From contig PHCC01000008.1 of NCBI GenBank assembly GCA_002842215.1, positions 1 through 64,000 of the forward strand: a stretch of DNA of 64,000 bases, read 5' to 3'. A model generated the notes under the pieces. That model did no database searches and was not told the DNA's origin. It was given only the letters and a program-made list of their open reading frames with translations. This document shows, piece by piece, positions 1 through 64,000 of this stretch. The stretch is from Betaproteobacteria bacterium HGW-Betaproteobacteria-9. GTDB lineage: Bacteria > Pseudomonadota > Gammaproteobacteria > Burkholderiales > Burkholderiaceae_C. Positions within the stretch are counted from its first letter, which is position 1. Every line of letters starts with the position of its first letter. A program made the translations under genes and the position numbers.

Positions 1-52
1 GAATTTGCTCTTCTTCACGACATGCTCCTGCCCACTTGGGGCGTTCATCATG
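1..52 (-). CDS. Partial N-terminus of an IS3-like transposase subunit (orfA)
   Basis: Seventeen codons are visible, running off the left edge: ATG at 52 or 49, or an internal GTG at 18 that would give MKKSKF. The KKSKF start is typical of the helix-turn-helix subunit of IS3-type transposases. Too little is present for a firm family call; an unrelated gene starting this way remains possible. Confidence 0.35.
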
Positions 53-105
53 CCGGGTCTCTCTGTAACTGAACGGTTCGAAATCCTGGGACAGGGTCAA
101 GTGCA
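1..105 (-). mobile_element. Probable edge of an IS3-family insertion sequence
   Basis: On the minus strand the first bases encode VVKKSKF, resembling the start of IS3-group orfA transposases (KKSKFTEEQI-like). About 50 bp upstream of the ATG lies TGCACTTGACCCTGTCCCAG (minus strand, starting near 105), which begins with TG as IS3 ends do and could be the terminal inverted repeat. Only one end is in the window, so neither the second repeat nor a target duplication can be checked. Confidence 0.4.
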
Positions 106-641
106 TCTCACCTGCTTGTCTGAACGAACCTGCCTCCCGAACGCCCGATCTTCGAGTGGAGCCTGAATGCTTTCTCAAAGCCCGAATTTCTCAGCAAAAT
201 CGGCGAACTAACGCTTCCAAAGTGGACTTGTCGTTCGATCAAAAAAAGCGCCGCCGGTGCTTTAGGGTCGGGCATAGCCGCTCACTTTAAGCGCGACAAG
301 TCGTTCTTGAAGCGCGACCACGCTGTCCTGTGTTGAGTGGCCGGAGACGGAGGTGCAGCGGTCGTTCTATCCTTGCATCCTCGAATGATCGGCGACCGCG
401 ATGGCCGACATTCAGGGGTGCTGGGTGACCGGCAGCATCCAGCCTTTGACGGACATTCATCGTCGGCTGATGGACTTCAGCACTTGGCCGACTCCAGGCA
501 AGCGACACCACCTTCCGGGCGAAGCGCACGTGGTTTGCTGTCCCCGACGGGGTTTCCCGTCGGGGGCGGTTCAACTGCAAATCCAACCTGCGGGCATTGG
601 CGGCAGCAACGACCCGCACCACACCCGCGCCGCCGCACCGC
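106..641. other. Non-coding stretch next to the IS edge
   Basis: The ORFs here overlap each other on both strands and none resembles a known protein. The only clear structure is a perfect 10-bp stem with a four-base loop, CCCCGACGGG/CCCGTCGGGG at 542-565. It has no T-run, so it is not an obvious terminator. The stretch may be insertion debris. Confidence 0.4.
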
Positions 642-1064
642 TCAAGGCTTGATATATCCGTAGTGCTCGCGGAACTGCAACTGGCCGATGCGCACCACGC
701 CCGACGGGGTGAAGGCGGCGTCCAAGACGAACTGTTCCTTCTTCAGGTTCAGCGCACGCAGGGTGAGCTCGCACACCTCGAACGTTACGCCCCGGGCCAC
801 CAGGTCGGAAATCAGCGGGCCGTATTCGATGTTGGCGTTCTTTTTGTCCTTGGCGCCCTCCATCAGGAAGTTCACGCCGTCGCCCAGCGCCACGGCGATG
901 ATCTTGGTGTCGGGAGCGGTGTCGAGGTAGTTGCGCAGTGTGCGCAGTCCGGCGGTGGCTTGCGTGTCGCTGTTGTCGAAGTGGTAGACCACTTTGTCCT
1001 GGGCCAGGGCGGCGGTCATGCTGACCGCGAGCAGGGCAGCAGCAACTATGGAACGGGCTTTCAT
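642..1064 (-). CDS. Exported DsrE-family protein
   Basis: This 140-residue protein has a cleavable signal peptide (MKARSIVAAALLAVSMTAALAQ) followed by a DsrE/DsrF-like fold of about 115 residues. That family includes sulfur-relay proteins and many small periplasmic proteins of unknown role. A single Cys remains in the mature part (FEVCEL), in the region where sulfur-carrying members have their Cys, but function cannot be assigned. The start is supported by AAGGAG about 8 bases upstream. It is divergent from modE with about 120 bp between them. Confidence 0.7.
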   Translation of the reverse strand: MKARSIVAAALLAVSMTAALAQDKVVYHFDNSDTQATAGLRTLRNYLDTAPDTKIIAVALGDGVNFLMEGAKDKKNANIEYGPLISDLVARGVTFEVCELTLRALNLKKEQFVLDAAFTPSGVVRIGQLQFREHYGYIKP

Positions 1065-1184
1065 ACAGGTCTCCTTGAATCGGCGGGGCTGGGATTACAC
1101 AGGTCTTGGCAAACGAGGCGGATCGTACTGCGGAGGGCTCGAATCGCCGGTTGGTGCCCCGAAGACCCGTGAAACAATCCGCCT

Positions 1185-1952
1185 ATGACCCTGCCACCCC
1201 TCCCCGCCGCCCTCTCCGAAGCCCTCGGCCACGCCGCCAGCGACAAGCGCCTGGAAGTCTTGCGCCGCGTCGGCGAGACGGGGTCCATCTCGCAGGCGGC
1301 GCGCGATGCGGGCATCAGCTACAAGGCGGCTTGGCAGGCGATTGACACGCTGGGCAACCTGAGCGGGCAGACGCTGGTGGAGCGCACGGTGGGTGGGGCT
1401 GGCGGCGGTGGGGCGCGCATCACGCCGCAGGGCTTGCAGCTGCTGGCGCTGGCTGACGAGCTGGCGCTGGCGCGTGAGGCGGTGTTGGCGCGCTTTGCGG
1501 GCGGGCCGGCTTTGCGCTTTGGCCTGGGCTTGCGCACCAGCATGCGCAACCAGCTGCCGTGCCGCGTGGAAGCGGTGGAGCCGCTGGGGCCGGACGACCC
1601 CACGGTGGTGGTGCGGCTGCGCACGCCGGGGCAGGCGCTGCTGATGTCGAGCATCACCCGCGAGAGCGCCGATCTGCTGGGGCTGCACACGGGGCTGGAG
1701 GTGCTGGCGCTGTGCAAAGCGACGGCGGTACGCATCGGCCGAGGCGAGGCGCCCGGCGTGACCGGCCAGTGTGTGCTGCCGGGTCGCATCGAGCGGCTGA
1801 CGCGCGGGCAGGGTCGCGATGAGGTGGTGCTCGCGCTGGAAGGTGGTGGCCAGTGGGTGGGTTTTGCCGAGCACCCGTTCCCGGCGCGCAAGGGGCAACG
1901 GGCGGTGGCCGCCATGGCGTCCAGCGCGCTGGTGGTGGGGCTGGCGGGTTGA
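1185..1952 (+). CDS. modE: ModE-type molybdate/tungstate-responsive regulator
   Basis: The 255-residue protein has the ModE layout: a LysR-like winged helix-turn-helix (about residues 20-90, with SISQAARDAGISYKAAW and the RITPQG wing) followed by two Mop/TOBE repeats (about 120-185 and 190-250) that bind oxyanions. ModE proteins sense molybdate or tungstate and control uptake and molybdoenzyme genes. No mod transporter is adjacent. The tungsten enzyme cluster at 34527-38937 makes a tungstate-related role plausible, but that is inference. Confidence 0.85.
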   Translation: MTLPPLPAALSEALGHAASDKRLEVLRRVGETGSISQAARDAGISYKAAWQAIDTLGNLSGQTLVERTVGGAGGGGARITPQGLQLLALADELALAREAVLARFAGGPALRFGLGLRTSMRNQLPCRVEAVEPLGPDDPTVVVRLRTPGQALLMSSITRESADLLGLHTGLEVLALCKATAVRIGRGEAPGVTGQCVLPGRIERLTRGQGRDEVVLALEGGGQWVGFAEHPFPARKGQRAVAAMASSALVVGLAG

Positions 1953-2105
1953 AACCCTGCCGGCTTCGGCAGTGGCGTTCATATGAACCCGTGTGCCGTA
2001 CCAGACTGGCGCAGTGCTCAAGCGTCTGGGCCTGAATGGCGCAACCCTTCACTTTGTGTTGTCAAAAAAGAGAGCATTTGTCTCAGTTTGAGTCGCTTTC
2101 TGGCG

Positions 2106-2120
2106 TGGCACGGAAGTTGT
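2106..2120 (+). promoter_or_regulatory. Sigma-54 (-24/-12) promoter candidate for the aldehyde dehydrogenase
   Basis: TGGCACGGAAGTTGT has a near-perfect -24 half (TGGCACG) and the correct ten-base spacing. The -12 dinucleotide is GT rather than GC, which weakens it. It lies about 63 bp upstream of the dehydrogenase start and is very similar to the stronger site at 13758. Confidence 0.55.
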
Positions 2121-2182
2121 GGTGATGAAGGCAGCCCATTGGGCGATTCAACTTTCAACCACCATTCCAGAGGACGACACAC

Positions 2183-3703
<1,521 letters not shown>

Positions 3704-3885
3704 AGCCTGTTGCTCCCCCCGCGCCGCGCCTGCGGCGCGTGCCTTGCAGGCCGCGTCATCGTCGGAGCCGATGACTCTTTGTCCCGTCCAAGCCTGCGCA
3801 GGCAGGCTTGGAGCCGCGGTCCTCAGCCCCCCAGGGGGCAACGCTGGCGGCCCGGCAAAGCCGGTTCCGCGGCGTTCTGGAATGG
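3704..3885 (+). repeat. Intergenic repeat, family 1 copy A, with two hairpins
   Basis: The stretch holds two perfect hairpins, CGCGCCGC/GCGGCGCG at 3720-3739 and CCAAGCCTGC/GCAGGCTTGG at 3788-3811. It then has the family-1 core ending in GGCCCGGCAAAGCCGGTTCC near 3850-3870. The same core recurs at six other places in this window. The hairpins could also act as the 3' end of the aldehyde dehydrogenase transcript. Confidence 0.75.
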
Positions 3886-3938
3886 GACATCTCCGATCGG
3901 GGGTGTCCCTTTTTTCTTTTCAGAACAAGGAGACAGAC

Positions 3939-4334
3939 ATGGTTGAAAAAGTCATTGCGACGCCGGCCGCGGTCGAGCTGATCGAATTCCTCAAAACGAA
4001 GCACGGCCCCGAGCTCATGTTTCACCAGTCGGGCGGCTGCTGCGACAACAGCGCGGCCAACTGCTACCTGCCCGGCGAGATCACCATGGGCGCGGGCGAC
4101 GTGTACCTGGGCGATGTCGGCGGTTGCCCGTTCTACATCGGCAAGGCGCAGTACGCCACCTGGCGCCACACGCAGCTCATCATCGACGTGATCGAAGGCC
4201 ACGGCGGCACCTTCTCGCTCGAAGGGCCGGAGGGCAAGGCGTTTCACACGCGCTCGCGCGTGTTCAGCGAAGCCGAGATGGCCGAGCTCGACGCCGAAGA
4301 TCGGGCCCGAGGGGACGCGGCGGCGCCCCGTTGA
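3939..4334 (+). CDS. DUF779 protein, aldehyde dehydrogenase partner
   Basis: This 131-residue soluble protein belongs to DUF779, a family found beside NAD aldehyde dehydrogenases and of uncertain function. The Cys-rich stretch HQSGGCCDNSAANCY (about 29-43) and the later GGCPFY segment look suited to metal binding, but no ligand set is established. The start is the ATG at 3939, preceded by AAGGAGACAGAC; the longer ORF in the track runs into the repeat and is not expected to be translated. About 235 bp separate it from the dehydrogenase. Confidence 0.8.
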   Translation: MVEKVIATPAAVELIEFLKTKHGPELMFHQSGGCCDNSAANCYLPGEITMGAGDVYLGDVGGCPFYIGKAQYATWRHTQLIIDVIEGHGGTFSLEGPEGKAFHTRSRVFSEAEMAELDAEDRARGDAAAPR

Positions 4335-4409
4335 GTGCGGCAGAGGTTCGCTGAAATCCGTGACCGGTCGGGGTGATGCCGGGTGTTCCATTTCGGCGCA
4401 GGGGTCGGG

Positions 4410-4424
4410 TGGCATAAAACTTGT
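4410..4424 (+). promoter_or_regulatory. Weak sigma-54-like element upstream of the TonB receptor
   Basis: TGGCATAAAACTTGT has the -24 TGGCA and the correct spacing, but GT at -12 instead of GC. It sits about 80 bp before the receptor start. The AT-rich bases around it could equally contain a sigma-70 promoter, so the call is tentative. Confidence 0.3.
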
Positions 4425-4504
4425 ATATGGGATGCATGTTTTAGAAGAACCCGGCCATGCCAGCGCCGATGGCGGACACCACCACCCCACGACAGGAGAC
4501 ACAC

Positions 4505-6604
4505 ATGAACCCCCTCAACACCCTGCGATGCACACCCCTGACGGCGGCCATGGCCCTGGCCTGGGCGGCAGCACCCATCGCCACCAGCGCCCAGACCCTT
4601 TCGGAGGTGGTGGTCACCGCCAACCGGACCGAACAACAGAGCTTTGACGCGCCCGCCGCCATCCAGGCCGTGGGCCGCGAGACCATCGAGGCCGCCGGGC
4701 CGCAGGTCAACCTGTCGGAAGCCATCAACCGCATTCCGGGCGTCACGGTGCTCAACCGCCAGAACTACGCGCAAGACCTGCAGCTCTCCATCCGCGGCTC
4801 GGGTTCGCGCGCGCCGTTCGGCATCCGCGGCGCACGCCTCATCGTGGATGGCATCCCCGCCACCATGCCCGACGGCCAGGGCCAGGCCTCCACCATCAGC
4901 CTGCCGTCGGCCGAGCGCATCGAGGTGCTGCGCGGTCCGCTGGCGCAGCTGTACGGCAATTCGTCGGCCGGGGTGCTGCAGGTGTTCACCGCCGACGGCC
5001 CCGAGCGGCCCGAGTTGCGCACGAGCGTGGACCTGGGCAGCGAAGGCCTGCGCCGCTACGGCCTGCAGGCCGCGGGGCAGAGCGGGGCGCTCAACTACGT
5101 GATCGACGTGAGCGACTTCCAGACGGATGGCTGGCGCGCCAACAGCGCGGCCGAGCGCCGGCACCTCAACGCCAAGCTGCGCTGGAAACTCAGCGAGCAG
5201 ACCCGCGTGACCCTGATGGGCAACGTGTTCGATCAGCCGGTTTCGGGCGACCCGCTGGGACTCACGCGCGAGCAGTTCGAAGCCGATCCGCGCCAGGCGG
5301 TGGCGAACTCCACGCTCTACCAGGCTGGCAAAGATGTGTCGCAGAGCCAGCTCGGCCTGGTGGTCGATCACCAACTGGACGCCGCCAGCAGCCTCACGGC
5401 GCGGGTCTACGCCGGCCAGCGCGATCTGGACAACCGCCTCTCCATCCCGCTGTTTGTGCAGACCGCGCCCACGGCGGCCGGTGGCGTCGTGCAGCTGGAC
5501 CGCAGCTACAGCGGGGCCGGCCTGCGCTACACGCGCCGCATCCCGGCTGGCGCCGGCCAGGTGCAGCTCAGCGCCGGGCTGGACCTGGACCGCATGAGCG
5601 AACAGCGCCGTGGCTACATCAACAACTTCGGTGTGCAGGGCGACCTCAAGCGCGACGAGGACGACAGCGTCAACAGCGCCGGCCTCTACACCCAGGCCGA
5701 CTGGGCCATCAACGAAGACTGGAGCGCGGTGGCCGGCCTGCGCCTGAACCGGGTGGACTTCCGTGTGAGGGACCACTTCATCAACGGGACCAACCCTGAC
5801 GACAGCGGCGAGGTCGACTTCAGCGCCACCAACCCGGTGCTGGGCATCACGCGCCACCTGAGCGCCGACACCAATATTTACGCCAACGTGGGCCGAGGAT
5901 TCGAGACGCCCACGCTCACCGAGATCGCCTACACCGCCGACGGCAGCGGCCCCAACCTGGGCTTGCAGTCGGCGCGCAGCACGCACATGGAGCTGGGGCT
6001 GAAGACGAAGCTGGCCGAAGGTCACCGCCTGGATGTGGCGCTGTTCCGCATCAACACCAGCGACGAGATCGTGGTGGCTTCCAGCAGCGGCGGCCGCACC
6101 ATCTACACCAACGCCGGCACCACCCGCCGCTCCGGCCTGGAGCTGGCCTACAGCGGACAGCTCGCGCCCGAGTGGAGCGCCCATGTGGCCCTGTCCACGC
6201 TGAGCGCGAAGTTCGCCGATGCCTTTACCAGCAGCAGTGGCGCCACGGTGGCCAAGGGCAACCGCATTCCCGGCACGGTGGACCGCGCGCTGTTTGCCGA
6301 GCTGGCCTGGCAGCCGCGCGCCGTGCCCGGCATGACGGCCGCGCTGGAGCTGGTGCACCAGGGCGGCATGGCGGTGGACGACCTCAACAGCGACCGCACC
6401 GAGGCCGCCACCCTGTTCAACCTGCGCGTGGGCTTCGAGCAGAAGTTCGGCGCCTGGAAGCTGCGCGAACAGCTGCGCGTGGACAACGTGGCCGACAAGG
6501 CCTACATCGGTTCGGTGATCGCCAACGACGGCAACCGCCGCTTCTTCGAGCCCGCGCCGGGTCGGCAGTGGGGTCTGGGCCTTTCAGCCACCTACACGTT
6601 CTGA
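4505..6604 (+). CDS. TonB-dependent outer membrane receptor, candidate lanthanide or cofactor receptor
   Basis: This is a 699-residue receptor. It has a signal peptide (about 1-28, ending in TSAQ), a TonB-box-like start SEVVVTANR, a plug domain (about 45-150, with SIRGSGSRAPFGIRG) and a beta-barrel ending in the aromatic signature LSATYTF. The start at 4505 follows AGGAGACACAC. Its substrate cannot be read from the sequence. The context is a Ped/Lut-type ABC system and a lanthanide-signature alcohol dehydrogenase, and in Methylorubrum the TonB receptor LutH of a similar cluster handles lanthanide uptake. A role in lanthanide, PQQ or copper uptake is therefore inferred. Confidence 0.85.
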   Translation: MNPLNTLRCTPLTAAMALAWAAAPIATSAQTLSEVVVTANRTEQQSFDAPAAIQAVGRETIEAAGPQVNLSEAINRIPGVTVLNRQNYAQDLQLSIRGSGSRAPFGIRGARLIVDGIPATMPDGQGQASTISLPSAERIEVLRGPLAQLYGNSSAGVLQVFTADGPERPELRTSVDLGSEGLRRYGLQAAGQSGALNYVIDVSDFQTDGWRANSAAERRHLNAKLRWKLSEQTRVTLMGNVFDQPVSGDPLGLTREQFEADPRQAVANSTLYQAGKDVSQSQLGLVVDHQLDAASSLTARVYAGQRDLDNRLSIPLFVQTAPTAAGGVVQLDRSYSGAGLRYTRRIPAGAGQVQLSAGLDLDRMSEQRRGYINNFGVQGDLKRDEDDSVNSAGLYTQADWAINEDWSAVAGLRLNRVDFRVRDHFINGTNPDDSGEVDFSATNPVLGITRHLSADTNIYANVGRGFETPTLTEIAYTADGSGPNLGLQSARSTHMELGLKTKLAEGHRLDVALFRINTSDEIVVASSSGGRTIYTNAGTTRRSGLELAYSGQLAPEWSAHVALSTLSAKFADAFTSSSGATVAKGNRIPGTVDRALFAELAWQPRAVPGMTAALELVHQGGMAVDDLNSDRTEAATLFNLRVGFEQKFGAWKLREQLRVDNVADKAYIGSVIANDGNRRFFEPAPGRQWGLGLSATYTF

Positions 6605-6650
6605 TCCCTCTCCCCCTCTCCCTTTGGGAGAGGGCAGGGGTGAGGGCACA
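6604..6650 (+). repeat. Intergenic repeat, family 2 copy A (CCCTCTCCC type)
   Basis: CCCTCTCCC and GGGAGAGGGCAGGGGTGAGGG form a hairpin between the convergent receptor and ATPase genes. Related copies lie near 21308, 56237 and 58924. It may serve as a transcription end for both genes. Confidence 0.65.
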
Positions 6651-6671
6651 TGCGTCCAGCGACTGTGTCTT

Positions 6672-7412
6672 TCACAGCCCCGGCTTCTCCAGCGCGCGCA
6701 AGACTTCGGTCTGGAAATCGCCGCCCTGCGATGCCTGCATGAAGGCATCGATCGAACCGTCAAAACGCACCGTGCCCTGGTGCAGCAGCATCAGGCGGTC
6801 GGCGACCTTCACCTCTTCGATAAGGTGTGTGGCCCAGAGCACCGCCATACCGCGCGTCCGGCACAGGGCGCGCACGGTGTCGAGCAGGTGCTGGCGCGAG
6901 GCTGGGTCCAGGCCCACGGTGGCCTCGTCCATGAGCAGCACGGCCGGCTCGTGCAGCAGCGCTCGCACCAGTTCCACCTTGCGTCGCGTGCCGCCCGAGA
7001 GGCTGCGCACCACGGCCTTGGCCTGATCGCCCAGGCCCATGGCCGCCAGTCCGTCGGCGATGCGCTGTCTGGCCACCGCGCGCGGCAGGCCGTGCAGGTC
7101 GGTGTGGAACAGCAGGTTGGCCATCACCGAGAGGTCCATGTCGAGCGCGCTCTGCTGGAACACCACGCCCAGCGACGCCAGCGCGCGGCTGGGGTAGCGC
7201 TGCATGTCGTGACCCATCACCACGATCGTCCCCTGGTCGGGGCTGAACAGGCCGGTCAGCAACTGCAGCAGGGTGGACTTGCCGGCGCCATTGGGCCCCA
7301 GCAGGGCCAGCATCTCGCCGGCCTGCAGCGCCACGTTGACGCCCTTGAGCGCGGGTTTTCCGTTGTAGGCCTTGTGCAGGTTTTGCGCGGTCAACAGGCA
7401 GTTTTCGGGCAT
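6672..7412 (-). CDS. ABC transporter ATPase of the PQQ-alcohol dehydrogenase-associated system (PedB/LutE-like)
   Basis: This 246-residue ABC ATPase has Walker A GPNGAGKST, Q-loop FQQ, signature LSGGTRRK, Walker B LLMDEAT and switch His in WATH. It matches the ATPase family found with PQQ alcohol dehydrogenase clusters. The permease that should partner it is on the other strand at 10947-11804, and the binding-type proteins are at 8684-10965. The cluster is therefore split around the divergent promoter at 8515-8683. In Pseudomonas putida the PedA1A2BC homologue is linked to lanthanide acquisition. It lies 25 bp after the TctC-like gene and is probably cotranscribed with it. Confidence 0.88.
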   Translation of the reverse strand: MPENCLLTAQNLHKAYNGKPALKGVNVALQAGEMLALLGPNGAGKSTLLQLLTGLFSPDQGTIVVMGHDMQRYPSRALASLGVVFQQSALDMDLSVMANLLFHTDLHGLPRAVARQRIADGLAAMGLGDQAKAVVRSLSGGTRRKVELVRALLHEPAVLLMDEATVGLDPASRQHLLDTVRALCRTRGMAVLWATHLIEEVKVADRLMLLHQGTVRFDGSIDAFMQASQGGDFQTEVLRALEKPGL

Positions 7413-7437
7413 CGTTCGGGTGCTCGTGGTGGAGGGA

Positions 7438-8514
7438 TCAGTTGACCGGGCGTGCCAGCAGGTTCATGCGTTTGAGCAGGCGCTTTTCGTGCTCCACCGT
7501 GGCCAGCACCGCCTGGCGGTAGTCGTGCGTGTTGAGGTAGTCCAGGCCCTGATCGTACTTGGCGATGGCCGCCTGGTGCCGCTCGCTGAACATGGCGCGG
7601 CGGAACACATCATGCAGTTTCTGCACCACCGCTTCGGGCGTGCCGCGCGGTGCGGCCAGGCCCCAGGGCGAGGTGTAGACCGCTTGCTCGTAGCCGAGCT
7701 CGCGCATCGTCGGCACCTCGGGCCAGCGTGGGCTGCGCTGCGCGCTGAAGGTGGCGAGCAGGCGCATCTGGCCGCGGTCCACCCAGGGGGCGAAACCGGT
7801 GGAATTGACGCCGGCCATGATCTGCGCGCCGGCGATCGCCAGCATCTGGTCGGCCGTGCCTTTGTAGGGCACGTGCACATAGCTCACGTTGTGGTTCAGC
7901 AAGACCTCTTCCATCGCCAGGTGGGCCGTGGTGCCGATGCCGGTGGAGCCGAGCACCAGCTCGCCCGGGTGCTTCTGGGCCCAGTCGACCAGGTCGGCCA
8001 GCGTCTTCCACGGGCTGCTCGTCGGCACCAGCACACCGAAGGTGACGCCCGAGACCTGCAGGATCGGGCTGAGATCCGCCACCGGGTCCCAGGGCACGTG
8101 GTTCATGAGCGCATGGCGGTACACCGTGATCGGCACCTGGCCGATGGTGTGGCCGTCGGGTTCGGCGGCCTTGAGCAGCGGCGCCACCTGCGTGCCCGCC
8201 GCCCCCGGTTTGTTGATGACCACGATGGGCTGGCCCAGCAGCGGCTCGGCCTCCTCGCACAGCACGCGCAGTGTCAGGTCGGTCTGGCCGCCCGCGGGCC
8301 AGGGCACGATGAGCTGCAGCGGTTTGGTTGGCCAGTTGGCGGTGTTGTTGCTGCCCGGCTGCGCCAGGGCGCGGGGCAGGGCGGATGTCAAAGCGAGCGA
8401 TGCGCCCAGGCTCATGAAGCCGCGCCGTGAAACCCCGATCGTGCAGTGCTGGAACGCATCAAGGGTTTTCCCTGTGCCATTTTTGAACGCTGGGCGTGAC
8501 GGTGTGTGTCTCAT
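7438..8514 (-). CDS. Periplasmic TctC/Bug-family solute-binding protein
   Basis: The 358-residue protein has an N-terminal twin-arginine-like signal (SRRGFMSLGASLALTSALPRALAQ) and a tripartite tricarboxylate receptor domain with PWPAGGQTDLTLR and PYKGTADQMLAI. Bug-family proteins bind small carboxylates or amides and are abundant in Burkholderiales. The ATG at 8514 is chosen because it keeps the twin-arginine region; the longer ORF lacks a plausible signal. Its position between the shared sigma-54 region and the ABC ATPase is unusual, because Bug proteins normally serve TctAB rather than ABC-2 systems. Confidence 0.82.
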   Translation of the reverse strand: MRHTPSRPAFKNGTGKTLDAFQHCTIGVSRRGFMSLGASLALTSALPRALAQPGSNNTANWPTKPLQLIVPWPAGGQTDLTLRVLCEEAEPLLGQPIVVINKPGAAGTQVAPLLKAAEPDGHTIGQVPITVYRHALMNHVPWDPVADLSPILQVSGVTFGVLVPTSSPWKTLADLVDWAQKHPGELVLGSTGIGTTAHLAMEEVLLNHNVSYVHVPYKGTADQMLAIAGAQIMAGVNSTGFAPWVDRGQMRLLATFSAQRSPRWPEVPTMRELGYEQAVYTSPWGLAAPRGTPEAVVQKLHDVFRRAMFSERHQAAIAKYDQGLDYLNTHDYRQAVLATVEHEKRLLKRMNLLARPVN

Positions 8515-8571
8515 GGGGCGGTGTTTGTGTCTCCAGCGCCCGGGAAAGCCCCGGGCACCGGTGGTTTTCAG

Positions 8572-8586
8572 GCAATTTCTGTTCCC
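8572..8586 (-). promoter_or_regulatory. Sigma-54 promoter candidate for the TctC-ATPase pair
   Basis: Read on the minus strand, GGGAACAGAAATTGC has GG and GC ten bases apart and a full TTGC at -12. It agrees with the site before the alcohol dehydrogenase (TGGCACAGAAGTTGC) at 12 of 15 positions. It lies back to back with the plus-strand site at 8594. Confidence 0.5.
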
Positions 8587-8593
8587 GTGCGCC

Positions 8594-8608
8594 TGGCACC
8601 GTTTTTGC
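8594..8608 (+). promoter_or_regulatory. Sigma-54 promoter for the beta-propeller operon
   Basis: TGGCACCGTTTTTGC, followed by A, matches the -24/-12 consensus TGGCACN5TTGCA at every invariant position. It is about 75 bp upstream of the ATG at 8684. Confidence 0.75.
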
Positions 8609-8683
8609 AGACCCCTCGTTTGCACGTCGACGTGCGCCGGACGAACAGCGTTCGCCGATACCCAACAAGACAGGAGACTTTTC

Positions 8684-9676
8684 ATGCCCCTTCGTGCCCC
8701 GATGGCTTCTGCCCTGCGCACCGTGTCACTCGCCGCAGCCGCCGCCTCGCTCGCCTTGTCTGCCCAGGCCCAGGGTGCTGGCAAGGTTTATGTGTCCAGC
8801 GAGAAGGACAACAAGATCTATGTCTTCGACACCCAGGGTGAGCGCACCGGCGCCATCGACGTGTGCAAGCGTCCGCGCGACATGCGCTTCAGTGGCGACG
8901 GACAGCAGATCCTCGTGATCTGTGGCGACAGCAACGCCATGGGCCTGGTCGATGTGGCCACGGGCAAGCTGGCCGGCACGGTGCCCCTGGGCGACAGCCC
9001 CGAGATGTTCGACCTCAGCCCCGACGGCAAGACCGCGTACGTGTCGATCGAAGACGAGAACGTGGTGGCCGCCTACGACATCGGCACGAAGAAGGCGGTG
9101 TTCGAGGTCAAGACCGGTGGTGAACCCGAAGGCGTGCTGGTCACGCCCGACGGCAAGACGGCCTATGTCACGTCCGAGGTGGCCAACGTGGTCCACGTGA
9201 TCGACCTCGGCACGAAGAAGGTCAGCAAGAACATCAAGGTCGGCAAACGCCCGCGCCGCTTTGTGCTCTCGCCCGATGGCGCCGAACTCTGGGTCACCAA
9301 CGAGCTGGACGCGACCGTCAGCGTGGTCGACACCAAGACCCACACCGAGAAGCAGAAGATCAAGTTCGAGGTGAGGGGCATGCGCCAGGCCGACATCACA
9401 CCCGTGGGCATGACCATCAGCCCGGACGGCAAGAGCATCTGGGTCGGGTTGGGCAAGGCCAACCATGTGGCGCAGATCGACGTGGCCACCAAGGCGGTGA
9501 AGAGCCAGATCCTGGTCGGCAAGCGCGCCTGGGGCATGGGCTTCGCGCCCGACGGCAAGACGCTGTACGTGGCCAATGGACTGTCGGACGACATGACGCT
9601 GGTGGACGCTGCCAGTGGCAAGGCCATCAAGACGGTGCCGGCCGGTCGGGTGCCGCATTCGATCCTGGTGAAATGA
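8684..9676 (+). CDS. Periplasmic YVTN beta-propeller protein of the PQQ alcohol oxidation system (PedA2-like)
   Basis: This 330-residue exported protein has a signal peptide (about 1-30, ending in LSAQAQ) and about seven YVTN/NHL-type repeats, for example SPDGKTAYVSIEDENVVAAYD and APDGKTLYVANGLSDDM. It matches the beta-propeller family that accompanies PQQ-dependent catabolism and the Ped ABC system; biochemical function is unproven. The start has AGGAG eight bases upstream. The stop overlaps the next ATG (ATGA), showing translational coupling. It follows a strong -24/-12 promoter. Confidence 0.85.
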   Translation: MPLRAPMASALRTVSLAAAAASLALSAQAQGAGKVYVSSEKDNKIYVFDTQGERTGAIDVCKRPRDMRFSGDGQQILVICGDSNAMGLVDVATGKLAGTVPLGDSPEMFDLSPDGKTAYVSIEDENVVAAYDIGTKKAVFEVKTGGEPEGVLVTPDGKTAYVTSEVANVVHVIDLGTKKVSKNIKVGKRPRRFVLSPDGAELWVTNELDATVSVVDTKTHTEKQKIKFEVRGMRQADITPVGMTISPDGKSIWVGLGKANHVAQIDVATKAVKSQILVGKRAWGMGFAPDGKTLYVANGLSDDMTLVDAASGKAIKTVPAGRVPHSILVK

Positions 9677-10965
9677 CCCACCCCCGTCGCTTGCCCACTT
9701 CGTTGGGCCGCTCCGCCCTTCAAGGGGCAATGCCTGCGGCCTGGCGAAGCCCGTTCCGCGGCATTCTGGGTTGGGGTGCCCTGCGCGCTGCCGGGTTGGC
9801 GCTGCTGGGGGTTTCGGGCTTTCTTGCATTGCCGGCTTTCGCGGCCACCAAGATCACCATCGCGGTGGTGTCGCTGGACGGTGATCCGCGCCACGCGCCG
9901 CGGCGCATGGAGAAGGCCTACCCGGGCCACCCGACCGGGCGCGCCGTCGACGGCGTGAAGCTGGCGGCGGAGGATTCGGCGTTTGAGCTGGACGCGGCCG
10001 GGCTGGAGCTGGTGGTGAAGGATGTGGTGCTGCTCAACGCGGCTGCGCTGCCCAAGGCGCTGGCCGAGCTGAAGACTTTGAAGGTGCAGCATGTGGTGGC
10101 CGATCTTCCGCTGCCCGAGCTGCGCGCCCTGGTGCAGGCCGCGCCTGCTGCACTGGGCGGCGCCATCGTGTTCAACGCCGCGCTGGACGACGACAGTCTG
10201 CGCGGCGCCCAGTGTGCCGCCCACCTGCTGCACACCGTCCCCAGCCGCGCCATGCTCGGCGACGCGCTGGCCCAGTACCTCGCCGCGCGCAACTGGCGCA
10301 AGGCGCTGCTGTTGCAGGGTCCGTTGCCCGGCGACGCGCTGATGACCGAGGCCTTCAACCGCTCGGCCAAACGCTTTGGCATCAAGGTCGTGGCGCAGAA
10401 GCCGTTCAAGCTCACCGGCGACCCGCGCGAACGCGACCTCGGCAACACGCGCCTGCTCACCGGCGACCGCGAACACGAGGTGGTGGCGGTGATGGACAGC
10501 GACGGCGAGTTCGCGCGTTTGCTGCCCTACGCCACGCAGTGGCCGCGCCCGGTGGTCGGTGCCAACGGCCTGGTGGCCACGGCCTGGCACCCGCAGTGGG
10601 AGCGGTACGGCGGCCCGCAGCTCACGCGCCGCTTTGTCAAGCTGGTGGACCGGTCGATGCAGGGCAACGACTGGGCGGCCTGGGCCGCAGGCCGCGCGGT
10701 GGCCACCGTGCTGGCCGAGAACCCGAAGGCGCCGGTGGCGCAGCAGCTCAAGGCGCTGCGCGGCGGCAGCACCACACTCGACGGCTTCAAGGGCCGCACC
10801 CTGTCATTCCGTGCCTGGGACGGTCAGCTGCGCCAGCCGCTGTTCCTGAGCCATGTCGACGGCGTGGTTGGCAACGCGCCGCTCGAAGGCGTGTTGCACC
10901 CTAAGGAGGTGCTCGATACGCTGGGGTTCGATGAACAGGAAAGTGCATGCAAATCGCGCCCGTGA
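9673..10965 (+). CDS. ABC transporter periplasmic binding protein of the PQQ alcohol dehydrogenase system (PedA1-like)
   Basis: The 430-residue protein belongs to the branched-chain-amino-acid-type periplasmic binding fold associated with PQQ alcohol dehydrogenase loci. The mature part starts near ATKITIAVVSLDGDPRHAPRRM. The signal peptide (LALLGVSGFLALPAFAA) begins only at about residue 41. The first 34 codons coincide with a family-1 repeat, so the protein has either a repeat-derived N-terminal extension or a later start, for example a TTG just before ALLGVSG. The ATGA overlap favours 9673. It overlaps the permease gene by 19 bases. Confidence 0.82.
   Translation: MTHPRRLPTSLGRSALQGAMPAAWRSPFRGILGWGALRAAGLALLGVSGFLALPAFAATKITIAVVSLDGDPRHAPRRMEKAYPGHPTGRAVDGVKLAAEDSAFELDAAGLELVVKDVVLLNAAALPKALAELKTLKVQHVVADLPLPELRALVQAAPAALGGAIVFNAALDDDSLRGAQCAAHLLHTVPSRAMLGDALAQYLAARNWRKALLLQGPLPGDALMTEAFNRSAKRFGIKVVAQKPFKLTGDPRERDLGNTRLLTGDREHEVVAVMDSDGEFARLLPYATQWPRPVVGANGLVATAWHPQWERYGGPQLTRRFVKLVDRSMQGNDWAAWAAGRAVATVLAENPKAPVAQQLKALRGGSTTLDGFKGRTLSFRAWDGQLRQPLFLSHVDGVVGNAPLEGVLHPKEVLDTLGFDEQESACKSRP
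9677..9775 (+). repeat. Family 1 repeat copy B inside the 5' end of a coding sequence
   Basis: The sequence from ACCCACCCCC to GGCATTCTGGGTTGGGG closely matches the intergenic copy at 32919-33013. It lies within the first codons of the binding-protein gene. Confidence 0.75.
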
Positions 10966-11804
10966 ACGCTTCCGTGATGCCGCTCGCAGCGTCCTCGCTG
11001 CCCATGCACCTGCTGCGCGCCTTGCGCGCGGTGGTGGGGCGCGAACTCAATCGCTTCCTGCGCCAGCCCACGCGCCTGGGCTCGGCGCTGGTGCGGCCGC
11101 TGCTGTGGTTCGTGGTGTTTTCGGCCGGTTTCAACAACGTGTTCGGCGTGGCCATCGTGCCGCCCTACGAGACCTACATCGAATACAAGGCCTACATGGT
11201 GCCCGGCCTGCTCGGCATGGTGGCCCTGTTCAACGGCATGCAGAGCTCGCTCTCCATGGTGTACGACCGCGAGATGGGCGTGATGCGCCTGCTGCTCACC
11301 GCGCCGCTGGCGCGCGGCTGGCTGCTGGCCTTCAAGCTGCTCGCAGGCACCTGCCTCTCGGTGCTGCAGATGGTGGTGTTCCTCGCCATCGCCTGGGCCT
11401 TTGGCGTGGAGGTGCCGCTGGCCAACCTGCCGGGCCTGCTGGTCGCCATGGCCTGCGGCGCCACCATGCTCGCCGCGCTCGGGCTGATGCTCTCGGTGTA
11501 CGTGAAGCAGCTGGAGAACTTCGCTGGCACGATGAACTTCGTGATCTTCCCGATGTTTTTCATCAGCCCCGCGCTGTACCCGCTGTGGAAGCTCGAAGAG
11601 TCGGGCGCGTGGTGGTTGCTCAAGCTGGCGGAGTGGAACCCGTTCACCCACGCGGTCGAGGCCATGCGCTATGCGCTGGTGGGGCAGTTCACGGCGCTCT
11701 CGTGGTCGGTGGTGCTTGGATGTGGCGCGGTATTTTTTGTGGCGGCGCTCTGGGGCTACGACCCCCAGCGCGGCTGGGTCAAAAGCAAGGGAGGCGGAGG
11801 ATGA
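10947..11804 (+). CDS. ABC-2 type permease of the PQQ alcohol oxidation system (PedC/LutF-like)
   Basis: This 285-residue inner membrane protein has about six hydrophobic helices and the ABC-2 pattern (RPLLWFVVFSAGF, then GLLGMVALFNGMQSS, and the late FFISPALYPLW loop typical of NodJ-like exporters). It matches the permease family found with PQQ alcohol dehydrogenase clusters. The ABC-2 fold is more usual for export, so the transport direction is not settled by sequence. It overlaps its neighbours on both sides by 19 and 4 bases, so the operon is tight. Confidence 0.88.
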   Translation: MQIAPVNASVMPLAASSLPMHLLRALRAVVGRELNRFLRQPTRLGSALVRPLLWFVVFSAGFNNVFGVAIVPPYETYIEYKAYMVPGLLGMVALFNGMQSSLSMVYDREMGVMRLLLTAPLARGWLLAFKLLAGTCLSVLQMVVFLAIAWAFGVEVPLANLPGLLVAMACGATMLAALGLMLSVYVKQLENFAGTMNFVIFPMFFISPALYPLWKLEESGAWWLLKLAEWNPFTHAVEAMRYALVGQFTALSWSVVLGCGAVFFVAALWGYDPQRGWVKSKGGGG

Positions 11805-12604
11805 ACCCGTTCATTCAACGCCGTCGCATGCTGGGCAGTGGCCTGCTGGCGGCATTGCTGCCCGCAACGCTGCGAGCGCAGGAAGACCAGACCGGCGGCG
11901 ATCCGCTGGGCTCCATGCAATATCCCAGCCTGCGCGAGCAGATCATCGGCAAGTCAACGGCGACGTTCTCCGACGCGGTGATTGTGAAAGGTCCGGCCTT
12001 TGCCGACGACGCGATGAACGTGCCACTGCTGGTGGATGCGCGGGGGCTGAGCCATGTGGGTGGCGGTGTCGCGCGCATCCGTGTGGCGGTGGACCGCAAC
12101 CCGGTGCGCCAGGTGCTGGACTTCGAACCCCTGCGCGCGTTGCCCATGCTGGCGTTTCGCATCCGCATGGAGCAGGCCTCGCCCGTGCGGGCCTTCGTGC
12201 AGACGCGCGACGGCCAGTGGCACGTGGGCAGCACCTGGGTACAGGCATCCGGCGGCGGCTGCACGGTGCCCGGCCTCACCCGCGCCGACGGCTCCTGGAG
12301 CAAGACCCTGGGCCAGGTGCAGGCGCGCTTTTTCAACAACGTGCTCGAAGGCAGCCGCCGCCTGCGCGTGCGCGTGATGCACCCGATGGACACGGGGCTG
12401 GTCGCGGGCATCCCGGCCTTCTACATCGAAGAGTTGCAACTGATCGACAGCGCGGGCCAGGCCTGGTGGAAGCTGGCGCTGCACGAGCCGGTGTCGGAAA
12501 ACCCGCTCATCACCTTCGAGCTGCCGCCACAGGCCGTTCCCGGTCTCAGGCTGATCGGTCGCGACAACAACGGCAACCGCATCGATGCCGAGGTGGGGGC
12601 GTGA
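11801..12604 (+). CDS. Quinoprotein dehydrogenase-associated SoxYZ-like carrier protein
   Basis: The 267-residue exported protein (signal about 1-26, RRRMLGSGLLAALLPATLRAQ) carries a SoxY-like N-terminal part and a SoxZ-like C-terminal part. The key residue is the Cys in ASGGGCTVPG (near residue 150). In SoxY the equivalent Cys of GGCGG carries sulfur intermediates. Here the fused carrier accompanies quinoprotein dehydrogenases and its cargo is unknown. The start has GGAGG just upstream and overlaps the permease stop. Confidence 0.85.
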   Translation: MNPFIQRRRMLGSGLLAALLPATLRAQEDQTGGDPLGSMQYPSLREQIIGKSTATFSDAVIVKGPAFADDAMNVPLLVDARGLSHVGGGVARIRVAVDRNPVRQVLDFEPLRALPMLAFRIRMEQASPVRAFVQTRDGQWHVGSTWVQASGGGCTVPGLTRADGSWSKTLGQVQARFFNNVLEGSRRLRVRVMHPMDTGLVAGIPAFYIEELQLIDSAGQAWWKLALHEPVSENPLITFELPPQAVPGLRLIGRDNNGNRIDAEVGA

Positions 12605-13587
12605 AGCGGATCTGGTTTTCCGTTGCGCTCGCGCTGGCGGGCGCCGCTCAAGCGCAGACTGTCGCCGTGCCGCCGCCCGCCTCGAAGCCCGACGTCGCCA
12701 ACTTTAGCTACGACCTCCATCCGCGCCAGATCGCCGAAGGCACCTGGGTGATCGAGGGCGCCGTGCAGGACTTCAGCCGCGCCAACGGCTGCAACATCAT
12801 CAACACCGCCTTCATCGCTACCGGCGCGGGCGTGGTCGTCATCAACACCGGGCCGTCGCGCCTGTACGGCGAGCAGCAGCGCCGCGCCATCGAACGCATG
12901 ACCCAGGAACCGGTTGTGCGCGTGATCGAGCTCAACCTGCACCCGGACTACTTCTTCGGCAACCAGGCCTGGGCCGACAAACCCACGCAGGCGCTGCCCG
13001 GCAGCATCAGCGGCATGCAGGCCGAAGGAGCGGCCTACGCCGACAACCTCTACCGCCTCTGCGGCGACTGGATGCGCGGCACCGAGTCCACGCCGGCGCG
13101 CGAGGCCGTGCTGCCGCAGACCCTGCAGCTCGGCCAGCACCAGCTGGAACTCAAACGCCTGCACGGCCACACCGCCGACGACCTGGTGCTGCTCGACCAC
13201 CGCACCGGCGTGCTGTTCGCCGGTGGCCTGGTGTTTGCCGAGCGTGTGCCCACCACGCCGCACGCCGACTTCGCCGCCTGGCAGGCCAGCCTCGACGCGC
13301 TGGAGCAGTGGCACGCCAGCGGCGCGGTGAAGCAGGTGGTGCCCAGCCATGGGCCGGTCCACAGCGGTCTGGCCGGTGTGCAGCAGACGCGCGACTGGTT
13401 GCAGTGGCTGACCACACTCATGCAGGAGAGCGCCGAGCGCGGGCTCGACCTTGGTGAGGTGCTGGGCACGCCGGTGCCCGAGCGCTTCAAACGCTGGGCC
13501 GCGCAGCCCGCCGAGCTGCACCGCAGCCTGACGCAGTGGTACCCGCGTTACGAGCTGCGTGTGCTCGGCGCCCCCGGCGCACGCTGA
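12601..13587 (+). CDS. Quinoprotein relay metallo-beta-lactamase-fold protein (SoxH-like)
   Basis: This 328-residue exported protein has a signal peptide ending at AAQAQ and a metallo-beta-lactamase fold. The usual HxHxDH zinc motif is altered to NLHPDY, while GHTADD and SHGP further along retain His and Asp residues. Zinc binding may therefore be reduced or changed. Such proteins are encoded beside the SoxYZ-like carrier in quinoprotein clusters and are thought to act on its cargo. The GTG at 12601 overlaps the previous stop (GTGA); the longer ORF upstream is a shadow. Confidence 0.8.
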   Translation: MKRIWFSVALALAGAAQAQTVAVPPPASKPDVANFSYDLHPRQIAEGTWVIEGAVQDFSRANGCNIINTAFIATGAGVVVINTGPSRLYGEQQRRAIERMTQEPVVRVIELNLHPDYFFGNQAWADKPTQALPGSISGMQAEGAAYADNLYRLCGDWMRGTESTPAREAVLPQTLQLGQHQLELKRLHGHTADDLVLLDHRTGVLFAGGLVFAERVPTTPHADFAAWQASLDALEQWHASGAVKQVVPSHGPVHSGLAGVQQTRDWLQWLTTLMQESAERGLDLGEVLGTPVPERFKRWAAQPAELHRSLTQWYPRYELRVLGAPGAR

Positions 13588-13888
13588 TCCGCGTGCAGCT
13601 GTTGCAACGTGGTTGCGACATTTCTGAACACTGTCACAAGGGTGTCTCCTCACACGGTTCGGGTTTGGCGCAATTGCAGCCACCCGGGACCACTGGCGTG
13701 GCCTTGCGGGGGTATTCCGATCGGTGAAAACCCTAGGGTTTGACGGGTGCCAGGTGCTGGCACAGAAGTTGCCATTTCTTGCTCGCGTGCTTGCCCCGAC
13801 TGGAGAGGGACAACACCAGCGAGCAGCTGGGGCGGCACGGCCAGTTCCCCCAAGCCATCAACTTCACAAACGAGCAGGAGACCACCCA
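13588..13888 (+). promoter_or_regulatory. Regulatory region of the PQQ alcohol dehydrogenase
   Basis: This 301-bp gap contains an interrupted inverted repeat TGTTGCAAC-GTG-GTTGCGACA (13600-13620, one mismatch), which is a possible enhancer site. It also has GGGTATTCC (13710-13718) and the perfect palindrome AAACCCTAGGGTTT (13728-13741). The sigma-54 promoter (separate entry) follows. The inverted repeat is about 140 bp before the promoter, a usual distance for a sigma-54 activator site. Confidence 0.5.
13758..13772 (+). promoter_or_regulatory. Sigma-54 promoter for the PQQ alcohol dehydrogenase
   Basis: TGGCACAGAAGTTGC matches the -24/-12 consensus at all invariant positions, with ten bases between GG and GC. 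It lies about 117 bp upstream of the GTG start. Confidence 0.75.
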
Positions 13889-15610
13889 GTGAAACGCACT
13901 CTATTGAGCCTTTTGGTCATGGCCGCCACGGCCCACGTCAGCGCCCAGGGCGTGACCGACGCGATGATCGCGGACGACGCCAAGACCCCCGACAACGTGC
14001 TCAGCTGGGGCATTGGCACCCAGGGCCAGCGCCACTCGCCGCTGACCGGCATCAACGAAAAAACCATCAGCAAGCTGGTGCCCGTGTGGTCCATGTCTTT
14101 CGGTGGTGAAAAGCAGCGCGGCCAGCAGTCGCAGCCGCTGGTGAACAACGGCAAGATGTTCGTCACCGCGTCCTACTCACGCATCTACGCGGTCGACACC
14201 AAGACCGGCAAGAAGCTCTGGAAGTACGAGCACCGCCTGCCCGAGGGCATCATGCCCTGCTGCGACGTGATCAACCGCGGCGCCGCGCTGTACGACAACC
14301 TCGTCATCTTCGGCACGCTGGACGCCCAGCTCGTGGCGCTCGACCAGGAAACCGGCAAGGTGGTGTGGCGCGAGAAGATCGACGACTACTCCGCTGGCTA
14401 CAGCTACACCGCCGCACCCCTGATCGCCGAAGGCCTGCTCATGACCGGTGTCTCCGGTGGTGAGTTCGGCGTGGTTGGCCGCGTCGAAGCGCGCGACCCC
14501 AAGACCGGCAAGATGGTCTGGACCCGCCCCGTGGTCGAAGGCCACATGGGCTACAAGGACGGCAAGGAAAACGGCATCACCGGCACCACCAACGCTTCGT
14601 GGCCCGGCGAAACCTGGAAGACCGGCGGCGCTGCCACCTGGCTGGGCGGCAGCTACGATCCCAAGACCAAGCTGGCCTACTTCGGCACCGGCAACCCCGG
14701 CCCCTGGAACAGCCATGTGCGCAAGGGCGACAACCTGTACTCGGCCTCCACCGTCGCCATCGACGTGAAGACCGGCCAGATCAAGTGGCACTACCAGACC
14801 ACGCCGAACGACGGCTGGGACTACGACGGCGTGAACGAGTTCATCACCTTCGACATGGACGGCAAGCGCGTCGGTGCCAAGGCCGACCGCAACGGCTTCT
14901 TCTACGTGATGGACGCCGAGAACGGCAAGCTGCTCAACGCCTTTCCCTTCGTGAAGAAGGTGACCTGGGCCACCGGCATCGACCTCAAGACCGGTCGCCC
15001 GAACTTCGACCCGGCCAACCGCCCGGGCGACCCGACCGCCGCCGGTGGCGACGGTGCCAAGGGCAAGTCGGTGTTCTCGGCGCCGGGTTTCCTGGGTGGC
15101 AAGAACCAGATGCCCATGGCCTACAGCCCCAAGACCGGCCTGTTCTACGTGCCCACCAACGAATGGGGCATGGAGATCTGGAACGAGCCCATCACCTACA
15201 AGAAGGGCGCCGCCTACCTGGGCGCGGGTTTCACCATCAAGCCGCTGTTTGACGACCACATCGGATCGCTGCGCGCCATCAACCCCAAGACCGGCAAGGT
15301 CGAGTGGGAAGTCAAGAACGAAGCCCCGCTCTGGGGTGGTGTGCTGACCGCGGGCGACCTGGTGTTCTGGGGCACGCCTGAGGGCTACCTCAAGGCCGCC
15401 GACGCCAAGACCGGCAAGGTGGTGTGGCAGTTCCAGACCGGCTCCGGCGTGGTGGCGCCTCCCATCACCTGGACCGAAGGCGGCGAGCAGTACGTGAGCG
15501 TGGTCTCCGGCTGGGGCGGCGCGGTTCCCCTGTGGGGCGGTGAAGTGGCCAAGAAGGTCAACTTCCTCGAACAGGGCGGCTCGGTCTGGACCTTCAAACT
15601 CATGAAGTGA
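13889..15610 (+). CDS. PQQ-dependent alcohol dehydrogenase with lanthanide signature (methanol/ethanol family, PedH/ExaF/XoxF-like)
   Basis: This 573-residue periplasmic eight-bladed quinoprotein oxidises primary alcohols and passes electrons to cytochrome c. The signal peptide ends at VSAQ (20). Visible residues are the vicinal disulfide Cys124-Cys125 (MPCCDV), metal ligands Glu192 (GGEFG) and Asn269 (GTGNP), and catalytic Asp311 in WDYDGVNE. The extra Asp313, two residues later, is the hallmark of lanthanide-dependent members; calcium enzymes have Ala, Ser or Thr there. No cytochrome domain is fused. The GTG start is set by AGGAG at 13876. The substrate is not resolved by sequence. Confidence 0.93.
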
Positions 15611-15656
15611 TTCAGCGGCAGCGGGGCGCAGCCTGAAGGGGCGGCTCTGCCACATT

Positions 15657-15709
15657 GGGGCGGTGTCGGCCGCCGCACGCGTGCGAACGGTCGACCCCGC
15701 CCCTTTTTT
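15657..15709 (+). terminator. Terminator-like structure after the alcohol dehydrogenase
   Basis: GGGGCGG at 15657 pairs with CCGCCCC at 15697, followed by TTTTTT. The loop is long and itself GC-rich. It would end or attenuate transcription before the cytochrome gene. Confidence 0.5.
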
Positions 15710-15759
15710 GTCCCGTGTTTGTTTTCCATCTCTCTTTTCTTCTTTCAGGTAGCCCTGCC

Positions 15760-16083
15760 ATGCGTACCGTTCTGATCCTTGTCTCTGCCCTCGCTGGCTT
15801 CAGCGCCCCGGTCCACGCGCTCGACGCCGCCGCAGCCATCGAAATGGCCAAGGCCAACGGCTGCTTCTCCTGCCACTCGGCCAACGAAAAAGTGGTCGGT
15901 CCGGCCTACAGCGCCGTGCATGAAAAATACAAGGACGACAAAGACGCCGTGGCCTCGCTGGTGCAGTCCATCCAGTACGGCTCCAAAGGCAAGTGGGGCC
16001 GCATCCCCATGCCGCCGCACCCCGGCATGAGCCCGGCCGACATCAAGACCCTGGCCGAGTGGGTCATGACCATCAAACCGTGA
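15760..16083 (+). CDS. Small periplasmic cytochrome c (class I)
   Basis: The 107-residue protein has a signal peptide (about 1-20), a single haem site CFSCH and a distal Met in RIPMPPHPGM. It has the size and layout of cytochrome c-551/c-552 proteins. Its place right after the quinoprotein suggests it accepts electrons from it. The ATG at 15760 is chosen because the upstream part of the ORF lies in the terminator. It overlaps the next gene by 4 bases (GTGA). Confidence 0.88.
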   Translation: MRTVLILVSALAGFSAPVHALDAAAAIEMAKANGCFSCHSANEKVVGPAYSAVHEKYKDDKDAVASLVQSIQYGSKGKWGRIPMPPHPGMSPADIKTLAEWVMTIKP

Positions 16084-16676
16084 ATCTGCGGCGCACACCG
16101 CCCGCTGCGCGCCGAAGCTGGCGCGGGGGGCTGGCCTGTGCGCTGCTGTGTGGCCTGAGTCCCACCGCGGGTGCCCAGGCCTTCGAGCTGAGCGGCGAGA
16201 AAGCGCTGGTGGCGCTCACCAAGGATGGCCAGCGCACCCGCATTGGCGCGGTGTTTTTCGAGCCGCAGGGGCAGGGCACCGCCCGCTTCCGCGTGCAGAT
16301 GGACCCCGCCGTGATGCGCGACCATTTCCTCTCCATGCGCGAATTCAAGTGCCTGCCCGCCGCGCAGGAAATCAGCTGCTTCGTCCCTTACCCCTATGCC
16401 CAGCCCGGCACCGTCTCGCCCGGCCAGTTCGCCTGGCTGGAGCACAGCCTGCTGTTCTTCTTCAAGCAGCCGGCCGACTTCGGGGCCAAGCTGTGGAACG
16501 GCATCATTTTCAAGTTCAGCCTTACGCCCACCGGCCTCGTGGGCAAGCCGCAGGCGGTGGACCTCAACCGCATCGGCGTGCCGCCGGACAACCTGAACGA
16601 ACCGCCCTACGGCGCCTTTGATCGCGACGACTTCCCGCCTGGGGCGCGCTGGGTGCGGGAATTGCGCATCGAGTGA
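16080..16676 (+). CDS. Secreted protein of unknown function in the quinoprotein operon
   Basis: The GTG at 16080 overlaps the cytochrome stop and gives a 198-residue protein with a signal peptide (RRSWRGGLACALLCGLSPTAGAQ). The mature part has two cysteines (FKCLP and ISCFVPYPYAQPG) that could form a disulfide. No family is recognised. Translational coupling points to a role in alcohol oxidation or cytochrome maturation, which is inference only. Confidence 0.7.
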   Translation: MNLRRTPPAARRSWRGGLACALLCGLSPTAGAQAFELSGEKALVALTKDGQRTRIGAVFFEPQGQGTARFRVQMDPAVMRDHFLSMREFKCLPAAQEISCFVPYPYAQPGTVSPGQFAWLEHSLLFFFKQPADFGAKLWNGIIFKFSLTPTGLVGKPQAVDLNRIGVPPDNLNEPPYGAFDRDDFPPGARWVRELRIE

Positions 16677-16796
16677 GGCGGGCCCGGGCCGGTACGCCGC
16701 GGGCCTCGGCTGCGCTCAAAACGCCTGCCGCACAGGACTGTGGCCATTCGGTGGCGCTTTTCGAGAGGCTGTGCATTTTTCCGGTAATGTGCTGGC

Positions 16797-19199
16797 ATGC
16801 CGCTCACCCACCCCATCAAATACGGTTTTCTCAGCCTGTTGGCGGTGCTGGGCATGGCCACCATCGTCGGTGTGCCGCCCGACACCGCCGCCGGCCAGCT
16901 CGCTGGCCGCATGCTCGAAATGCATCTGGTGCTGGAGCTGTTCGCCATCGTGATCGCCAGCCTGGTGGTCACGGTGTCGTGGCACACCTTCGACCGCCGA
17001 CAGGACAGCAGCGCCAACGCTTTGCTCGCGGGTTTCGTGGTGGTCATCGGCTGCGACCTGATGCACGCGCTGACCTACGAGGGCATGCCGCCCCTGCTGA
17101 CCAAGAGCAGCACGTCGCAGGCCATCTTCTTCTGGCTCATGGGGCGCAGCTTCGAGGTGCTGACGCTGGGAGCCGTCACCGCGGGCCTGGCGCTGCGCTG
17201 GCCGCGGATCGCCTTGTTGGGCAGCGGCCTCGCCGTGGCGGTGGCCATCATCGCCTTTGGCTCTTTCGCGCTCGATCGGTTCCCCGTCACCTTCGTGCCG
17301 GGCGTGGGCGTGACACCGTTCAAGGCGGGCTACGAATACGTGCTCGTGGGGCTCAACGGCCTGCTCGCCTTGGTGCTGTGGCGGCGGGCCCAGCGCGAGC
17401 AATCGCGGCAATACGCGCTGCTTGCGCTGTCCTGCCTGTGCATGAGCCTGGGAGGATTCGCCTTCACGGCCTACGTCACGCCCTCGGATTTCCAGAACGT
17501 GGCGGGCCACCTCTACAAGGTGGCGGCCTACGCCTTGCTGTACCGCGCCACCTTCATCACCAGCATCCACGCGCCCTTCGAGGCCTTGCAGATCTCCGAG
17601 GCCCGGGTGCGTGAAAGCCAGGCCCGCATGCACCTGCTGGGCGCCAATCTGCCGCACTCCGTGCTGTACCAGTTGGTGATGGAGGCCGACGGCCGCCGCC
17701 GGTTCACCGAGGTGTCGGACTCGGTGGCGCGCGTCTGCGGCGTGACGGTGGCCGAGGTGCTGGCCGATCCGCTGGCGATGTACGGCCGGATCCACCCGGA
17801 CGACGTGGCTGCCCTCTCGGCCGCGGAACAGCGCTGCGCCGAGGCTTTGCAGGTGTTCGACGTCGAGGCCCGTTTCTGCCGGCACGACGGCAGCGTGCGG
17901 CGCATGCACCTGGTGTCCGCGCCGCGCGCGCTGGGCGAAGGCCGCATCGTGTGGGACGGCCTGCTCACCGACGTCACCGACCGCAGCGAAGCGCAGGAGG
18001 CCAGTCGCCGGCTGGAGCAGCAGCTCGGCGAAGCGCAAAAAATGGAGTCCATCGGCACGCTGGCCAGCGGCATCGCCCACGACTTCAACAACGTGCTCGC
18101 CGCCATCCTGGGCAATGCCCACATGGCCCAGGAAGACCTCAAGAGCGGCAACCCGGCCGATGTGGCGCTCAGCCTGGACCAGATCATCAAGGCCAGCGAC
18201 CGCGCCAGGAACCTGGTCGACCGCATCCTCAGCTTCAGTCGGCGCGACGCCGCCCGGCGCCAGGTGCAGCCCCTGCTGCCGGTGGTGCGCGAAAGCCTGT
18301 CGCTGCTGCGCTCCACGCTGCCGGCCGGCGTGCAACTGCGCGAACACATCGACGACCCCGAGGCCAGCGCCGAGATCGACCGCACCCAGTTCGAGCAGGT
18401 GCTGCTCAACCTCTGCACCAACGCCTGGCACGCGCTGGGTGAGCAGGGCGGGTGGATCGAGGTGCGGCTGGGCACCGTGGTGCTCGATGCGGCGGCGTCC
18501 GTGCCGTTGGGCCTGTTGCCCGGGCGCCATGTGCGCCTGTCGGTGCAGGACAACGGCAGCGGCATGGACGAGACGGTGCGCCAGCGCATCTTTGAACCCT
18601 TCTTCACCACCAAACCGGTGGGCAAGGGCACGGGGCTGGGGCTGTCCGTGGTGCACGGCATCGTGCGCTCGCACGACGGCGCCATCGACGTGCATTCGCA
18701 GCCCGGACAGGGCACCCGGTTCGACATTTTCATTCCCGCCCCGCCCGGCGGAGTAGCGTCCGCCCCGGCCCGCGGCGCAGTGGCCCAGCCCGATGCCGGG
18801 CGCGGGCAAGGCGAACGGGTGCTGCTGGTTGAAGACGACCTGCTCATGTCCGCCATGCTGGAAAAGCTGCTCGTCCGCCATGGCTACCGCGTGTCACACC
18901 ACAGCGAGCCCGAGCAGGCCATGGCCGCGGTGCGTGCCGACCCGCAGGCCTTCGACATCGTGGTGACCGACTACAACATGCCCCAGCACTCCGGGCTCGA
19001 CGTGATCACCGCCATCCGCCGCCTGCGCCCGGGCCTGCCCACCATTCTGGTCTCGGGCTACGTCAGCGACGAGCTGCGGGCCCGCGCGGCCGCACAGGGC
19101 GTGTGCCAGGTGCTGGAGAAAACCCGCGCGCTCGATGAGCTGGTGAAGCTGCTGGGTGACACGCTGCGTCCTGCGGAGGCCCTGGTGGCTGAAGCTTGA
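16797..19199 (+). CDS. Hybrid sensor histidine kinase with MASE3-like membrane sensor, PAS and receiver domains
   Basis: The 800-residue protein has an N-terminal membrane sensor of about seven helices (residues 1-255, including CDLMHALTYEGMP, typical of MASE3) and a PAS domain (about 285-400). The phosphoacceptor helix is IGTLASGIAHDFNNVL (near 418-433). An ATP-binding domain (NGSGMDE, FFTTKPVGKGTGLGLS) and a C-terminal receiver (VTDYNMPQ, about 680-790) follow. The signal is unknown. No separate response regulator is adjacent. Lying between the two PQQ blocks, it could sense a related redox or alcohol signal. Confidence 0.88.
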   Translation: MPLTHPIKYGFLSLLAVLGMATIVGVPPDTAAGQLAGRMLEMHLVLELFAIVIASLVVTVSWHTFDRRQDSSANALLAGFVVVIGCDLMHALTYEGMPPLLTKSSTSQAIFFWLMGRSFEVLTLGAVTAGLALRWPRIALLGSGLAVAVAIIAFGSFALDRFPVTFVPGVGVTPFKAGYEYVLVGLNGLLALVLWRRAQREQSRQYALLALSCLCMSLGGFAFTAYVTPSDFQNVAGHLYKVAAYALLYRATFITSIHAPFEALQISEARVRESQARMHLLGANLPHSVLYQLVMEADGRRRFTEVSDSVARVCGVTVAEVLADPLAMYGRIHPDDVAALSAAEQRCAEALQVFDVEARFCRHDGSVRRMHLVSAPRALGEGRIVWDGLLTDVTDRSEAQEASRRLEQQLGEAQKMESIGTLASGIAHDFNNVLAAILGNAHMAQEDLKSGNPADVALSLDQIIKASDRARNLVDRILSFSRRDAARRQVQPLLPVVRESLSLLRSTLPAGVQLREHIDDPEASAEIDRTQFEQVLLNLCTNAWHALGEQGGWIEVRLGTVVLDAAASVPLGLLPGRHVRLSVQDNGSGMDETVRQRIFEPFFTTKPVGKGTGLGLSVVHGIVRSHDGAIDVHSQPGQGTRFDIFIPAPPGGVASAPARGAVAQPDAGRGQGERVLLVEDDLLMSAMLEKLLVRHGYRVSHHSEPEQAMAAVRADPQAFDIVVTDYNMPQHSGLDVITAIRRLRPGLPTILVSGYVSDELRARAAAQGVCQVLEKTRALDELVKLLGDTLRPAEALVAEA

Positions 19200-19248
19200 C
19201 CCTGCGGGGTCAATGGCCTGTCGCAAGACGCCCGCGCTCAGGTCTCAT

Positions 19249-19677
19249 TCAATCCTTGCCGTCGTCTTCACAGGCCGATTTGCCCACGGTGTCGCAGAGG
19301 TCGTCGTTGTCGCTGTCCGAGTCATCGTTGGGGTCAGTGTTGCCGTCGTCGGTGTCGTCGTTGTCATCGAACTCGACGTGTCGGGCCTGCAGCCTTCCGT
19401 TGACCATCTCGCCCTGAATCTCGACCCGGGTTCCCGTGGCCATGCCCTGGGGCACGGCATTGGAGCCACTGGCATCGACCGGGATGCCGTCAACGCTGAA
19501 GCTCTGCGGGCTGTCAAAGGAGGTCACCGTGCCCTTGTACGACTTGCCACTGGCGGTTGCGCTGTCGTCGTCACTGCCGCCGCCGCAGGCGACCAGGCCG
19601 ACCATGAGCAACGAGGCAGACAGCAGCCGCAGCGCTGCCAATGGGGAACGGTTGGGAAGTGTGTGGGAGTGGTTCAT
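19249..19677 (-). CDS. Small lipoprotein with DUF5666-like domain and acidic tail
   Basis: The ATG at 19677 gives 142 residues with a lipobox (LMVGLVACGGG). A short OB-like domain follows, resembling DUF5666 (GTVTSFDSPQSFSVDGIPV, TRVEIQGEM). The tail is rich in Asp and Asn (DDNDDTDDGNTDPNDDSDSDNDD) and could bind cations such as calcium or lanthanides, although that is speculation. The upstream part of the longer ORF has no signal. Confidence 0.7.
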   Translation of the reverse strand: MNHSHTLPNRSPLAALRLLSASLLMVGLVACGGGSDDDSATASGKSYKGTVTSFDSPQSFSVDGIPVDASGSNAVPQGMATGTRVEIQGEMVNGRLQARHVEFDDNDDTDDGNTDPNDDSDSDNDDLCDTVGKSACEDDGKD

Positions 19678-19954
19678 GCGTTGGTGTCCTCTGTGGGTGT
19701 TTGTGGTGACGCCGCTGACCCGAAACCGGGACCGGCTGTTGGTGGGTGCCCTTGCACCGCCAGCGCAACGATGCGGGCCGTTGCTTAACGCCTCCTGAAG
19801 CCGGCGAGGCCTTCTCGGTGGTTGTGCTCCGTTGGCCGGCCCGCATGGCGGGTCCTGCGGTGCTTCAGCTGTACATGTCGACACATTCGGTGACAGGACC
19901 TGCAGCTACCCTGGGTAGCATTCCGCCTGTCTTTTCGTTCACATGGAGAACCTC

Positions 19955-20551
19955 ATGAACACAACACACCGAATCCCCACCCTTCGCCCGCTCGTGCTGG
20001 CCGTTGCCTGTCTGGCCGCTGGCGCCAGCTGGGCCCAAGTCACCGTGGATGTGGTGGTCGACCCGGTGGCGGTTGCCGACCCTGCCGTGGCTGCGCGACA
20101 GCAAGAGATGGCCCTGCAACTGGCCCGGGCCAACCTCAGCCAGCAGGGCATCAGCGAACCCACCACGGCGCAGCTCGCCCTGGCCACCAGCGATGTGCAG
20201 GCGCAGCGCGACAGTGGCATGGGCTGGGGCCAGATCGCCAACAGCCTGGGCCTGCGCCTGGGCGCCGTGGTCAGCGCGGCCAACCGGGCCGACCAGGCCG
20301 ACCGCGTGGCCGCTGCGACCACCTCCACCCGCCCCGCCACGGCCGGCAGCAAAGCAAAGGGTGGTAACAGCGGCAACAGCAATGCCGGTGGTGGGCAAGG
20401 CGCCGGCAGCAGCGGCAACCAGGGCGGTGGTTCCAATGCAGGGGGCGGTGGCAACGCTGGCGGCGCTTCCGGCAAGGGTGGCAACTCCGGCAACGGCGGA
20501 GGCGGCAATGGGGGAGGGAAGGGCGGCGGCAATGGCGGTGGCAAGCGCTGA
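19955..20551 (+). CDS. Exported protein with glycine-rich C-terminal region
   Basis: The ATG at 19955 is preferred over 19943 because GGAG at 19946 then serves as ribosome site. The signal peptide (LVLAVACLAAGASWAQ) is followed by an Ala/Gln-rich helical part with GMGWGQIANSLGLRLG, then about 70 residues of Gly/Asn/Ser low complexity ending GGGKR. No function is known. It is divergent from the acidic lipoprotein, with about 277 bp between them in which no clear sites were seen. Confidence 0.75.
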   Translation: MNTTHRIPTLRPLVLAVACLAAGASWAQVTVDVVVDPVAVADPAVAARQQEMALQLARANLSQQGISEPTTAQLALATSDVQAQRDSGMGWGQIANSLGLRLGAVVSAANRADQADRVAAATTSTRPATAGSKAKGGNSGNSNAGGGQGAGSSGNQGGGSNAGGGGNAGGASGKGGNSGNGGGGNGGGKGGGNGGGKR

Positions 20552-20606
20552 CCTGCCCACTGGCGAACCGGGCTTCAGGAGCCGTTACCCGGTGACGGAG
20601 CCGTGA

Positions 20607-21389
20607 TCAGGGCTCCCACTCCGCCGTGAGAACGCCCCCTGTGAGAAACCCGCTGGGCACTTTTTCCTCCCGCTCGAACTTCACCAGCCCCTCGCCCTGG
20701 CAATACCACTCGCGGCTGATCAGGGGCACGTCGGTGAAGCCGTTGACCGGGTCGGTGTAGAGGTTCAGTCGGGCCTGGCCGACCACGCGCAGGCAGGGCT
20801 GGTGGGTGCTGCCGTCGGCGAGCTTCACGCTGTCGTCCACCGCTTCGATGCGCCAGGTCATCTGGGCTTTGTGGGTGTATTTCAGGTCGCGCGGGTGTTC
20901 GTTCCTGCGCTGGATCAGGTAGGGCACGGTGGGCGTGGTCCATTCGGTGCCGACCTGGTACGGCGCTTTCAGCACCCAGATGGGTTCGGCGTCGACGGTG
21001 GGCTCGTTGTCGATGTCGGGGCGGCTGGCGATGCGGCGGATGCCTTGCTCGTCCACCTTGAGGTAGTAGCTCACGCCGGCCGCGTGGTGGCGCACGGCGA
21101 CGGGCTGGTCTTGAAAGGTTGCGGGCTGGGCCACGCGCAGGGTCCATTGTTCGGGCTCGCGCGGTTCTTCGCCGGTGTAGTGCACGGCCAGGGTTTGTTC
21201 GTCGCCTTCGCGCAGGGGGAACCACTGATTGCCTTGGTTGCTGGGGTTGCAGGCGGTGAGGAGGAGGGTGGCTGCTGTGGCCGCGATGGTGATGGGTGAG
21301 GTGTGGGCGCGTGGACCCTCACCCCGACCCTCTACCGCGAGCGGGAGAGGGGGCAAGACACCGCGACTGGTTGGGGTGCGAGCGCTCAT
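20607..21389 (-). CDS. Lipoprotein at the end of the pqq operon, unknown function
   Basis: The 260-residue lipoprotein has the lipobox LLLTAC near residue 47. The mature part is mostly beta-strand, with no recognised domain. The ATG at 21389 overlaps the upstream stop by 4 bases, supporting this start. The first 30 or so residues are encoded by a family-2 repeat (LPPLPLAVEGRGEG) and push the signal peptide unusually far from the start. It is the last of four envelope genes that follow pqqE with overlaps or short gaps. Confidence 0.72.
   Translation of the reverse strand: MSARTPTSRGVLPPLPLAVEGRGEGPRAHTSPITIAATAATLLLTACNPSNQGNQWFPLREGDEQTLAVHYTGEEPREPEQWTLRVAQPATFQDQPVAVRHHAAGVSYYLKVDEQGIRRIASRPDIDNEPTVDAEPIWVLKAPYQVGTEWTTPTVPYLIQRRNEHPRDLKYTHKAQMTWRIEAVDDSVKLADGSTHQPCLRVVGQARLNLYTDPVNGFTDVPLISREWYCQGEGLVKFEREEKVPSGFLTGGVLTAEWEP
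21308..21353 (-). repeat. Family 2 repeat copy B, inside the lipoprotein gene
   Basis: CCCTCACCCCGACCCTCT and GCGGGAGAGGG form the characteristic GC-rich hairpin. It overlaps the first codons of the lipoprotein at 20607-21389. Confidence 0.65.
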
Positions 21390-21910
21390 TTTTCGGGTAA
21401 CTGGGCACGTGGCAAATCAGACAGCTTGATTTCCACCTTGTCGTTGCTCGCGGGCAGCAGCCAGGCCAGGCCGCCCTGGCCGCGCTTGGGTTCGGTGCTG
21501 CCCATCTGGGTGTTGCCATCGCGCGCCTTCTTCATGCCGTCGCCCAGGATGCGGTGCAGGTCTTTTTCGTACGGCAGGCGAAACACGCGAGGCATCGCCA
21601 GCGGTGCGTTGTCTTTCATGGGGTTGACCCAGATGAAGATCGCGCCCGTGTGGTCGCGAGCGGGGCTGGGTTCGTCGAACACGGCGGCGAGCAGCACAAA
21701 ACGCTTGGGCAATGCGTCGTCGCTCGGCCAGCCCGAGATGCCCAGCAACGTCTGTTGCCCGAACACATAAAACCCACTCACCAGCACCACCATGGCGGCT
21801 TTCAGGCCCCAGTGCCAGCGCGTGGCCAGGCACAGGCAAAGCAGCAGAAAGGCCAGCAGCGCGTACACCAGCACGAGCAGCAGCAACTGGGAGGAGACGG
21901 CAGGGATCAT
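21386..21910 (-). CDS. Small inner membrane protein in the pqq operon, unknown function
   Basis: This 174-residue protein has two N-terminal transmembrane helices (about 5-30 and 35-55) followed by a roughly 115-residue hydrophilic domain with FIWVNPMKDNAPLAMPRVFRL. No family is recognised. It lies 18 bp after the TolR-like gene and overlaps the lipoprotein gene, so it probably belongs to the same envelope complex. Confidence 0.7.
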   Translation of the reverse strand: MIPAVSSQLLLLVLVYALLAFLLLCLCLATRWHWGLKAAMVVLVSGFYVFGQQTLLGISGWPSDDALPKRFVLLAAVFDEPSPARDHTGAIFIWVNPMKDNAPLAMPRVFRLPYEKDLHRILGDGMKKARDGNTQMGSTEPKRGQGGLAWLLPASNDKVEIKLSDLPRAQLPEK

Positions 21911-21928
21911 GGTTGTTGTTGTGTGGGG

Positions 21929-22540
21929 TCAGAGACCGGCGCGTTGGACGATCGTCAAAGGCCGGGTGTTGAGGTCGATCACGTTGCCGCTCTCGTCGAT
22001 GCTGAAACGCACCAGGGTGCGCTCGTCGCCTTTGGCCGGAATCTGCTGTGTGCCGGTGTAGACGATCTCGGCCTGCGGGTTGACCTTCACCACCGCCACC
22101 GACACGTCCACCGGCAGTTTGTCCTTGCTCTCGTAGTAGTGGGCGTTGACCACGTACTCGCCCGGCACCAGACCACGCAGGGTGACGATCTCCTGCCGGA
22201 TCGGGCTGCTGATCTCGCGGCCGTTGACCATGACGCTGTTGTTCTTGGCGCCGCGGTCGTCACGGTCGAGGTGCAGCATGCCGGCGTCGCGCTGACGGAA
22301 CCACAGCGTCTTGCCGCCGGGTTCCAGTACCCAGGCGTCGACGTCGTTGGGGTTGTTGTCGGGCCAGGACACGGTGACGATGAACTCGGCCTTGGCCGGC
22401 ACGTCGCCAGCCTTGCGGGCCTTGGGATTGAACGAGAGCAGGGCGATAACAAAACAGAAGACGAAGGCGATCAACATGTTGAACAACATGTCGTAGAACG
22501 GATCGGTCTCGGTGTCACGAACCGCTCGGCCGATCGCCAT
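21929..22540 (-). CDS. TolR/ExbD-like membrane protein with a YfaP-like periplasmic domain
   Basis: The ATG at 22540 gives 203 residues. One N-terminal helix is preceded by an Asp-containing segment (DPFYDMLFNMLIAFVFCFVIALLSF), the arrangement of ExbD/TolR. The periplasmic part (EFIVTVSWPDNNPNDVDAWVLEPGG) resembles YfaP/DUF2135 beta-sandwich domains rather than the usual TolR domain. It overlaps the TolQ-like gene by 26 bases. Together they look like a proton-driven envelope motor of a non-standard type. Confidence 0.68.
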   Translation of the reverse strand: MAIGRAVRDTETDPFYDMLFNMLIAFVFCFVIALLSFNPKARKAGDVPAKAEFIVTVSWPDNNPNDVDAWVLEPGGKTLWFRQRDAGMLHLDRDDRGAKNNSVMVNGREISSPIRQEIVTLRGLVPGEYVVNAHYYESKDKLPVDVSVAVVKVNPQAEIVYTGTQQIPAKGDERTLVRFSIDESGNVIDLNTRPLTIVQRAGL

Positions 22541-23279
22541 GGGGCGGCTCCTGCGGTGGGGGCATGGGCAACGAGGCGGCCAGCGTATCGGCCACGAGGG
22601 CGTCGGCAAAACGATCGAGCCGCATGAGCTGCAGGCCGAGCAGGATGTTGCCGGTGAGGCCGGTCACGGTGGTGAGCAGCGCGATGCCGAGGCCGCCGGT
22701 GAGGTTCTTCAGCAGCAGCGATGACTGGCTGGCGTCGAAGCTGTCCATCTGCCCCAGGTGCAGTGCAAGGATGGAGAAGCCGATCACCTTGCCGAGCAGG
22801 CCCAGCTTGAGCTGGATGCCGTTGAGCCACCAGGCCATTTCGTGCGGGCCGTGGGCGCGCTCGCCCAACACCTGGAGGCAGATGCTGCGGTCGGCGCCGG
22901 GCAGGGCGCAGCCCTGGTGGTATTCGGTGCTCCAGGCGGGCGTTGCAGCACCGCCAGCGTGTATCTGGGTGTCGAGCCACTGGCGCTGCTGACCCAGCAC
23001 CCAGGCCCGGCGTCCGGCCCAGACGGAGCAGCCGATGAACAGCAGCACGATGGTGACGGTGAGCCCGGTCGGATCGGCCTCGACCAGGCGGTGCCAGGCG
23101 CCGGCCTGCCACAGCAGCAGGGCGCCGAACAGCAGCAGGCCTATGTAGGCCAGCCAGAGCAGGAACAGGCCGTGCTCCATGCGCTCCAGCGCGAGCGGGC
23201 TGTGGCGAGCGCCGGGGATGCGGCTGGCCAGCGCAGCACCGAGCATGCGGTGGTGCGGGGCGCTGGCGGGTGGGGTCAT
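22515..23279 (-). CDS. MotA/TolQ/ExbB-like proton channel protein
   Basis: The ATG at 23279, 8 bp after the pqqE stop, gives 254 residues with three or four hydrophobic helices (GLFLLWLAYIGLLLFG; TVTIVLLFIGCSVW; KVIGFSILALHL; GLGIALLTTVTGLTGNILLG). The last has the Gly/Thr pattern of TolQ/ExbB channels. The preceding pqqE and the TolR-like partner suggest a dedicated motor linked to PQQ production or export. That link is inferred from position only. Confidence 0.72.
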   Translation of the reverse strand: MTPPASAPHHRMLGAALASRIPGARHSPLALERMEHGLFLLWLAYIGLLLFGALLLWQAGAWHRLVEADPTGLTVTIVLLFIGCSVWAGRRAWVLGQQRQWLDTQIHAGGAATPAWSTEYHQGCALPGADRSICLQVLGERAHGPHEMAWWLNGIQLKLGLLGKVIGFSILALHLGQMDSFDASQSSLLLKNLTGGLGIALLTTVTGLTGNILLGLQLMRLDRFADALVADTLAASLPMPPPQEPPHGDRPSGS

Positions 23280-23287
23280 GGGTGTGT

Positions 23288-24427
23288 TCAAGCGGCGGGA
23301 TGCAGGTGGCGCGACTCCGCATCGCTGCGGAACACGATGGGGATGCTGCGTCGCGTGGGTGCCTGCTTCACGATCTGCACCACCTTCTGATGGTGCGGCG
23401 ACTTGCTGCACACCGGGTCGGCCTCGGTGGCGTCGCCGGTGATCAGGAAGGCCTGGCAGCGGCAGCCGCCGAAGTCCTTGTGGCGCTCGTCGCAGGAGCG
23501 GCAGGGCGCCTTCATCCAGCTGTCGCCGCGGAAGGCGTTGAAGGCGGTGCTGCGCTGCCAGATCTCGGCGATCGGCGTGTCTTTCACGTTGGGCAGTTGC
23601 AGGCCCGGCAGGTCGCGCGCGTTGTGGCAGGGCATGGCCAGGCCGTCGGGCGCGATGGAGAGGAACACCGAGCCCCAGCCGTTCATGCAGGCTTTGGGCC
23701 GCTCCTCAAAATAGTCGGGCACCACGAACAGCACGCGGCATTTGGGGCCGGGCTTGCCGTCCTGTTCAGCGCGGAAGGCATTCACCATGGCCTCGGCTTG
23801 CACCAGTTCCTCGCGCGTGGGCATGAGGTGATCGCGGTTGACCCAGGCCCAGCCGTAGTACTGCGTGTTGGCGAGTTCCAGGTACTCGGCTTCCAGCGCC
23901 ACCGCCATCTCGATGATCTTGTCCACGTGGGGTAGGTTGTGGCGGTGCAGCACGCAGTTCATCACCATCGGCCAGTCGTGTGCCTTGATGAGCTTGGCGA
24001 CGCGCTGCTTGAGTTCGAAGGTCTTGGTGTGGCTCAGAAAATCGTTCAGCTCCTTGGTGGAATCCTGGAACGAGAGCTGCACGTGGTCGAGCCCGGCGTC
24101 CTTCAGCTTCTGCGCGCGAGTCGGCGTGAGGCCTACGCCGGAGGTGATGAGGTTGGTGTAGTAGCCCAGGCGGTGGGCTTCCTGCACCAGCTCTTCCAGA
24201 TCGTCGCGCAGCAGCGGCTCGCCGCCCGAAAAACCGAGCTGTGCCGCGCCGAGCTTGCGCGCCTGGGTCATCACGTCGACCCATTGCGCGGTGTCCATCT
24301 CGTCCTTGAGGTGCGCGTGCTGCGTGGGGTTGTAGCAAAACACGCAGTGCAGCGGGCACTTGTAGGTCAGCTCGGCCAGCAGCCACAGGGGCTGACCGAC
24401 GGTGGGGGTTTCAGTCAATCCAGCCAC
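23288..24427 (-). CDS. pqqE: PqqE, radical SAM peptide cyclase of PQQ synthesis
   Basis: The 379-residue radical SAM enzyme forms the C-C crosslink between Glu and Tyr of PqqA. It has the CxxxCxxC cluster motif (KCPLHCVFC), the GGEP motif and the C-terminal SPASM-type cysteines (KACMNGWGS, PCRSCDERHKDFGGCRC). The GTG at 24427 overlaps pqqD by 17 bases and gives the usual family length; the longer ORF start lies inside pqqD. Confidence 0.95.
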   Translation of the reverse strand: MAGLTETPTVGQPLWLLAELTYKCPLHCVFCYNPTQHAHLKDEMDTAQWVDVMTQARKLGAAQLGFSGGEPLLRDDLEELVQEAHRLGYYTNLITSGVGLTPTRAQKLKDAGLDHVQLSFQDSTKELNDFLSHTKTFELKQRVAKLIKAHDWPMVMNCVLHRHNLPHVDKIIEMAVALEAEYLELANTQYYGWAWVNRDHLMPTREELVQAEAMVNAFRAEQDGKPGPKCRVLFVVPDYFEERPKACMNGWGSVFLSIAPDGLAMPCHNARDLPGLQLPNVKDTPIAEIWQRSTAFNAFRGDSWMKAPCRSCDERHKDFGGCRCQAFLITGDATEADPVCSKSPHHQKVVQIVKQAPTRRSIPIVFRSDAESRHLHPAA

Positions 24428-24674
24428 GGCGTTGTCCCTCTTCAAGAAGTGCTTGCACCTCGGGCGCAATGCCTTGCGCGTTGAACGCGGCTTCCAGCTC
24501 GGCAACGATGGCATCGACCGTTCGCTCGCCGTCGCAGCGCTGCAGGATTTCGGCCGCCGACGGGTTGAGCTGCACCATGCCCTCCGGGTACAGCAGCACC
24601 CAGCGGCTCTGCGCTTCCTCGTACTGCAGACGGAAGCGGCGCGAGAGCTTGGGTTGACTCGGTAACGTACTCAT
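24411..24674 (-). CDS. pqqD: PqqD, PqqA-binding chaperone
   Basis: This 87-residue protein of the RRE fold delivers PqqA to PqqE. It is recognised from LSRRFRLQYEEAQSRWVLLYPEG and LNPSAAEILQRCDGERT. It overlaps pqqE and is separated from pqqC by a family-1 repeat of about 110 bp, an unusual break in this operon. Confidence 0.95.
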   Translation of the reverse strand: MSTLPSQPKLSRRFRLQYEEAQSRWVLLYPEGMVQLNPSAAEILQRCDGERTVDAIVAELEAAFNAQGIAPEVQALLEEGQRRGWID

Positions 24675-24691
24675 CGCAACTTCGGAGCGCG

Positions 24692-24783
24692 TGCCGAGCC
24701 CAGCACACGCCGAGGAACCGGCTTTGCCGGGCCAAAGGCGTGGTCCCCCTGGGGGGAAGACGCGAAGCGGCGCAGGGTGGCGT
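24692..24783 (-). repeat. Family 1 repeat copy C, between pqqC and pqqD
   Basis: The reverse-orientation copy contains GGAACCGGCTTTGCCGGGCC and GGTCCCCCTGGGGGGAAG. It fills almost the whole gap between two genes of one operon. Confidence 0.75.
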
Positions 24784-24786
24784 TCA

Positions 24787-25518
24787 TCATTGACACGCTT
24801 TTTCTATGGCGTCCAGCATGGTCCACAAAATGTCCAGCTTGAACTGCAGGATGTCCAGCGCATGGTGTTGCGCTTCACGGGTATTGAAGTGCGACAGCGT
24901 GACCTGCAGGCCGTGTTCCACGTCGCGGGTGGCGAGTGGGATGCGGCTGCGGAAATAGGCCAGGCCACTGGCCTCGATCCAGGGGTAGTGCGTGGGCCAG
25001 GTGGCCAGGCGGTCCTTGTGGATCTGCGGCGCGAACATCTCTGTGAGCGAGGAGCACACGGCTTCCTGCCAGGGCGCCTTGGCCGCGAAGTTCACATAGG
25101 CGTCGCACGCAAAACGCACCGCGGGCACCACGCCCTGCAAAGACCACAGGTCTTCGCGCGATATGCCGACCGCTTCCCCCAGCCGTGTCCAGGCTTCAAT
25201 GCCGCCTGCGGCCGAGCCCTCGTAGTCGCCATGGCCGTCGTGGTCGAGGATGCGTTCGATCCACAGCCGGCGGTGTGCGCGGTCCGGCATGTTCGCCAGG
25301 ATGGCGGCGTCCTTGCGCGGGATGCAGATCTGGTAATAAAAGCGGTTGGCCACCCAGCAGCGGATCTCGTCGGGTGTGCAGCCGCCCGAGTTCATGCGCA
25401 CGTTGAACGGGTGGTGGATGTGGTAGCTGCGGCCCTTGTCGCGCAGCTGGGCCTCGAAGGCTTCGGGGCTCCAGGCGGGCAGGTGGCTGTGATTGCGGAT
25501 GGCTTGGGCGATTTCCAT
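24787..25518 (-). CDS. pqqC: PqqC, pyrroloquinoline-quinone synthase
   Basis: The 243-residue oxidase catalyses the last, oxygen-dependent ring closure and oxidation. Landmarks are [13 protein letters not shown], the ILDHDGHGD segment and YFRSRIP. It starts 11 bp after pqqB ends. The length is close to the 230-250 usual for the family. Confidence 0.96.
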
Positions 25519-25529
25519 GACCGGGCATT

Positions 25530-26447
25530 TCAGAACGTGATCTCCATACCGTCGTGGGCAACTTCGATGCCGTGCGCCGTGAGTTCGGCGCGTTCGTCGG
25601 AGTCTTCCACCAGCATGGGGTTGGTGTTGTTGATGTGGATGAGGATCTTGCGGATGCCGGCGGGCAGCTGGTCGAGCTGTTCAATCATCCCGCCCGGGCC
25701 GCTTTGCGGCAGGTGGCCCATGTCGAGCGCGGCCTTCGTCGAAAGGCCAAGGCGCTGCATTTCGTCGTGGGTCCAGAAGGTGCCGTCAATCAGCACCACG
25801 GCGCACCCGCTCATGAGCTCGATCAGCGCGGAGGTGACCTCCGCCAGGCCCGGCGCGTAGAACGCGCGCTGCCCGGTTGCGGGGTTGGTGATCAGCAGGC
25901 CGATGTTGTCACCCGGGCGCGGGTTGCCGCGGAAAGGCGAATACGGGGGCGGCTTGGACGAGAGCGACACGGTCTGAACCTGCAGGCCTGGCAGGGCGGG
26001 CACGTTCACCGTGCTGCCGTCGATGGGCAGCGCCTGGCGTTGCACGCCGCAGTAGTGCGACAGGATGCCGGTGATCGGGAAGCCGCTGGAGATGTCGGAG
26101 AACACCTCGGGCGTGGCGAGCAGGGGCAGTGGTGTCTGGCGTTCGCGCAGCATCAGCAGGCCGGTGACGTGGTCGATCTGCGCGTCCATCAGCAGCACGG
26201 CGGCGATGCCGCTGTCGCGGATGGCGCGGGCCGGCTGCAGCTCGGGCGCTTCGCGGATCTGGGTCAGGATGTCTGGCGAGGCGTTGACGAGCAGCCAGTC
26301 GCTGCCGTCGGCGCTGATGGCGATGGACGACTGTGTGCGCGCACGCGCCTGGAGCTTGCCACGGCGAAAGCCGTCGCAGTTGGGGCAGTTGCAGTTCCAT
26401 TGCGGGAACCCACCGCCAGCCGATGAACCGAGAACCCGGATGCGCAT
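25530..26447 (-). CDS. pqqB: PqqB, PQQ biosynthesis hydroxylase of the metallo-beta-lactamase fold
   Basis: The 305-residue protein starts with the family signature [24 protein letters not shown]. It has the altered metal motif [11 protein letters not shown] in place of HxHxDH, and IHINNTNP near the end. PqqB is reported to hydroxylate the crosslinked Tyr of the PqqA-derived intermediate. It lies about 90 bp after pqqA, with a hairpin in the gap. Confidence 0.96.
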
Positions 26448-26484
26448 GATCGAACCTGTTGGTCGTTGGAGGTGGGGTGAAGAA

Positions 26485-26516
26485 GAAAGCGCACGGAGGT
26501 GGGGCCGTGCGCTTTC
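26485..26516 (-). terminator. Hairpin between pqqA and pqqB, probable attenuator
   Basis: GAAAGCGCACG and CGTGCGCTTTC form a perfect 11-bp stem. On the minus strand it is followed by TTCTTC. It probably reduces read-through so that pqqA is expressed above the enzyme genes. Confidence 0.65.
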
Positions 26517-26535
26517 AGGTCAAAGCCGCCGCCGT

Positions 26536-26610
26536 TCAGCGGTTGGCGATGTACATCGTGATTTCAAAACCGAAACGCAGGTCGGTGAAGGCGGGGGTGG
26601 TCCATTGCAT
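26536..26610 (-). CDS. pqqA: PqqA, precursor peptide of PQQ
   Basis: The peptide is too short for the ORF track. The 24 residues [20 protein letters not shown] followed by IANR include the conserved Glu16 and Tyr20 that become the PQQ backbone. GGAGACAGACT precedes the ATG. It is first in the pqqABCDE order and is followed by an attenuator hairpin. Confidence 0.97.
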
Positions 26611-26688
26611 AGTCTGTCTCCAATTGGTGGGTTGGCATGAAACATGTCTGCTAACTTGTCAGCACCACTGCACCTCAAGTTGCACCCC

Positions 26689-27807
26689 ATGAACAGCAAT
26701 AACGATGCCACGAAAGACCAACCTAGGGATACCCCTGAGTCGGTGCTTCCCGCGGGTCGGCGCAGCGCCTGGCCAGCGCCAGCCTACCTGTCTGTCGGAC
26801 GCGGTCACCGCTTGGCATTTCGCACCGTGGGCAACCCAGATGGCGAGCCCTGGCTGCTGGTGCACGGTGGCCCCGGCAGCAGTTGCCAGCCGGGCATGCT
26901 CGCGCCCCTGGACCTCACGCGCCAGTGGGCGGTTGCGCCCGACCAACGCGGCTGTGGAGCGAGCCGCCCCAGAGGGAAAACCACGGCCAGCACCACCCAC
27001 GCGCTGGTGGCCGATATGGAGGCCTTGCGGTGCCACCTCGGCATCAAGCGCTGGTCGCTGCTGGCGGGCTCGTGGGGAACGGTGGTGGCACTGGCCTATG
27101 CACGAGCCCACCCGCAGCGGGTGCGGCGCCTGGTGTTGCGCGGCGCGTTTGCGCTCAGCCGGCGCGAGGTGGGCGGGCTGCTGCAGCCTTCTCGCCGGGT
27201 GCAACAAATCCTCGGCCGCGAGGCTGCATGGCCCGCCGCGCCGGGTGTGTCACTGCCCGCGACACTGGCCCGGCTGAGACAACTGCTTCAAAGTGGAACA
27301 CCCGGTGTTGCAGGCCTGCGCGTGTCGCGCCGCTGGGCCTTGCTGGAGTCGGCCTGCGTCTCGAACGGCATGCGCCGGGCGCTGCGGCAGGCGGTGACGC
27401 AGGCCTCGGCGAAACAGGTGGCGGCGATGCGGCGCGACTGGGCCGCGCTGCGGCGCCGACAGCGAAAAGCACAGGCGAGCCGCCACCGCCTCGCCCCGCG
27501 CCCGTCCGACCGGGCGGCGCTGCACAAATTCCGCATCCAGGCGCACTACCTGCAGCACCGCGGCTTTGTGCGGCCCGGTGCGCTCGACGGCGCCGTGACG
27601 GGCCTGGCGCGCCTGGGTGTGCCGGTGGACTGGGTGCACGGCGCCTGCGACGCCGTCTGCCCGCCCGCCAACAGCCGCGCCTGGGCCGCTGTGGGCCGTC
27701 GTCTGGCGCCGCAGCAGGTCACGCTGAGTGAGCCCTTGAGCGGCCACCTGGGCGCCGAGTCGGGCATGCTCGCGGCTTTGCGCGCGGTGGTGCGGAGACC
27801 GGGATGA
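26689..27807 (+). CDS. Alpha/beta hydrolase of the proline iminopeptidase type
   Basis: The 372-residue protein has the HGGPG oxyanion motif, nucleophile Ser in LLAGSWGTVV and a late His in LSGHLG, typical of prolyl aminopeptidase-like S33 hydrolases. The middle part is unusually rich in Arg. The start is uncertain: ATG 26644, ATG 26689 or GTG 26743. The last would clear the pqq promoter. Being divergent from pqqA, it could trim the PqqA peptide, a step whose peptidase (PqqF-like) is otherwise missing here. That is speculation. It overlaps the next gene by 4 bases. Confidence 0.72.
   Translation: MNSNNDATKDQPRDTPESVLPAGRRSAWPAPAYLSVGRGHRLAFRTVGNPDGEPWLLVHGGPGSSCQPGMLAPLDLTRQWAVAPDQRGCGASRPRGKTTASTTHALVADMEALRCHLGIKRWSLLAGSWGTVVALAYARAHPQRVRRLVLRGAFALSRREVGGLLQPSRRVQQILGREAAWPAAPGVSLPATLARLRQLLQSGTPGVAGLRVSRRWALLESACVSNGMRRALRQAVTQASAKQVAAMRRDWAALRRRQRKAQASRHRLAPRPSDRAALHKFRIQAHYLQHRGFVRPGALDGAVTGLARLGVPVDWVHGACDAVCPPANSRAWAAVGRRLAPQQVTLSEPLSGHLGAESGMLAALRAVVRRPG
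26696..26710 (-). promoter_or_regulatory. Sigma-54 promoter candidate for the pqq operon
   Basis: On the minus strand TGGCATCGTTATTGC, followed by T, has TGGCA at -24, TTGCT at -12 and exact spacing. It predicts a leader of roughly 75 bases before pqqA. Just upstream are CCTAGG and GGGATACCC, related to motifs before the alcohol dehydrogenase. The element overlaps the first codons of the divergent hydrolase ORF. Confidence 0.65.
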
Positions 27808-28868
27808 AGGCGCGTCCGGTCCGCGCACGACGTCGCGCCGCACAAGGCCTTGCGATGAGCGCCGTGCTGACCCGCTGGCTGATCGCGCTGCTGTGCTTCG
27901 GCGGTTTCATGGTGCCGTCGCACGCGGCCGGCCCGTCAACCGATTGCCAGACGGCCGATGCCGTGCCGTGGCAGCCGGTGGCGCCGGGTATCTGGGTCTG
28001 GCCAGCGGCGGAGAACGGCGAGGTGTCGCCCGCCAACGCCGGCCATGTGCTGCCCACCAGCGTGGTGGTCAACCGCGGCGAGGCGCTGGTGATCGACCCC
28101 GGTCCGAGCCACCGCCACGGCCTGCGCGTGCGCGCGTCGCTCGCCTGCCGTTTCAAGGCGCGTGTGCGCTGGCTGGTGAACACCCACGCGCACGCCGAAA
28201 ACGTGATGGCCAATTCGGCCTTTGCCGACCTGCTGGAGGCAGGTCAGCTGGAGATCCTGGCCAGTGCCGCCACGCGCAGGGCCATGCAGCAACGCTGCCC
28301 GGATTGCCTGGCCAGTCTGACCACCCGCGCGGGTGCGACGGCGATGGCGGGCACGCACATCGTGCTGCCCAGCCGCACGCTGGCGGTGGGCGATCGGCTG
28401 CGCGTGGGCCTGCTGAGCTTGCGGGTGCAGGCCGTCGAGAACGGCCACACCGAGGGCGACCTGGTGCTCTGGAGCGCCCGCCACCGCGTGCTGTGGGCGG
28501 GGGGCCTGGTGTACGACGGCCGCGTGCCCGAACTCGCGCAGGGCAGCCTGGACGGCTGGCTCGCGGCGCTGCCGCGGCTGCAGGCGTTGCGGCCGCGGCA
28601 AGTGATCGGCACGGTATGGTCCCGCGCTCCCGCAGCCGAAGCGCCACCGCCTGCGCTGGGAGCCACAGAACGCTATCTGAAGGGGCTGCGAGCCCGCGTG
28701 TTGCTGGCGATGGACCAGGGCCACCAGCCGCAGGAAACCGCCTGGGGCGAGCTACCGGCCTACCGCGACTGGGCAGGGTACAGCGAGCGCCACGGCTTCA
28801 ACCTGCAGCGCGCCTGGCGCGAGCTGGAACCCGTGTGGATGGAACAGGGCGCGGCGCCTACCAAGTAA
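27804..28868 (+). CDS. Quinoprotein relay zinc metallohydrolase (SoxH-like), second copy
   Basis: The 354-residue exported protein (signal near residues 18-42, LIALLCFGGFMVPSHA) has the metallo-beta-lactamase fold. Its zinc motif is THAHAEN, close to HxHxDH but with Glu and Asn, and NGHTEGD follows. It belongs to the same functional class as the protein at 12601 but diverges in sequence. Translational coupling (ATGA) with the alpha/beta hydrolase puts both in one short operon divergent from pqqA. Confidence 0.8.
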   Translation: MKARPVRARRRAAQGLAMSAVLTRWLIALLCFGGFMVPSHAAGPSTDCQTADAVPWQPVAPGIWVWPAAENGEVSPANAGHVLPTSVVVNRGEALVIDPGPSHRHGLRVRASLACRFKARVRWLVNTHAHAENVMANSAFADLLEAGQLEILASAATRRAMQQRCPDCLASLTTRAGATAMAGTHIVLPSRTLAVGDRLRVGLLSLRVQAVENGHTEGDLVLWSARHRVLWAGGLVYDGRVPELAQGSLDGWLAALPRLQALRPRQVIGTVWSRAPAAEAPPPALGATERYLKGLRARVLLAMDQGHQPQETAWGELPAYRDWAGYSERHGFNLQRAWRELEPVWMEQGAAPTK

Positions 28869-28895
28869 CCTTCAGGAGCGAAATGCCTCCATCCC

Positions 28896-28973
28896 AGGAT
28901 GCGGTGGAACCGGCTTTGCCGGGCCACTCGCATCGCCCCCTCGGGGGGGTGGCGCCGCAGGCGGCGCGGGGGG
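28896..28973 (-). repeat. Family 1 repeat copy D
   Basis: GGAACCGGCTTTGCCGGGCC followed by CCCCCTCGGGGGGG and GGCGCCGCAGGCGGCGC. It lies between the convergent metallohydrolase and AcoR-type genes, where it could also end transcription. Confidence 0.75.
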
Positions 28974-31139
28974 TTACAACGTCCCCGGAGGGAGCAGATC
29001 CTTCTTGCGGTAGATCGTGTTGCGGGAAACGCCCAGCGCCTTGGCCGCAGCCGATACGTTGCCCTTGTGCAGCCGCAGCATCTGCGCCATGGCACTCAGC
29101 GCCACGTCTTCGAGGCGCGTGCCTTCGGGCACCGTGGGTTCGGCCATTGGGGCGGTGTTGGGCACATCGGGCAGCGGCTGGGTCGGGGCTATCGCTCCCA
29201 TCAGGCGCGGCGGGATCGGGTTGGGCAGGCCGTGTTCCAGCTCCTCCATGAAGTCGTCAGGCAAATGGCTGAGTTCGATCACGCCCTGGCAGCCCACCAT
29301 GACCACAGCGGTGCGCAACAGGTTGTGCAACTGGCGGAAATTGCCCGGCCAGTGGTAGCGCTTGAAGATGTTCATGACCTCGGGCGAGATGCCGATCTGC
29401 GCGCCGTTTTCACACAAGGCTTTGAGGATCTTGCGCACGACCAACTCGAAATCGGAGCGCTCGCGCAGCGCCGGCAGCCGCACCACCAAGCCGTTGAGCC
29501 GGTAGTACAGGTCTTCGCGGAAGTCGCCGCGCGCGATCATGTCCTTGATGTTCTTGTGGGTCGCGCAGACCACAGCCACGTCCACGTCGACCTCCTTGCC
29601 CGCGCCCAGCGGGCTGACCCGGCGCTCCTGCAGCACGCGCAGCAGCCGCGCCTGCAGGTGCTTGGGCATGTCACCGATTTCGTCAAGGAACAGCGTGCCG
29701 CCGTGGGCCTGCAGGATCTTGCCGATGGCGCCCTTCTTGCGCGCACCGGTGAAGGCGCCTTCTTCGTAGCCGAACAACTCGGACTCGATCAGCGTCTCGG
29801 GAATCGATGCGCAGTTGACCGAAACGAAGGGCTGACCGGAACGGTCCGAGTCACCATGGATCGCCTGCGCGAGCAGGTCTTTGCCGGTGCCGGTTTCGCC
29901 CAGGATCATGACCGGGATGTCCTTGCCCGACACCATGCGCAACTTGTGGATCACCGACGACACCTGGGGGTCACCGGTGTCCAGGTATTGCAGCGATGAG
30001 AGCTGCGTGCGTTTGACGGGGGGTTTGGCCGGCGCGTGCGCTGCCGCGCCCTGACCCGTTTCCGCGGCGAAGGCCTGCGGTCCCTGGGCGGCATCTGGCC
30101 GGGCAGCCGACCACGGATGGGCCGTCTTGACCTTGACGCGGCACCACACCGAGACGCCGTTGTGCAGCACCAGCTGCTTGGGGTTGGGCATGGCGCCGCT
30201 GAACAGTTCGAACAGCGCCGAGATCGGGATGCCGAACAGCGAAGAAAAGGTGTGGGCCTTGAGCGCAGCGAAGGGCAGGCCGATCTGGAACTGCCCGCTG
30301 CGGTTGGCCGAGATGAAACGCCCCTCGGGCGAGAACACGGCGATGCCTTCGACCAGCGTGCCCAGAAACTCGGAGCGGGTGTGGAAGTGGATGCGGATCG
30401 CCTTCGGGAAGATGTCGGCGAACATGTGGTTCTCGATCATCTGCGCCGACATGCGCACCAGCGCCAGTGTGTGCTGGTGGAAGCTGCGGTGATCGCCGGT
30501 GACGTCGAGCGCGCCGATGACCTGGCCGTAAGGGTCAAAGATCGGCGCGGCGGAGCAGGTGAGGAATTTGTTGGCGTTCAGGTAGTGCTGGTTGCCGTGC
30601 ACCGTGAGCGCTTCTTCTTCGGTCAGCGCGGTGCCGATGGCGTTGGTGCCTTTGGTCTGCTCGGACCAGTCCATGCCGGGCGTGAGCGCCACGCGCGAGG
30701 CTTTTTCCAGAAAGTCGGTGTCGCCCAGCGAGTGCAGCACCATGCCGCGTGCCGAGGTCAGCAGCACCATGCTGTGGGTGTTGACGATCTGGTCGTACAG
30801 CGTCTCCATCACGGGGGCGGCGTGCTGGAAGAGAAAGCGGTTTTCGTCCAGCGCGTCGTTCAACACGCCGCGCGAAGGGCTGGAGAAGTCGGGTTCGGCC
30901 TGCGCCGTGATGCCATAGGCCTGCGAACGCTGGTGGGACTGGCCGATCAGGTCGGGGTTCGGGGAGGCGCCAGCTGGCGCAGCCCCGACGCGTCCTTCGT
31001 CGGGGCGCGTGTGGATGCCTGCACTCATGTCGTCTCCAGGGTCGGGCGGAAATCCCCCCCAGTAGTCCATGGCCCAGGGCGCATCGCACGGGGTCAGGAG
31101 GGGTGTTGTCTCGTCTGTGTCTTGTTGGTCTTGGCTCAT
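28974..31139 (-). CDS. AcoR-type sigma-54-dependent activator
   Basis: This 721-residue enhancer-binding protein has a variable N-terminus, a GAF-type sensor (about 100-235) and a possible PAS segment (255-335). The AAA+ domain has Walker A GETGTGKD (414-421), the sigma-54 contact loop GAFTGA (461-466) and Walker B LFLDEIGD. A Fis helix-turn-helix (NVSAAAKALGVSRNTIYRKKDLL) ends it. AcoR-like proteins activate -24/-12 promoters of alcohol, acetoin and aldehyde pathways. The ATG at 31139 has GAAGAGA upstream; the extra 39 codons in the track are unlikely. It is the only full sigma-54 activator in the window. Confidence 0.92.
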   Translation of the reverse strand: MSQDQQDTDETTPLLTPCDAPWAMDYWGGFPPDPGDDMSAGIHTRPDEGRVGAAPAGASPNPDLIGQSHQRSQAYGITAQAEPDFSSPSRGVLNDALDENRFLFQHAAPVMETLYDQIVNTHSMVLLTSARGMVLHSLGDTDFLEKASRVALTPGMDWSEQTKGTNAIGTALTEEEALTVHGNQHYLNANKFLTCSAAPIFDPYGQVIGALDVTGDHRSFHQHTLALVRMSAQMIENHMFADIFPKAIRIHFHTRSEFLGTLVEGIAVFSPEGRFISANRSGQFQIGLPFAALKAHTFSSLFGIPISALFELFSGAMPNPKQLVLHNGVSVWCRVKVKTAHPWSAARPDAAQGPQAFAAETGQGAAAHAPAKPPVKRTQLSSLQYLDTGDPQVSSVIHKLRMVSGKDIPVMILGETGTGKDLLAQAIHGDSDRSGQPFVSVNCASIPETLIESELFGYEEGAFTGARKKGAIGKILQAHGGTLFLDEIGDMPKHLQARLLRVLQERRVSPLGAGKEVDVDVAVVCATHKNIKDMIARGDFREDLYYRLNGLVVRLPALRERSDFELVVRKILKALCENGAQIGISPEVMNIFKRYHWPGNFRQLHNLLRTAVVMVGCQGVIELSHLPDDFMEELEHGLPNPIPPRLMGAIAPTQPLPDVPNTAPMAEPTVPEGTRLEDVALSAMAQMLRLHKGNVSAAAKALGVSRNTIYRKKDLLPPGTL

Positions 31140-31463
31140 GTGATTCTCTTCATATCTGTCCCATGAATCAACACTGGGTATTCCCGGTATGAAACATGTT
31201 GTGCCGACTGCCTCTTTGTGAGACATAGCAATTAACCCGCCACCGGGTGCAGCCACCTGGGAGCCGCTGGCGGGTGCTTTTGAATGCCAGTCTGTGACAG
31301 CGCGACGGTCCGATGAGGCGCAAATGATTCAAATTGGAACAACTGTGCCCGGCGCATTCGCGCTGGATGGCCGCCTGTCCAAGGATTTCAAGGCACCCGG
31401 TGTCGGTGGCCCGCATATTGCTGATTGGGGGTGGAAGCCCTTTGACAACAGGAGACATCCCCC
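31140..31463 (+). promoter_or_regulatory. Divergent regulatory region between the AcoR-type gene and the cytochrome
   Basis: The 324-bp region contains GGGTATTCC at 31176-31184, shared with the alcohol dehydrogenase region. It also holds the sigma-54 element at 31407 (separate entry). No small ORF here looks real. Confidence 0.45.
31407..31421 (+). promoter_or_regulatory. Sigma-54 promoter for the PedF-like cytochrome operon
   Basis: TGGCCCGCATATTGC, followed by T, has GG and GC with exact spacing and TTGCT at -12; one -24 base deviates. It lies 42 bp before the ATG at 31464. Confidence 0.65.
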
Positions 31464-31961
31464 ATGAAAGCCTCATTCTTCAAGAAACCCTCCCGCACCA
31501 CGCTGCGTGTCCTGGCCCTGGCGGCCAGTGGTCTGGTGGCCGCCGCCGTCATGGCCCACGGCGATGTGGTGCCGCAGAGCGTGGACACCCACACCCTGCC
31601 ACAGCTCGGCGCCAAGTGGCTCGATGCCAACCCCTACAACGAACAGAGCCCGGCACGCGGCGAAGCGCTGCGCATCGGCACCTCGGCCTACAACCAGAAC
31701 TGCGCGCGCTGCCACGGACTGGAAGCCATCTCTGGGGGCATTTCGCCCGACCTGCGCAAGCTCGATGGCGACTGCACCGGCCTGGCCGACGCGGCCAAGA
31801 AAGCCGCCTGCTTCAAGGAGATGGACGACTACTTCCTCTCCACCGTGCGGCGCGGCCGCGTGCGCGATGGCCGCGTCTACATGCCGCCGTTTGAAGGGAC
31901 GCTGTCGCAGGAAGCGGTGTGGGCCATTCGTACCTACATCGAGACCCGCCGCGAACCCTGA
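31464..31961 (+). CDS. PedF-like cytochrome c-550, electron acceptor of the quinoprotein
   Basis: The 165-residue exported protein has one haem motif (CARCH), a Cys pair outside the haem site (DGDCTGLA, KAACFKE) and a probable Met ligand in VYMPPFEGTLS. The pattern matches cytochrome c-550 of the PedF group, which serves PQQ ethanol dehydrogenases. GGAG precedes the ATG. It is the second cytochrome c dedicated to this pathway in the window, the other being at 15760. Confidence 0.85.
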   Translation: MKASFFKKPSRTTLRVLALAASGLVAAAVMAHGDVVPQSVDTHTLPQLGAKWLDANPYNEQSPARGEALRIGTSAYNQNCARCHGLEAISGGISPDLRKLDGDCTGLADAAKKAACFKEMDDYFLSTVRRGRVRDGRVYMPPFEGTLSQEAVWAIRTYIETRREP

Positions 31962-32007
31962 TCTGGCCCCGCCGCCACACCCATAACCACAAGAGAGACA
32001 ACACACC

Positions 32008-32916
32008 ATGCCGTCCGTTTCGAAAAGCTTTCAGGAAAACCCGCCTGTGACCCACGGCCTGACCCGCCGGCAGACCCTGGCCGTGCTGATGCCTCTGGTC
32101 GCCGGGCACTACTCGGTGTACGCGCAGACCGAGCTGACCGATCTGGCCCGCATCCGTGCCAACGGCATGTTGAAGGTGGCGGTGTACAAGGACAACGCGC
32201 CGTTCTCCGATGGTGCGGCGGCCGAGATGAAGGGGTTGGATGTGGCGCTGGCCGAAGCGCTGGCGCGCCAGATGAGCCTGAAGCTTTCGCTGCTGCCCTT
32301 CGATGCCGGCGAGAACATGGGCGACGACCTGCGCAACATGGTCTGGAAGGGCCACTACCTAGGCTATGGCCCGGCCGACGTGATGCTGCATGTGCCGGCC
32401 GACAAGTACCTCGCACAGAAGAACCCGCAGGTGATGATCATGGCGCCGTACATGCGGGAGTCGGTGGTGCTGGTGCACGACACGCGCAAGCTGGCCGACG
32501 CCGCGGCGCCCGAAGACCTCAAGGGCGTGCAGCTCGCCGCCGAGCGCGGCGCGGGTGCGGCCAGCGTGCTCATGGGCTACGGCGGTGGCCTGTTGCGCAA
32601 CCAGGTGTCGATCTTCAACACCGGCACCGAAGCGGTCCAGGCCACGGTGGACGGCAAAGCGGCGGCGGCCCTCGTGACGCGGGCGCAGGCCGAGTCGGTG
32701 CTGTCGCGCAACCCGGGCAGCGCCACCCATTTCCGCATCACCAAGCTCAACTTCAACAACGGCATCGCCGACACCGGCTGGCCCGTGGGTATGGCCATCA
32801 AGTCGGGTCACAAAGAGCTGGGTCTGGCACTGGAAGCGGCACTCAAGTCGCTGCGTGAGAGCGGTGAGCTGCTGAAGATTTTTCAGCAGCACGGCATGAC
32901 GCTGACCGCGCCTTGA
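32008..32916 (+). CDS. Quinoprotein dehydrogenase-associated periplasmic binding protein (MxaJ/XoxJ-like)
   Basis: This 302-residue member of the family-3 solute-binding fold has a twin-arginine-like signal (LTRRQTLAVLMPLVAGHYSVYAQ), GMLKVAVYKDNAPFSD and a C-terminal NTG/DTGWPVGMAIKSG segment. Members sit beside quinoproteins and XoxG-type cytochromes and are thought to help activate the dehydrogenase rather than transport a solute. It lies 46 bp after the cytochrome, in the same operon. Confidence 0.85.
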   Translation: MPSVSKSFQENPPVTHGLTRRQTLAVLMPLVAGHYSVYAQTELTDLARIRANGMLKVAVYKDNAPFSDGAAAEMKGLDVALAEALARQMSLKLSLLPFDAGENMGDDLRNMVWKGHYLGYGPADVMLHVPADKYLAQKNPQVMIMAPYMRESVVLVHDTRKLADAAAPEDLKGVQLAAERGAGAASVLMGYGGGLLRNQVSIFNTGTEAVQATVDGKAAAALVTRAQAESVLSRNPGSATHFRITKLNFNNGIADTGWPVGMAIKSGHKELGLALEAALKSLRESGELLKIFQQHGMTLTAP

Positions 32917-32918
32917 CA

Positions 32919-33013
32919 GGCCCACCCCCATCGCTTGTTCGCTTCGCGTAACCGCTCCGCCCCTCAAGGGGCAACGCGAGTGGCCCGGCAAAGCCGGTTC
33001 CACCGCGTTCTGG
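32919..33013 (+). repeat. Family 1 repeat copy E
   Basis: ACCCCCATCGCTTG, CCCCTCAAGGGGCAACG and GGCCCGGCAAAGCCGGTTCC. It is nearly the same sequence as the copy embedded in the coding region at 9677. Confidence 0.8.
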
Positions 33014-33097
33014 GTTGAGGCGCATCGCGCCGGTTGGGTTCTTTGCGATGCGGCAGTTTGTTCCCGTGAGCCCACGGCCTCCCCGGAGTGCGTGCAT

Positions 33098-33183
33098 CAG
33101 CCCAGCACACGCCGAAGATCCGGCTTCGCCGGTCCAAGGGCGTGGTCCCCCTGGGGGGAAGCCGCAGAGCGGCGCAGGGGGGG
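33098..33183 (-). repeat. Family 1 repeat copy F
   Basis: The reverse-orientation copy (CCGGCTTCGCCGG, GGTCCCCCTGGGGGGAAGCCGC) lies 85 bp from copy E. The two form a large inverted pair between convergent genes. Confidence 0.8.
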
Positions 33184-34302
33184 TCACTTTCTCCCGATTT
33201 TCCGGTACACCGTGGCCCGGCTGATGCCGAGCACGCGGGCGGCTTCCATCACGTTGCCGCGCGCTTCTTCCACCGCACGGCGGATGAGCGCGGTTTCCAC
33301 GTCTTTCAGCGGCACGCTGGCACCCATCGGCCGCTGTGGGGCACTGCTGCTGGTTCGCCCGTCGTTCAGGCGCGCGAGCACCTGCAGGCGCAGGCCCGAC
33401 CACAGGGGCAGTTCGATGGCACCGCGTTGCGCGCGGGCGGCATCGAACAGGCTGTCGGGTGGCACGGCGATCACGTCGCTGCAATGCGGCCAGGGCGCGC
33501 CGGCGGGCAGTGTCAGCATGTCGGCCGCCGCGCGGTTGGCGCCGGTGATGCGGCCGTCGGCATCCAGGCACACCAGACCGTCGCTGTCTTCGCCCGGCGT
33601 GCGGCCCGGCCAGTTCAGGCGCAGCAGCAGGTGGTGCGGCTGCCCCAGCGTGAGTGCGTTCTCAATGCTCAGAGCCGACTGGGTGACCAGGTGTTTGAGG
33701 GCCGGGCGTTCGGGCACGTTGATGCCGGTCAGGTCGAGCATCCCGACGCAGCGACCGTCGGGGCCAAACAGCGGGGCACCGGCGCAGCTGTAGGCGCTGG
33801 TGTCGTCAAAGAAGTGTTCGCCGCGGTGCAGCCACACGGGTTGCAATTCGGCCAGCGTGGCGCCGATGGCGGTGGTGCCCACGGCCTGTTCCGACAGGTC
33901 CACGCCCACGCGGGCGATCAGGTGCGCGAGGCGGTTCTGGTGGTCGATCGGGCCGTTGACATCGATAACCACGCCCTGGGCGTCGGTGAGGATGGCGAAG
34001 TAGCGGGTGTCGGCCATCGCGCGTGCGAGCGACTGGATGACCGGCGCTGCGGCGCGCAACAGGGGCTGGTTGGCCTCGATCACGCGGCGCATGGCAACGC
34101 TCGACACCGGGTCGAAAGCCAGGCGCTGGTCGGGCTGCAGGCCCTGCGCCAGACAGCGCCGCCAGGAACGTTCGATCCAGGGATCCAGCCGGGCCGCGGC
34201 GGCCATGCCGTCGCTCTGGAACACCGCCTGGCGCGCGTGCTCGATGAGGGTCAGCCGGTCGGACGTGCTGCTGGCTGCCTGGGGGGGCTGGCGGATGCTC
34301 AT
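33184..34302 (-). CDS. AcoR-like GAF-Fis regulator without an AAA+ domain
   Basis: The 372-residue protein aligns in style with AcoR: N-terminal GAF region (about 90-215, AILTDAQGVVIDVNG, SEQAVGTTAIGA), a PAS-like part (235-310) and a C-terminal Fis helix-turn-helix (NVMEAARVLGISRATVYRKIGRK). The Walker motifs and GAFTGA loop are absent, so it cannot remodel sigma-54 polymerase. It may act at a sigma-70 promoter or compete with a full activator for sites. It is divergent from the aor operon and is its likely regulator. Confidence 0.85.
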   Translation of the reverse strand: MSIRQPPQAASSTSDRLTLIEHARQAVFQSDGMAAAARLDPWIERSWRRCLAQGLQPDQRLAFDPVSSVAMRRVIEANQPLLRAAAPVIQSLARAMADTRYFAILTDAQGVVIDVNGPIDHQNRLAHLIARVGVDLSEQAVGTTAIGATLAELQPVWLHRGEHFFDDTSAYSCAGAPLFGPDGRCVGMLDLTGINVPERPALKHLVTQSALSIENALTLGQPHHLLLRLNWPGRTPGEDSDGLVCLDADGRITGANRAAADMLTLPAGAPWPHCSDVIAVPPDSLFDAARAQRGAIELPLWSGLRLQVLARLNDGRTSSSAPQRPMGASVPLKDVETALIRRAVEEARGNVMEAARVLGISRATVYRKIGRK

Positions 34303-34329
34303 GGGAGTGTCTCGTTTTTGTTCAGTTTT

Positions 34330-34351
34330 CTGTCTGCCATGCCACAGACAG
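34330..34351. promoter_or_regulatory. Inverted repeat between the GAF-Fis gene and the aor operon
   Basis: CTGTCTG-N8-CAGACAG is a perfect 7-bp inverted repeat 27 bp upstream of the regulator start. It is a plausible operator for that regulator. No -24/-12 element was found in the gap. Confidence 0.45.
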
Positions 34352-34526
34352 CATCAAGTATGCCAACGGCCGCGGTGTTTCATTTTGAGAATTTCCGCGG
34401 GTGCGGCGGAGCGAATGAGGGATAACCCTCACCACAAAGTGGAACAGCACACCAACAATGGCTAGGCAAATCTTTTCATAAGCATGGCGCAGCACAAGTG
34501 GCGCCGCACCCCCACAGGAGAACCTC

Positions 34527-35003
34527 ATGCAGAAAGTCCTGCACATCAACCCGGACAAATGCACCGGCTGCCTGCAGTGCGAAATGGCCTGCTCGTTCGA
34601 GAACTACGGCACCTACGCCACCTCGAAGTCGCGCATCAAGGTCTTCGATTTCCACCACACCGGCAAGAAAGTCCCCTACACCTGCACGCAGTGCGACGAG
34701 GCCTGGTGCCTGCACGCCTGCCCGGTCGAGGCGATCACCGTGGACAAGATGACCGGCGCCAAGGTGGTGAACGAAACCACCTGCGTGGGTTGCAAGGTCT
34801 GCACCATCGCCTGCCCCTTTGGCACCATCAACTACGTGCAGGAAACCGGCAAGGTCCAGAAGTGCGATCTCTGCGGTGGCGAGCCGGCCTGCGCCGAAGC
34901 CTGCCCGACCGCGGCGATCACGTTTGTGGACGCCAACTGGACCGGCATCGACAAGATGAAACAGTGGGCCGACAAGCTGGGCAACCAGCCGTCCGCCGCC
35001 TGA
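34527..35003 (+). CDS. aorA: Four-cluster ferredoxin-type subunit of aldehyde oxidoreductase (AorA)
   Basis: The 158-residue cytoplasmic protein has four Cys groups for [4Fe-4S] clusters: CTGCLQCEMAC, CTQCDEAWCLHACP, CVGCKVCTIACP and CDLCGGEPACAEACP. This matches the polyferredoxin subunit that links the tungsten subunit and the flavin subunit in Aromatoleum-type AorABC. AGGAG precedes the ATG; aorB follows after 27 bp. Confidence 0.9.
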   Translation: MQKVLHINPDKCTGCLQCEMACSFENYGTYATSKSRIKVFDFHHTGKKVPYTCTQCDEAWCLHACPVEAITVDKMTGAKVVNETTCVGCKVCTIACPFGTINYVQETGKVQKCDLCGGEPACAEACPTAAITFVDANWTGIDKMKQWADKLGNQPSAA

Positions 35004-35030
35004 TCCCCCAACCCATTCAAGGAGCACAAC

Positions 35031-36878
35031 ATGTCTTGGGCTGGAAAAATCCTCCGCGTCAACCTGACCGCGGGCACCGTCAAATCCGAACCGCTGAACA
35101 TGGAGTGGGCACGTTCCTACCTCGGTTCGCGTGGCCTCGGCAGCAAGTACCTGATCAGCGAGATCGACCCCAAGGTCGACCCGCTGTCGCCGGACAACAA
35201 GATCATCTGGGCCACCGGCCCGCTGACCGGCACCATGGCCTCCACGGGCGGGCGCTACACCGTCATCACCAAGGGCCCACTGACCGGCGCCATCGCCTGC
35301 TCGAACTCGGGTGGCTACTGGGGCGCCGAGCTCAAGATGGCCGGCTGGGACATGATCATCTTTGAAGGCAAGTCGGACAAGCCGGTCTACCTCTACATCA
35401 ACGACGACGACGCCGAGCTGCGCGACGCTTCGCACCTCTGGGGCCAGAGCGTGTGGAAGACCGAAGAGATGCTCAAGACCGGTCTGCAGGACCCGCTGCT
35501 GCGCGTGTCGAGCATCGGCAAGTCGGGTGAAAACGGCGTGCTGTACGCCGCCGTGGTCAACGACCTGCACCGCGCGGCCGGCCGCTCGGGCGTGGGCGCC
35601 GTCATGGGCAGCAAGAACCTGAAGGCGATCGCCGTGCGCGGTACCAAGGGCGTGGGCAACATCCGCGATCCGAAGGCCTTCATGAAAGCCACCTTCGAGA
35701 AGAAAAAAATCCTGGCCGAGAACGCCGTGACGGGCCAGGGCCTGCCGGCCTATGGCACGCAGGTGCTGATGAACGTGATCAACGAGATGGGCGCGCTGCC
35801 CACGCGCAACCACCGCGACGTGCAGTTCGAAGGCGCGAAAGACATCTCGGCCGAAGCCATGGCCACGCCGCGCGAGAGCGACGGCAAGAAGCACCTGGTG
35901 ACCAACCAGGCCTGCTTCGGCTGCACCATCGCCTGCGGGCGCATCAGCAAGATGGACGAAGGCCACTTCACCGTCGCCAACAAGCCGCAGTACTGGGGCG
36001 CCAACGGCGGCCTGGAATACGAAGCGGCCTGGGCGCTGGGCGCGGCCAACGGCGTGAACGACCTGGAAGCGCTGCAATACGCCAACATGCTGTGCAACGA
36101 AGAGGGCTTCGACCCGATCAGCTTCGGCGCCACCGTGGGCGCGGTGATGGAACTCTATGAAATGGGCGTGCTCACCGCGGAGCAGCTGGGCATCGACGCC
36201 AAGTTCGGCTCGGCGCAGGCGCTGGCCCACTTCGCCGAGATCACCGCCAAGGGCGAAGGCTTCGGCAAGGAAATCGGCCAGGGTTCGAAACGTCTGACCG
36301 AAAAATACGGCCACCCCGATCTGTCCATGAGCGTGAAAGGCCAGGAATTCCCGGCCTACGACGGTCGCGCGATCCAGGGCATTGGCCTGGCTTACGCCAC
36401 GTCCAACCGTGGCGCCTGCCACCTGCGCGGCTACACCATCGCTTCCGAAGTGCTGGGCATTCCGGTCAAGACCGATCCGGTCGAGAGCGAAGGCAAGCCG
36501 GAGCTGGTGAAGGCGTTCCAGGACGCTACCGCCGCGTTCGACTCGTCGGGTCTGTGCGTGTTCACCACCTTCGCTTGGGGCGTGGCCGATCTGGCGCCGC
36601 AGCTGCAGGCCGCGTGCAACGAAGAGTTCACCACCGAAGAGCTGGAGAAGATCGGTGAGCGCATCTGGAACATGGAGCGCGAATTCAACAACGCCGCTGG
36701 CTTCACCGCCAAGGACGACAACCTGCCCAAGCGTCTGCTGACCGAAGCGGCCAAGACCGGTGCCTCCAAGGGCATGGTCAGCAAGCTGCCCGAGATGCTG
36801 CCCAAGTACTACGCCGCGCGTGGCTGGGACCCCGAAGGCCGCCCGACCGCTGAGACCAAGGCACGCTTGAGCCTCTGA
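35031..36878 (+). CDS. aorB: Tungsten-dependent aldehyde:ferredoxin oxidoreductase (AorB)
   Basis: The 615-residue enzyme oxidises aldehydes to acids and can run in reverse with low-potential donors. The family start MSWAGKILRVNLTAGTV is present. The [4Fe-4S] ligands Cys295, Cys298, Cys302 (CFGCTIAC) and Cys509 (SSGLCVF) are visible, as is GSKNLKAIAVRG of the bis-pterin domain. AAGGAG precedes the ATG. With AorA and AorC it should form the Aromatoleum-type complex that uses NAD, broadening aldehyde disposal beyond the enzyme at 2183. Confidence 0.95.
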   Translation: MSWAGKILRVNLTAGTVKSEPLNMEWARSYLGSRGLGSKYLISEIDPKVDPLSPDNKIIWATGPLTGTMASTGGRYTVITKGPLTGAIACSNSGGYWGAELKMAGWDMIIFEGKSDKPVYLYINDDDAELRDASHLWGQSVWKTEEMLKTGLQDPLLRVSSIGKSGENGVLYAAVVNDLHRAAGRSGVGAVMGSKNLKAIAVRGTKGVGNIRDPKAFMKATFEKKKILAENAVTGQGLPAYGTQVLMNVINEMGALPTRNHRDVQFEGAKDISAEAMATPRESDGKKHLVTNQACFGCTIACGRISKMDEGHFTVANKPQYWGANGGLEYEAAWALGAANGVNDLEALQYANMLCNEEGFDPISFGATVGAVMELYEMGVLTAEQLGIDAKFGSAQALAHFAEITAKGEGFGKEIGQGSKRLTEKYGHPDLSMSVKGQEFPAYDGRAIQGIGLAYATSNRGACHLRGYTIASEVLGIPVKTDPVESEGKPELVKAFQDATAAFDSSGLCVFTTFAWGVADLAPQLQAACNEEFTTEELEKIGERIWNMEREFNNAAGFTAKDDNLPKRLLTEAAKTGASKGMVSKLPEMLPKYYAARGWDPEGRPTAETKARLSL

Positions 36879-36898
36879 TCTTTCGCATCGGGGACATC

Positions 36899-36933
36899 AA
36901 AGAAGCGGTCCCCTGCGACCGCTTCTTTCTTTT
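36899..36933 (+). terminator. Intrinsic terminator inside the aor operon
   Basis: AAAGAAGCGGTC and GACCGCTTCTTT form a perfect 12-bp stem with a six-base loop, followed by CTTTT, immediately before the ribosome site of aorC. Partial termination would make more AorA/AorB than AorC. Confidence 0.8.
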
Positions 36934-36946
36934 GGAGAACACTTTC

Positions 36947-38299
36947 ATGACCCACCACGTCATCCTCGGCGCCGGCCCGGCCGGTGTCATCGCGGCCGAG
37001 ACCATCCGCAAGCACGCTCCCCACGACCGCATCACCGTCATCGGTGATGAAAACGAAGCGCCGTATTCGCGCATGGCGATCCCCTACCTGCTGATCGGCA
37101 AGGTCGGCGAAGAAGGCACGCACCTGCGCCACACGGCCGGCCATTTCGAGGCGCTGAACATCAAGGTCTTGCGCGGCGTTCGCGCCAGGGTGCTGGACTC
37201 GGCCAACCGCAGCATCGGGCTGAGCGACGGCAACACGCTGCACTTCGACAAGCTGCTCATCGCCACCGGCTCATCGCCCGCGACGCCGCCGATTCCGGGC
37301 ATTGACGGCCCGGGCGTGCACAGCTGCTGGACGCTGGCCGACGCGCGTGCCATCGCCAACCTGGCCAAGCCCGGCGCCAAGGTGCTGCAGATGGGCGCCG
37401 GCTTCATCGGCTGCATCATCATGGAATCGCTGCAGCAACGCGGCGTGGAGTTGTCTGTCGTCGAGATGGGCGACCGCATGGTGCCGCGCATGATGGGCCC
37501 CACCGCGGGCGGCATGATCAAGGACTGGTGCCAGAAAAAGGGCGTGAAGGTCTTCACCGGCGCGCGGGTCGAAGCGATCGAGCGCGGCGATGGTGCCGAG
37601 CCCGGCCTGCTGGGCAAGATCGCGCAGGTGGTGGGTATCGGGTCGTCGAACGCATCCAGCAGCAAGATGCACGTGCGCCTGTCCACCGGTGACCGCCTGG
37701 AGGCCGATCTGGTCATCAGCGCCACCGGCGTCAAGCCCAACATCGGCTTCCTTGAGAACAGCGGCGTGCGCTGCCTGGTCGGCGTGCTGACCGACGAACA
37801 CCTGCAAACCAACGTGCCCGGCATTTACGCCGCGGGCGACTGCGCCGAGGCCTTCGACAAGATCAGCGGCAAGACCATCGTCAGCGCCATCCAGCCCAAC
37901 GCTGCCGAGCAGGCGCGCGTGGCCGCGCTCAACATGGTGGGCCAGACTGCCGAACTCAAAGGTGTGACGCAGATCAACGTGCTCGACACGCTGGGCATGA
38001 TCTCCACCAGCTTCGGCAACTGGGAAGGCCTGCCGGGTGGCGAACACGTGGAGCTGACCGATGAGAAGTCGGGTCGCCACCTGAGCCTGCAGTTCAAGGA
38101 CGACCTCATGGTCGGTTGCAACAGCGTGGGCTGGACCGACCACGTGGGCGTCATGCGGGGTCTGGTGGAAGGACAGGTGAGACTGGGCGAATGGAAGGAC
38201 ACGCTGATGGCCGATCCGACCAAGCTGATGGACGCCTACCTCGCCAGTGCGCAGGGGCAGGGGCAGTGGAGCGGCGCTGCCGACGACCGCCGCCGCTGA
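36947..38299 (+). CDS. aorC: FAD-dependent NAD oxidoreductase subunit (AorC)
   Basis: The 450-residue flavoprotein has the FAD motif ILGAGPAGVIAAE, the NAD-binding region VLQMGAGFIGCIIME and the C-terminal FAD motif GIYAAGDCAEAFD. It is in the pyridine nucleotide-disulfide oxidoreductase family without redox cysteines. It would transfer electrons from AorA to NAD. The start is the ATG at 36947 after TTTGGAG, not the TTG in the track. Confidence 0.88.
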   Translation: MTHHVILGAGPAGVIAAETIRKHAPHDRITVIGDENEAPYSRMAIPYLLIGKVGEEGTHLRHTAGHFEALNIKVLRGVRARVLDSANRSIGLSDGNTLHFDKLLIATGSSPATPPIPGIDGPGVHSCWTLADARAIANLAKPGAKVLQMGAGFIGCIIMESLQQRGVELSVVEMGDRMVPRMMGPTAGGMIKDWCQKKGVKVFTGARVEAIERGDGAEPGLLGKIAQVVGIGSSNASSSKMHVRLSTGDRLEADLVISATGVKPNIGFLENSGVRCLVGVLTDEHLQTNVPGIYAAGDCAEAFDKISGKTIVSAIQPNAAEQARVAALNMVGQTAELKGVTQINVLDTLGMISTSFGNWEGLPGGEHVELTDEKSGRHLSLQFKDDLMVGCNSVGWTDHVGVMRGLVEGQVRLGEWKDTLMADPTKLMDAYLASAQGQGQWSGAADDRRR

Positions 38300-38376
38300 A
38301 TCCATTCCGCTGCACCGTCAAAGGCGATACCCGGCGCCGCGGACGCGGCGCAGCCCGGAATGGGAAAATCACATCC

Positions 38377-38631
38377 ATGAAAATCACGTTCAAGCTCTTC
38401 GCCACACTGACGGACTACCTGCCCGCCGAGGCGCGGCGCAGCAACCTCGTCGAGCTGGAAGTGAGTCCGGCCGCGCCCATCAGCCAGATCATTGAGCCCT
38501 TTGGCCTGCCGCCGAAGCTGGTGCATCTGGTGCTGGTCAACGGAAAATACGTGGAGCCCGAGAAGCGCATGACCGCGACGCTCGCCGAAGGCGATGTGCT
38601 GGCGATCTGGCCCCCTATCGCAGGTGGTTGA
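38377..38631 (+). CDS. MoaD/ThiS-family sulfur carrier in the aor operon
   Basis: This 84-residue ubiquitin-like protein ends in the diglycine (PPIAGG) that is thiocarboxylated in MoaD. It could supply sulfur for the metal-binding pterin of AorB; similar genes accompany aor loci elsewhere. The start at 38377 is preceded by weak GGGAAAATCACATCC. Confidence 0.85.
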   Translation: MKITFKLFATLTDYLPAEARRSNLVELEVSPAAPISQIIEPFGLPPKLVHLVLVNGKYVEPEKRMTATLAEGDVLAIWPPIAGG

Positions 38632-38637
38632 GATCCC

Positions 38638-38937
38638 ATGCAGTCGAGCTACGCCGAGACTTTCGAACGCGACATGGGCTGCACCGAGGCCGAATGGCTG
38701 GGCTGGCTGCCCGCGGCCATTGGCGGTTGCCCCTGGCAGATCGATGGCAGTTCGGCGCGGGTGGACATCGCACCCGGTGTGCTGCAGTTGCGTTGGCAGG
38801 TGTTGCCGCTGCGCGTGATTGCACTCATGCGCATGCCGGTGCTGCGCGTGAACTTCGCCTTCAGCGGGCTGGACGCGGCTCAGCGCTTTGCATTCATGAA
38901 GCGCTTTGACCTGTACATGCAGCGCGGGGGCGGTTGA
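38638..38937 (+). CDS. Small conserved-looking protein of the aor operon, unknown function
   Basis: The 99-residue protein starts 6 bp after the MoaD-like stop. It is soluble, with GCTEAEWLGWLPAAIGGCPW near the N-terminus and a C-terminal AFMKRFDLYMQRGGG. No family is recognised. Its tight spacing suggests a role in cofactor insertion or assembly of the tungsten enzyme. Confidence 0.7.
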   Translation: MQSSYAETFERDMGCTEAEWLGWLPAAIGGCPWQIDGSSARVDIAPGVLQLRWQVLPLRVIALMRMPVLRVNFAFSGLDAAQRFAFMKRFDLYMQRGGG

Positions 38938-38978
38938 GCGTTGCGCGAGGGGCCGTTGCGCATGGCATTCTGAAAAAG

Positions 38979-39005
38979 ACAAAGGCCGCTTGCGGCGGCC
39001 TTTGT
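38979..39005. terminator. Bidirectional terminator between convergent operons
   Basis: ACAAAGGCCGC and GCGGCCTTTGT form a perfect 11-bp stem with loop TTGCG. A five-base A tract precedes it, giving TTTTT on the minus strand after the nitronate monooxygenase-like gene. Confidence 0.8.
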
Positions 39006-39027
39006 CCTGGGGTCGGATGGCCCGCGT

Positions 39028-40290
39028 TCAGACCGCCACGGCTTCGGGCTCAGGCATTGCCACCTTGTTCCCGGTGCTGAACTGGTAGTCCTTGAACACG
39101 TGTTCTGCGCTGAGCAGCTGAAAGCTGCCGTCGGCGTTGCGCACGGTGGTGTCTTTCAGGCGCCAGGTGAGCTGGCCGCAGGTCCAGATGTCGAAGTTGC
39201 GCATGTGGGTGCACAGGCAGGTCTTGTCCATGACCTTGATGCGCTTTTCATCGGGGTGTGCCAACACTTCCCGGTTGTAGGCCGTGACGTAGGCGCACTT
39301 GCCGTTGGCGTCGAGCAGGTAGCCGTAGGCCTCGCAGTTCGGGCGGATGCCGTCGCCGATGCCGGGGCTGCTCTTGATCATGCGCATCGGGTAGCCGGTG
39401 GGCGAGATCTCGTTGACTTCGATGTCGTCTTCGTTGGCCTTGAAGTACTCCTGCTTGATGTCGTCGGGCAGGCCGCATTCTTTGGTGACGGTGAAACGTG
39501 TGGCCACTTGAACGCCGGAGGCGCCCATCTCCATGAAGCGCACGGCGTCGCTGCCGGTGAAGATGCCGCCGGCCGGAATGACCGGGATGTCGATCTGCTC
39601 CGCCTTCATCCAGGCCAGGATCTCGGCCACGATCGTGGCCAGGTCGTACTGCGCCCAGTCCATGCCGAAGCCCAGGTGGCCTCCGGCCAGCGGGCCCTCG
39701 ACCACCACGTAGTCGGGCAGGCGGTTCAGGCGGCTGTTTTTCTTCAGGAACAGCTGCAGCGCACGCAACGAGCTGACGATGATGCCCAGCTTGGCGTCGC
39801 GGAAACGCGGGTGGTCTTCGATCAGCGCGAACGAGCCGAGGTGCAGGCCGGCGGCGAGCGTGATGCCGTCGATGCCCGCGTCCAGCGCGGAGGCCATGCG
39901 GATCTTCAGCGTCTCCTTGGGCGCGTTCATCGTCAGCTTTTCCATGCAGTTGATGAACACCATGCCCGAACCCTGCTTACGGGCCATGGTGTGTTCCACG
40001 TGCAGGCGCGTCGCTTCGGCCAGATCGTCCAGGTTGAACTTGACGGCCGATTTGTCTTCCGACGCCATGTTGTACTTGTACATGGCCTGCTTGGCCTTGA
40101 CGAACTTGGTCTTGTAGCGGCGGTCGGTCACCGTCTTGATCATCGCGTCGGAAATGTGCCCAACGCCGCCCAAGCGGGCCGCTTCCAGTGCCAGGTCGGC
40201 AGAGGAAATGTCCACGCCCATGCCGCCGATCATGATGGGCACCATTTCCTGGCGGCCCATCTTCAGGCGGAAATCTTCCAGTCGTCTCAT
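39028..40290 (-). CDS. Nitronate monooxygenase-family flavoprotein
   Basis: The 420-residue FMN-binding TIM barrel of the 2-nitropropane dioxygenase/NMO-like family has IMIGGMGVDISSADLAL at the start. The phosphate-binding segments are GGHLGFGMDW, PAGGIFTGSDAVRFMEMGA and GVQVATRFTVTKEC. The C-terminal extension with several Cys (CEAYGYLL, CLCTHMRN, DIWTCGQLTWRLKD) is longer than in classic NMO and may serve another reaction. Substrate is unknown. It is monocistronic. Confidence 0.82.
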   Translation of the reverse strand: MRRLEDFRLKMGRQEMVPIMIGGMGVDISSADLALEAARLGGVGHISDAMIKTVTDRRYKTKFVKAKQAMYKYNMASEDKSAVKFNLDDLAEATRLHVEHTMARKQGSGMVFINCMEKLTMNAPKETLKIRMASALDAGIDGITLAAGLHLGSFALIEDHPRFRDAKLGIIVSSLRALQLFLKKNSRLNRLPDYVVVEGPLAGGHLGFGMDWAQYDLATIVAEILAWMKAEQIDIPVIPAGGIFTGSDAVRFMEMGASGVQVATRFTVTKECGLPDDIKQEYFKANEDDIEVNEISPTGYPMRMIKSSPGIGDGIRPNCEAYGYLLDANGKCAYVTAYNREVLAHPDEKRIKVMDKTCLCTHMRNFDIWTCGQLTWRLKDTTVRNADGSFQLLSAEHVFKDYQFSTGNKVAMPEPEAVAV

Positions 40291-40543
40291 AGTCAGCTTT
40301 CGAATGTACGGCCCAAGCTTACCCGGTCCATGACACTGTTTTTTTCACGGATTTGTCAAATTTGAACCGGCGTCGGCCGGCGCCCATCGCCGGGCGCGAA
40401 GATTCAATTGTTCTGCGCAGGGGTGATTTTCGGTCAAACCTGTGACGGTACCCCGAAAAAGCGACATAGCCCTTACGCGATGTCGCTGAAAAAGGCGAAG
40501 GCCGCGCTGTGGCGGCCTTCGCAAACGGGCGGGCGTGCCGTGC
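40291..40543. other. Intergenic region with two hairpins
   Basis: This 253-bp gap carries an 8-bp stem AGCGACAT/ATGTCGCT at 40460-40487 and the terminator listed at 40490-40522. No gene or further site is apparent. Confidence 0.5.
40490..40522 (-). terminator. Intrinsic terminator of the SQR operon
   Basis: GCGAAGGCCGC and GCGGCCTTCGC form a perfect 11-bp stem. On the minus strand it is followed by CTTTTTC. Confidence 0.82.
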
Positions 40544-40897
40544 TCAGTTGGGCGCGCGCCGTGGGGACATCCAGCCCATGAGGGTGTAGGTCAGGATCGC
40601 GGTGGCGACCAGGCCCACGCCGTAGACGAGCGCGATCAGGAACCAGTCGGCTGGCCCACCGGCATCGGTGAAGCCCGAGGAAGACACCTTGGCCATGATC
40701 ACCAGCGCGAGGGCGCCGCCAAAAAGGCCCAGCACTTCGGCGCGCACGAGACGGCGCGAAACAAGACCGCGTTCGCGCACCAGCAGCGCCAGAAACGCGA
40801 CCGTTCCGACCACCGCCACCAGCAGCATGATCCAAAGCAGGGGCCCGAGCATTTCCTGGAACACGGCGAGGAAAACCAGCGGATCGAGTTCTTTCAT
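40544..40897 (-). CDS. Small inner membrane protein, possibly DUF5368
   Basis: The 117-residue protein has three hydrophobic helices (LLWIMLLVAVVGTVAFLALLV; EVLGLFGGALALVIMA; WFLIALVYGVGLVATAILTYTLMG). It resembles a small family (DUF5368) seen next to sulfide oxidation flavoproteins; that assignment is tentative. It follows the SQR gene after 15 bp and likely shares its transcript. Confidence 0.7.
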   Translation of the reverse strand: MKELDPLVFLAVFQEMLGPLLWIMLLVAVVGTVAFLALLVRERGLVSRRLVRAEVLGLFGGALALVIMAKVSSSGFTDAGGPADWFLIALVYGVGLVATAILTYTLMGWMSPRRAPN

Positions 40898-40912
40898 GGG
40901 AGTCTCCAGGGG

Positions 40913-42253
40913 TCAGGCGCGGCCGCGCAGCATGCTGATGTAGGTGGGTTTGAGGGCCATGGTCTTCATGACCCAGCTGATCCAGAGTTCCTCAAGCGGC
41001 GCGATGACACCGGGGAAGGACGTGATCAGGTTGTCCTTGTAGTCGAACTCGATCAGCATGGCCTGCCCCAGGCGGGTGATCAGCGGGCAACTGGTGTAGC
41101 CGTTGTAGACCTCGCTGGAGGCCTTGCCGGCGATGTCGCCGATCAGGTGTGACACGGCGACCGGCACCTGCCATTTCACGCTGGCCGCCGTCTTGCCCTT
41201 GGGCACACCGGCGATGTCGCCCACACCGAAGACGTTGGAGTAGTGTTTGTGGCGCAGCGTGTCGCGGTCGACCTCGACCCAGCCATCGGCAGCGAACGGG
41301 CCTTCGGTCCAGGGCAGGGGGCTGTTGCGCACGACCTCGGGCGCCCGCATGGGCGGCACCACATTGATGAAGTCGTATTTCTGCTCGGCCGTGCCGGTGA
41401 GAGTCTTGTAGGTAGCGATGCGCTTGTCCAGGTCGATCGCCTGCAGCACGTGTTCGTGGTTGACCTTGACCCCCCGGTCCTGGAACAGCATGCGCACTTT
41501 TTCAGCCACGATGGGCACGCCGAACAGCGACTTGCTCTGGGCCATGTAGACGATCTCGGCCTTGCCGCGGTTGCCACGGCGACGCAGGTGGTCGTCGGTG
41601 ATGAAGGTGTACTTCAACGGGGCACCGGCACATTTCATTTCACCCGCCGGTCGGCCGAAGACGCCGATGCCGCCCTTGTCCGCAAACTCGGACATGGCCT
41701 TCCACGTGGCGGTGGCGGCCTGCGGGCTGTGGTAGATGCTGCCCATGCCGTTCTGGCCGATGCGTGCGGTGTCCATGCCTTCGATACCGGCGTAGTTCAG
41801 CTCCAGGCCGGTCGCTAGGATCAGGAAGTCGTAGGCCACGGCCTTGCCACTTTCGGTGACCACCTTGTTGCCTTCCGGATCGATCTCGGCCACCCGCTCG
41901 GTGATCCATTCGACGCCCTGGGGCAGGTAGTCGCCGGTGTTCGACACGGTGTAGGCTTGCGGCTTGATGCCAGCAGCAACCAGGGTGAAGCCGGGTTGGT
42001 AATAGTGCTCCTTGCGCGCATCGATCACGGTGATGCTGGCGCCCTGCAGGCGGGCCGCCAGTTGCGAGGCGGCGGCCAGGCCGGCCGCCCCCGCCCCCGC
42101 GATCACGATGCGGGCGCTGCTCTTGACGCTGGTGGCATGAGCCGAGGTGCTGGTCTGCGACAGCGCCGCGGCCAGGGGCAGGGCGCCCAGACCGGCCAGG
42201 AAGCGTCGGCGCGCGGTTTCAACCCGCGGGTCGGGTTGCTGGGTCTCGGACAT
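40913..42253 (-). CDS. Sulfide:quinone oxidoreductase-like flavoprotein
   Basis: The 446-residue FAD enzyme has IVIAGAGAAGLAAASQL, and both SQR redox cysteines are visible in EMKCAGAPLKYTF and NGYTSCPLITRLG. The third FAD motif is NVFGVGDIAGVPKGKT. It would oxidise sulfide and pass electrons to the quinone pool. An N-terminal twin-arginine signal (ARRRFLAGLGALPLAAALS) suggests export to the periplasmic face. The family usually has no such signal, so this is notable. Confidence 0.87.
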   Translation of the reverse strand: MSETQQPDPRVETARRRFLAGLGALPLAAALSQTSTSAHATSVKSSARIVIAGAGAAGLAAASQLAARLQGASITVIDARKEHYYQPGFTLVAAGIKPQAYTVSNTGDYLPQGVEWITERVAEIDPEGNKVVTESGKAVAYDFLILATGLELNYAGIEGMDTARIGQNGMGSIYHSPQAATATWKAMSEFADKGGIGVFGRPAGEMKCAGAPLKYTFITDDHLRRRGNRGKAEIVYMAQSKSLFGVPIVAEKVRMLFQDRGVKVNHEHVLQAIDLDKRIATYKTLTGTAEQKYDFINVVPPMRAPEVVRNSPLPWTEGPFAADGWVEVDRDTLRHKHYSNVFGVGDIAGVPKGKTAASVKWQVPVAVSHLIGDIAGKASSEVYNGYTSCPLITRLGQAMLIEFDYKDNLITSFPGVIAPLEELWISWVMKTMALKPTYISMLRGRA

Positions 42254-42337
42254 GGATGTCTCCTGTGAGTGAATGGCTTCGGTTGTTTTGATACCCCTGG
42301 GAGTTTGTTAATATAGAGATCGACCGCAGATCAGGAG

Positions 42338-42351
42338 TTGACATTGGTCAA
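42338..42351. promoter_or_regulatory. FNR/CRP-family box candidate between SQR and OsmC genes
   Basis: TTGAC-ATTG-GTCAA is a perfect inverted repeat close to the FNR/DNR consensus TTGAT-N4-ATCAA. It is about 85 bp from either start codon, so the target gene is unclear. Confidence 0.45.
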
Positions 42352-42429
42352 TTTGGTGACCTGTGCACCCTATCGAAAACCCTTGACCGTCGGCCCCGTG
42401 TCCAGCGGTCGCCAACTTCAGGAGCTCGC

Positions 42430-42876
42430 ATGAGCGAAAACGCCAGCGTGACTATCACCCGTCAGTCGGGCTACCAGTTTCTGGTGGATTTCGGCGCCGC
42501 CATTCCGCAGATGCTGGCCGATGAACCCGCGCCTCTGGGGCTTGGTGCAGGCCCGGCGCCCGACCACATGCTGCTGGCCGCGGTGGCCAACTGCCTGAGT
42601 GCCAGCCTGCTGTTTTCATTGCAGAAGTTCAAACAGGATCCGGGCGCCCTCAAGGCGACCGCCACGGCCGAGGTCGGGCGCAACGAAAACAAGCGCCTGC
42701 GCATCATGGGCATCAACGTGAAACTGGAGCTGGGTCAGGCAGCAGCCGACATCGAACACCTGGACCGCGTGCTCGCGCAGTTTGAGGAGTTCTGCACCGT
42801 TTCGATGAGCGTGCGCCAGGGCATTGCGATCAACGTGCAGGTGCAGGACGGCACCGGAGCCCTCCTCAAAGGCTGA
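42430..42876 (+). CDS. OsmC-family peroxiredoxin-like protein
   Basis: This 148-residue OsmC/Ohr-fold protein has two conserved Cys positions, VANCLSASLLF and EEFCTVSMSVR. Members reduce organic peroxides or handle sulfur compounds. Beside SQR, a role in persulfide or polysulfide stress is plausible. AGGAG precedes the ATG. Confidence 0.85.
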   Translation: MSENASVTITRQSGYQFLVDFGAAIPQMLADEPAPLGLGAGPAPDHMLLAAVANCLSASLLFSLQKFKQDPGALKATATAEVGRNENKRLRIMGINVKLELGQAAADIEHLDRVLAQFEEFCTVSMSVRQGIAINVQVQDGTGALLKG

Positions 42877-43052
42877 GCGGCTGGTCGACTGGCCTTGCCG
42901 CGGGGCCGGGTCCGGGAGGCGCTGCCATCTGCAAGGATGGGACCCCGCGACCACAGGACCGCCGCCCTGATGCGGCGCACCTGGCGCCCGCTGTTTTGAC
43001 GGTACAGTGCCCCTTTCTCGAACGCCCATTCTTCTGACAGGCTGAAGATCCC

Positions 43053-43619
43053 ATGCGACTCACCCAATGGACCGACTACAGCTTGCGCATGCTGATGTAT
43101 TGCGCAGCTTGTGAGGGGCGCGAGCATCCGCCAACGGTGAGCGAGATCGCCGAGGCGCATGGCATCTCGCGCAGCCATCTCACCAAGATCGCCATGATCC
43201 TTGCCGCTAGCGGCTGGATCGCGACCACGCGGGGTCGGGGTGGTGGTCTGCGCTTGCTGAAGCCGGCCGGAGAACTGACCCTGGGCGAAGTCATCCGCCA
43301 GACCGAAACCGATATGACGTTGGTGGAGTGTTTTGACCGCAAGACCAACACCTGCCGCCTCGATGGCTATTGCCGCCTCAAGGATTCCTTGCACAAGGCG
43401 ATGCAGGGCTTCTTTGACGTGCTTGATGGCATCACGTTGGCCGACCTGCTCGCGCCGAAGGCGGCAGGCAAGGGGCCCGCGGGGCAGTTGCCCCACCTCA
43501 TTCCCATTCAGTTTGCGTCACTGGCCAGACCAAAAAAGGCCTTGCCCGACGCCACCACGCTCGCTCGCCCTGCCAGGCCCGCGGCGACGCGAAAACCGAA
43601 GCAGGCCAAGGCCGGTTGA
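43053..43619 (+). CDS. nsrR: Rrf2-family iron-sulfur regulator, probably NsrR
   Basis: The 188-residue protein has an N-terminal winged helix (MRLTQWTDYSLRMLMYCA, ISRSHLTKIAMIL) and three cysteines (ECFDRKTNTCRLDGYC) for a nitric oxide-sensitive cluster. The C-terminal 50 residues are a Pro/Lys/Ala-rich tail not typical of the family. NsrR represses nitrosative-stress and denitrification genes. Palindromes like its sites occur upstream of the cytochrome-nosX and DUF2946-nosZ genes. IscR is excluded by the Cys spacing and context, but another Rrf2 member is possible. Confidence 0.7.
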   Translation: MRLTQWTDYSLRMLMYCAACEGREHPPTVSEIAEAHGISRSHLTKIAMILAASGWIATTRGRGGGLRLLKPAGELTLGEVIRQTETDMTLVECFDRKTNTCRLDGYCRLKDSLHKAMQGFFDVLDGITLADLLAPKAAGKGPAGQLPHLIPIQFASLARPKKALPDATTLARPARPAATRKPKQAKAG

Positions 43620-43640
43620 AGCAGCGCCGGGGGCCCGTTC

Positions 43641-44657
43641 TCAGGCCGCTTGCAGGCGTTCGCCCATGCGTCCCGTGGTCAGGACCTTGGCGCTGGCGTC
43701 CACCATCAGGCTGTCCACCCCGCGCAGGGGCGCAAGCAGGTGCTGTCCAGCGGCGGCACCCGCCACCATGATCGCGGCGCCCAGGCCGTTGACGAGATCG
43801 GACTGGCGCGACACTGTGACCACGCCCCGCATGCCGCGGCTGGGCATGCCGGTGCGCGGGTCCAGCAGGTGGTGGTAACGCCGGTCGTTGCGCTCGAAGC
43901 AGCGTTCGTAGTCGCCGGACGAGGCCACGCAGGCGTCACGCACCTGCACCGTGCCGATCAGTCGCTCGGGGGTCCGCGGGTCGCGGACGCCCACGCGCCA
44001 GTCCTGGCCCTGGAGCTGGCCGCGTGTGAGCACGTCACCACCGCCATTGACCATGGCGTGGCGCAGGCCGTGTTGTTCGAGCACGCGCAGGCCCGCCTGC
44101 AGGATGGGCAGTTTGGCCACGCCCCCCAGGTCGATGCGCATGCCCGGGCGGCTCAGGCCGGCCTGGCCGGTCTCGGGGTCGATCAACACGTCGCGGAAAT
44201 CCACCAGCCGGCGTTCGCGGCGAAGGTCTTCCGGCGCGGGCACGCGGGCATCCTGCGGGTCGAAGGACCAGCCGTGGTACGCCCCCACCGTGATATCGAA
44301 AGCGCCCTCGCTGAGCCGGGACAGCTCGGCAGCGCGCTGCAACACCGCGACCAGCTCGGGCGGCGCCTGAACCAGGCCCCGGCCCGCGCTGCGCTGCATG
44401 GCACTCACCAGGCTGTCGGCGCGGTAGCGGCTCATCATGCGTTCCAGGCGCTGCATTTCCGCAAAAGCCGCCTGCACGGCCGTTGCCGTGGCGCGGGGGG
44501 CGTCGCCCTGGGCCACGATGTCCACCCGCGTGCCCATCAGGACGCGGGACTCGCGGTGGACGGCGGGGCTGGCCAGCGCCGTGCGCATACCCAGGCCGGC
44601 GACGAGCAGGCCGCCCAGTCCGGCCAGGCATTGGCGGCGTTGGAGCAGGTGGGTCAT
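43641..44657 (-). CDS. nosX: FAD:protein FMN transferase (ApbE/NosX)
   Basis: The 338-residue exported ApbE-family enzyme attaches FMN to Thr of target proteins, here presumably NosR. Signal RRQCLAGLGGLLVAGLGM, then MGTRVDIVAQG, RIDLGGVAKLPILQAG, VNGGGDVLTRG and the DPRTGMP magnesium-site region are visible. One feature differs from textbook ApbE: LGGVAKLP lacks the usual Gly-Lys-Gly. It lies 16 bp downstream of the cytochrome. Confidence 0.87.
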   Translation of the reverse strand: MTHLLQRRQCLAGLGGLLVAGLGMRTALASPAVHRESRVLMGTRVDIVAQGDAPRATATAVQAAFAEMQRLERMMSRYRADSLVSAMQRSAGRGLVQAPPELVAVLQRAAELSRLSEGAFDITVGAYHGWSFDPQDARVPAPEDLRRERRLVDFRDVLIDPETGQAGLSRPGMRIDLGGVAKLPILQAGLRVLEQHGLRHAMVNGGGDVLTRGQLQGQDWRVGVRDPRTPERLIGTVQVRDACVASSGDYERCFERNDRRYHHLLDPRTGMPSRGMRGVVTVSRQSDLVNGLGAAIMVAGAAAGQHLLAPLRGVDSLMVDASAKVLTTGRMGERLQAA

Positions 44658-44673
44658 GGTGTCGGCGCGTTGT

Positions 44674-45087
44674 TTACTGAGACAGCGCGACCATGTGGTC
44701 CACGGCGGCCTTCAGTTCGTCATCGGTGAGGGTGCTGCCACCGCCGCGCGCCGGCATCATGCCCTTGGCCCCGGTGAAACCTTCGATGGCGTGCTTGTAG
44801 AGCGTGTCCTTGCCTTGCGCAATGCGCGGGCCCCAGTCGGCCTTGTCACCGGGCTTGGGTGCGCCGGCCACGTTGGCGGCGTGACACATCGAGCACACCG
44901 AGCCATAGACCTTTTTGCCCACGGCATTCTCGGCCACGGGGGCCGGTGCGGGTTCCGGGGCGGGCGCGGGCGCAGCGGCCACCGGGGCGGGAGCCGCTGG
45001 CGCTGCTGCGGTGTCGGCGGGCTTTTCGCCGCAGGCCATCAGGGCAGCGCTGCAGCCCAGGATCAGGAGAAGGTTCTTGGCGTTCAT
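44674..45087 (-). CDS. Membrane-anchored cytochrome c5-like lipoprotein
   Basis: The 137-residue protein has a lipobox (SAALMACGEKP), a 40-residue Ala/Pro linker and a c5-type haem domain with CSMCH and distal Met in GAKGMMPARGGGS. It may donate electrons to NosZ. It is transcribed from the FNR/NsrR-controlled promoter just upstream, together with nosX. Confidence 0.87.
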   Translation of the reverse strand: MNAKNLLLILGCSAALMACGEKPADTAAAPAAPAPVAAAPAPAPEPAPAPVAENAVGKKVYGSVCSMCHAANVAGAPKPGDKADWGPRIAQGKDTLYKHAIEGFTGAKGMMPARGGGSTLTDDELKAAVDHMVALSQ

Positions 45088-45134
45088 GGGGCGTCCTTGC
45101 GTGAGGTGGTGAAAGGGATGGGGTGAATTTTAAT

Positions 45135-45151
45135 ATTCATTTTATATGAAT
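45135..45151. promoter_or_regulatory. NsrR-like palindrome upstream of cytochrome c5-nosX
   Basis: ATTCATTTTATATGAAT agrees with the NsrR consensus ATGYATTTNAAATRCAT at 14 of 17 positions. It lies about 29 bp downstream of the FNR box centre, where the -10 region is expected, consistent with repression. Confidence 0.6.
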
Positions 45152-45165
45152 AATAAAACAGGCAT

Positions 45166-45179
45166 TTGACACGCATCAA
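45166..45179 (-). promoter_or_regulatory. FNR/DNR box for cytochrome c5-nosX
   Basis: TTGAC-ACGC-ATCAA differs from the consensus TTGAT-N4-ATCAA at one base. Activation from -41.5 would place the start of transcription near 45131. Confidence 0.68.
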
Positions 45180-45192
45180 AGTGGGTCGGGCT

Positions 45193-45804
45193 TCAGTGGG
45201 TGTGCGGGGCGAGCCGCTGCAGCGATGCGGGCAGGCCCTGGCGCAAGCGCGTGGCCGTGAGCCACATGCCGCCTTCCCGCGCGGCGAAGGTGCGCGCCTG
45301 GTCCAGCGTGGCGAACGCGGGCAGGTTGCCCGACCGCATCGGGCCCATTTGCCCGGACCCGTGCACATACCAGGCCTGCCCGGCGGGTATCCAGGCGCCG
45401 GTGTCCAGGTCGGTGACGTACGAGGCCACGATGCGGTCGGCGCTCTGGCCTGCGGTGTAGCGCGGGACCCGCTGCAGGTACAGGAACAGGCTCAGGGGCG
45501 AGTCCAGGTACTGCACATCGCCGTTGTCGAAGATGACCTGGGCCGCCCAGCGCCGCTGGCGGGCTGGGAACATGCCGCAGACCGGACAGCGGGCTTCTGG
45601 TGGCACCTCGCGCGCCGCGTGCATGGGCAGGCCGGAAGCGGGGTCGTAGGAGAAGGTGGGTGCCGTCAGGCACACCTCGACGGGCAACACCGCGTTCGTG
45701 CGAGCAGGCGCCGTTGCGCCCCGCACCGACCGGTAGCCCAGGCCGGCGAACACGGTTGCGCCGCCCAGCAGCGACAGACCGATGACCGTGCGGCGCCGTG
45801 GCAT
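45193..45804 (-). CDS. Second NosL-like copper protein
   Basis: The ATG at 45804 overlaps the nosL stop by one base and gives 203 residues. The N-terminus RRRTVIGLSLLGGATVFAGLGYRS is a twin-arginine-like signal or anchor. The NosL domain contains RCPVCGM, a metal-binding motif, and DSPLSLFLYLQRV. It lacks a lipobox, unlike nosL. The longer ORF of 422 residues in the track is an artefact of the same frame. Confidence 0.8.
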   Translation of the reverse strand: MPRRRTVIGLSLLGGATVFAGLGYRSVRGATAPARTNAVLPVEVCLTAPTFSYDPASGLPMHAAREVPPEARCPVCGMFPARQRRWAAQVIFDNGDVQYLDSPLSLFLYLQRVPRYTAGQSADRIVASYVTDLDTGAWIPAGQAWYVHGSGQMGPMRSGNLPAFATLDQARTFAAREGGMWLTATRLRQGLPASLQRLAPHTH

Positions 45805-46349
45805 CACATGCGGGTGTCGTGCAGGGCGCCACCGCTGAGATCCACCATCTCGGGCTTGATGTCGGCGTAGCGCATCAGGCGGCCGCCGTATTGCTGCACG
45901 AAGGCCTGGGCCTCGGCTTCGGCGGCAAAGCTGGCGGCCGTGGGGCCCATGGAACCGTGCCGTTGGCTGCCCAGCACGTAGAGCGCCTGGCGTGCGTCGA
46001 TCCAGTGGCCGCGCGGTTGCTCCCAGTCGGCCTGACCCATGTCCTGCACGTACACCGACACCACCGTGCGCACCTGCTCGGGTGCCAGCAGCACCGACAG
46101 CAATTCCACCGAATCGCAGAACCACTGCACCTCGGCCACGCCGGCGTAGCGGATCTGGCCTTTGGGGCCGGGGTAGTCGGACAACTGCATGCCGTCCAGC
46201 GAGCAGCTGGACTGGGCGTCGATCTCGGCCGGGGCGCTGCTGGCCGCATCGCCGCTCTGGCCGCAGCCCAGCAGGCTGAGGGTGGCCAGGCCGGCGCAGC
46301 CGCACAGCAGGCGGCGGCGGTTCAGGGGAAGGAGGGAAGGGGTGTTCAT
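45804..46349 (-). CDS. nosL: NosL, copper-binding lipoprotein for NosZ assembly
   Basis: The 181-residue lipoprotein (lipobox SLLGCGQ) carries SCSLDGMQLSDYPGPKGQI, the NosL metal site region, and GHWIDARQALYVLGS. NosL delivers copper to the CuZ site of NosZ. It overlaps nosY by 4 bases. Confidence 0.88.
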   Translation of the reverse strand: MNTPSLLPLNRRRLLCGCAGLATLSLLGCGQSGDAASSAPAEIDAQSSCSLDGMQLSDYPGPKGQIRYAGVAEVQWFCDSVELLSVLLAPEQVRTVVSVYVQDMGQADWEQPRGHWIDARQALYVLGSQRHGSMGPTAASFAAEAEAQAFVQQYGGRLMRYADIKPEMVDLSGGALHDTRM

Positions 46350-47173
46350 GGTCGGAATCTCCAGGAGGCCAGGGCCAGGGGCGCGACGATCCAGGCCAGC
46401 ATGGCGCTGGTGAGCCAGCCCACCTGGCTGAGCGCGGGGGGCAGGATGCTGGCCAGGCCATACAGGCGTTGCACGTCGTCGAGCGAAAACACGTTGAGGA
46501 TGCGGAAGATGTCGGCGGGGTTCAGCAGCAGCAGGTAGGCGAAGACCTGGCCGCCGAACTGGCCTCCGGTGGCCACCAGCAGGCCGAGCAGCAGCAGGTC
46601 GAACACCAGCACCAGCGCGAACCACAGCGCGATGGCCAGGCCCGAGGCGCGGGTGCGGTCGCGGGCCAGCACCGACAGCAGCACCGCCAGGCTCAGGAAC
46701 GCCAGCCCCAGCAGCACCGAGCTGAGCACGAAGCCGGCGTAGTGGAACAGGCCGGCCCAGCTGAAGCGCTGGTACAGCAGCAGGGCCACCAGCGCAAAGC
46801 CTGACACGGTGGACAGCGTCAGCGCGCCCGCGAGCCCGAGGTACTTGCCCAGCAGCAGTTCCAGCCGGGTGATGGGCAGGGCCAGCAGCAGGTCGAGCGA
46901 GCCACGCTCACGCTCGCCGACGATGGCATCGAAGCCGAGCAGCAGCGCGATCAGCGGAATCAGGTAGATCACCAGGCTGACCAGGCTGGCGATGGTGAGC
47001 TCGATCGAGCGCGGGCCGATCTGACCCTGCGCGGCCGAACCGAAATAGGTGATGAGCAGCGAGAACACGGTGAAGACCACGGCCACGGCCAGCACCCAGC
47101 GGTTGCGCAACCGGTCGCGGAATTCCTTGGCGGCCACCGCGTGCACCTGGCGCCATTGCAATGAAGCGCTCAT
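46346..47173 (-). CDS. nosY: NosY, ABC-2 permease of the NosDFY complex
   Basis: The 275-residue membrane protein has six predicted helices; the motif VGERERGSLDLLLALPITRLELLLGK is typical of NosY. The ATG at 47173 overlaps the nosF stop; the extended ORF upstream is a shadow of nosF. With NosF and NosD it matures the tetranuclear copper site. Confidence 0.92.
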   Translation of the reverse strand: MSASLQWRQVHAVAAKEFRDRLRNRWVLAVAVVFTVFSLLITYFGSAAQGQIGPRSIELTIASLVSLVIYLIPLIALLLGFDAIVGERERGSLDLLLALPITRLELLLGKYLGLAGALTLSTVSGFALVALLLYQRFSWAGLFHYAGFVLSSVLLGLAFLSLAVLLSVLARDRTRASGLAIALWFALVLVFDLLLLGLLVATGGQFGGQVFAYLLLLNPADIFRILNVFSLDDVQRLYGLASILPPALSQVGWLTSAMLAWIVAPLALASWRFRP

Positions 47174-48114
47174 GCTGCCTCCCTCAGTCCGAAATAAACG
47201 TCCTCGAGCGAGGGTTCGTGGATCTGCAGATCGCTCAGGCCCGCGCCGCCCAGCCAGGCCAGCACGCGCATTTTGTGTTCGCGCGGGCAGCGCAGTTCGA
47301 GCAGCCCGGGTTCGTGGTGTTGCAGCCCGATGTCGGCGCCAGCCAGTTGCCCGGGCAGCTCGGTGGCCAGGGTCTGCAGCCAGGTCGGCGCCGCGCGCAG
47401 CTGGAACACCAGGGGCATGCGCGAGCGCTCGCGCAGCGCCTGCACCGAGCCCTGGGCGCACACACGGCCGTTGCTGAGCATGGCCAGGGCATCGACGCGC
47501 TGCTGCAGCTCGGCCAGGATGTGCGAGCTGATGACCAGGGTCACGCCCTGCGAGCGCAGCAGGTCGAGCTGGTCGTAGAAATCGCGGATCGCCGACGGGT
47601 CCAGGCCGGTGGTGGGTTCGTCGAGCAGCAGCAGTTGCGGGTCACCCAGCAGGGCCTGGGCAAAGCCCAGCCGCTGGCGCATGCCCTTGGAGTACTCCCG
47701 CACCGCGCGCCCGCCAGCCCGCGTCAGGCCGACCCGGTCGAGCAAGGCGGCGCACTGTGTCTGCGGTGCGCCCTTGAGGCGCGCGAAGAAGCGCAGCGTC
47801 TCCAGCCCGGTGAGGTTGTCGTACAGCACGAGGTTCTCGGGCAGGTAGCCCAGGGCGCGCCGCGTGGCGCGGAAGTCGGGGCCGTTCACCGCGCAGCCGT
47901 TGACCTGGATGCGGCCCTGGCTCGGGTTGATGAGGCCGAGCACCAGTTTGAACAGCGTGCTCTTGCCCGCGCCGTTGTGGCCGATCAGGCCGAAGAGTTG
48001 GCCGCGCGGCACCCGCAGGCTCACGTTGTCCAGCGCCAGCAGCGGCGCACGCCGGCTGCCGTAGGGCTTGGTGACGCCCTCCAGGTGCAGGGCTTCAGCG
48101 GAAATACTTGTCAC
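47170..48114 (-). CDS. nosF: NosF, ATPase of the NosDFY complex
   Basis: The 314-residue ABC ATPase has Walker A GHNGAGKST, signature EYSKGMRQR, Walker B LLLLDEPTTGLD and switch His in SSHILAEL. It overlaps nosD by 20 bases. Confidence 0.93.
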   Translation of the reverse strand: MTSISAEALHLEGVTKPYGSRRAPLLALDNVSLRVPRGQLFGLIGHNGAGKSTLFKLVLGLINPSQGRIQVNGCAVNGPDFRATRRALGYLPENLVLYDNLTGLETLRFFARLKGAPQTQCAALLDRVGLTRAGGRAVREYSKGMRQRLGFAQALLGDPQLLLLDEPTTGLDPSAIRDFYDQLDLLRSQGVTLVISSHILAELQQRVDALAMLSNGRVCAQGSVQALRERSRMPLVFQLRAAPTWLQTLATELPGQLAGADIGLQHHEPGLLELRCPREHKMRVLAWLGGAGLSDLQIHEPSLEDVYFGLREAA

Positions 48115-49378
48115 GCCATGTGCTCCAGTGGGTGTGTTTCGGCGCCATGGCCGGATGGGGGTCGATCACGCTGGGCACGCGCAGCACCGGGAACTGGTGG
48201 CCCAACACGCGCAGGGCCTGCACCGCGGGGCTGCCCAGCAAAAGCTGAATGGAGGGGTGGCGCCACTGCAGGCGGTCCACCAGGTCGTTGGCTTCGTAGG
48301 ACAGGTCGCCGATGCCGTTGCCGTCGCGGTCCCAGCCCAGGTAGTTGCTCCAGTGGTTGCCCTGGCCGGGCTTGGGGTGGCCCCAGGGTTCGTCGCGCGC
48401 GCCGACGTAGCGCACCTGTTCCCGGTTGGCGATGAAGTCGTTGCCCACGACCTGGTTGCGCGTGGAACCTGCCGAGAGGTGCACGCCGACGTGGTTGTCC
48501 ACCACCAGGTTGTTTCGCAGGGTCGCGTACTCGACGTCGTAGATGAAGAAGCCGCGCGCGTTGCCGGCGACCACGTTGTTTTCGATCACCGAGTCCTGCA
48601 GGGTGCGCAGCATGATGCCGTGGTCGGAGTTGCCCCAGGTGCGGTTGCCGCGCACCACCTGGTCGCGCACCTCCATCAGGGCCAGACCGCCTCGGTTGTA
48701 GAAGCTGTCGTTGTCTTCCCAGAGGTTGTGGTACGAGTTCATGTAGTGCGCGCCGTAGCGGCTGTGGTGCAGCCGGTTGGCGCGGAACTCGGCGTGGTGC
48801 GACACGTCGACGTACAGCGCGTCGCGCACGAAGCTGATGTCGTTGCCGGTGATGCGCGCGCCCTGCGTGTTGTAGAGCTGGATACCGTTGCCGCGCTGCG
48901 AGGAGTTGAGGTCGCGCAGGCCGGTGATGCGGTTGTGTTCGATGCGCACCTCGTTGGCCTTTTCGATCCACAGGCCGAAGAGGTTGTAGGTCAGGTCGCA
49001 ACGCCGCACCACGGCGCGGTGTGAACCGGGCTGCACGTAGATGCCTGCGTGCTGGCTCTTCAGGCTGGTGCCGGAGTCGCGCACGATCAGGTTTTCGATC
49101 AGCACGTCGACCGATGCGACGCGGATGGTGTCGCCGCGCTGGCCGCCGCTGAGCGTGGGGCGGTTGATGCCGCGCAGGGTCAGGGGCTTGTCGATGCGCA
49201 GGTTCACGCTGTAGAAGCCGCGCGCCACTTCCACCACGTCGCCAGCGGCGGCCTGCGCCACGGCGGCCTGGATGTCGCCGCCCGGCTCGACCCGCCACAC
49301 GGCGGACCAGGCGGGCAGGGCCAACGCCGCCAGCCACACGCAGGCCAGTCGCTGCCGCCAGGAGGTTTGGGTCTTCAC
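48095..49378 (-). CDS. nosD: NosD, periplasmic beta-helix protein for NosZ copper site assembly
   Basis: The GTG at 49378 overlaps the nosR stop (GTGA) and gives 427 residues. It has a signal peptide (LACVWLAALALPAWS) and right-handed parallel beta-helix repeats such as GNRTWGNSDHGIMLRTL. The C-terminus HWSNYLGWDRDGNGIGDLSY is a NosD signature. The much longer ORF in the track runs through nosR in another frame. Confidence 0.92.
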   Translation of the reverse strand: MKTQTSWRQRLACVWLAALALPAWSAVWRVEPGGDIQAAVAQAAAGDVVEVARGFYSVNLRIDKPLTLRGINRPTLSGGQRGDTIRVASVDVLIENLIVRDSGTSLKSQHAGIYVQPGSHRAVVRRCDLTYNLFGLWIEKANEVRIEHNRITGLRDLNSSQRGNGIQLYNTQGARITGNDISFVRDALYVDVSHHAEFRANRLHHSRYGAHYMNSYHNLWEDNDSFYNRGGLALMEVRDQVVRGNRTWGNSDHGIMLRTLQDSVIENNVVAGNARGFFIYDVEYATLRNNLVVDNHVGVHLSAGSTRNQVVGNDFIANREQVRYVGARDEPWGHPKPGQGNHWSNYLGWDRDGNGIGDLSYEANDLVDRLQWRHPSIQLLLGSPAVQALRVLGHQFPVLRVPSVIDPHPAMAPKHTHWSTWRDKYFR

Positions 49379-51993
49379 GCCAGTTGCCCCAGGGACTTGA
49401 GGGCGAGGAACAGCGTCGCGCCGATCAGCAGGTTCTTGAAGCCGACGTAGCTGAGCATGTCCATCCAGTTCGCCACGCGGTAGCGCGCCTGCCACCACGG
49501 GCCGTCCTTCACGTAGCGCTTGCCCGCCATGCGGATCAGCACCTCGTAGACGCTCCAGCCGAACCACCAGCCGATGATGGCGCTGGCCGACAGGCGGCCG
49601 TCGGCCGCCAGCAGCCAGGCCACACTCGCGGCCAGGGCCAGCGAGAGCCCGGCGAACTGCAGGGCGCGCTGGTTCTTCCAGCCGTCGCGGCTCCAGGGCC
49701 ACAGGTGGTGCTGCACCTCTTGCCACAGACCTTTGAGGCCAGGGGCGCGGCCGCCGGGCCAGGGCTGGGCGGGCGCGGTGGGCATGCGCGGATCGGGGCC
49801 CTGCGCCACCCGGGCGCTGACGGGCGAGACCGGTTCGATCGGGATGAAGTAGCCGTTGCGCCCGATGGGGGTGATGAGCAGGCCGTCGCGTTCGCGGCGC
49901 TTGCGCTCCTTGGCCAGCGGCGGGCAGCCCTTCTGGTCGGTGTAGAGCACCATGCAGTCCAGGCAGTGCAGGCACTCGCGGTGGTCGATGCGGCCATCGG
50001 CGTCGATCGCCTGTGCGCCGCAGCCCACGGCGCAGGCCTTGCAGCTGTTGCAGTCCTGCTTGCGCTGCAGGCCGAACCAGCGGAAGGTGCTGGGCATGGC
50101 CAGCGAAGCACCCAGCGGGCAGATGTACTTGCAGTAGGGGCGCTCGATGAACAGCGACGCACCCAGGATCACCACCACGAACAGTCCGTAGGGCCAGCTG
50201 CGGTTCGTTATGCCGACCAGGAAGGTGGTCTTGAACGGTTCCACCTCGGCCAGCACCTCGGCCAGGCCCATGGAGAACATGGACACCACCAGCAGGCCGA
50301 AGAAGATGGCGTATTTCAGCCACTTGAGCCGGTCGTGCCAGACCTGCGGTACCTTGGTCTGGAAGCGCTTGAGGCCGATCACGCGCCCCACCTTGTAGAG
50401 CGCCTCGGAGAGCGAGCCGAAGGGGCACATCCAGCCGCAGAACAGACCGCGCCCGAACACGAACACCGTGATGATGATGAAGACCCAGAAGACGAAGATG
50501 AACGGGTCCGAGAGGAACAGCGACCAGGTCCACTGGAACAGCAGGGCGTGGAACCAGGTCAGTACCTGGGTGATCGAAGGCTGTGCCAGCAGGCCGAAGC
50601 CGACGAAGCCGATGCTGATGGCCCAGGCCGAGTACTTGAAGGCGTTGACCGGCCATTTGTTCTTGTGGGTCGAACGCCGCGTGAGCTGGTCGCGCAGGGC
50701 ATAGACCACGGCCACTGCCAGCAGCAGGGCGCTGAAGAGGGTGATCTCGATGGCGCGCGACTTCCAGATGCGCACCCAGGGCGCATCGGGCTCGGTGACC
50801 ACCGGGCGGCCGCCTTGCAGCATCTCGGCGGGCAGCCAGTACTTGGTCTCGAAGACCGCGAAGCTGCGGTGCCCGGTGGCGCGGTCCACGCGGTTGCCCA
50901 GGAAGGCCAGCTTCCAGGGGTAGGCCGCCGAGAAGCTCTCGGAGCGGATCACGAAGATCGCCGACTCGGAGTAGCGCGGCGCCCCCTCGGCTTCCAGCCC
51001 GTAGAGGTTGAACGAGTCCAGGTCCCGGAAGGTGAAGGCATCGGCGCCCTGCTTGACCTGGATGCGGTCGTAGATGCCGCCGCGCACGAAGCCCGATCCC
51101 TTGAAGGATTCGATGCCGGCACTGCGCACCACGAACAGCGCCTGTTCGCTGTCTTTCAGGCGCGAGCGCAGCGTGGCAAAGCCCGACTTGCCGAGCAGGC
51201 TCTGGCCCACGTCGGGGTGGTTGAGGTCACCGAACCACAGTTCGATGAAGGGCTCGGCGCTGCGCTCCAGGCCCAGTTGCTCGGGCATCACGCGCAGGCG
51301 CTGCACCGCGCCCATCTTCACCAGCTCGTCCCAGCGGTAGGGCCGGCCGCTGGTCACGAAACGTGCGGGGTCGCGGCGGGTGGGTTCGATGATGCCGACC
51401 TGGCGGGCCACCGCCGAACCCGAGAGCTGCATCACCTGGTTCTGCGCGATCACCGTGACGGTGGCGCCGGAGATGGCGTCCAGGCCCAGGATGTTCTCGT
51501 CCGGGCGCGAAGGACCGACCTCGATCTGGTCGGTGACCGACTTGCCGAGGTACTGGTTGTTGAAGTTGACCAGCGTGGACTCTGGAATGCCCAGCAGCAG
51601 GATGGGCTCGGAGTGCTTGAGCACCTTCACGCCGACGTAGCGGCCGCGCGCGTCCATGCCGATGAGCGTGATCACCGGCTTGCCGGAATAGGCCGGGGTG
51701 TCGGTGATGTCGGTCGAGAGCATCACGTAGCCCAGCAGGGTCTTCTTGCCCGGCTGTTGCGGGTCGGCGTCGCCGTAGGCCTCCACATACGGTGGCTGGC
51801 CCTTGCGCTGGGAAAAACTCTTTGCGCCCGGGAACACCTCCGTGCAGGGTACAAGGGCACACAGGTCGGGGTTGGTGGCCAGGTCGGCGGGCAGATGGGC
51901 CTCGTAGGCCTGCGCCTGGGCCTCGTTGCCGAGCGGACTCAGCAACAGAGCGGCGGCGGTCAGCGCGGTCGAGAAAAGGCGTGCAATCGACAT
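49375..51993 (-). CDS. nosR: NosR, FMN and Fe-S membrane protein feeding NosZ
   Basis: The ATG at 51993 gives 872 residues. The order is signal peptide, a periplasmic FMN-binding domain with the flavin Thr in DAISGATVTV, central membrane helices with two CxxxCP motifs (CGWMCPFGS, CKYICPLGA) and two ferredoxin-like sites (CNSCKACAVGC, CLHCLDC). A C-terminal extension of about 170 residues follows, with two more hydrophobic stretches (FAGLSLALAASVAWLL, FKNLLIGATLFLAL). The extension makes it longer than the 700-780 common for NosR. Confidence 0.92.
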   Translation of the reverse strand: MSIARLFSTALTAAALLLSPLGNEAQAQAYEAHLPADLATNPDLCALVPCTEVFPGAKSFSQRKGQPPYVEAYGDADPQQPGKKTLLGYVMLSTDITDTPAYSGKPVITLIGMDARGRYVGVKVLKHSEPILLLGIPESTLVNFNNQYLGKSVTDQIEVGPSRPDENILGLDAISGATVTVIAQNQVMQLSGSAVARQVGIIEPTRRDPARFVTSGRPYRWDELVKMGAVQRLRVMPEQLGLERSAEPFIELWFGDLNHPDVGQSLLGKSGFATLRSRLKDSEQALFVVRSAGIESFKGSGFVRGGIYDRIQVKQGADAFTFRDLDSFNLYGLEAEGAPRYSESAIFVIRSESFSAAYPWKLAFLGNRVDRATGHRSFAVFETKYWLPAEMLQGGRPVVTEPDAPWVRIWKSRAIEITLFSALLLAVAVVYALRDQLTRRSTHKNKWPVNAFKYSAWAISIGFVGFGLLAQPSITQVLTWFHALLFQWTWSLFLSDPFIFVFWVFIIITVFVFGRGLFCGWMCPFGSLSEALYKVGRVIGLKRFQTKVPQVWHDRLKWLKYAIFFGLLVVSMFSMGLAEVLAEVEPFKTTFLVGITNRSWPYGLFVVVILGASLFIERPYCKYICPLGASLAMPSTFRWFGLQRKQDCNSCKACAVGCGAQAIDADGRIDHRECLHCLDCMVLYTDQKGCPPLAKERKRRERDGLLITPIGRNGYFIPIEPVSPVSARVAQGPDPRMPTAPAQPWPGGRAPGLKGLWQEVQHHLWPWSRDGWKNQRALQFAGLSLALAASVAWLLAADGRLSASAIIGWWFGWSVYEVLIRMAGKRYVKDGPWWQARYRVANWMDMLSYVGFKNLLIGATLFLALKSLGQLA

Positions 51994-52156
51994 CGTTGGG
52001 ATCCAGGGGGCGGGGTCCGACGCCAGCGCCACACGGCGCGGGCATCGGACCTGGCAAAGCAGGACCTCCCCGGGGGGGAGGTTTTGAAGGCTTACGGGCC
52101 TGCCTTCGTGCTGCGCACTCCGGTGCGAGCTTGCTTGGGGCGGCCCGGCGCGTCGC

Positions 52157-54088
52157 TCATGCCTCCACGATCATGCGGGTGCGCATCTCCAGGTGCAGGG
52201 CGTGGCAGAAGTGCGTGCAGTAGCACCAGTACACGCCGGGCTCGCCCGCCGTGAAGGTGACCGAGGCCGTCTCCTGCGGGTTGACGATGAAGTTGACGTC
52301 GTGGTTCGGGATCGCGAAGCCGTGCGTCAGGTCTTCGATCTTGTCCAGGTTGGTCAGGATCAGCGTGACCTCGTCACCCTTCTTCACTTTGAACTCGCGC
52401 AGCGAGAAGGCCGGCGCTTGCGACGTCATCTTCACGGTCACCTTCTTGCCGTTGCGCACCACGCCCGAGTCCTTCGGGTCCTTGACGGCGTTCGGGAAAT
52501 CGTCGAGGTTGTAGACCTGCTTGGGCTTGACCAGGTCGCGCTTGAAGATGATGAAGTCGTGCGGTTCGCCGCGCACCGGGTGGTCGGCCAGCAGCACCAT
52601 CTTCTCGCCCGACATGTCGATGATCTGCTCGTTCTCGGCGTGCAGCGGGCCCACCGGCAGGAAGCGGTCTTTCGAGAACTTGCAGCCCACGGCCAGGTAC
52701 TTGCCGTCGGCGGCAATGGTCTCCGACTGCGAGCCGTTGATGTGGCCCGGCTGGTACTGCACGTCCAGGCGGTCGACCACGTACTTGGCGGCCTTGTCGC
52801 CGGCGTGGAACTTGATCGCAGCGTCCACGTTCCATTTCACGATCTGGCTGTCCAGGAACAGTGTGGTGTAGGCGTTGCCACGGCCGTCAAAGGCGGTGTG
52901 CAGCGGGCCCAGGCCGATCTCGACCTCAGCCACGATGGCGTCGTCCAGCTTCTCGACCTTGCCGTCGAACCATTCCAGCACCTTGGCCAGCTCGATCACC
53001 GTGGCGGTGGGCGAGAGCTTGCCGGCGCAGATGAAGTACTTCTGGTCCGGGCTGGCGTTGACGCCGTGCGGGTTCTTGGGCACCGACACGTAGGCGGTCA
53101 GCGCGGCCGTCGGGTCCTGGTTGGCTTCGTGCGTGCCGTCAACCACGGGCACCTTGGAGCTGCCGAAGGTCTTGAACTTGCCGGCCTTCACCGCCGCTTC
53201 GATGCGGGCGATGTTGAAGAAGATGCAGGCATCGCGCTCGGCCGACATCATGTCTTCGTACTTCGCGCCCATCTCGGTGTTGTACTGGTTTGAAGCGGCC
53301 AGCTTGCCGTCGTAGGACGTGGCCACCAGGTCGCAGTTGCCGTCGATCAGCACCTGCCAGCGCACTTCCATGGTTTCGGCATCGACGCAGCTGAACAGCG
53401 AACGGTATTTGCCCGCGTCCTCGGTTCCCGTGTTGGGCAGTGGAATGCCGAATTCGCCACCGCAGAACACGCGCGTGGTGTAGTTGATGGCGGGATCCAC
53501 CGGGTCGCGTTTGTCGGGGAAGATGCCGTGGAAGCCCTGCACGTTGGGCAACTGCGTGATCTTGTCGCAGATGAAGTAGTCCAGACGGATGCGCGCGATG
53601 CGTGCGTTGATCTTGTCGTTGATCCAGGCGTAGCGGCCGTCGTAGTTGCCGTCCTTGTACGAGGCGTGCGTGTGGTGGGTATCCCCCACGGTGTAGCGCA
53701 GCGCGCCATTGGGCTTGGTGCCCATGATCGCCTTGGACTCGTTGGTGATGCCCCAGCCCACCAGGGCGTCGGGCACGAAGCAGGGGATGCGCAGCAGCTC
53801 GCGGCCCGAGGGCAGGCCGAGCACACGCATGTCGCCGGTGTGGCCACCGCTCCACAGACCGTAGTAGGTGTCGAGCTCACCGGGCTTGAGGTGCGTGGCG
53901 TTGGCGCCAGCGTGTGCGGCATCGGGGGCCGCGGCCGGCGCTGCGGCGGGGGCGTTGGCGGCACCGGATTCTTTTTCGGTGCAGGCCGCGGCGCCCATCG
54001 TCAGTCCCGCCAGTGCGGCGGTGTTCAGGAAACGTCGGCGACCCCACGCGGTGGTGTCTTTGGAGGGCAAGCTGCTGTCGCTTTTCAT
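52157..54088 (-). CDS. nosZ: NosZ, clade I nitrous oxide reductase
   Basis: The 643-residue periplasmic copper enzyme reduces N2O to N2. The twin-arginine signal GRRRFLNTAALAGL marks clade I. CuZ ligand His residues appear in DTHHTHAS and NPHGVNASPD; the C-terminal cupredoxin domain has the CuA motif CYCTHFCHALHLEM. The ATG at 54088 overlaps the stop of the DUF2946 gene (ATGA). It is the second gene of the nos operon, followed by nosR after about 160 bp. Confidence 0.96.
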   Translation of the reverse strand: MKSDSSLPSKDTTAWGRRRFLNTAALAGLTMGAAACTEKESGAANAPAAAPAAAPDAAHAGANATHLKPGELDTYYGLWSGGHTGDMRVLGLPSGRELLRIPCFVPDALVGWGITNESKAIMGTKPNGALRYTVGDTHHTHASYKDGNYDGRYAWINDKINARIARIRLDYFICDKITQLPNVQGFHGIFPDKRDPVDPAINYTTRVFCGGEFGIPLPNTGTEDAGKYRSLFSCVDAETMEVRWQVLIDGNCDLVATSYDGKLAASNQYNTEMGAKYEDMMSAERDACIFFNIARIEAAVKAGKFKTFGSSKVPVVDGTHEANQDPTAALTAYVSVPKNPHGVNASPDQKYFICAGKLSPTATVIELAKVLEWFDGKVEKLDDAIVAEVEIGLGPLHTAFDGRGNAYTTLFLDSQIVKWNVDAAIKFHAGDKAAKYVVDRLDVQYQPGHINGSQSETIAADGKYLAVGCKFSKDRFLPVGPLHAENEQIIDMSGEKMVLLADHPVRGEPHDFIIFKRDLVKPKQVYNLDDFPNAVKDPKDSGVVRNGKKVTVKMTSQAPAFSLREFKVKKGDEVTLILTNLDKIEDLTHGFAIPNHDVNFIVNPQETASVTFTAGEPGVYWCYCTHFCHALHLEMRTRMIVEA

Positions 54089-54462
54089 GTGTGAACCTTT
54101 TGGGTTTGGGTTTGGAAAAGGGGTGGGCCACGCGCGGGAGGTGGCATGGCCACGGGAGATGTGTGCGCACGACGCTCGGCACACGCCGTCAGCGTGTGGT
54201 GGGTGTGCCGATCGGTGAACGATGGGTGTGCCGTTGGCGTGGGCAGGAACGGCGGCAAGCACAAGGCGCAATCCAGCGTCGGGACAGGCACCGAGTCCGG
54301 GCTGTCGTCGGCATCGACCCACTTGACGCCACTGCCGCTGCAGACCTCCGTCATGCCGCGGTGGGTCAACAGCGGTGATGCAAAAACGATTCCCCAGCAG
54401 AGCAGAAGACACAACAAGACCCAGCGCTGGCGGGCTCGTTGGGGGTGCTGAAAACTGGGCAT
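54085..54462 (-). CDS. DUF2946-like small exported protein coupled to nosZ
   Basis: The 125-residue protein has a hydrophobic N-terminal segment (WVLLCLLLCWGIVFASPLL) and the pattern EVCSGSGVKWV followed by LDCALCLPP, as in DUF2946 proteins, which are often linked to copper genes. The C-terminal tail is His/Pro/Thr-rich. It is first behind the nos promoter and overlaps nosZ by 4 bases, so it probably helps copper supply to NosZ. Function is inferred. Confidence 0.7.
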   Translation of the reverse strand: MPSFQHPQRARQRWVLLCLLLCWGIVFASPLLTHRGMTEVCSGSGVKWVDADDSPDSVPVPTLDCALCLPPFLPTPTAHPSFTDRHTHHTLTACAERRAHTSPVAMPPPARGPPLFQTQTQKVHT

Positions 54463-54485
54463 GGGCGGACTATAAGTCCGATATC

Positions 54486-54502
54486 ATTCATTTTTAGTGA
54501 AT
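54486..54502. promoter_or_regulatory. NsrR-like palindrome upstream of the nosZ operon
   Basis: ATTCATTTTTAGTGAAT shares its arms with the element at 45135 (ATTCA/TGAAT) and agrees with the NsrR consensus at 12 of 17 positions. It lies about 28 bp downstream of the FNR box. Confidence 0.55.
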
Positions 54503-54514
54503 ATTTAAAGAAAA

Positions 54515-54528
54515 TTGATATGGATCAA
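54515..54528 (-). promoter_or_regulatory. FNR/DNR box for the nosZ operon
   Basis: TTGAT-ATGG-ATCAA is a perfect anaerobic box. Activation at -41.5 would start transcription near 54480, about 18 bases before the DUF2946 ATG. Confidence 0.8.
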
Positions 54529-54530
54529 TT

Positions 54531-54856
54531 TCAGCTGTTCCCTTCGCGCCAATGGTTGGCTCCGGTGAGGCGCCGGCGGGAAGCCGTGCCTGCAGCAAGG
54601 GATGCCACCGCAACCGGGAAGTTGGAGAGCGTGGTCAGGGCGCAGTGCCGCGCGGGCCGTGGGGCGCAGTCCAGCGCCCGCAGATCTCGGCCATTCAGTC
54701 GATCTTTTGGTGGCCCACCTTCGTCGGACAACGGGTCGTCTGGGTCCGCACAGGCCTCTCCGGCCCGGTGGGTGAACGGCGCCTTCTGGCCTTCGCTGAT
54801 GGCGGCCCAGGCGATGGCTCCGTGTTGGCCGTCGTCCGCGGGGCAGGCTCAGCCTC
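54531..54856. other. Stretch upstream of the nos promoter without a convincing gene
   Basis: The 326-bp region between the nos control region and crcB has overlapping ORFs on both strands, none with a recognisable motif or ribosome site. Confidence 0.45.
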
Positions 54857-55240
54857 TCAGGCCGGCGCCCACCACCAGCCCGCCACCTTCATGCCGAGCA
54901 CCGTGAGCAGCAGCGAGCCGACGAGATGCAGGACCGCGGTGCCGGTGGCGAGCAGCCAGCGGCCGTGCTGCAGCATGCTCACCACCTCCACCGAGAAGGT
55001 GGAAAACGTGGTGAGCGCACCCAGAAACCCGGTCACGATGGCGAGACGCCAAGCCGGGTCCAGCTGCGTCTGGCTCTGGAAAAACACCACCGCCACGCCC
55101 ACCAGCCAGGCCCCGGTCCAGTTCGCCGTGAGCGTGCCCCAGGGCAACACGGCGTGACCCTGGTTGAGCCACAGGCTGAGCTGCCAGCGCGAGAGCGCGC
55201 CGATGCTGGCGCCGAGGCTGATGGCGATCACTTGCAGCAT
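54857..55240 (-). CDS. crcB: CrcB fluoride channel
   Basis: The 127-residue membrane protein of the Fluc/CrcB family has GASIGALSRWQL, PWGTLTANWTGAWLVG and GFLGALTTFSTFSVE, the channel-lining Phe/Thr motif, and four helices. It lies 13 bp after rdgC and is likely cotranscribed; no fluoride riboswitch is visible in that short gap. Confidence 0.9.
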   Translation of the reverse strand: MLQVIAISLGASIGALSRWQLSLWLNQGHAVLPWGTLTANWTGAWLVGVAVVFFQSQTQLDPAWRLAIVTGFLGALTTFSTFSVEVVSMLQHGRWLLATGTAVLHLVGSLLLTVLGMKVAGWWWAPA

Positions 55241-55253
55241 GGATCAGCGGCGT

Positions 55254-56201
55254 TCAGAAGGGTGGGTCGTCGTCTTCGCCGACGGCGGTGACCGCTTCCT
55301 GCTTGGGTTTGGCCGGCGCCGCCGCTGGCGCGTCGGGCATGGCCATGCAGGGCACGATCTCGCCGCCCAGGGCTTCGATCAGTTCGGGGATCAGCTTGTT
55401 CAGCTCGCCGGTGCTCAGTGCCACGTCGGTGTCGAAACCGCTTTCGCCGTCGGCGGCGCGGTCGTCGAACACGCCTTCGAGGAACGCGAGTTTCTTGAGC
55501 TGCATGGATTCGGTGAGCACGAAGCCGATGCGGCCTTCCCAGCTCATGGCCAGGCGCGTGGGCAGCTTGCCCTCAACGATGTGTTTGCGCACCTCGTCGG
55601 TAGCGAGGCGCTCGACCGAGAAGCCGCCGGGCGCGCCGCCTTCGTCTTCATCGGACACCGGGGCCGAGAGCCACGAGGTCATGGCGGTCTGCGGCGTGAT
55701 CGCGGTCTGCAGCAAGGTGAGCGACAGGTCGTTGAAGGCGTTGACCAGGGCGGTCACCAGTTCGTCGAGCTTGCCCTGGCTGCTGGCGTCGGTGACCAGC
55801 AGGCCGTTGGCCAGATCGATCCAGACCCACACGCCCATGCGGCGCGGAAAGGCCTGCGGCAGCAGGGACAGCAGCGCGTCTTCGCGCAGTTCTTTCATCT
55901 GCTTCTTGCCGGGCTTGCGGCCGGTGGTGGCCTCGATGTGCTCGGCCTCTTCGTCCGCCTTCTCGCGCACGACCGAGCCGGGCACGGCCTTGCTCTCGAT
56001 CATCAGTTTGAGGATGCGCTGCCCGGCCACGGACTCGACCAGCGGGCCGTGCGCCTCGCCACGCGGCTCGACCCAGCCCACGGCCTTGTCCTGCGTGGCA
56101 CCGCAGGGCACAAAACGGGCCGCGTCGAGCGCGGTTTCCATCGACTCCAGCGTCGCCGTCCAGCCGGGCGCGATGCGGTAGATCGTTACATTCTTGAACA
56201 C
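55254..56201 (-). CDS. rdgC: RdgC, recombination-associated DNA-binding protein
   Basis: The 315-residue ring-forming nucleoid protein modulates RecA. It is recognised by the start MFKNVTIYRIAPGW, GRKPGKKQMKELRED, VWVWIDLANGLLVTDASSQ and SWEGRIGFVLTESMQLKKL. The C-terminal acidic tail DDDPPF is unremarkable. Confidence 0.93.
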   Translation of the reverse strand: MFKNVTIYRIAPGWTATLESMETALDAARFVPCGATQDKAVGWVEPRGEAHGPLVESVAGQRILKLMIESKAVPGSVVREKADEEAEHIEATTGRKPGKKQMKELREDALLSLLPQAFPRRMGVWVWIDLANGLLVTDASSQGKLDELVTALVNAFNDLSLTLLQTAITPQTAMTSWLSAPVSDEDEGGAPGGFSVERLATDEVRKHIVEGKLPTRLAMSWEGRIGFVLTESMQLKKLAFLEGVFDDRAADGESGFDTDVALSTGELNKLIPELIEALGGEIVPCMAMPDAPAAAPAKPKQEAVTAVGEDDDPPF

Positions 56202-56236
56202 GGAATTCCTTGGGTTGTGCCGGTGCGTTGTGGACC

Positions 56237-56277
56237 GGCGCCCCCTCCCGTCAGCGGGAGAGGGTTGGGGTGAGGGG
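56237..56277. repeat. Family 2 repeat copy C
   Basis: CCCCCTCCC and GCGGGAGAGGGTTGGGGTGAGGGG, between rdgC and pxpA. Confidence 0.6.
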
Positions 56278-56307
56278 CTTTGATGATACCCAGCCCAACC
56301 CCGGGGT

Positions 56308-57081
56308 TCAGACCAGCGCGGTCAGTGGTGCGAGCGGGTAACCCGCCTTCTCCAGCGCGAGGCGGATCTGCTGCGCCGAGGCCACGGCGTCGGGCCCGTC
56401 GCCGTGCACGCAGATGCTGTGTATGGGGGTGGGCAGGCGCTGGCCGTCAGCGGTGACGATGCCTTGCGCGTCAAGCATGCGCAGCACGTGTTGCACGCAG
56501 GCCTGGGCGCCGTGCAGCACGGCGCCGGGCAACGAGCGTGGTGTGAGCTGGCCATCTTGCTGGTAGCTGCGGTCGGCAAACACCTCGCGGGCCACGCGCA
56601 GGCCCGCCGCCTCGCCGGCCTGCTCCAAAGCGGAGAGGGCGGGCGCGAGCAGGATGAGCTCGCGGTCCAGGCTTCGCACGGCGTGCGCCACGGTCGCCGC
56701 CACGCCGGCGTCGGCGCAGGCGATGTTGTTGAGCGCACCGTGCGGCTTGACGTGAGTCACCCGACCGCCTTCCGCCGCGGCCATGGCCTGCAGCGCGCCC
56801 ACCTGGTAGAGGATGGTGGCTTCCAGCTCCTTGGCCGACAGTTGCATGGCGCGGCGGCCGAAACCCTGCAGGTCGGGGAACGCCGGGTGCGCACCCAGGC
56901 TCACGCCGTTGGCCAGCGCCAGGCGCACGGTCTCGCGCATGACGACCGGGTCGCCCGCGTGAAAGCCGCAGGCGATGTTGGCGCTGCCAATCACCTGCAG
57001 CAGCGCCGCGTCGTCGCCCATGCGCCAGGCGCCGAAGCTTTCGCCGAGGTCGGCATTGAGATTGATGGGGGTTGGGTTCAT
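56308..57081 (-). CDS. pxpA: PxpA, 5-oxoprolinase subunit A
   Basis: The 257-residue LamB/YcsF-family protein has NLNADLGESFGAW, IACGFHAGDP, SLGAHPAFPDLQGFGRR and CVHGDGPDAV. With PxpB and PxpC it opens 5-oxoproline to glutamate using ATP. It lies 13 bp after pxpC. Confidence 0.94.
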   Translation of the reverse strand: MNPTPINLNADLGESFGAWRMGDDAALLQVIGSANIACGFHAGDPVVMRETVRLALANGVSLGAHPAFPDLQGFGRRAMQLSAKELEATILYQVGALQAMAAAEGGRVTHVKPHGALNNIACADAGVAATVAHAVRSLDRELILLAPALSALEQAGEAAGLRVAREVFADRSYQQDGQLTPRSLPGAVLHGAQACVQHVLRMLDAQGIVTADGQRLPTPIHSICVHGDGPDAVASAQQIRLALEKAGYPLAPLTALV

Positions 57082-57094
57082 GAAGGGCTCCTGG

Positions 57095-58132
57095 TCATGG
57101 GGCGGCGTTCACCATGCCGCTCACGAGATTGGATGCGTAGAGCGCGGTTTCGTCCACCGTGCCGGGCGGTAGATAGGTCTCGCGCGTTGCCAGCCAGCGT
57201 TGCCAGCGTTGATGTTCGTCCAGCAAGGCGCGGTGCGCCGCTGCGTGGCTGACGGCTTCAAAGCGCACGCGCGTGCCGGGCTTCAGGTGCGCCAGCCGGG
57301 GCAGGTCGGCGCTGATCACGGTGGCGATCTTGGGGTAGCCGCCCACGGTCTGGCCATCTGCGAGCAGCACGATGGGCAGGCCGTTCGCTGGGACCTGGAT
57401 GGCGCCGGGCGTGACGCCGTCGGACACGATGTCCGCCGCTTCAGCGTTGACGTGCGCCAGCGGTTCGCCCTTGAAGCGCAGGCCCATGCGGTCCTGCGCG
57501 GTGGTGGCTTCCCAGTCCTGACTCAGAAACTGTGCGATGGCTTCGGCGGTGAAATGGTCCTGCTGCGGGCCGAGCAGCACGCGCACCGGGCTTGCGTTGG
57601 GGGTCCACGGAGAGCGGCTGCGCCATTCCCTCGGATCTGCGAGCAGCCAGGCGCCACAGGGCAGCTGATCGCCCGGTTGGAAGGTGCGGCCCAGCACGCC
57701 GGCCAGCCCCGCGCGCCAGTAGCTGGAGCGGCTGCCGAGCTGGGGCTCCATGAGCAGGCCACCGGCCACGGCAAGGTAGGCGCAACCGCTTTCGGTCGGG
57801 CCGAGCTGCAGCTGATCGCCCTCGCGCAGCGTGGCGCTGTGCCAGGCGGGCAGGGGGCCGCGGCTGCTGTCGCTGCGCAGGCAGGTGGCGGCGATGCGGC
57901 CCGCCAGCGCCACGCGCACCGGCCCGGCCTTCACGCGCAGCACCGTGCCCATTCCACGCAGTTCCAGCACGGCGGCGTCAGGCGGGTTGCCGAGCAGCGC
58001 GTTGGCAGTCCGGGCCAGTGGTCCGTCAAGCCAGCCGGAGAGCGGCATGCCGTGGTGCCGGTGGCCCGCGCGGCCACGGTCCTGCACGGTGGTGCCGATG
58101 CCGGGTTGTGCGATCTCCAGCAGGCCGCTCAT
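57095..58132 (-). CDS. pxpC: PxpC, 5-oxoprolinase subunit C (KipA family)
   Basis: The 345-residue biotin-dependent carboxyltransferase-like protein has PGIGTTVQDRGRAGHRHHGMPLSG, NALLGNPPDAAVLE, GPQQDHFTAEA and ADGQTVGGYPKIATVI. It overlaps pxpB by 4 bases. Confidence 0.93.
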   Translation of the reverse strand: MSGLLEIAQPGIGTTVQDRGRAGHRHHGMPLSGWLDGPLARTANALLGNPPDAAVLELRGMGTVLRVKAGPVRVALAGRIAATCLRSDSSRGPLPAWHSATLREGDQLQLGPTESGCAYLAVAGGLLMEPQLGSRSSYWRAGLAGVLGRTFQPGDQLPCGAWLLADPREWRSRSPWTPNASPVRVLLGPQQDHFTAEAIAQFLSQDWEATTAQDRMGLRFKGEPLAHVNAEAADIVSDGVTPGAIQVPANGLPIVLLADGQTVGGYPKIATVISADLPRLAHLKPGTRVRFEAVSHAAAHRALLDEHQRWQRWLATRETYLPPGTVDETALYASNLVSGMVNAAP

Positions 58133-58884
58133 TGCTCAGGGGCTTTCAGGAAGGTTTCACGCGGCAGGCCCCGCGCGATCTCGGCGGCCAGCCGGTCGTG
58201 CGTGGCAAGGTCGACAGCGTGGCAACGCACCTCGTCGCCGGCCGCGAGCAGGGCCGGCTGCTCGGCGTGGCGCAGGTCGAACAGCACCACCGGCGTGCGA
58301 CCGAGCAGGTTCCAGCCGCCCGGGCTTTCCCACGGATAGACCGCGCACATCTCGCCGGCTACGGCCAGCGACTGCGCGGGAACCTTCTGGCGCGGTGCGG
58401 GCAGGCGCGGCATGTGCAGCTCGGGCGGCACGCCGCCCATGTACGGAAAGCCCGGCTGGAAGCCGAGCATGTAGACCCGGAAGGTGGCGGCGAGCAGGTG
58501 CTGGATCACTTCGTCGGGACTGAGGCCTTTGGCTTCGGCCAGGCGCGACAGGTCGGGCGCGAAGTCGGCGTCGAAACACACCGGCAGGTGCCAGAGGCGC
58601 CCGGGCTGCATGGCCTGATGACCGTCTTGCGCCAGCACCTGCAGGCGCTCGCCCAGCGCGGTGGCGTCGGTCTCTAGCGGGTCGTAATGCACCGTGAGCG
58701 AGCGGAACGTGGGCACCACATCGGTGACAGATGCCATCAACGGTTCCGATGCACGCGCCTGCGCCACGCGCTCGGCCAGGCCCATCACGCGGGCGTTGAT
58801 GGCCGGGTCGATAGCGCTGCCGAACTCCAGCGTCCAGGCGCTGTCGCCGAGGGCCAGCAAGCGGGGGGGCGAGTCAGTACTCAT
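58129..58884 (-). CDS. pxpB: PxpB, 5-oxoprolinase subunit B (KipI family)
   Basis: The 251-residue protein has PVCFDADFAPDLSRLAEAKGLS, MLGFQPGFPYMGG and SPGGWNLLGRTP. The ATG at 58884 is chosen over the ORF start at 58911, which lies close to the repeat. It is first in the pxpB-C-A operon. Confidence 0.93.
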   Translation of the reverse strand: MSTDSPPRLLALGDSAWTLEFGSAIDPAINARVMGLAERVAQARASEPLMASVTDVVPTFRSLTVHYDPLETDATALGERLQVLAQDGHQAMQPGRLWHLPVCFDADFAPDLSRLAEAKGLSPDEVIQHLLAATFRVYMLGFQPGFPYMGGVPPELHMPRLPAPRQKVPAQSLAVAGEMCAVYPWESPGGWNLLGRTPVVLFDLRHAEQPALLAAGDEVRCHAVDLATHDRLAAEIARGLPRETFLKAPEQ

Positions 58885-58923
58885 GAGTGAGATGGTGTGT
58901 ATAGGAGGCACGGGCTCGGCGGC

Positions 58924-58970
58924 GGCCCCTCACCCCAGCCCTCTCCCCAGAGGGGCGAGGGAGCAAGGCA
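58924..58970. repeat. Family 2 repeat copy D
   Basis: CCCCTCACCCCAGCCCTCTCCCC and GAGGGGCGAGGGAG, between pxpB and the regulator, adjacent to family 1 copy G. Confidence 0.6.
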
Positions 58971-59012
58971 CGAGACGCGAGCAGGAGTGGCGTTCACACG
59001 CAGCCGGAGCGC

Positions 59013-59101
59013 GTGCCCCACCCAGAGCAGCCGCGGAACCGGCTTCGCCGGGCCACCAGCTGCGTCCCCCTCAGGGGGAAGCCGCGAAGCGGCGCAGGGG
59101 G
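59013..59101 (-). repeat. Family 1 repeat copy G
   Basis: GGAACCGGCTTCGCCGGGCC followed by GCGTCCCCCTCAGGGGGAAG and AGCGGCGCAGGGGG, just 3' of the regulator gene. Confidence 0.8.
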
Positions 59102-59104
59102 TAT

Positions 59105-59653
59105 TCACAGTGAAGCCGCGGACCGCGCCGCCTGGTCGTACATGCCCGAGAGCACGCGCAGCAAGCGCGCGAGCTCGCCGATGTCCTTGTTGAGCGCGTC
59201 GTCCGCGTGCAGCGCCTGGATCAGGCATTGCTCGCGAATCTCGCGGTAGCGCTGCACGCTGACGCTGCCCGCTTCGGTGGCGGCGTAGGTGACTTCCTTG
59301 CCCGACTTGCTGGACACCACCACGCCCAGGCTCACCAGCTTCTTGAGCGAGTAGTTGACGAGGTGGGTGTCCTCGATGTTCATGATGAAACAGATGTCCG
59401 ACAGGCGCTTGTCGCGCGCCCGGTGCGACACGTGGTGCAAGACCAGCACGTCCAGCGGCATCAGGTCTTTCAAGCCGGCGGCCGACATGCAGTGCACCAC
59501 CCAGCGGTGGAAGGCATTGCTGGCCACGATCAGGCCGAACTCGAATTCGCTCATCTCCGCGCTCTGGGGCGAGACCAGGTGCGCCGATGACACGATGTGC
59601 GAGCCGGGCGCCTTGGCGGCGGGCGTGGTTGTTGCTTTGGGTGACTTGGCCAT
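59105..59653 (-). CDS. MarR-like winged-helix regulator
   Basis: The 182-residue protein has a charged N-terminal tail and a winged-helix core (LDVLVLHHVSHRARDKRLSDICFIMNIEDTHLVNYSLKKL, then SLGVVVSSKSGKEVTYAATE), as in MarR-type proteins. It is divergent from the TRAP operon and upstream of pxpB-C-A. It is the likely local regulator of both; ligand unknown. Confidence 0.8.
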   Translation of the reverse strand: MAKSPKATTTPAAKAPGSHIVSSAHLVSPQSAEMSEFEFGLIVASNAFHRWVVHCMSAAGLKDLMPLDVLVLHHVSHRARDKRLSDICFIMNIEDTHLVNYSLKKLVSLGVVVSSKSGKEVTYAATEAGSVSVQRYREIREQCLIQALHADDALNKDIGELARLLRVLSGMYDQAARSAASL

Positions 59654-59827
59654 GGGTGCTCCTGCGATGGCGCTGAGTTTAGATTTTTTGCTGATGATTT
59701 GCCAACAATTTGTTGACGATAAGGGAAAACACCCATCACAATTCGCCAGCCCGGCGCCTACAGTCCGTGCACCCTTTCCCCGCAGGGTCTGCCTGCGATC
59801 TGTTCCACCTCACCCACCGGAGCTTCT

Positions 59828-60802
59828 ATGAAACGTCGCGCATTCCAACTCTCGATGGCCGCAGCCGCGCTCGCACTTTCGACCTCGGCGTATGCCCAGG
59901 CCAAGTGGGATCTGGCCACCGCCTACCCGGCCACCAACTTCCACACCGTCAACATCAGCCAGTTCGCGGCCGACGTGGACAAGGCCAGCGGCGGCAAGCT
60001 CAAGATGACGGTGCACGCCAACGCCGCGCTGTTCAAGGCGCCCGAGATCAAGCGCGCGGTGCAGGGCGGTCAGGCGCAGGCCGGCGAGATCCTGCTGGTG
60101 AACTACCAGAACGAATGGCAGGTGTTCGGCGCCGACGGCCTGCCGTTCCTGGCCGACAGCTACGACGAAGCCGCCAAGCTCTGGAAGGTGCAGCGCCCGG
60201 TGCTGGAGAAAAAAATGGCCGAGCAAGGCATGATGGTGTTGTTCGCGGTGCCGTGGCCACCGCAGGGCGTGTACAGCAAGAAGGTGCTCAACAGCGCCGC
60301 CGATCTGAAGGGCATCAAGTGGCGCGCCTACAGCCCGGCCACTGCGCGCATCGCCGAGCTGGTGGGCGCCCAGCCCGTCACCGTGCAGGCGGCCGAGGTC
60401 AGCCAGGCCTTCGCCACCGGCGTGACCGAAAGCATGATGTCCAGCGGCTCCACCGGTGCCGACGCCAAGCTGTACGAACACGTGAAGTACTGGTACGACA
60501 CCCAGGCCTGGCTGCCCAAGAACGCGCTGCTGGTGAACAAGAAGGCCTTTGATGCGCTGGACAAAGCCACGCAGGACGCGGTGCTGAAAGCCGCCGCCGA
60601 CGCCGAGACCCGCGGCTGGGCCGAGAGCAAGAAGGCCAACGGTGAAAGCCTGGACAAGCTCAAGGCCGGTGGCATGCAGATCCTGCCGGCGCCTGCGCAG
60701 CTCAAGACCGACATGAAGCTGGTCGGTGACACCATGCTCAAGGAGTGGCTGGCCAAAGCCGGCCCAGAAGGCCAGGCCATGGTCGACGCGTTCCGCAAGT
60801 GA
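59828..60802 (+). CDS. dctP: TRAP transporter substrate-binding protein
   Basis: The 324-residue DctP-type periplasmic protein has a signal peptide ending at AYAQ. IKRAVQGGQAQAGEILLVNYQNEW and LKGIKWRAYSPATARIAELVGAQPV include the Arg that binds the substrate carboxylate. The substrate is an organic acid; next to the 5-oxoprolinase genes, 5-oxoproline or a related amino acid is a reasonable guess. Confidence 0.9.
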   Translation: MKRRAFQLSMAAAALALSTSAYAQAKWDLATAYPATNFHTVNISQFAADVDKASGGKLKMTVHANAALFKAPEIKRAVQGGQAQAGEILLVNYQNEWQVFGADGLPFLADSYDEAAKLWKVQRPVLEKKMAEQGMMVLFAVPWPPQGVYSKKVLNSAADLKGIKWRAYSPATARIAELVGAQPVTVQAAEVSQAFATGVTESMMSSGSTGADAKLYEHVKYWYDTQAWLPKNALLVNKKAFDALDKATQDAVLKAAADAETRGWAESKKANGESLDKLKAGGMQILPAPAQLKTDMKLVGDTMLKEWLAKAGPEGQAMVDAFRK

Positions 60803-61323
60803 GCCACGGCAGCACCATGCGACGCACGCTGAATGCCTTGTACGACGGCTGCGCCTGGCTCGCGGCGGTGTTCATGATCGGCGTGCTGGTCATGGTGCTG
60901 CTGTCGGTGCTGGGCCGGCAGTTCCAGTTCCACGTGCCGGGCACGGATGCTTACGCCGGCTACGCCATGGCCGCCGCCGGTTTCCTGGCGCTGGCGCACA
61001 CGCTCAAGCGCAACGAGCACATCCGTGTCACGTTGGTGCTGGGCAAGCTCACCGGCCGCGCCCGCCGGGGCCTGGAGCTCTGGTCGCTGAGTGCGGCGGT
61101 GCTGCTGTCCGGGCTGTTCGCCTGGTTCGCGGCGCGCCTGGTGTGGCAGTCGATCGAGTTCCACGACATTTCCACCGGCAACGATGCCACGCCGCTGTGG
61201 ATCCCTCAGCTCGCGATGGCGTTCGGCACGCTGGTGCTGTTCATCGCTTTCGTGGACGAATGGGTGCTGGAAGCCCGTGGCCAGCGGTTACGCATTGACG
61301 GATCGGAGACCCGCCATGAATGA
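60799..61323 (+). CDS. dctQ: TRAP transporter small membrane subunit
   Basis: This 174-residue DctQ-type protein has four helices. The GTG at 60799 overlaps the dctP stop (GTGA); an ATG at 60817 is the alternative and removes six residues. It overlaps the large subunit by 8 bases. Confidence 0.85.
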   Translation: MSHGSTMRRTLNALYDGCAWLAAVFMIGVLVMVLLSVLGRQFQFHVPGTDAYAGYAMAAAGFLALAHTLKRNEHIRVTLVLGKLTGRARRGLELWSLSAAVLLSGLFAWFAARLVWQSIEFHDISTGNDATPLWIPQLAMAFGTLVLFIAFVDEWVLEARGQRLRIDGSETRHE

Positions 61324-62611
61324 GATGGTCGTCACCGGCTTTCTGATCGTGGCCCTGTTCGCGCTGCTCGGCAGCGGCGTCTGGATCGGCCTCACGCTGG
61401 CCGGCGTGGCCTGGATCGGCATGGAGCTGTTCTCTTCGCGCAGCGCGGGCGACGCGATGGCGGTCACCATCTGGGGCTCGGCCAGCAGCTGGACGCTGAC
61501 GGCATTGCCGCTGTTCATCTGGATGGGTGAGATCCTGTTCCGCACCAAGCTGTCGGAAAACATGTTCAAGGGCCTGGCACCCTGGGTCAATGCGCTGCCG
61601 GGCCGGCTGCTGCACACCAACATCCTGGGCAGCACCATCTTCGCGGCGGTGTCGGGTTCGTCGGCGGCCACCTGCGCCACCATCGGCAAGATGACCATCC
61701 CCGAACTGACCGAACGGGGCTACCCGCCTGAGCGCGTCATCGGCTCGCTGGGCGGCGCGAGCACGCTGGGCCTGCTGATCCCACCCTCCATCGTGATGAT
61801 CGTCTACGGCGTCGCCGCCGAGGTGTCGATCGCCAAGCTGTTTGTCGCGGGCATGATTCCCGGCCTGATGCTCGCCGGGCTTTTCAGCGGCTACCTGATG
61901 GTCTGGTCGCTGCTCAACCCCGAAAAGATTCCGCAGGCCGATCCTGGCATGAGTTTCACCGACAAGTTGCGCGCTTCCAGCGAGCTGATCCCGGTGGTGT
62001 TGCTCATCGGTGGCGTGATCGGCTCGATCTACGTCGGCGTGGCCACCGCCACCGAGGCGGCCGCCATCGGTGTGGTCGGCTCGCTGGTGCTGTCGGCGTA
62101 CCAGAAGTCGCTCAACTGGCAGAACTTCAAGGATGCGCTGCTGGGCGCGACGCGCCTGTATTGCATGATGGCGCTGATCCTCGCCGGGGCGGCTTTCCTC
62201 ACGCTGTCCATGGGCTACATCGGGCTGCCGCGCCACCTGGCCGAGTGGGTGGGTTCGCTGGGCCTGTCGCCGGGCCTGCTGTTGATCGCGCTGGCGCTGT
62301 TCTTCATCCTGCTGGGCTGTTTCCTCGACGGCATTTCCATGATCGTGCTGACCATGGGCGTGCTGATCCCGACGGTGCAGGCCGCGGGCATCGACCTGAT
62401 CTGGTTCGGCATCTTCGTCGTCATCGTGGTGGAGATGGCGCAGATCACGCCGCCGGTGGGTTTTAACCTGTTTGTGCTGCAGGGCATGACCAAACGTGAG
62501 ATCAACTGGATCGCCAGCGTCTGCATGCCTTACTTCTTCCTCATGGTGCTGGCCGTGTGCCTCTTGTACTGGTTCCCCCAGATCGTGATGTGGCTGCCGG
62601 GGAACATGTGA
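61316..62611 (+). CDS. dctM: TRAP transporter large membrane subunit
   Basis: The 431-residue DctM-type permease has about 12 helices, AVSGSSAATCATIGKMTIPEL, LGGASTLGLLIPPSIVMIVYG and QITPPVGFNLFVLQG. The ORF in the track starts 75 codons too early, inside dctQ. Confidence 0.93.
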   Translation: MNEMVVTGFLIVALFALLGSGVWIGLTLAGVAWIGMELFSSRSAGDAMAVTIWGSASSWTLTALPLFIWMGEILFRTKLSENMFKGLAPWVNALPGRLLHTNILGSTIFAAVSGSSAATCATIGKMTIPELTERGYPPERVIGSLGGASTLGLLIPPSIVMIVYGVAAEVSIAKLFVAGMIPGLMLAGLFSGYLMVWSLLNPEKIPQADPGMSFTDKLRASSELIPVVLLIGGVIGSIYVGVATATEAAAIGVVGSLVLSAYQKSLNWQNFKDALLGATRLYCMMALILAGAAFLTLSMGYIGLPRHLAEWVGSLGLSPGLLLIALALFFILLGCFLDGISMIVLTMGVLIPTVQAAGIDLIWFGIFVVIVVEMAQITPPVGFNLFVLQGMTKREINWIASVCMPYFFLMVLAVCLLYWFPQIVMWLPGNM

Positions 62612-62620
62612 GCTGGCGCT

Positions 62621-63889
62621 TCAGGCCCGCAGGAATCGTTCGGGTCTGAACGGGCTCGAACCGATGCTGGTGGGCTCGCCCAGCATGAGTTGCGCCAGCA
62701 ACTCGCCAGTCCCCGGTCCGGTCGAAAAACCGATGTGCTGGTGCCCCAGCGCCAGCCAGACGCCGGACTGACCCGGGCATTCCCCAACCATCGGGCGGCT
62801 GTCGGGCAGGGTGGGGCGGCTACCCAACCAGTCGGGTTCAGCGGTGCGTTCGCCCAGCGCCAGCGCCTCGCGCGCGGCCCGCTCGGCGGCGTCCAGCTGC
62901 GCCGGCCGAGGCGGCGCATGTTGTGCGTTCAGCTCCACCCCGGTGGTCAGTCGCAGCCCTTGCGCCATGGGCGCGAGCACGTAGCCGGCGGCGGTGTCGT
63001 ACACCGGCCGGTTGAGTGCCGCGCCATTCGCTGGCGTGAAGTGCCTGTGGTAGCCGCGCTCAAAGCCCATGGGCAGCTTCAGTCCGAACTGCTGTCGAAG
63101 GAAATCGCGCGACCACGGACCGAGCGCGATGACCACGTGATCGGCACGCAGGGCGCACCCATCGGACGTGCCGACGGACCAGCCACCGTTGTCTCGTTGC
63201 AGGTATGTGGCCTCGGTGGTTTGCAGCTGCCCGCCGAGTTCCACCAGCCACCGCGCATAGGCGCGCACCACCTCGCCTGGGCTGTCCACCGAGCTGGCGT
63301 CTTTCACCCACAGGGCCTTGCGGAAGATGGGCTGCAGATGCGGTTCCAGATCGTGCAGTTCGTGTGCGCCCAGCTCGGCAGTGGCCACCCCCAAGCGGGC
63401 CAGTGTCTCGCGTCCGAAAGCGCCCGACTGGAAGCCGGCTTCGCTGCGGTAGAGGAACAGCCAGCCCTCGTCGCGGAGGCGCTGCGCGACACCGGCCGCG
63501 TCCATCCACCGGCGGTGCATCTCACCCGAGTGCCGGATGAGGGCATCCAGCACGGTGGTGGTCTCGCGAAAGCTGCGCTCGCGCGCATGGGACAGGAACG
63601 ACAGACCCCAGCGCCATTGGCCCAGCATCGCCAGCGGGTCGTAGCGGAAACCCGGGCTGCGCCCGCGCAGCAGACCCGGCAACTGCGACCACAGCCGGGG
63701 GTGGTTGAACGGCATCAGGGAACTGCGCGCCAGCACACCGGCGTTGCCATGCGAGGTCGCAGCACCCGGGCCCAGCGGGTCGATCACGGTCACGTCCAGG
63801 CCGCGCTGGCGCAGCGAGAGCGCGCAACTGATGCCCACCATGCCGGCGCCCAGCACCACCACCTGTTGTCCAAGCCTTGCCTGCGTCAT
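62621..63889 (-). CDS. FAD-dependent D-amino acid dehydrogenase-like oxidoreductase
   Basis: The 422-residue DAO-family flavoprotein of the DadA type has the FAD motif VVLGAGMVGISCALSLRQRG, the segment VIDPLGPGAATSHGNAGVLARSSLMPF and late ALGHQHIGFSTGPGTGELLA. It would deaminate D-amino acids or related imino acids. It converges on the TRAP operon with a 9-bp gap and is divergent from the probable racemase gene, suggesting a D-amino acid or oxoproline pathway. Confidence 0.85.
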   Translation of the reverse strand: MTQARLGQQVVVLGAGMVGISCALSLRQRGLDVTVIDPLGPGAATSHGNAGVLARSSLMPFNHPRLWSQLPGLLRGRSPGFRYDPLAMLGQWRWGLSFLSHARERSFRETTTVLDALIRHSGEMHRRWMDAAGVAQRLRDEGWLFLYRSEAGFQSGAFGRETLARLGVATAELGAHELHDLEPHLQPIFRKALWVKDASSVDSPGEVVRAYARWLVELGGQLQTTEATYLQRDNGGWSVGTSDGCALRADHVVIALGPWSRDFLRQQFGLKLPMGFERGYHRHFTPANGAALNRPVYDTAAGYVLAPMAQGLRLTTGVELNAQHAPPRPAQLDAAERAAREALALGERTAEPDWLGSRPTLPDSRPMVGECPGQSGVWLALGHQHIGFSTGPGTGELLAQLMLGEPTSIGSSPFRPERFLRA

Positions 63890-63936
63890 GCTTTCATGTT
63901 CCCATCGTTGGTGTTTTCAACCCGCAGCTTATCGCC

Positions 63937-64000
63937 ATGAAGGACACGAAGACCGTCACCGAGGGATGCCTGGGCGTCATCATGCTGGACACCCGCTTCC
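63937..64000 (+). CDS. Partial N-terminus of a probable aspartate/glutamate racemase-family protein
   Basis: Twenty-one codons are visible before the right edge: MKDTKTVTEGCLGVIMLDTR followed by F. The GVIMLDTRF start resembles Asp/Glu/hydantoin racemase-like proteins. The fit with the adjacent DadA-like gene supports it, but the fragment is too short to be sure. Confidence 0.5.
   Translation, partial: MKDTKTVTEGCLGVIMLDTRF

Follow-up and report, generated by a model that had tools for sequence, protein, structure and literature searches.

The closest described relative of the receptor studied here is PqqU (YncD, b1451) of Escherichia coli, whose gene lies beside yncE in an organism that is not known to make PQQ. 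PqqU receptors are defined by Tyr, Phe or Trp at position 99 together with Arg304 and Arg365 (E. coli numbering; Munder et al. 2025, PMC12124388). In four genomes of Burkholderiales, PqqU and the pqq operon are reported to be syntenic and to share their orientation (Munder et al. 2025, fig. S11, PMC12124388). Two further systems are related by their gene neighborhood. LutH of Methylorubrum extorquens and LutH-like proteins are TonB-dependent receptors near Lut/Ped-type ABC transporter clusters serving PQQ dehydrogenases, and the ped cluster of Pseudomonas putida (PedA1A2BC) combines a related type of ABC system with a PQQ dehydrogenase and accessory proteins. Regulation of the ped genes has been described via PedS2/PedR2 and other regulators (PMC6115532, PMC12997753); PqqU is absent from the text of the ped review (PMC12997753).

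The window (the whole 64-kb stretch of DNA analyzed here) contains a TonB-dependent receptor gene at positions 4505–6604 (Table 1). With a probability of roughly 93%, its product is a PQQ importer orthologous to E. coli PqqU. The assignment is based on sequence, signature residues, structure, phylogenetic tree and co-occurrence, all of which strongly favor PQQ; from the same lines we infer that the protein transports PQQ. The receptor extends an established family, and the proposed regulon is the less expected finding. The protein shares clade, fold and PQQ-contact residues with E. coli PqqU at about 40% identity, with Phe in place of Tyr99. Unlike in E. coli, however, the gene belongs to a supercluster of quinoprotein genes and pqqABCDE and is preceded by a sigma-54-like promoter. 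As in the Burkholderiales described by Munder et al., PqqU and PQQ synthesis are encoded in one region, but here about 17 kb separate pqqU from pqqABCDE, which is encoded on the other strand. The protein differs from LutH in clade and presumed ligand, and the promoters in the window look sigma-54-dependent, in contrast to the PedS2/PedR2-controlled ped cluster of P. putida.

Gene neighborhood of the receptor

The receptor gene was the sole match inside the 64-kb window in two whole-genome searches; no second receptor was found there. As stated in the initial annotation, it is convergent with the gene of a Ped/Lut-like ABC ATPase, which matches TIGR03864. The small ORF upstream of pqqU is presumably a DUF779 protein. 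Between the ATPase and propeller genes lies another ORF (7438–8784, minus strand) in a position retained in many related loci; we take its product to resemble a Bug/tripartite-tricarboxylate binding protein. Genes for SoxYZ-like and SoxH-like proteins are also found downstream of pqqU. The PQQ-dependent alcohol dehydrogenase carries a WDYDG motif, which is a mark of the lanthanide-type enzymes. The lanthanide context of the locus is real, but it is attributable to the dehydrogenase and probably to the ABC system, not to PqqU. Since the window holds a full set of pqq biosynthesis genes, the organism makes PQQ and, most likely, also imports it.

The YVTN propeller protein encoded near pqqU (8684–9676) and YncE, encoded beside E. 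coli pqqU (L269:4308-5369), are distant relatives with 27% identity over 178 residues. The presence of a propeller near PqqU in both genomes may reflect a shared role.

Table 1. Features of the window (positions in the 64-kb stretch)
Feature	Position	Strand	Remark
Sigma-54-like site of exaC	2106–2121
exaC-type acetaldehyde dehydrogenase	2183–3703	+	NF050026, above cut-off
Small ORF between exaC and pqqU	3939–4334	+	No NCBIfam match; gene order retained in relatives
Sigma-54-like -24/-12 element of pqqU	4410–4425	+	TGGCATAAAACTTGTA; about 80 bp before the ATG; two mismatches to TGGCACN5TTGCW
Ribosome-binding site of pqqU	4494–4499	+	AGGAGA, read from the sequence
pqqU, probable TonB-dependent PQQ importer	4505–6604	+	699 residues, ATG at 4505; homology, NCBIfam, signature residues, tree, AlphaFold2 fold
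Phe105 codon	4817–4819	+	Corresponds to Tyr99 of E. coli PqqU (ring stacking with PQQ); Phe lies within the published signature (PMC12124388)
Lys276 codon	5330–5332	+	Lys as in E. coli (Lys274) instead of the Glu proposed for metal co-transport
Arg306 codon	5420–5422	+	E. coli Arg304, PQQ carboxylate contact
Arg368 codon	5606–5608	+	E. coli Arg365, PQQ carboxylate contact
ABC ATPase, Ped/Lut-like, convergent with pqqU	6672–7412	-	TIGR03864 'PQQ_ABC_ATP', 309 bits (cut-off 302)
Sigma-54-like site of propeller/ABC operon	8594–8609
Operon: beta-propeller, ABC binding protein, permease	8684–11804	+	TIGR03866, TIGR03863, TIGR03861
Sigma-54-like site of PQQ dehydrogenase	13758–13773
PQQ-dependent alcohol dehydrogenase	13889–15610	+	TIGR03075, 756 bits; WDYDG motif
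pqqABCDE	23288–26610	-	Full set
pqqE	23288–24514	-
pqqD	24411–24674	-
pqqC	24787–25518	-
pqqB	25530–26447	-
pqqA	26536–26610	-
Sigma-54-like site of pqqA	26695–26710
Sigma-54-dependent activator	28974–31256	-	GAF/PAS, AAA+ Sigma54_activat, HTH_8; candidate cluster regulator

Sequence, PQQ-contact residues and predicted fold

The receptor comprises a Plug domain (Pfam, E = 4.7e-19) and a TonB_dep_Rec_b-barrel domain (5.6e-43). The top two hits of a PDB search were the PqqU/YncD structures 6v81 (3.6e-147) and 9c4o (6.3e-146), whereas the next receptor followed at 2.1e-12. Homology is full-length, with 41% identity to the sequence of the PqqU/YncD structure over 668 aligned residues. The top NCBIfam model was PqqU (NF041535) with 613 bits; its cut-off of 1200 bits, which the protein does not reach, is a naming threshold and not a biochemical feature.

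The PqqU signature is present as Phe105, Arg306 and Arg368. Equivalents of Lys274, Arg536, Gln84, Gln121 and Tyr481 of E. coli PqqU are retained as well. Nearly all of about 130 PqqU proteins of the family retain the same contact residues, and the signature was found in every one checked, wherever the position was covered. The residue at position 274 bears on the possibility that PQQ is imported as a complex with calcium or a lanthanide, so that the receptor would serve both cofactor and metal uptake. Metal co-binding has been modeled for PqqU proteins with Glu at this position (Munder et al. 2025, PMC12124388), and a lanthanide-type dehydrogenase is encoded nearby. The window protein and all family members checked, however, have Lys here, and in the E. 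coli structure Lys274 fills the place of the metal and PQQ is seen without one (PMC12124388). We therefore regard import of a PQQ–metal complex as very unlikely.

An AlphaFold2 model was calculated from the sequences of the window and of related loci, with the E. coli sequence left out (pLDDT 85.6, pTM 0.84). Its top fold match in the PDB was the cryo-EM complex of PqqU with PQQ (TM-scores 0.90/0.95, r.m.s.d. 1.8). FoxA and FecA matched less well (query TM-scores 0.77–0.79), and the folds of FhuA and OprC were likewise clearly more distant, OprC ranking 47th or lower (0.70–0.72).

Based on these results we propose the following mode of uptake. Free PQQ would bind on the outside of the cell in a pocket to which the plug contributes Gln90, Phe105 and Gln127 and the barrel and its loops contribute Lys276, Arg306, Arg368, Tyr476 and Arg531. 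TonB would then drive PQQ into the periplasm, where it could reach apo quinoprotein dehydrogenases such as the neighboring lanthanide-type alcohol dehydrogenase. As the organism itself makes PQQ, the role of PqqU would be to recapture home-made PQQ that has leaked and to take up PQQ released by neighbors.

Distribution in the family and relation to LutH

The survey covered 251 genomes of the family. It detected PqqU in 142 of them and PqqC in 60, while 114 have a PQQ dehydrogenase (TIGR03075 or TIGR03074) and 56 the Ped/Lut-type binding protein. PqqU is encoded in 55 of the 56 genomes that have a PQQ dehydrogenase and lack PqqC; the exception (G009) is 65% complete. With one genome per genus the count is 34 of 35. 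Nearly all dehydrogenase genomes without PqqU make PQQ, and the dehydrogenase is paired with PQQ synthesis, PqqU or both in 113 of 114 genomes. This near-perfect rule independently supports PQQ import by PqqU in bacteria other than E. coli. At 29 of 118 PqqU loci, an ORF for a PQQ dehydrogenase is found within 7 kb of pqqU. PqqU was present in all 29 quinoprotein genera without the Ped/Lut ABC system, compared with 27 of 34 genera with it. Its presence thus tracks the need for PQQ and not the ABC transporter.

PqqU is also encoded in 41 surveyed genomes that lack PqqC as well as any TIGR03075/TIGR03074 enzyme, so it is not bound to these dehydrogenases alone. These genomes may contain other PQQ enzymes or use PQQ in another way, a point likewise raised for some groups by Munder et al. 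(PMC12124388). One genome without PqqC (G231) encodes two divergent PqqU copies (C1:1742769-1744814 and C1:676584-678683), each near a PQQ dehydrogenase.

The initial annotation had suggested a lanthanide, a lanthanophore or PQQ as ligand and a phylogeny as a check. In our tree, all 24 PqqU sequences, including those from the window and from E. coli, form one clade (SH-aLRT support 100), apart from the ferric receptors and from a separate clade of 11 LutH-like receptors (support 100). E. coli references were taken from MG1655 (FhuA, FecA, FepA, CirA, BtuB and PqqU); the tree does not contain the OprC sequence. LutH references came from alphaproteobacterial-type Pseudomonadota clusters in which the genes for binding protein, propeller, ATPase, permease and receptor follow one another in this order; in some of them a lanmodulin-like gene adjoins the receptor. 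These references were assigned by gene order and homology. The tree is the result of a quick search and has some long branches, which are found among the non-PqqU receptors.

These data weigh against a LutH-like receptor for lanthanides or lanthanophores acting as the partner of the neighboring Ped/Lut-type ABC transporter. Such a role would fit the adjacent ABC cluster and WDYDG dehydrogenase, and receptors beside lut clusters with lanmodulin do exist in alphaproteobacteria. These receptors, however, and their betaproteobacterial homologs beside quinoprotein genes make up the separate clade. The window protein gives a weak, local match to a lanmodulin-adjacent receptor (51.6 bits), no LutH homolog was found in the source genome at E ≤ 1e-20, and three genomes (G142, G088 and G197) each encode both a LutH-like receptor and PqqU. 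Together with the independence of PqqU from the ABC system, this renders a lanthanide receptor highly improbable. Of the three suggested ligands PQQ is thus retained, and the example shows that proximity to a Ped/Lut-like cluster does not by itself make a receptor the metal receptor of that cluster. A ferric-siderophore, heme, B12 or copper receptor located here by accident is hardly credible: apart from general TonB-receptor similarity (siderophore-receptor model TIGR01783, 154 bits, under the cut-off of 223.5), the protein lies outside every E. coli iron and B12 receptor lineage, its fold matches to FecA, FoxA and OprC are clearly worse, and no Fur-box-like site was found upstream (a weak control, the genome's own siderophore-type receptor also being without a clear box), so that iron uptake, already doubted in the initial annotation, and copper uptake are not supported.

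LutH-like TonB receptors adjoin quinoprotein/Ped-like clusters in several betaproteobacteria (L037:2227-4707, L213:17820-20321, L187:15030-17348, L229:6491-8812, L246:13315-15666 and L268:2-2026). They are candidate lanthanide receptors of these bacteria and the appropriate comparison for PqqU. Another presumed betaproteobacterial LutH (L214) is not one, as it grouped with FecA in the tree.

Sigma-54-like promoters of the cluster

The sigma-54-like element upstream of pqqU had been noted before as weak. It is indeed present and better than that, being one of a pattern of five sites. The strict consensus TGGCACN5TTGCW, searched with two mismatches, is not enriched above chance in the window (46 observed, 47 expected), and our claim therefore relies on a narrower motif, together with its placement and its occurrence in relatives. 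TGGCAYN5TTGY occurs exactly five times in the 64 kb (0.83 expected; none of 100 shuffles reached five), always on the coding strand and upstream of exaC, pqqU, the propeller/ABC operon, the PQQ dehydrogenase and pqqA. The -12 part of the pqqU and exaC sites reads TTGT instead of TTGC. As this motif was relaxed from the consensus after the window had been seen, other genomes provide the fairer test.

In a congener (G209, L039), TGGCATAGAACTTGTA is found at the equivalent position upstream of pqqU, which together with the five-site set makes the pqqU element credible. Four of the motif sites are in place in this genome; the upstream region of exaC lies outside the sequence analyzed. In 80 related loci taken from other records, 85 of the 144 occurrences of the motif fall within 1.4% of the bases, just upstream of cluster genes, although a p-value for these loci overstates the case because they are related. 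The motif precedes 47 of 48 dehydrogenase, 23 of 62 propeller and 10 of 18 pqqU genes in these loci. Across the family it was found at 7 of 129 PqqU genes, ten times chance but few, which points to lineage-specific sigma-54 control, mainly in lineages with pqqU inside the cluster.

The window also encodes a sigma-54-dependent activator, which perhaps drives the five promoters. Homologs were detected in 10 of the 12 related genomes examined, many of them close to these quinoprotein genes. The five-site set and its recurrence in relatives suggest that a single sigma-54 regulon covers PQQ synthesis, PQQ uptake and quinoprotein oxidation. Judged from the motif pattern, pqqU, pqqABCDE, exaC, the dehydrogenase and the Ped/Lut-like ABC operon would probably be transcribed from sigma-54 promoters. 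More generally, in Hydrogenophaga-like betaproteobacteria a single sigma-54 regulon with a linked GAF-AAA+ activator might co-induce PQQ synthesis, PQQ import and the lanthanide-type alcohol dehydrogenase. The cells would then treat PQQ as a cofactor that they make themselves and also share, and relatives that have lost synthesis would retain PqqU as their only source. We consider the odds of this scenario to be about even. In a literature search, which was not exhaustive, no description of a sigma-54 regulon for quinoproteins and PQQ was found. The shared sigma-54-type promoters offer a directly testable model for coordinating the making and the scavenging of a cofactor.

Besides the alcohol-oxidation genes, the window contains an aldehyde ferredoxin oxidoreductase gene (35031–36878, plus strand). 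Enzymes of this type usually depend on tungsten. A nitrous-oxide reductase cluster with genes for the NosZ propeller, NosD, NosL and an ApbE-like protein lies at positions 43641–54412 on the minus strand.

Follow-up and report, generated by a model that had tools for sequence, protein, structure and literature searches.

Behind the pqqABCDE genes of the window, a 64,000-nucleotide stretch of DNA from Betaproteobacteria bacterium HGW-Betaproteobacteria-9 (GCA_002842215.1, PHCC01000008.1:1-64000), lie four tightly packed minus-strand genes that we call Q, R, M and L (together QRML, 20607-23279; Table 1). An earlier note on this DNA had described four genes at the same coordinates, following pqqE with gaps or overlaps of at most 26 bases, and the junctions bear this out: pqqE and Q are separated by 8 bases, Q and R overlap by 26, R and M are separated by 18, and M and L overlap by 4. 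Since the junctions are so tight, QRML and the pqq genes are likely to be carried on one transcript. The note was also right in seeing a two-helix membrane protein and a lipoprotein in the last two genes. QRML is kept in approximately 25 Hydrogenophaga/Comamonadaceae loci, mostly at 55-99% identity, which establishes the four as real genes rather than chance frames, and as a conserved set. A search confined to open papers turned up no account of these four genes as a set, which is thus undescribed within the literature that could be searched.

Table 1 The QRML cassette and its neighbours in the window.
Feature	Position	Strand	Description
TonB-dependent receptor, PqqU-related	4457..6604	+	613 bits, cut-off 1200
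ABC substrate-binding protein, PQQ-alcohol dehydrogenase systems	9673..10965	+	TIGR03863
PedC-type ABC permease	10947..11804	+	TIGR03861
Quinoprotein relay zinc metallohydrolase 1	11671..13587	+	TIGR04558, in the C-terminal half of the frame
PQQ-dependent alcohol dehydrogenase, methanol/ethanol family	13724..15610	+	WDYDGVN, Asp-x-Asp lanthanide-type signature
Small c-type cytochrome beside the dehydrogenase	15655..16083	+	Weak c550/c551 matches; CFSCH
L	20607..21389	-	Lipoprotein (lipobox LLTAC), DUF3108-like family
M	21386..21910	-	Transmembrane helices at 7-29 and 34-58, plus a small alpha/beta domain; matches no known family
R	21929..22540	-	Single N-terminal helix; periplasmic domain beta-rich and weakly DUF2135/YfaP-like
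Q	22515..23279	-	254 aa, MotA/TolQ/ExbB-like membrane protein, four hydrophobic segments
pqqE	23288..24514	-	NCBIfam match; open frame, profile match starts near 24403
pqqD	24411..24674	-	NCBIfam match
pqqC	24787..25518	-	NCBIfam match
pqqB	25530..26447	-	NCBIfam match
pqqA	26536..26610	-	24 aa, EITMY motif
Quinoprotein relay zinc metallohydrolase relative	27804..28868	+	Below cut-off
Sigma-54-type regulator	28974..31256	-	Conserved with the cluster, including loci that lack pqq genes
Periplasmic binding protein, weakly MoxJ-like	32008..32916	+	TIGR03871

The TolQ/ExbB-like channel that had been recognized in Q holds at the level of the family. The window Q scores 14.7 bits against MotA_ExbB (PF01618), under the cut-off of 22.9, and 24 of 33 Q relatives match this model at E <= 0.01 (best 2.3e-11). 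A Q profile searched against solved structures weakly picks out chains of the MotA/TolQ/ExbB type. Q shares GxxG(T)xxGF and ALxTT motifs with this group and, unlike TolQ motors, has a MotA-like 2+2 layout, in which two hydrophobic pairs are separated by a loop of approximately 65 residues. R resembles TolR, ExbD and MotB in having a single N-terminal helix with a PFxD aspartate, and the Q and R genes are adjacent in the same order as in those systems. Within the R helix motif, DPFYDMLFN, Asp17 aligns with TolR Asp23, the TolR/ExbD aspartate; among 33 R proteins it is almost invariant, and 7/7 aligned phage forms retain it.

The periplasmic part of R sets the cassette apart from the TolQ-TolR, ExbB-ExbD and MotA-MotB pairs, as do the additional proteins M and L. 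The axle domain of R resembles neither those of TolR and ExbD nor OmpA; it is beta-rich in the predicted model (pLDDT 83), and an ExbD/TolR Pfam match is absent from all 33 R members, indicating that they have no TolR/ExbD periplasmic domain. The earlier description of R as a TolR-like protein with a YfaP-like periplasmic part stands for the helix and its conserved aspartate, whereas the likeness to YfaP is weak and at family level: 12 of the 33 R members match DUF2135 weakly (best E 0.0039), the window R has no match, and R differs from YfaP in being anchored in the membrane behind a motor-like helix. Fold searches with the R and M models returned no confident relative, the top hits being low-probability noise. 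R matched a single solved structure, that of a virion protein (E 0.36), and this match was given no weight. Residues D66, D68, D94, D95 and E117 of R are invariant and could form a putative metal site. From these sequence features, QRML looks like a relative of TolQR/MotAB-type ion motors, but not like a member of the TolR or ExbD families. The Zorya proteins ZorA and ZorB likewise pair a MotA-like channel with a single-helix partner, and some Q relatives weakly match ZorA models; unlike Zorya, QRML lacks the ZorA tail and gives no match to ZorB. Zorya-like defence was rejected as a role, as the window proteins match no PADLOC model.

In 5:2 ion-driven motors, five channel subunits surround two axle helices (PMC9389320). 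In TolQ, Thr145 and Thr178 have been proposed to form a proton gate or relay together with TolR Asp23, and the T145A and T178A substitutions cause severe and moderate growth defects, respectively (PMC12965293). Only one half of this threonine pair is present in the Burkholderiales clade of the window. The Thr178 equivalent is kept, as Thr204 of the conserved TT203-204 in the window Q, and the position of Thr145 is occupied by Lys164, within the motif GLLGKVIGF. Lysine is found here in 28/28 members of the clade, all of which have R helices of the DPFYDMLFN type, and the clade forms one side of a branch with support 97/95 in the R tree. Threonine occupies the position in the other bacterial Q relatives with a readable motif, and also in six canonical loci that a motif search found in the genome from which the window comes; the Q protein of phage P10VF has an alanine. 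It is chiefly this pore lysine that makes it uncertain whether the window complex is a motor. The earlier note had envisaged a proton-driven complex spanning the envelope. The idea of an ion-driven complex is supported, but proton coupling in the lysine clade is uncertain because Lys164 replaces the proton-relay threonine. Coupling in this clade may be altered, gated or lost, or the lysine may lock the ring. In the last case, a Lys164-Asp17 pair would leave the complex as an immobile scaffold for R, M and L. We consider such a scaffold improbable: the constancy of the lysine alongside one type of R helix, and the critical nature of the TolQ threonine at the same site (PMC12965293), argue for it, whereas Asp17, TT203-204 and the glycine motifs, for which a scaffold has no need, are all conserved.

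A further possibility is that QRML is a dedicated ExbBD-like energizer of an outer-membrane receptor for PQQ or lanthanides, such as the PqqU-like receptor in the window. PQQ import via PqqU is TonB-dependent (PMC12124388), and PqqU-like receptors were found in 17 of 20 QRML genomes tested. However, 3 of the 20 have no such receptor and none of the receptors reaches the PqqU cut-off. The cassette contains no gene for TonB and R has no ExbD-type domain, and canonical ExbB/TolQ-type loci, their GxxGT motifs intact, are present in the genome. QRML is also unlike Tol-Pal and TonB systems in its composition and setting: neither a TonB match nor a Tol partner was found among Q, R, M and L, so that TonB, TolA, TolB and Pal are all missing from a cassette whose neighbours are pqq and PQQ-dependent alcohol dehydrogenase (PQQ-ADH) genes. 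TonB energization, which had been offered as one possible function, is therefore not borne out, and we regard a dedicated receptor energizer as decidedly improbable.

The other function that had been suggested was in PQQ biosynthesis, for instance the export of PQQ to the periplasm. The position of the cassette favours this. In the approximately 25 Hydrogenophaga/Comamonadaceae contigs, pqqBCDE lie directly ahead of QRML in all but a few (approximately 20 loci), and QRML also adjoins pqq genes in a locus from another family (L044). The same contigs share flanks consisting of a PQQ-ADH, a metallohydrolase and a sigma-54-type regulator, and three loci (L038, L039, L042) retain QRML with its usual flanks without the pqq genes. 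The earlier note had proposed to judge the link by co-occurrence, with the four genes usually lying away from pqq genes as the outcome that would speak against it, and outside Hydrogenophaga QRML is indeed mostly distant from them. To follow the set beyond these loci, we used a family-level sample of 251 genomes, 38 of which contain R (a 39th match, G787, was marginal and was excluded), together with a control group of 38 sampled R-lacking genomes of the same family. pqqE was present in 29/38 R-bearing and 3/38 R-lacking genomes. Seven of the nine R-bearing genomes without pqqE reach 99-100% completeness with no more than 70 contigs each, and pqqC is also missing in both pqqE-less genomes tested (G234 and G488). 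As QRML persists without pqqE and pqqC, a role in PQQ synthesis or export was rejected; it is largely refuted, and we now consider it very unlikely.

Presence of R is matched far more closely by that of the dehydrogenase. A PQQ-ADH, called as a TIGR03075 match above the curated cut-off, was found in 38/38 R-bearing versus 8/38 R-lacking genomes of the family sample (Fisher p 8e-14), and in a wider class/order sample of 80 genomes it was found in 30/45 genomes with any R versus 7/35 without (p 4e-5), although both p-values overstate independence because the compared genomes are related. All 13 genomes of the wider sample classed as having full QRML contain a PQQ-ADH, and 11 of the 13 contain pqqE and pqqC. 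In the family sample, R and an ADH gene lie no more than 20 kb apart on one contig in 23/38 genomes; for R and pqqE, a distance of up to 20 kb is found in 10/38. QRML adjoins an ADH gene in five genomes without pqqE (G234, G868, G752, G770 and G885). The association of QRML with PQQ-ADH is thus firm. Spread on plasmids was rejected, since a plasmid collection contained no Q match, and its R matches were confined to Azospirillum replicons, at approximately 29% identity.

The window contains such a dehydrogenase (Table 1), in a frame whose N-terminal extension is probably spurious. Its Asp-x-Asp signature is typical of the enzymes found with the cassette: W-D-[YF]-D-G is present in 34/36 ADHs beside QRML or QRM, some of the 34 being closely related, and the two exceptions are a Ca-type enzyme with WDFSG (L130) and a divergent one (L086). 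The second aspartate is reported to be essential in lanthanide ADHs (Good et al. 2020, as cited in PMC12997753). Ca-type ADHs are commoner in R-lacking genomes. However, Asp-x-Asp enzymes also occur in six R-lacking genomes (G670, G677, G678, G294, G327, G384), so the lanthanide-type link is weaker than that to PQQ-ADH in general, and we treat it as suggestive.

Gene neighbourhoods elsewhere place QRML in the setting of the quinoprotein relay and ped genes (PedF, SoxYZ-like carrier, zinc metallohydrolases, CXXCW protein, PedA1A2BC), and it tracks the same dehydrogenases as they do. In one locus (L091), an ADH, a PedF cytochrome, a binding protein, a SoxYZ-like carrier, a zinc metallohydrolase and a CXXCW protein are followed directly by QRML. 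Some Burkholderiales loci, read by eye, have PedC-type/PQQ-type ABC genes and a PqqB-like gene and then QRML; the corresponding ABC transporter of Pseudomonas putida, PedA1A2BC, takes up lanthanides (PMC12997753). In a locus tentatively labelled Bradyrhizobium-like, QRM is near SoxYZ-like, metallohydrolase and CXXCW genes. In contrast to these, QRML has no assigned role and does not belong to the described Pseudomonas ped cluster. P. putida KT2440 has PedH as a lanthanide enzyme in use, and QRML-type genes are absent from the published table of its ped cluster (PMC12997753), which indicates that QRML is not universally needed. The lipoprotein follows the dehydrogenases by itself as well: L relatives adjoin PQQ-ADHs without QRM in two loci (L113, L114), and in a third (L112) an L relative adjoins a remote PQQ-ADH. 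A lipobox is present in 52/57 L relatives and 14/23 members match DUF3108. The true start of the window L may be downstream of the start of its open reading frame.

Taken together with the likeness to ion motors, these associations lead us to propose, at somewhat less than even confidence, that QRML is an ion-driven accessory membrane machine that assembles or services periplasmic PQQ-ADH, mainly of the lanthanide type, and has no part in PQQ synthesis. We infer that Q, R and M, perhaps with L, form a complex. Judging by homology, Q would assemble into a ring of the MotA/TolQ kind, with the R helices as its axle. Ions passing Asp17 would set R in motion, its beta-domain standing in for the TolR/ExbD domain in the periplasm. 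M would sit beside the ring in the membrane and, together with L, link the machine to its target, with L as the partner specific to PQQ dehydrogenases. We place this target downstream of PQQ supply because QRML tracks PQQ-ADH even in bacteria that have no PQQ synthesis of their own and so depend on importing it. The likeliest job would be holoenzyme assembly, whether by delivery or insertion of PQQ and/or the metal, by remodelling of the apoenzyme or by hand-over to the cytochrome. A comparable role, by description, is that of MxaACKLD in Ca insertion into methanol dehydrogenase, since these are also accessory envelope genes beside a PQQ dehydrogenase. Again by description, the Mxa genes differ in serving a Ca enzyme, whereas QRML mostly tracks Asp-x-Asp enzymes. 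XoxF is reported to be independent of mxaACKLD (PMC11845868), a point that speaks against our proposal. None of the Mxa families in NCBIfam and Pfam matched Q, R, M or L at the reporting limit. The acquisition of cofactor and metal by PQQ dehydrogenases, above all the lanthanide ones, is poorly understood, and QRML offers a concrete candidate that can be deleted.

QRM without L is more widespread, occurring in gammaproteobacteria, Bradyrhizobium-like genomes, marine viral contigs and Rhizobium phages. Some of the gammaproteobacteria and the phages have QRM without any PQQ link, implying that the basic action of QRM is not PQQ-specific. In gammaproteobacteria, QRM adjoins genes that we named by eye as encoding an L,D-transpeptidase-like protein and a VWA-FHA protein. 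This context, and the presence of QRM in phages, would fit a general envelope machine for outer-membrane or cell-wall upkeep that alcohol oxidizers need and that is merely co-located with their dehydrogenase cluster. Against it stand the occurrence of PQQ-ADH in every R-bearing genome of the family sample and the L relatives that adjoin ADHs even where QRM is missing, and we think a general machine unlikely, if less so than the other alternatives to dehydrogenase servicing.

The R profile matched 85 viral contigs, of which 80 were kept; Q lies beside R in 78/80 and M is present as well in 43. Neighbouring genes in the viral contigs examined include those for phage DNA polymerase, helicase and SbcCD. 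PHROG models did not match the Q, R and M proteins of two marine contigs tested. No relative of L was found among the phage proteins searched, and we therefore take QRM to be the core and L to be a dehydrogenase-linked addition. On a broader and more tentative reading, QRM would be a new family of ion-driven machines with an axle domain of its own, recruited at least twice: with L in bacteria for loading cofactor or metal into PQQ dehydrogenases, one clade having exchanged the pore threonine for lysine, and, as a compact set of three genes, by marine and rhizobial phages to act on the envelope of their hosts. QRML would add an undescribed member, with a natural Thr-to-Lys change at the proton-relay position, to the few 5:2 ion motors, and phages are found to carry such motor-like genes. 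Proteins annotated as hypothetical stand in Q-R-M order in Rhizobium phages P10VF (genes 191-193), RHph_N34 (gp145-147) and RHph_N3_19 (genes 065-067), and in Rhizobium phage 16-3 R corresponds to p040 and a Q-like protein to p038, both likewise annotated as hypothetical. Profile E-values for these named phages range from 3e-32 to 7e-50 for R, from 2e-5 to 5e-11 for Q and from 6e-3 to 1e-7 for M, values that are generous because the search space was very small. Two marine contigs gave Q and M profile scores above those of the named phages.

In Q, the MotA/TolQ/ExbB-like membrane protein, a fixed lysine (Lys164 in the window) takes the place of the pore threonine in one Burkholderiales clade, where all 28 members tested carry it; the comparison covered the window protein and loci L016-L044 and L117-L136. 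Threonine is kept at this position in four other Burkholderiales loci (L123, L124, L126 and L131). The motor aspartate (Asp17) of R, the one-helix TolR-like protein, is absent from the variants of loci L086, L089, L095 and L248, in which the helix motifs are DPITAVLFK, DVTTAVLFK and DPFAVMLFK. The first three of these loci contain a second match to M, the two-helix membrane protein.

A PqqU-like TonB receptor is encoded in the same cluster as the four genes (QRML). Of 20 QRML genomes tested, 17 encode similar receptors, all of which score below the PqqU cut-off. A PqqB-like metallohydrolase gene (30-47% identity) lies upstream of QRML in L117, L119, L134, L043 and other loci, and no pqqCDE match was found at these QRML loci themselves.

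In gammaproteobacterial loci L079-L081, L083 and L085-L087, QRM occurs without the lipoprotein L, flanked by L,D-transpeptidase-like and VWA-FHA genes; tilS, accA, dnaE and other housekeeping genes lie nearby, the gene names being assigned by eye. In many gammaproteobacterial genomes (L097-L115), several paralogues of L are encoded at sites separate from QRM. Some of them adjoin PQQ dehydrogenases, the majority having other neighbours.

The Q-R-M gene order is kept in marine viral contigs (L167-L246 and L253-L329) and in named Rhizobium phages, including phage 16-3, where small genes are interspersed. These viral genes, annotated as hypothetical throughout, have sbcCD or replication genes nearby; by eye, an SbmA/BacA-type peptide transporter-like gene lies downstream of QRM in phage contig L308.

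Coordinates of Q-R-M cassettes and associated genes
Feature	Sequence	Position
Q	window	22515-23279 (-)
PqqU-like TonB receptor	window	4457-6604
Q-R-M, Rhizobium phage	L330	4537-6041
Q-R-M, Rhizobium phage	L331	4271-6132
Q-R-M, Rhizobium phage	L332	4534-6023
Q-R-M, Rhizobium phage	L333	4646-6022
SbmA/BacA-type transporter-like gene	L308	11551-12519
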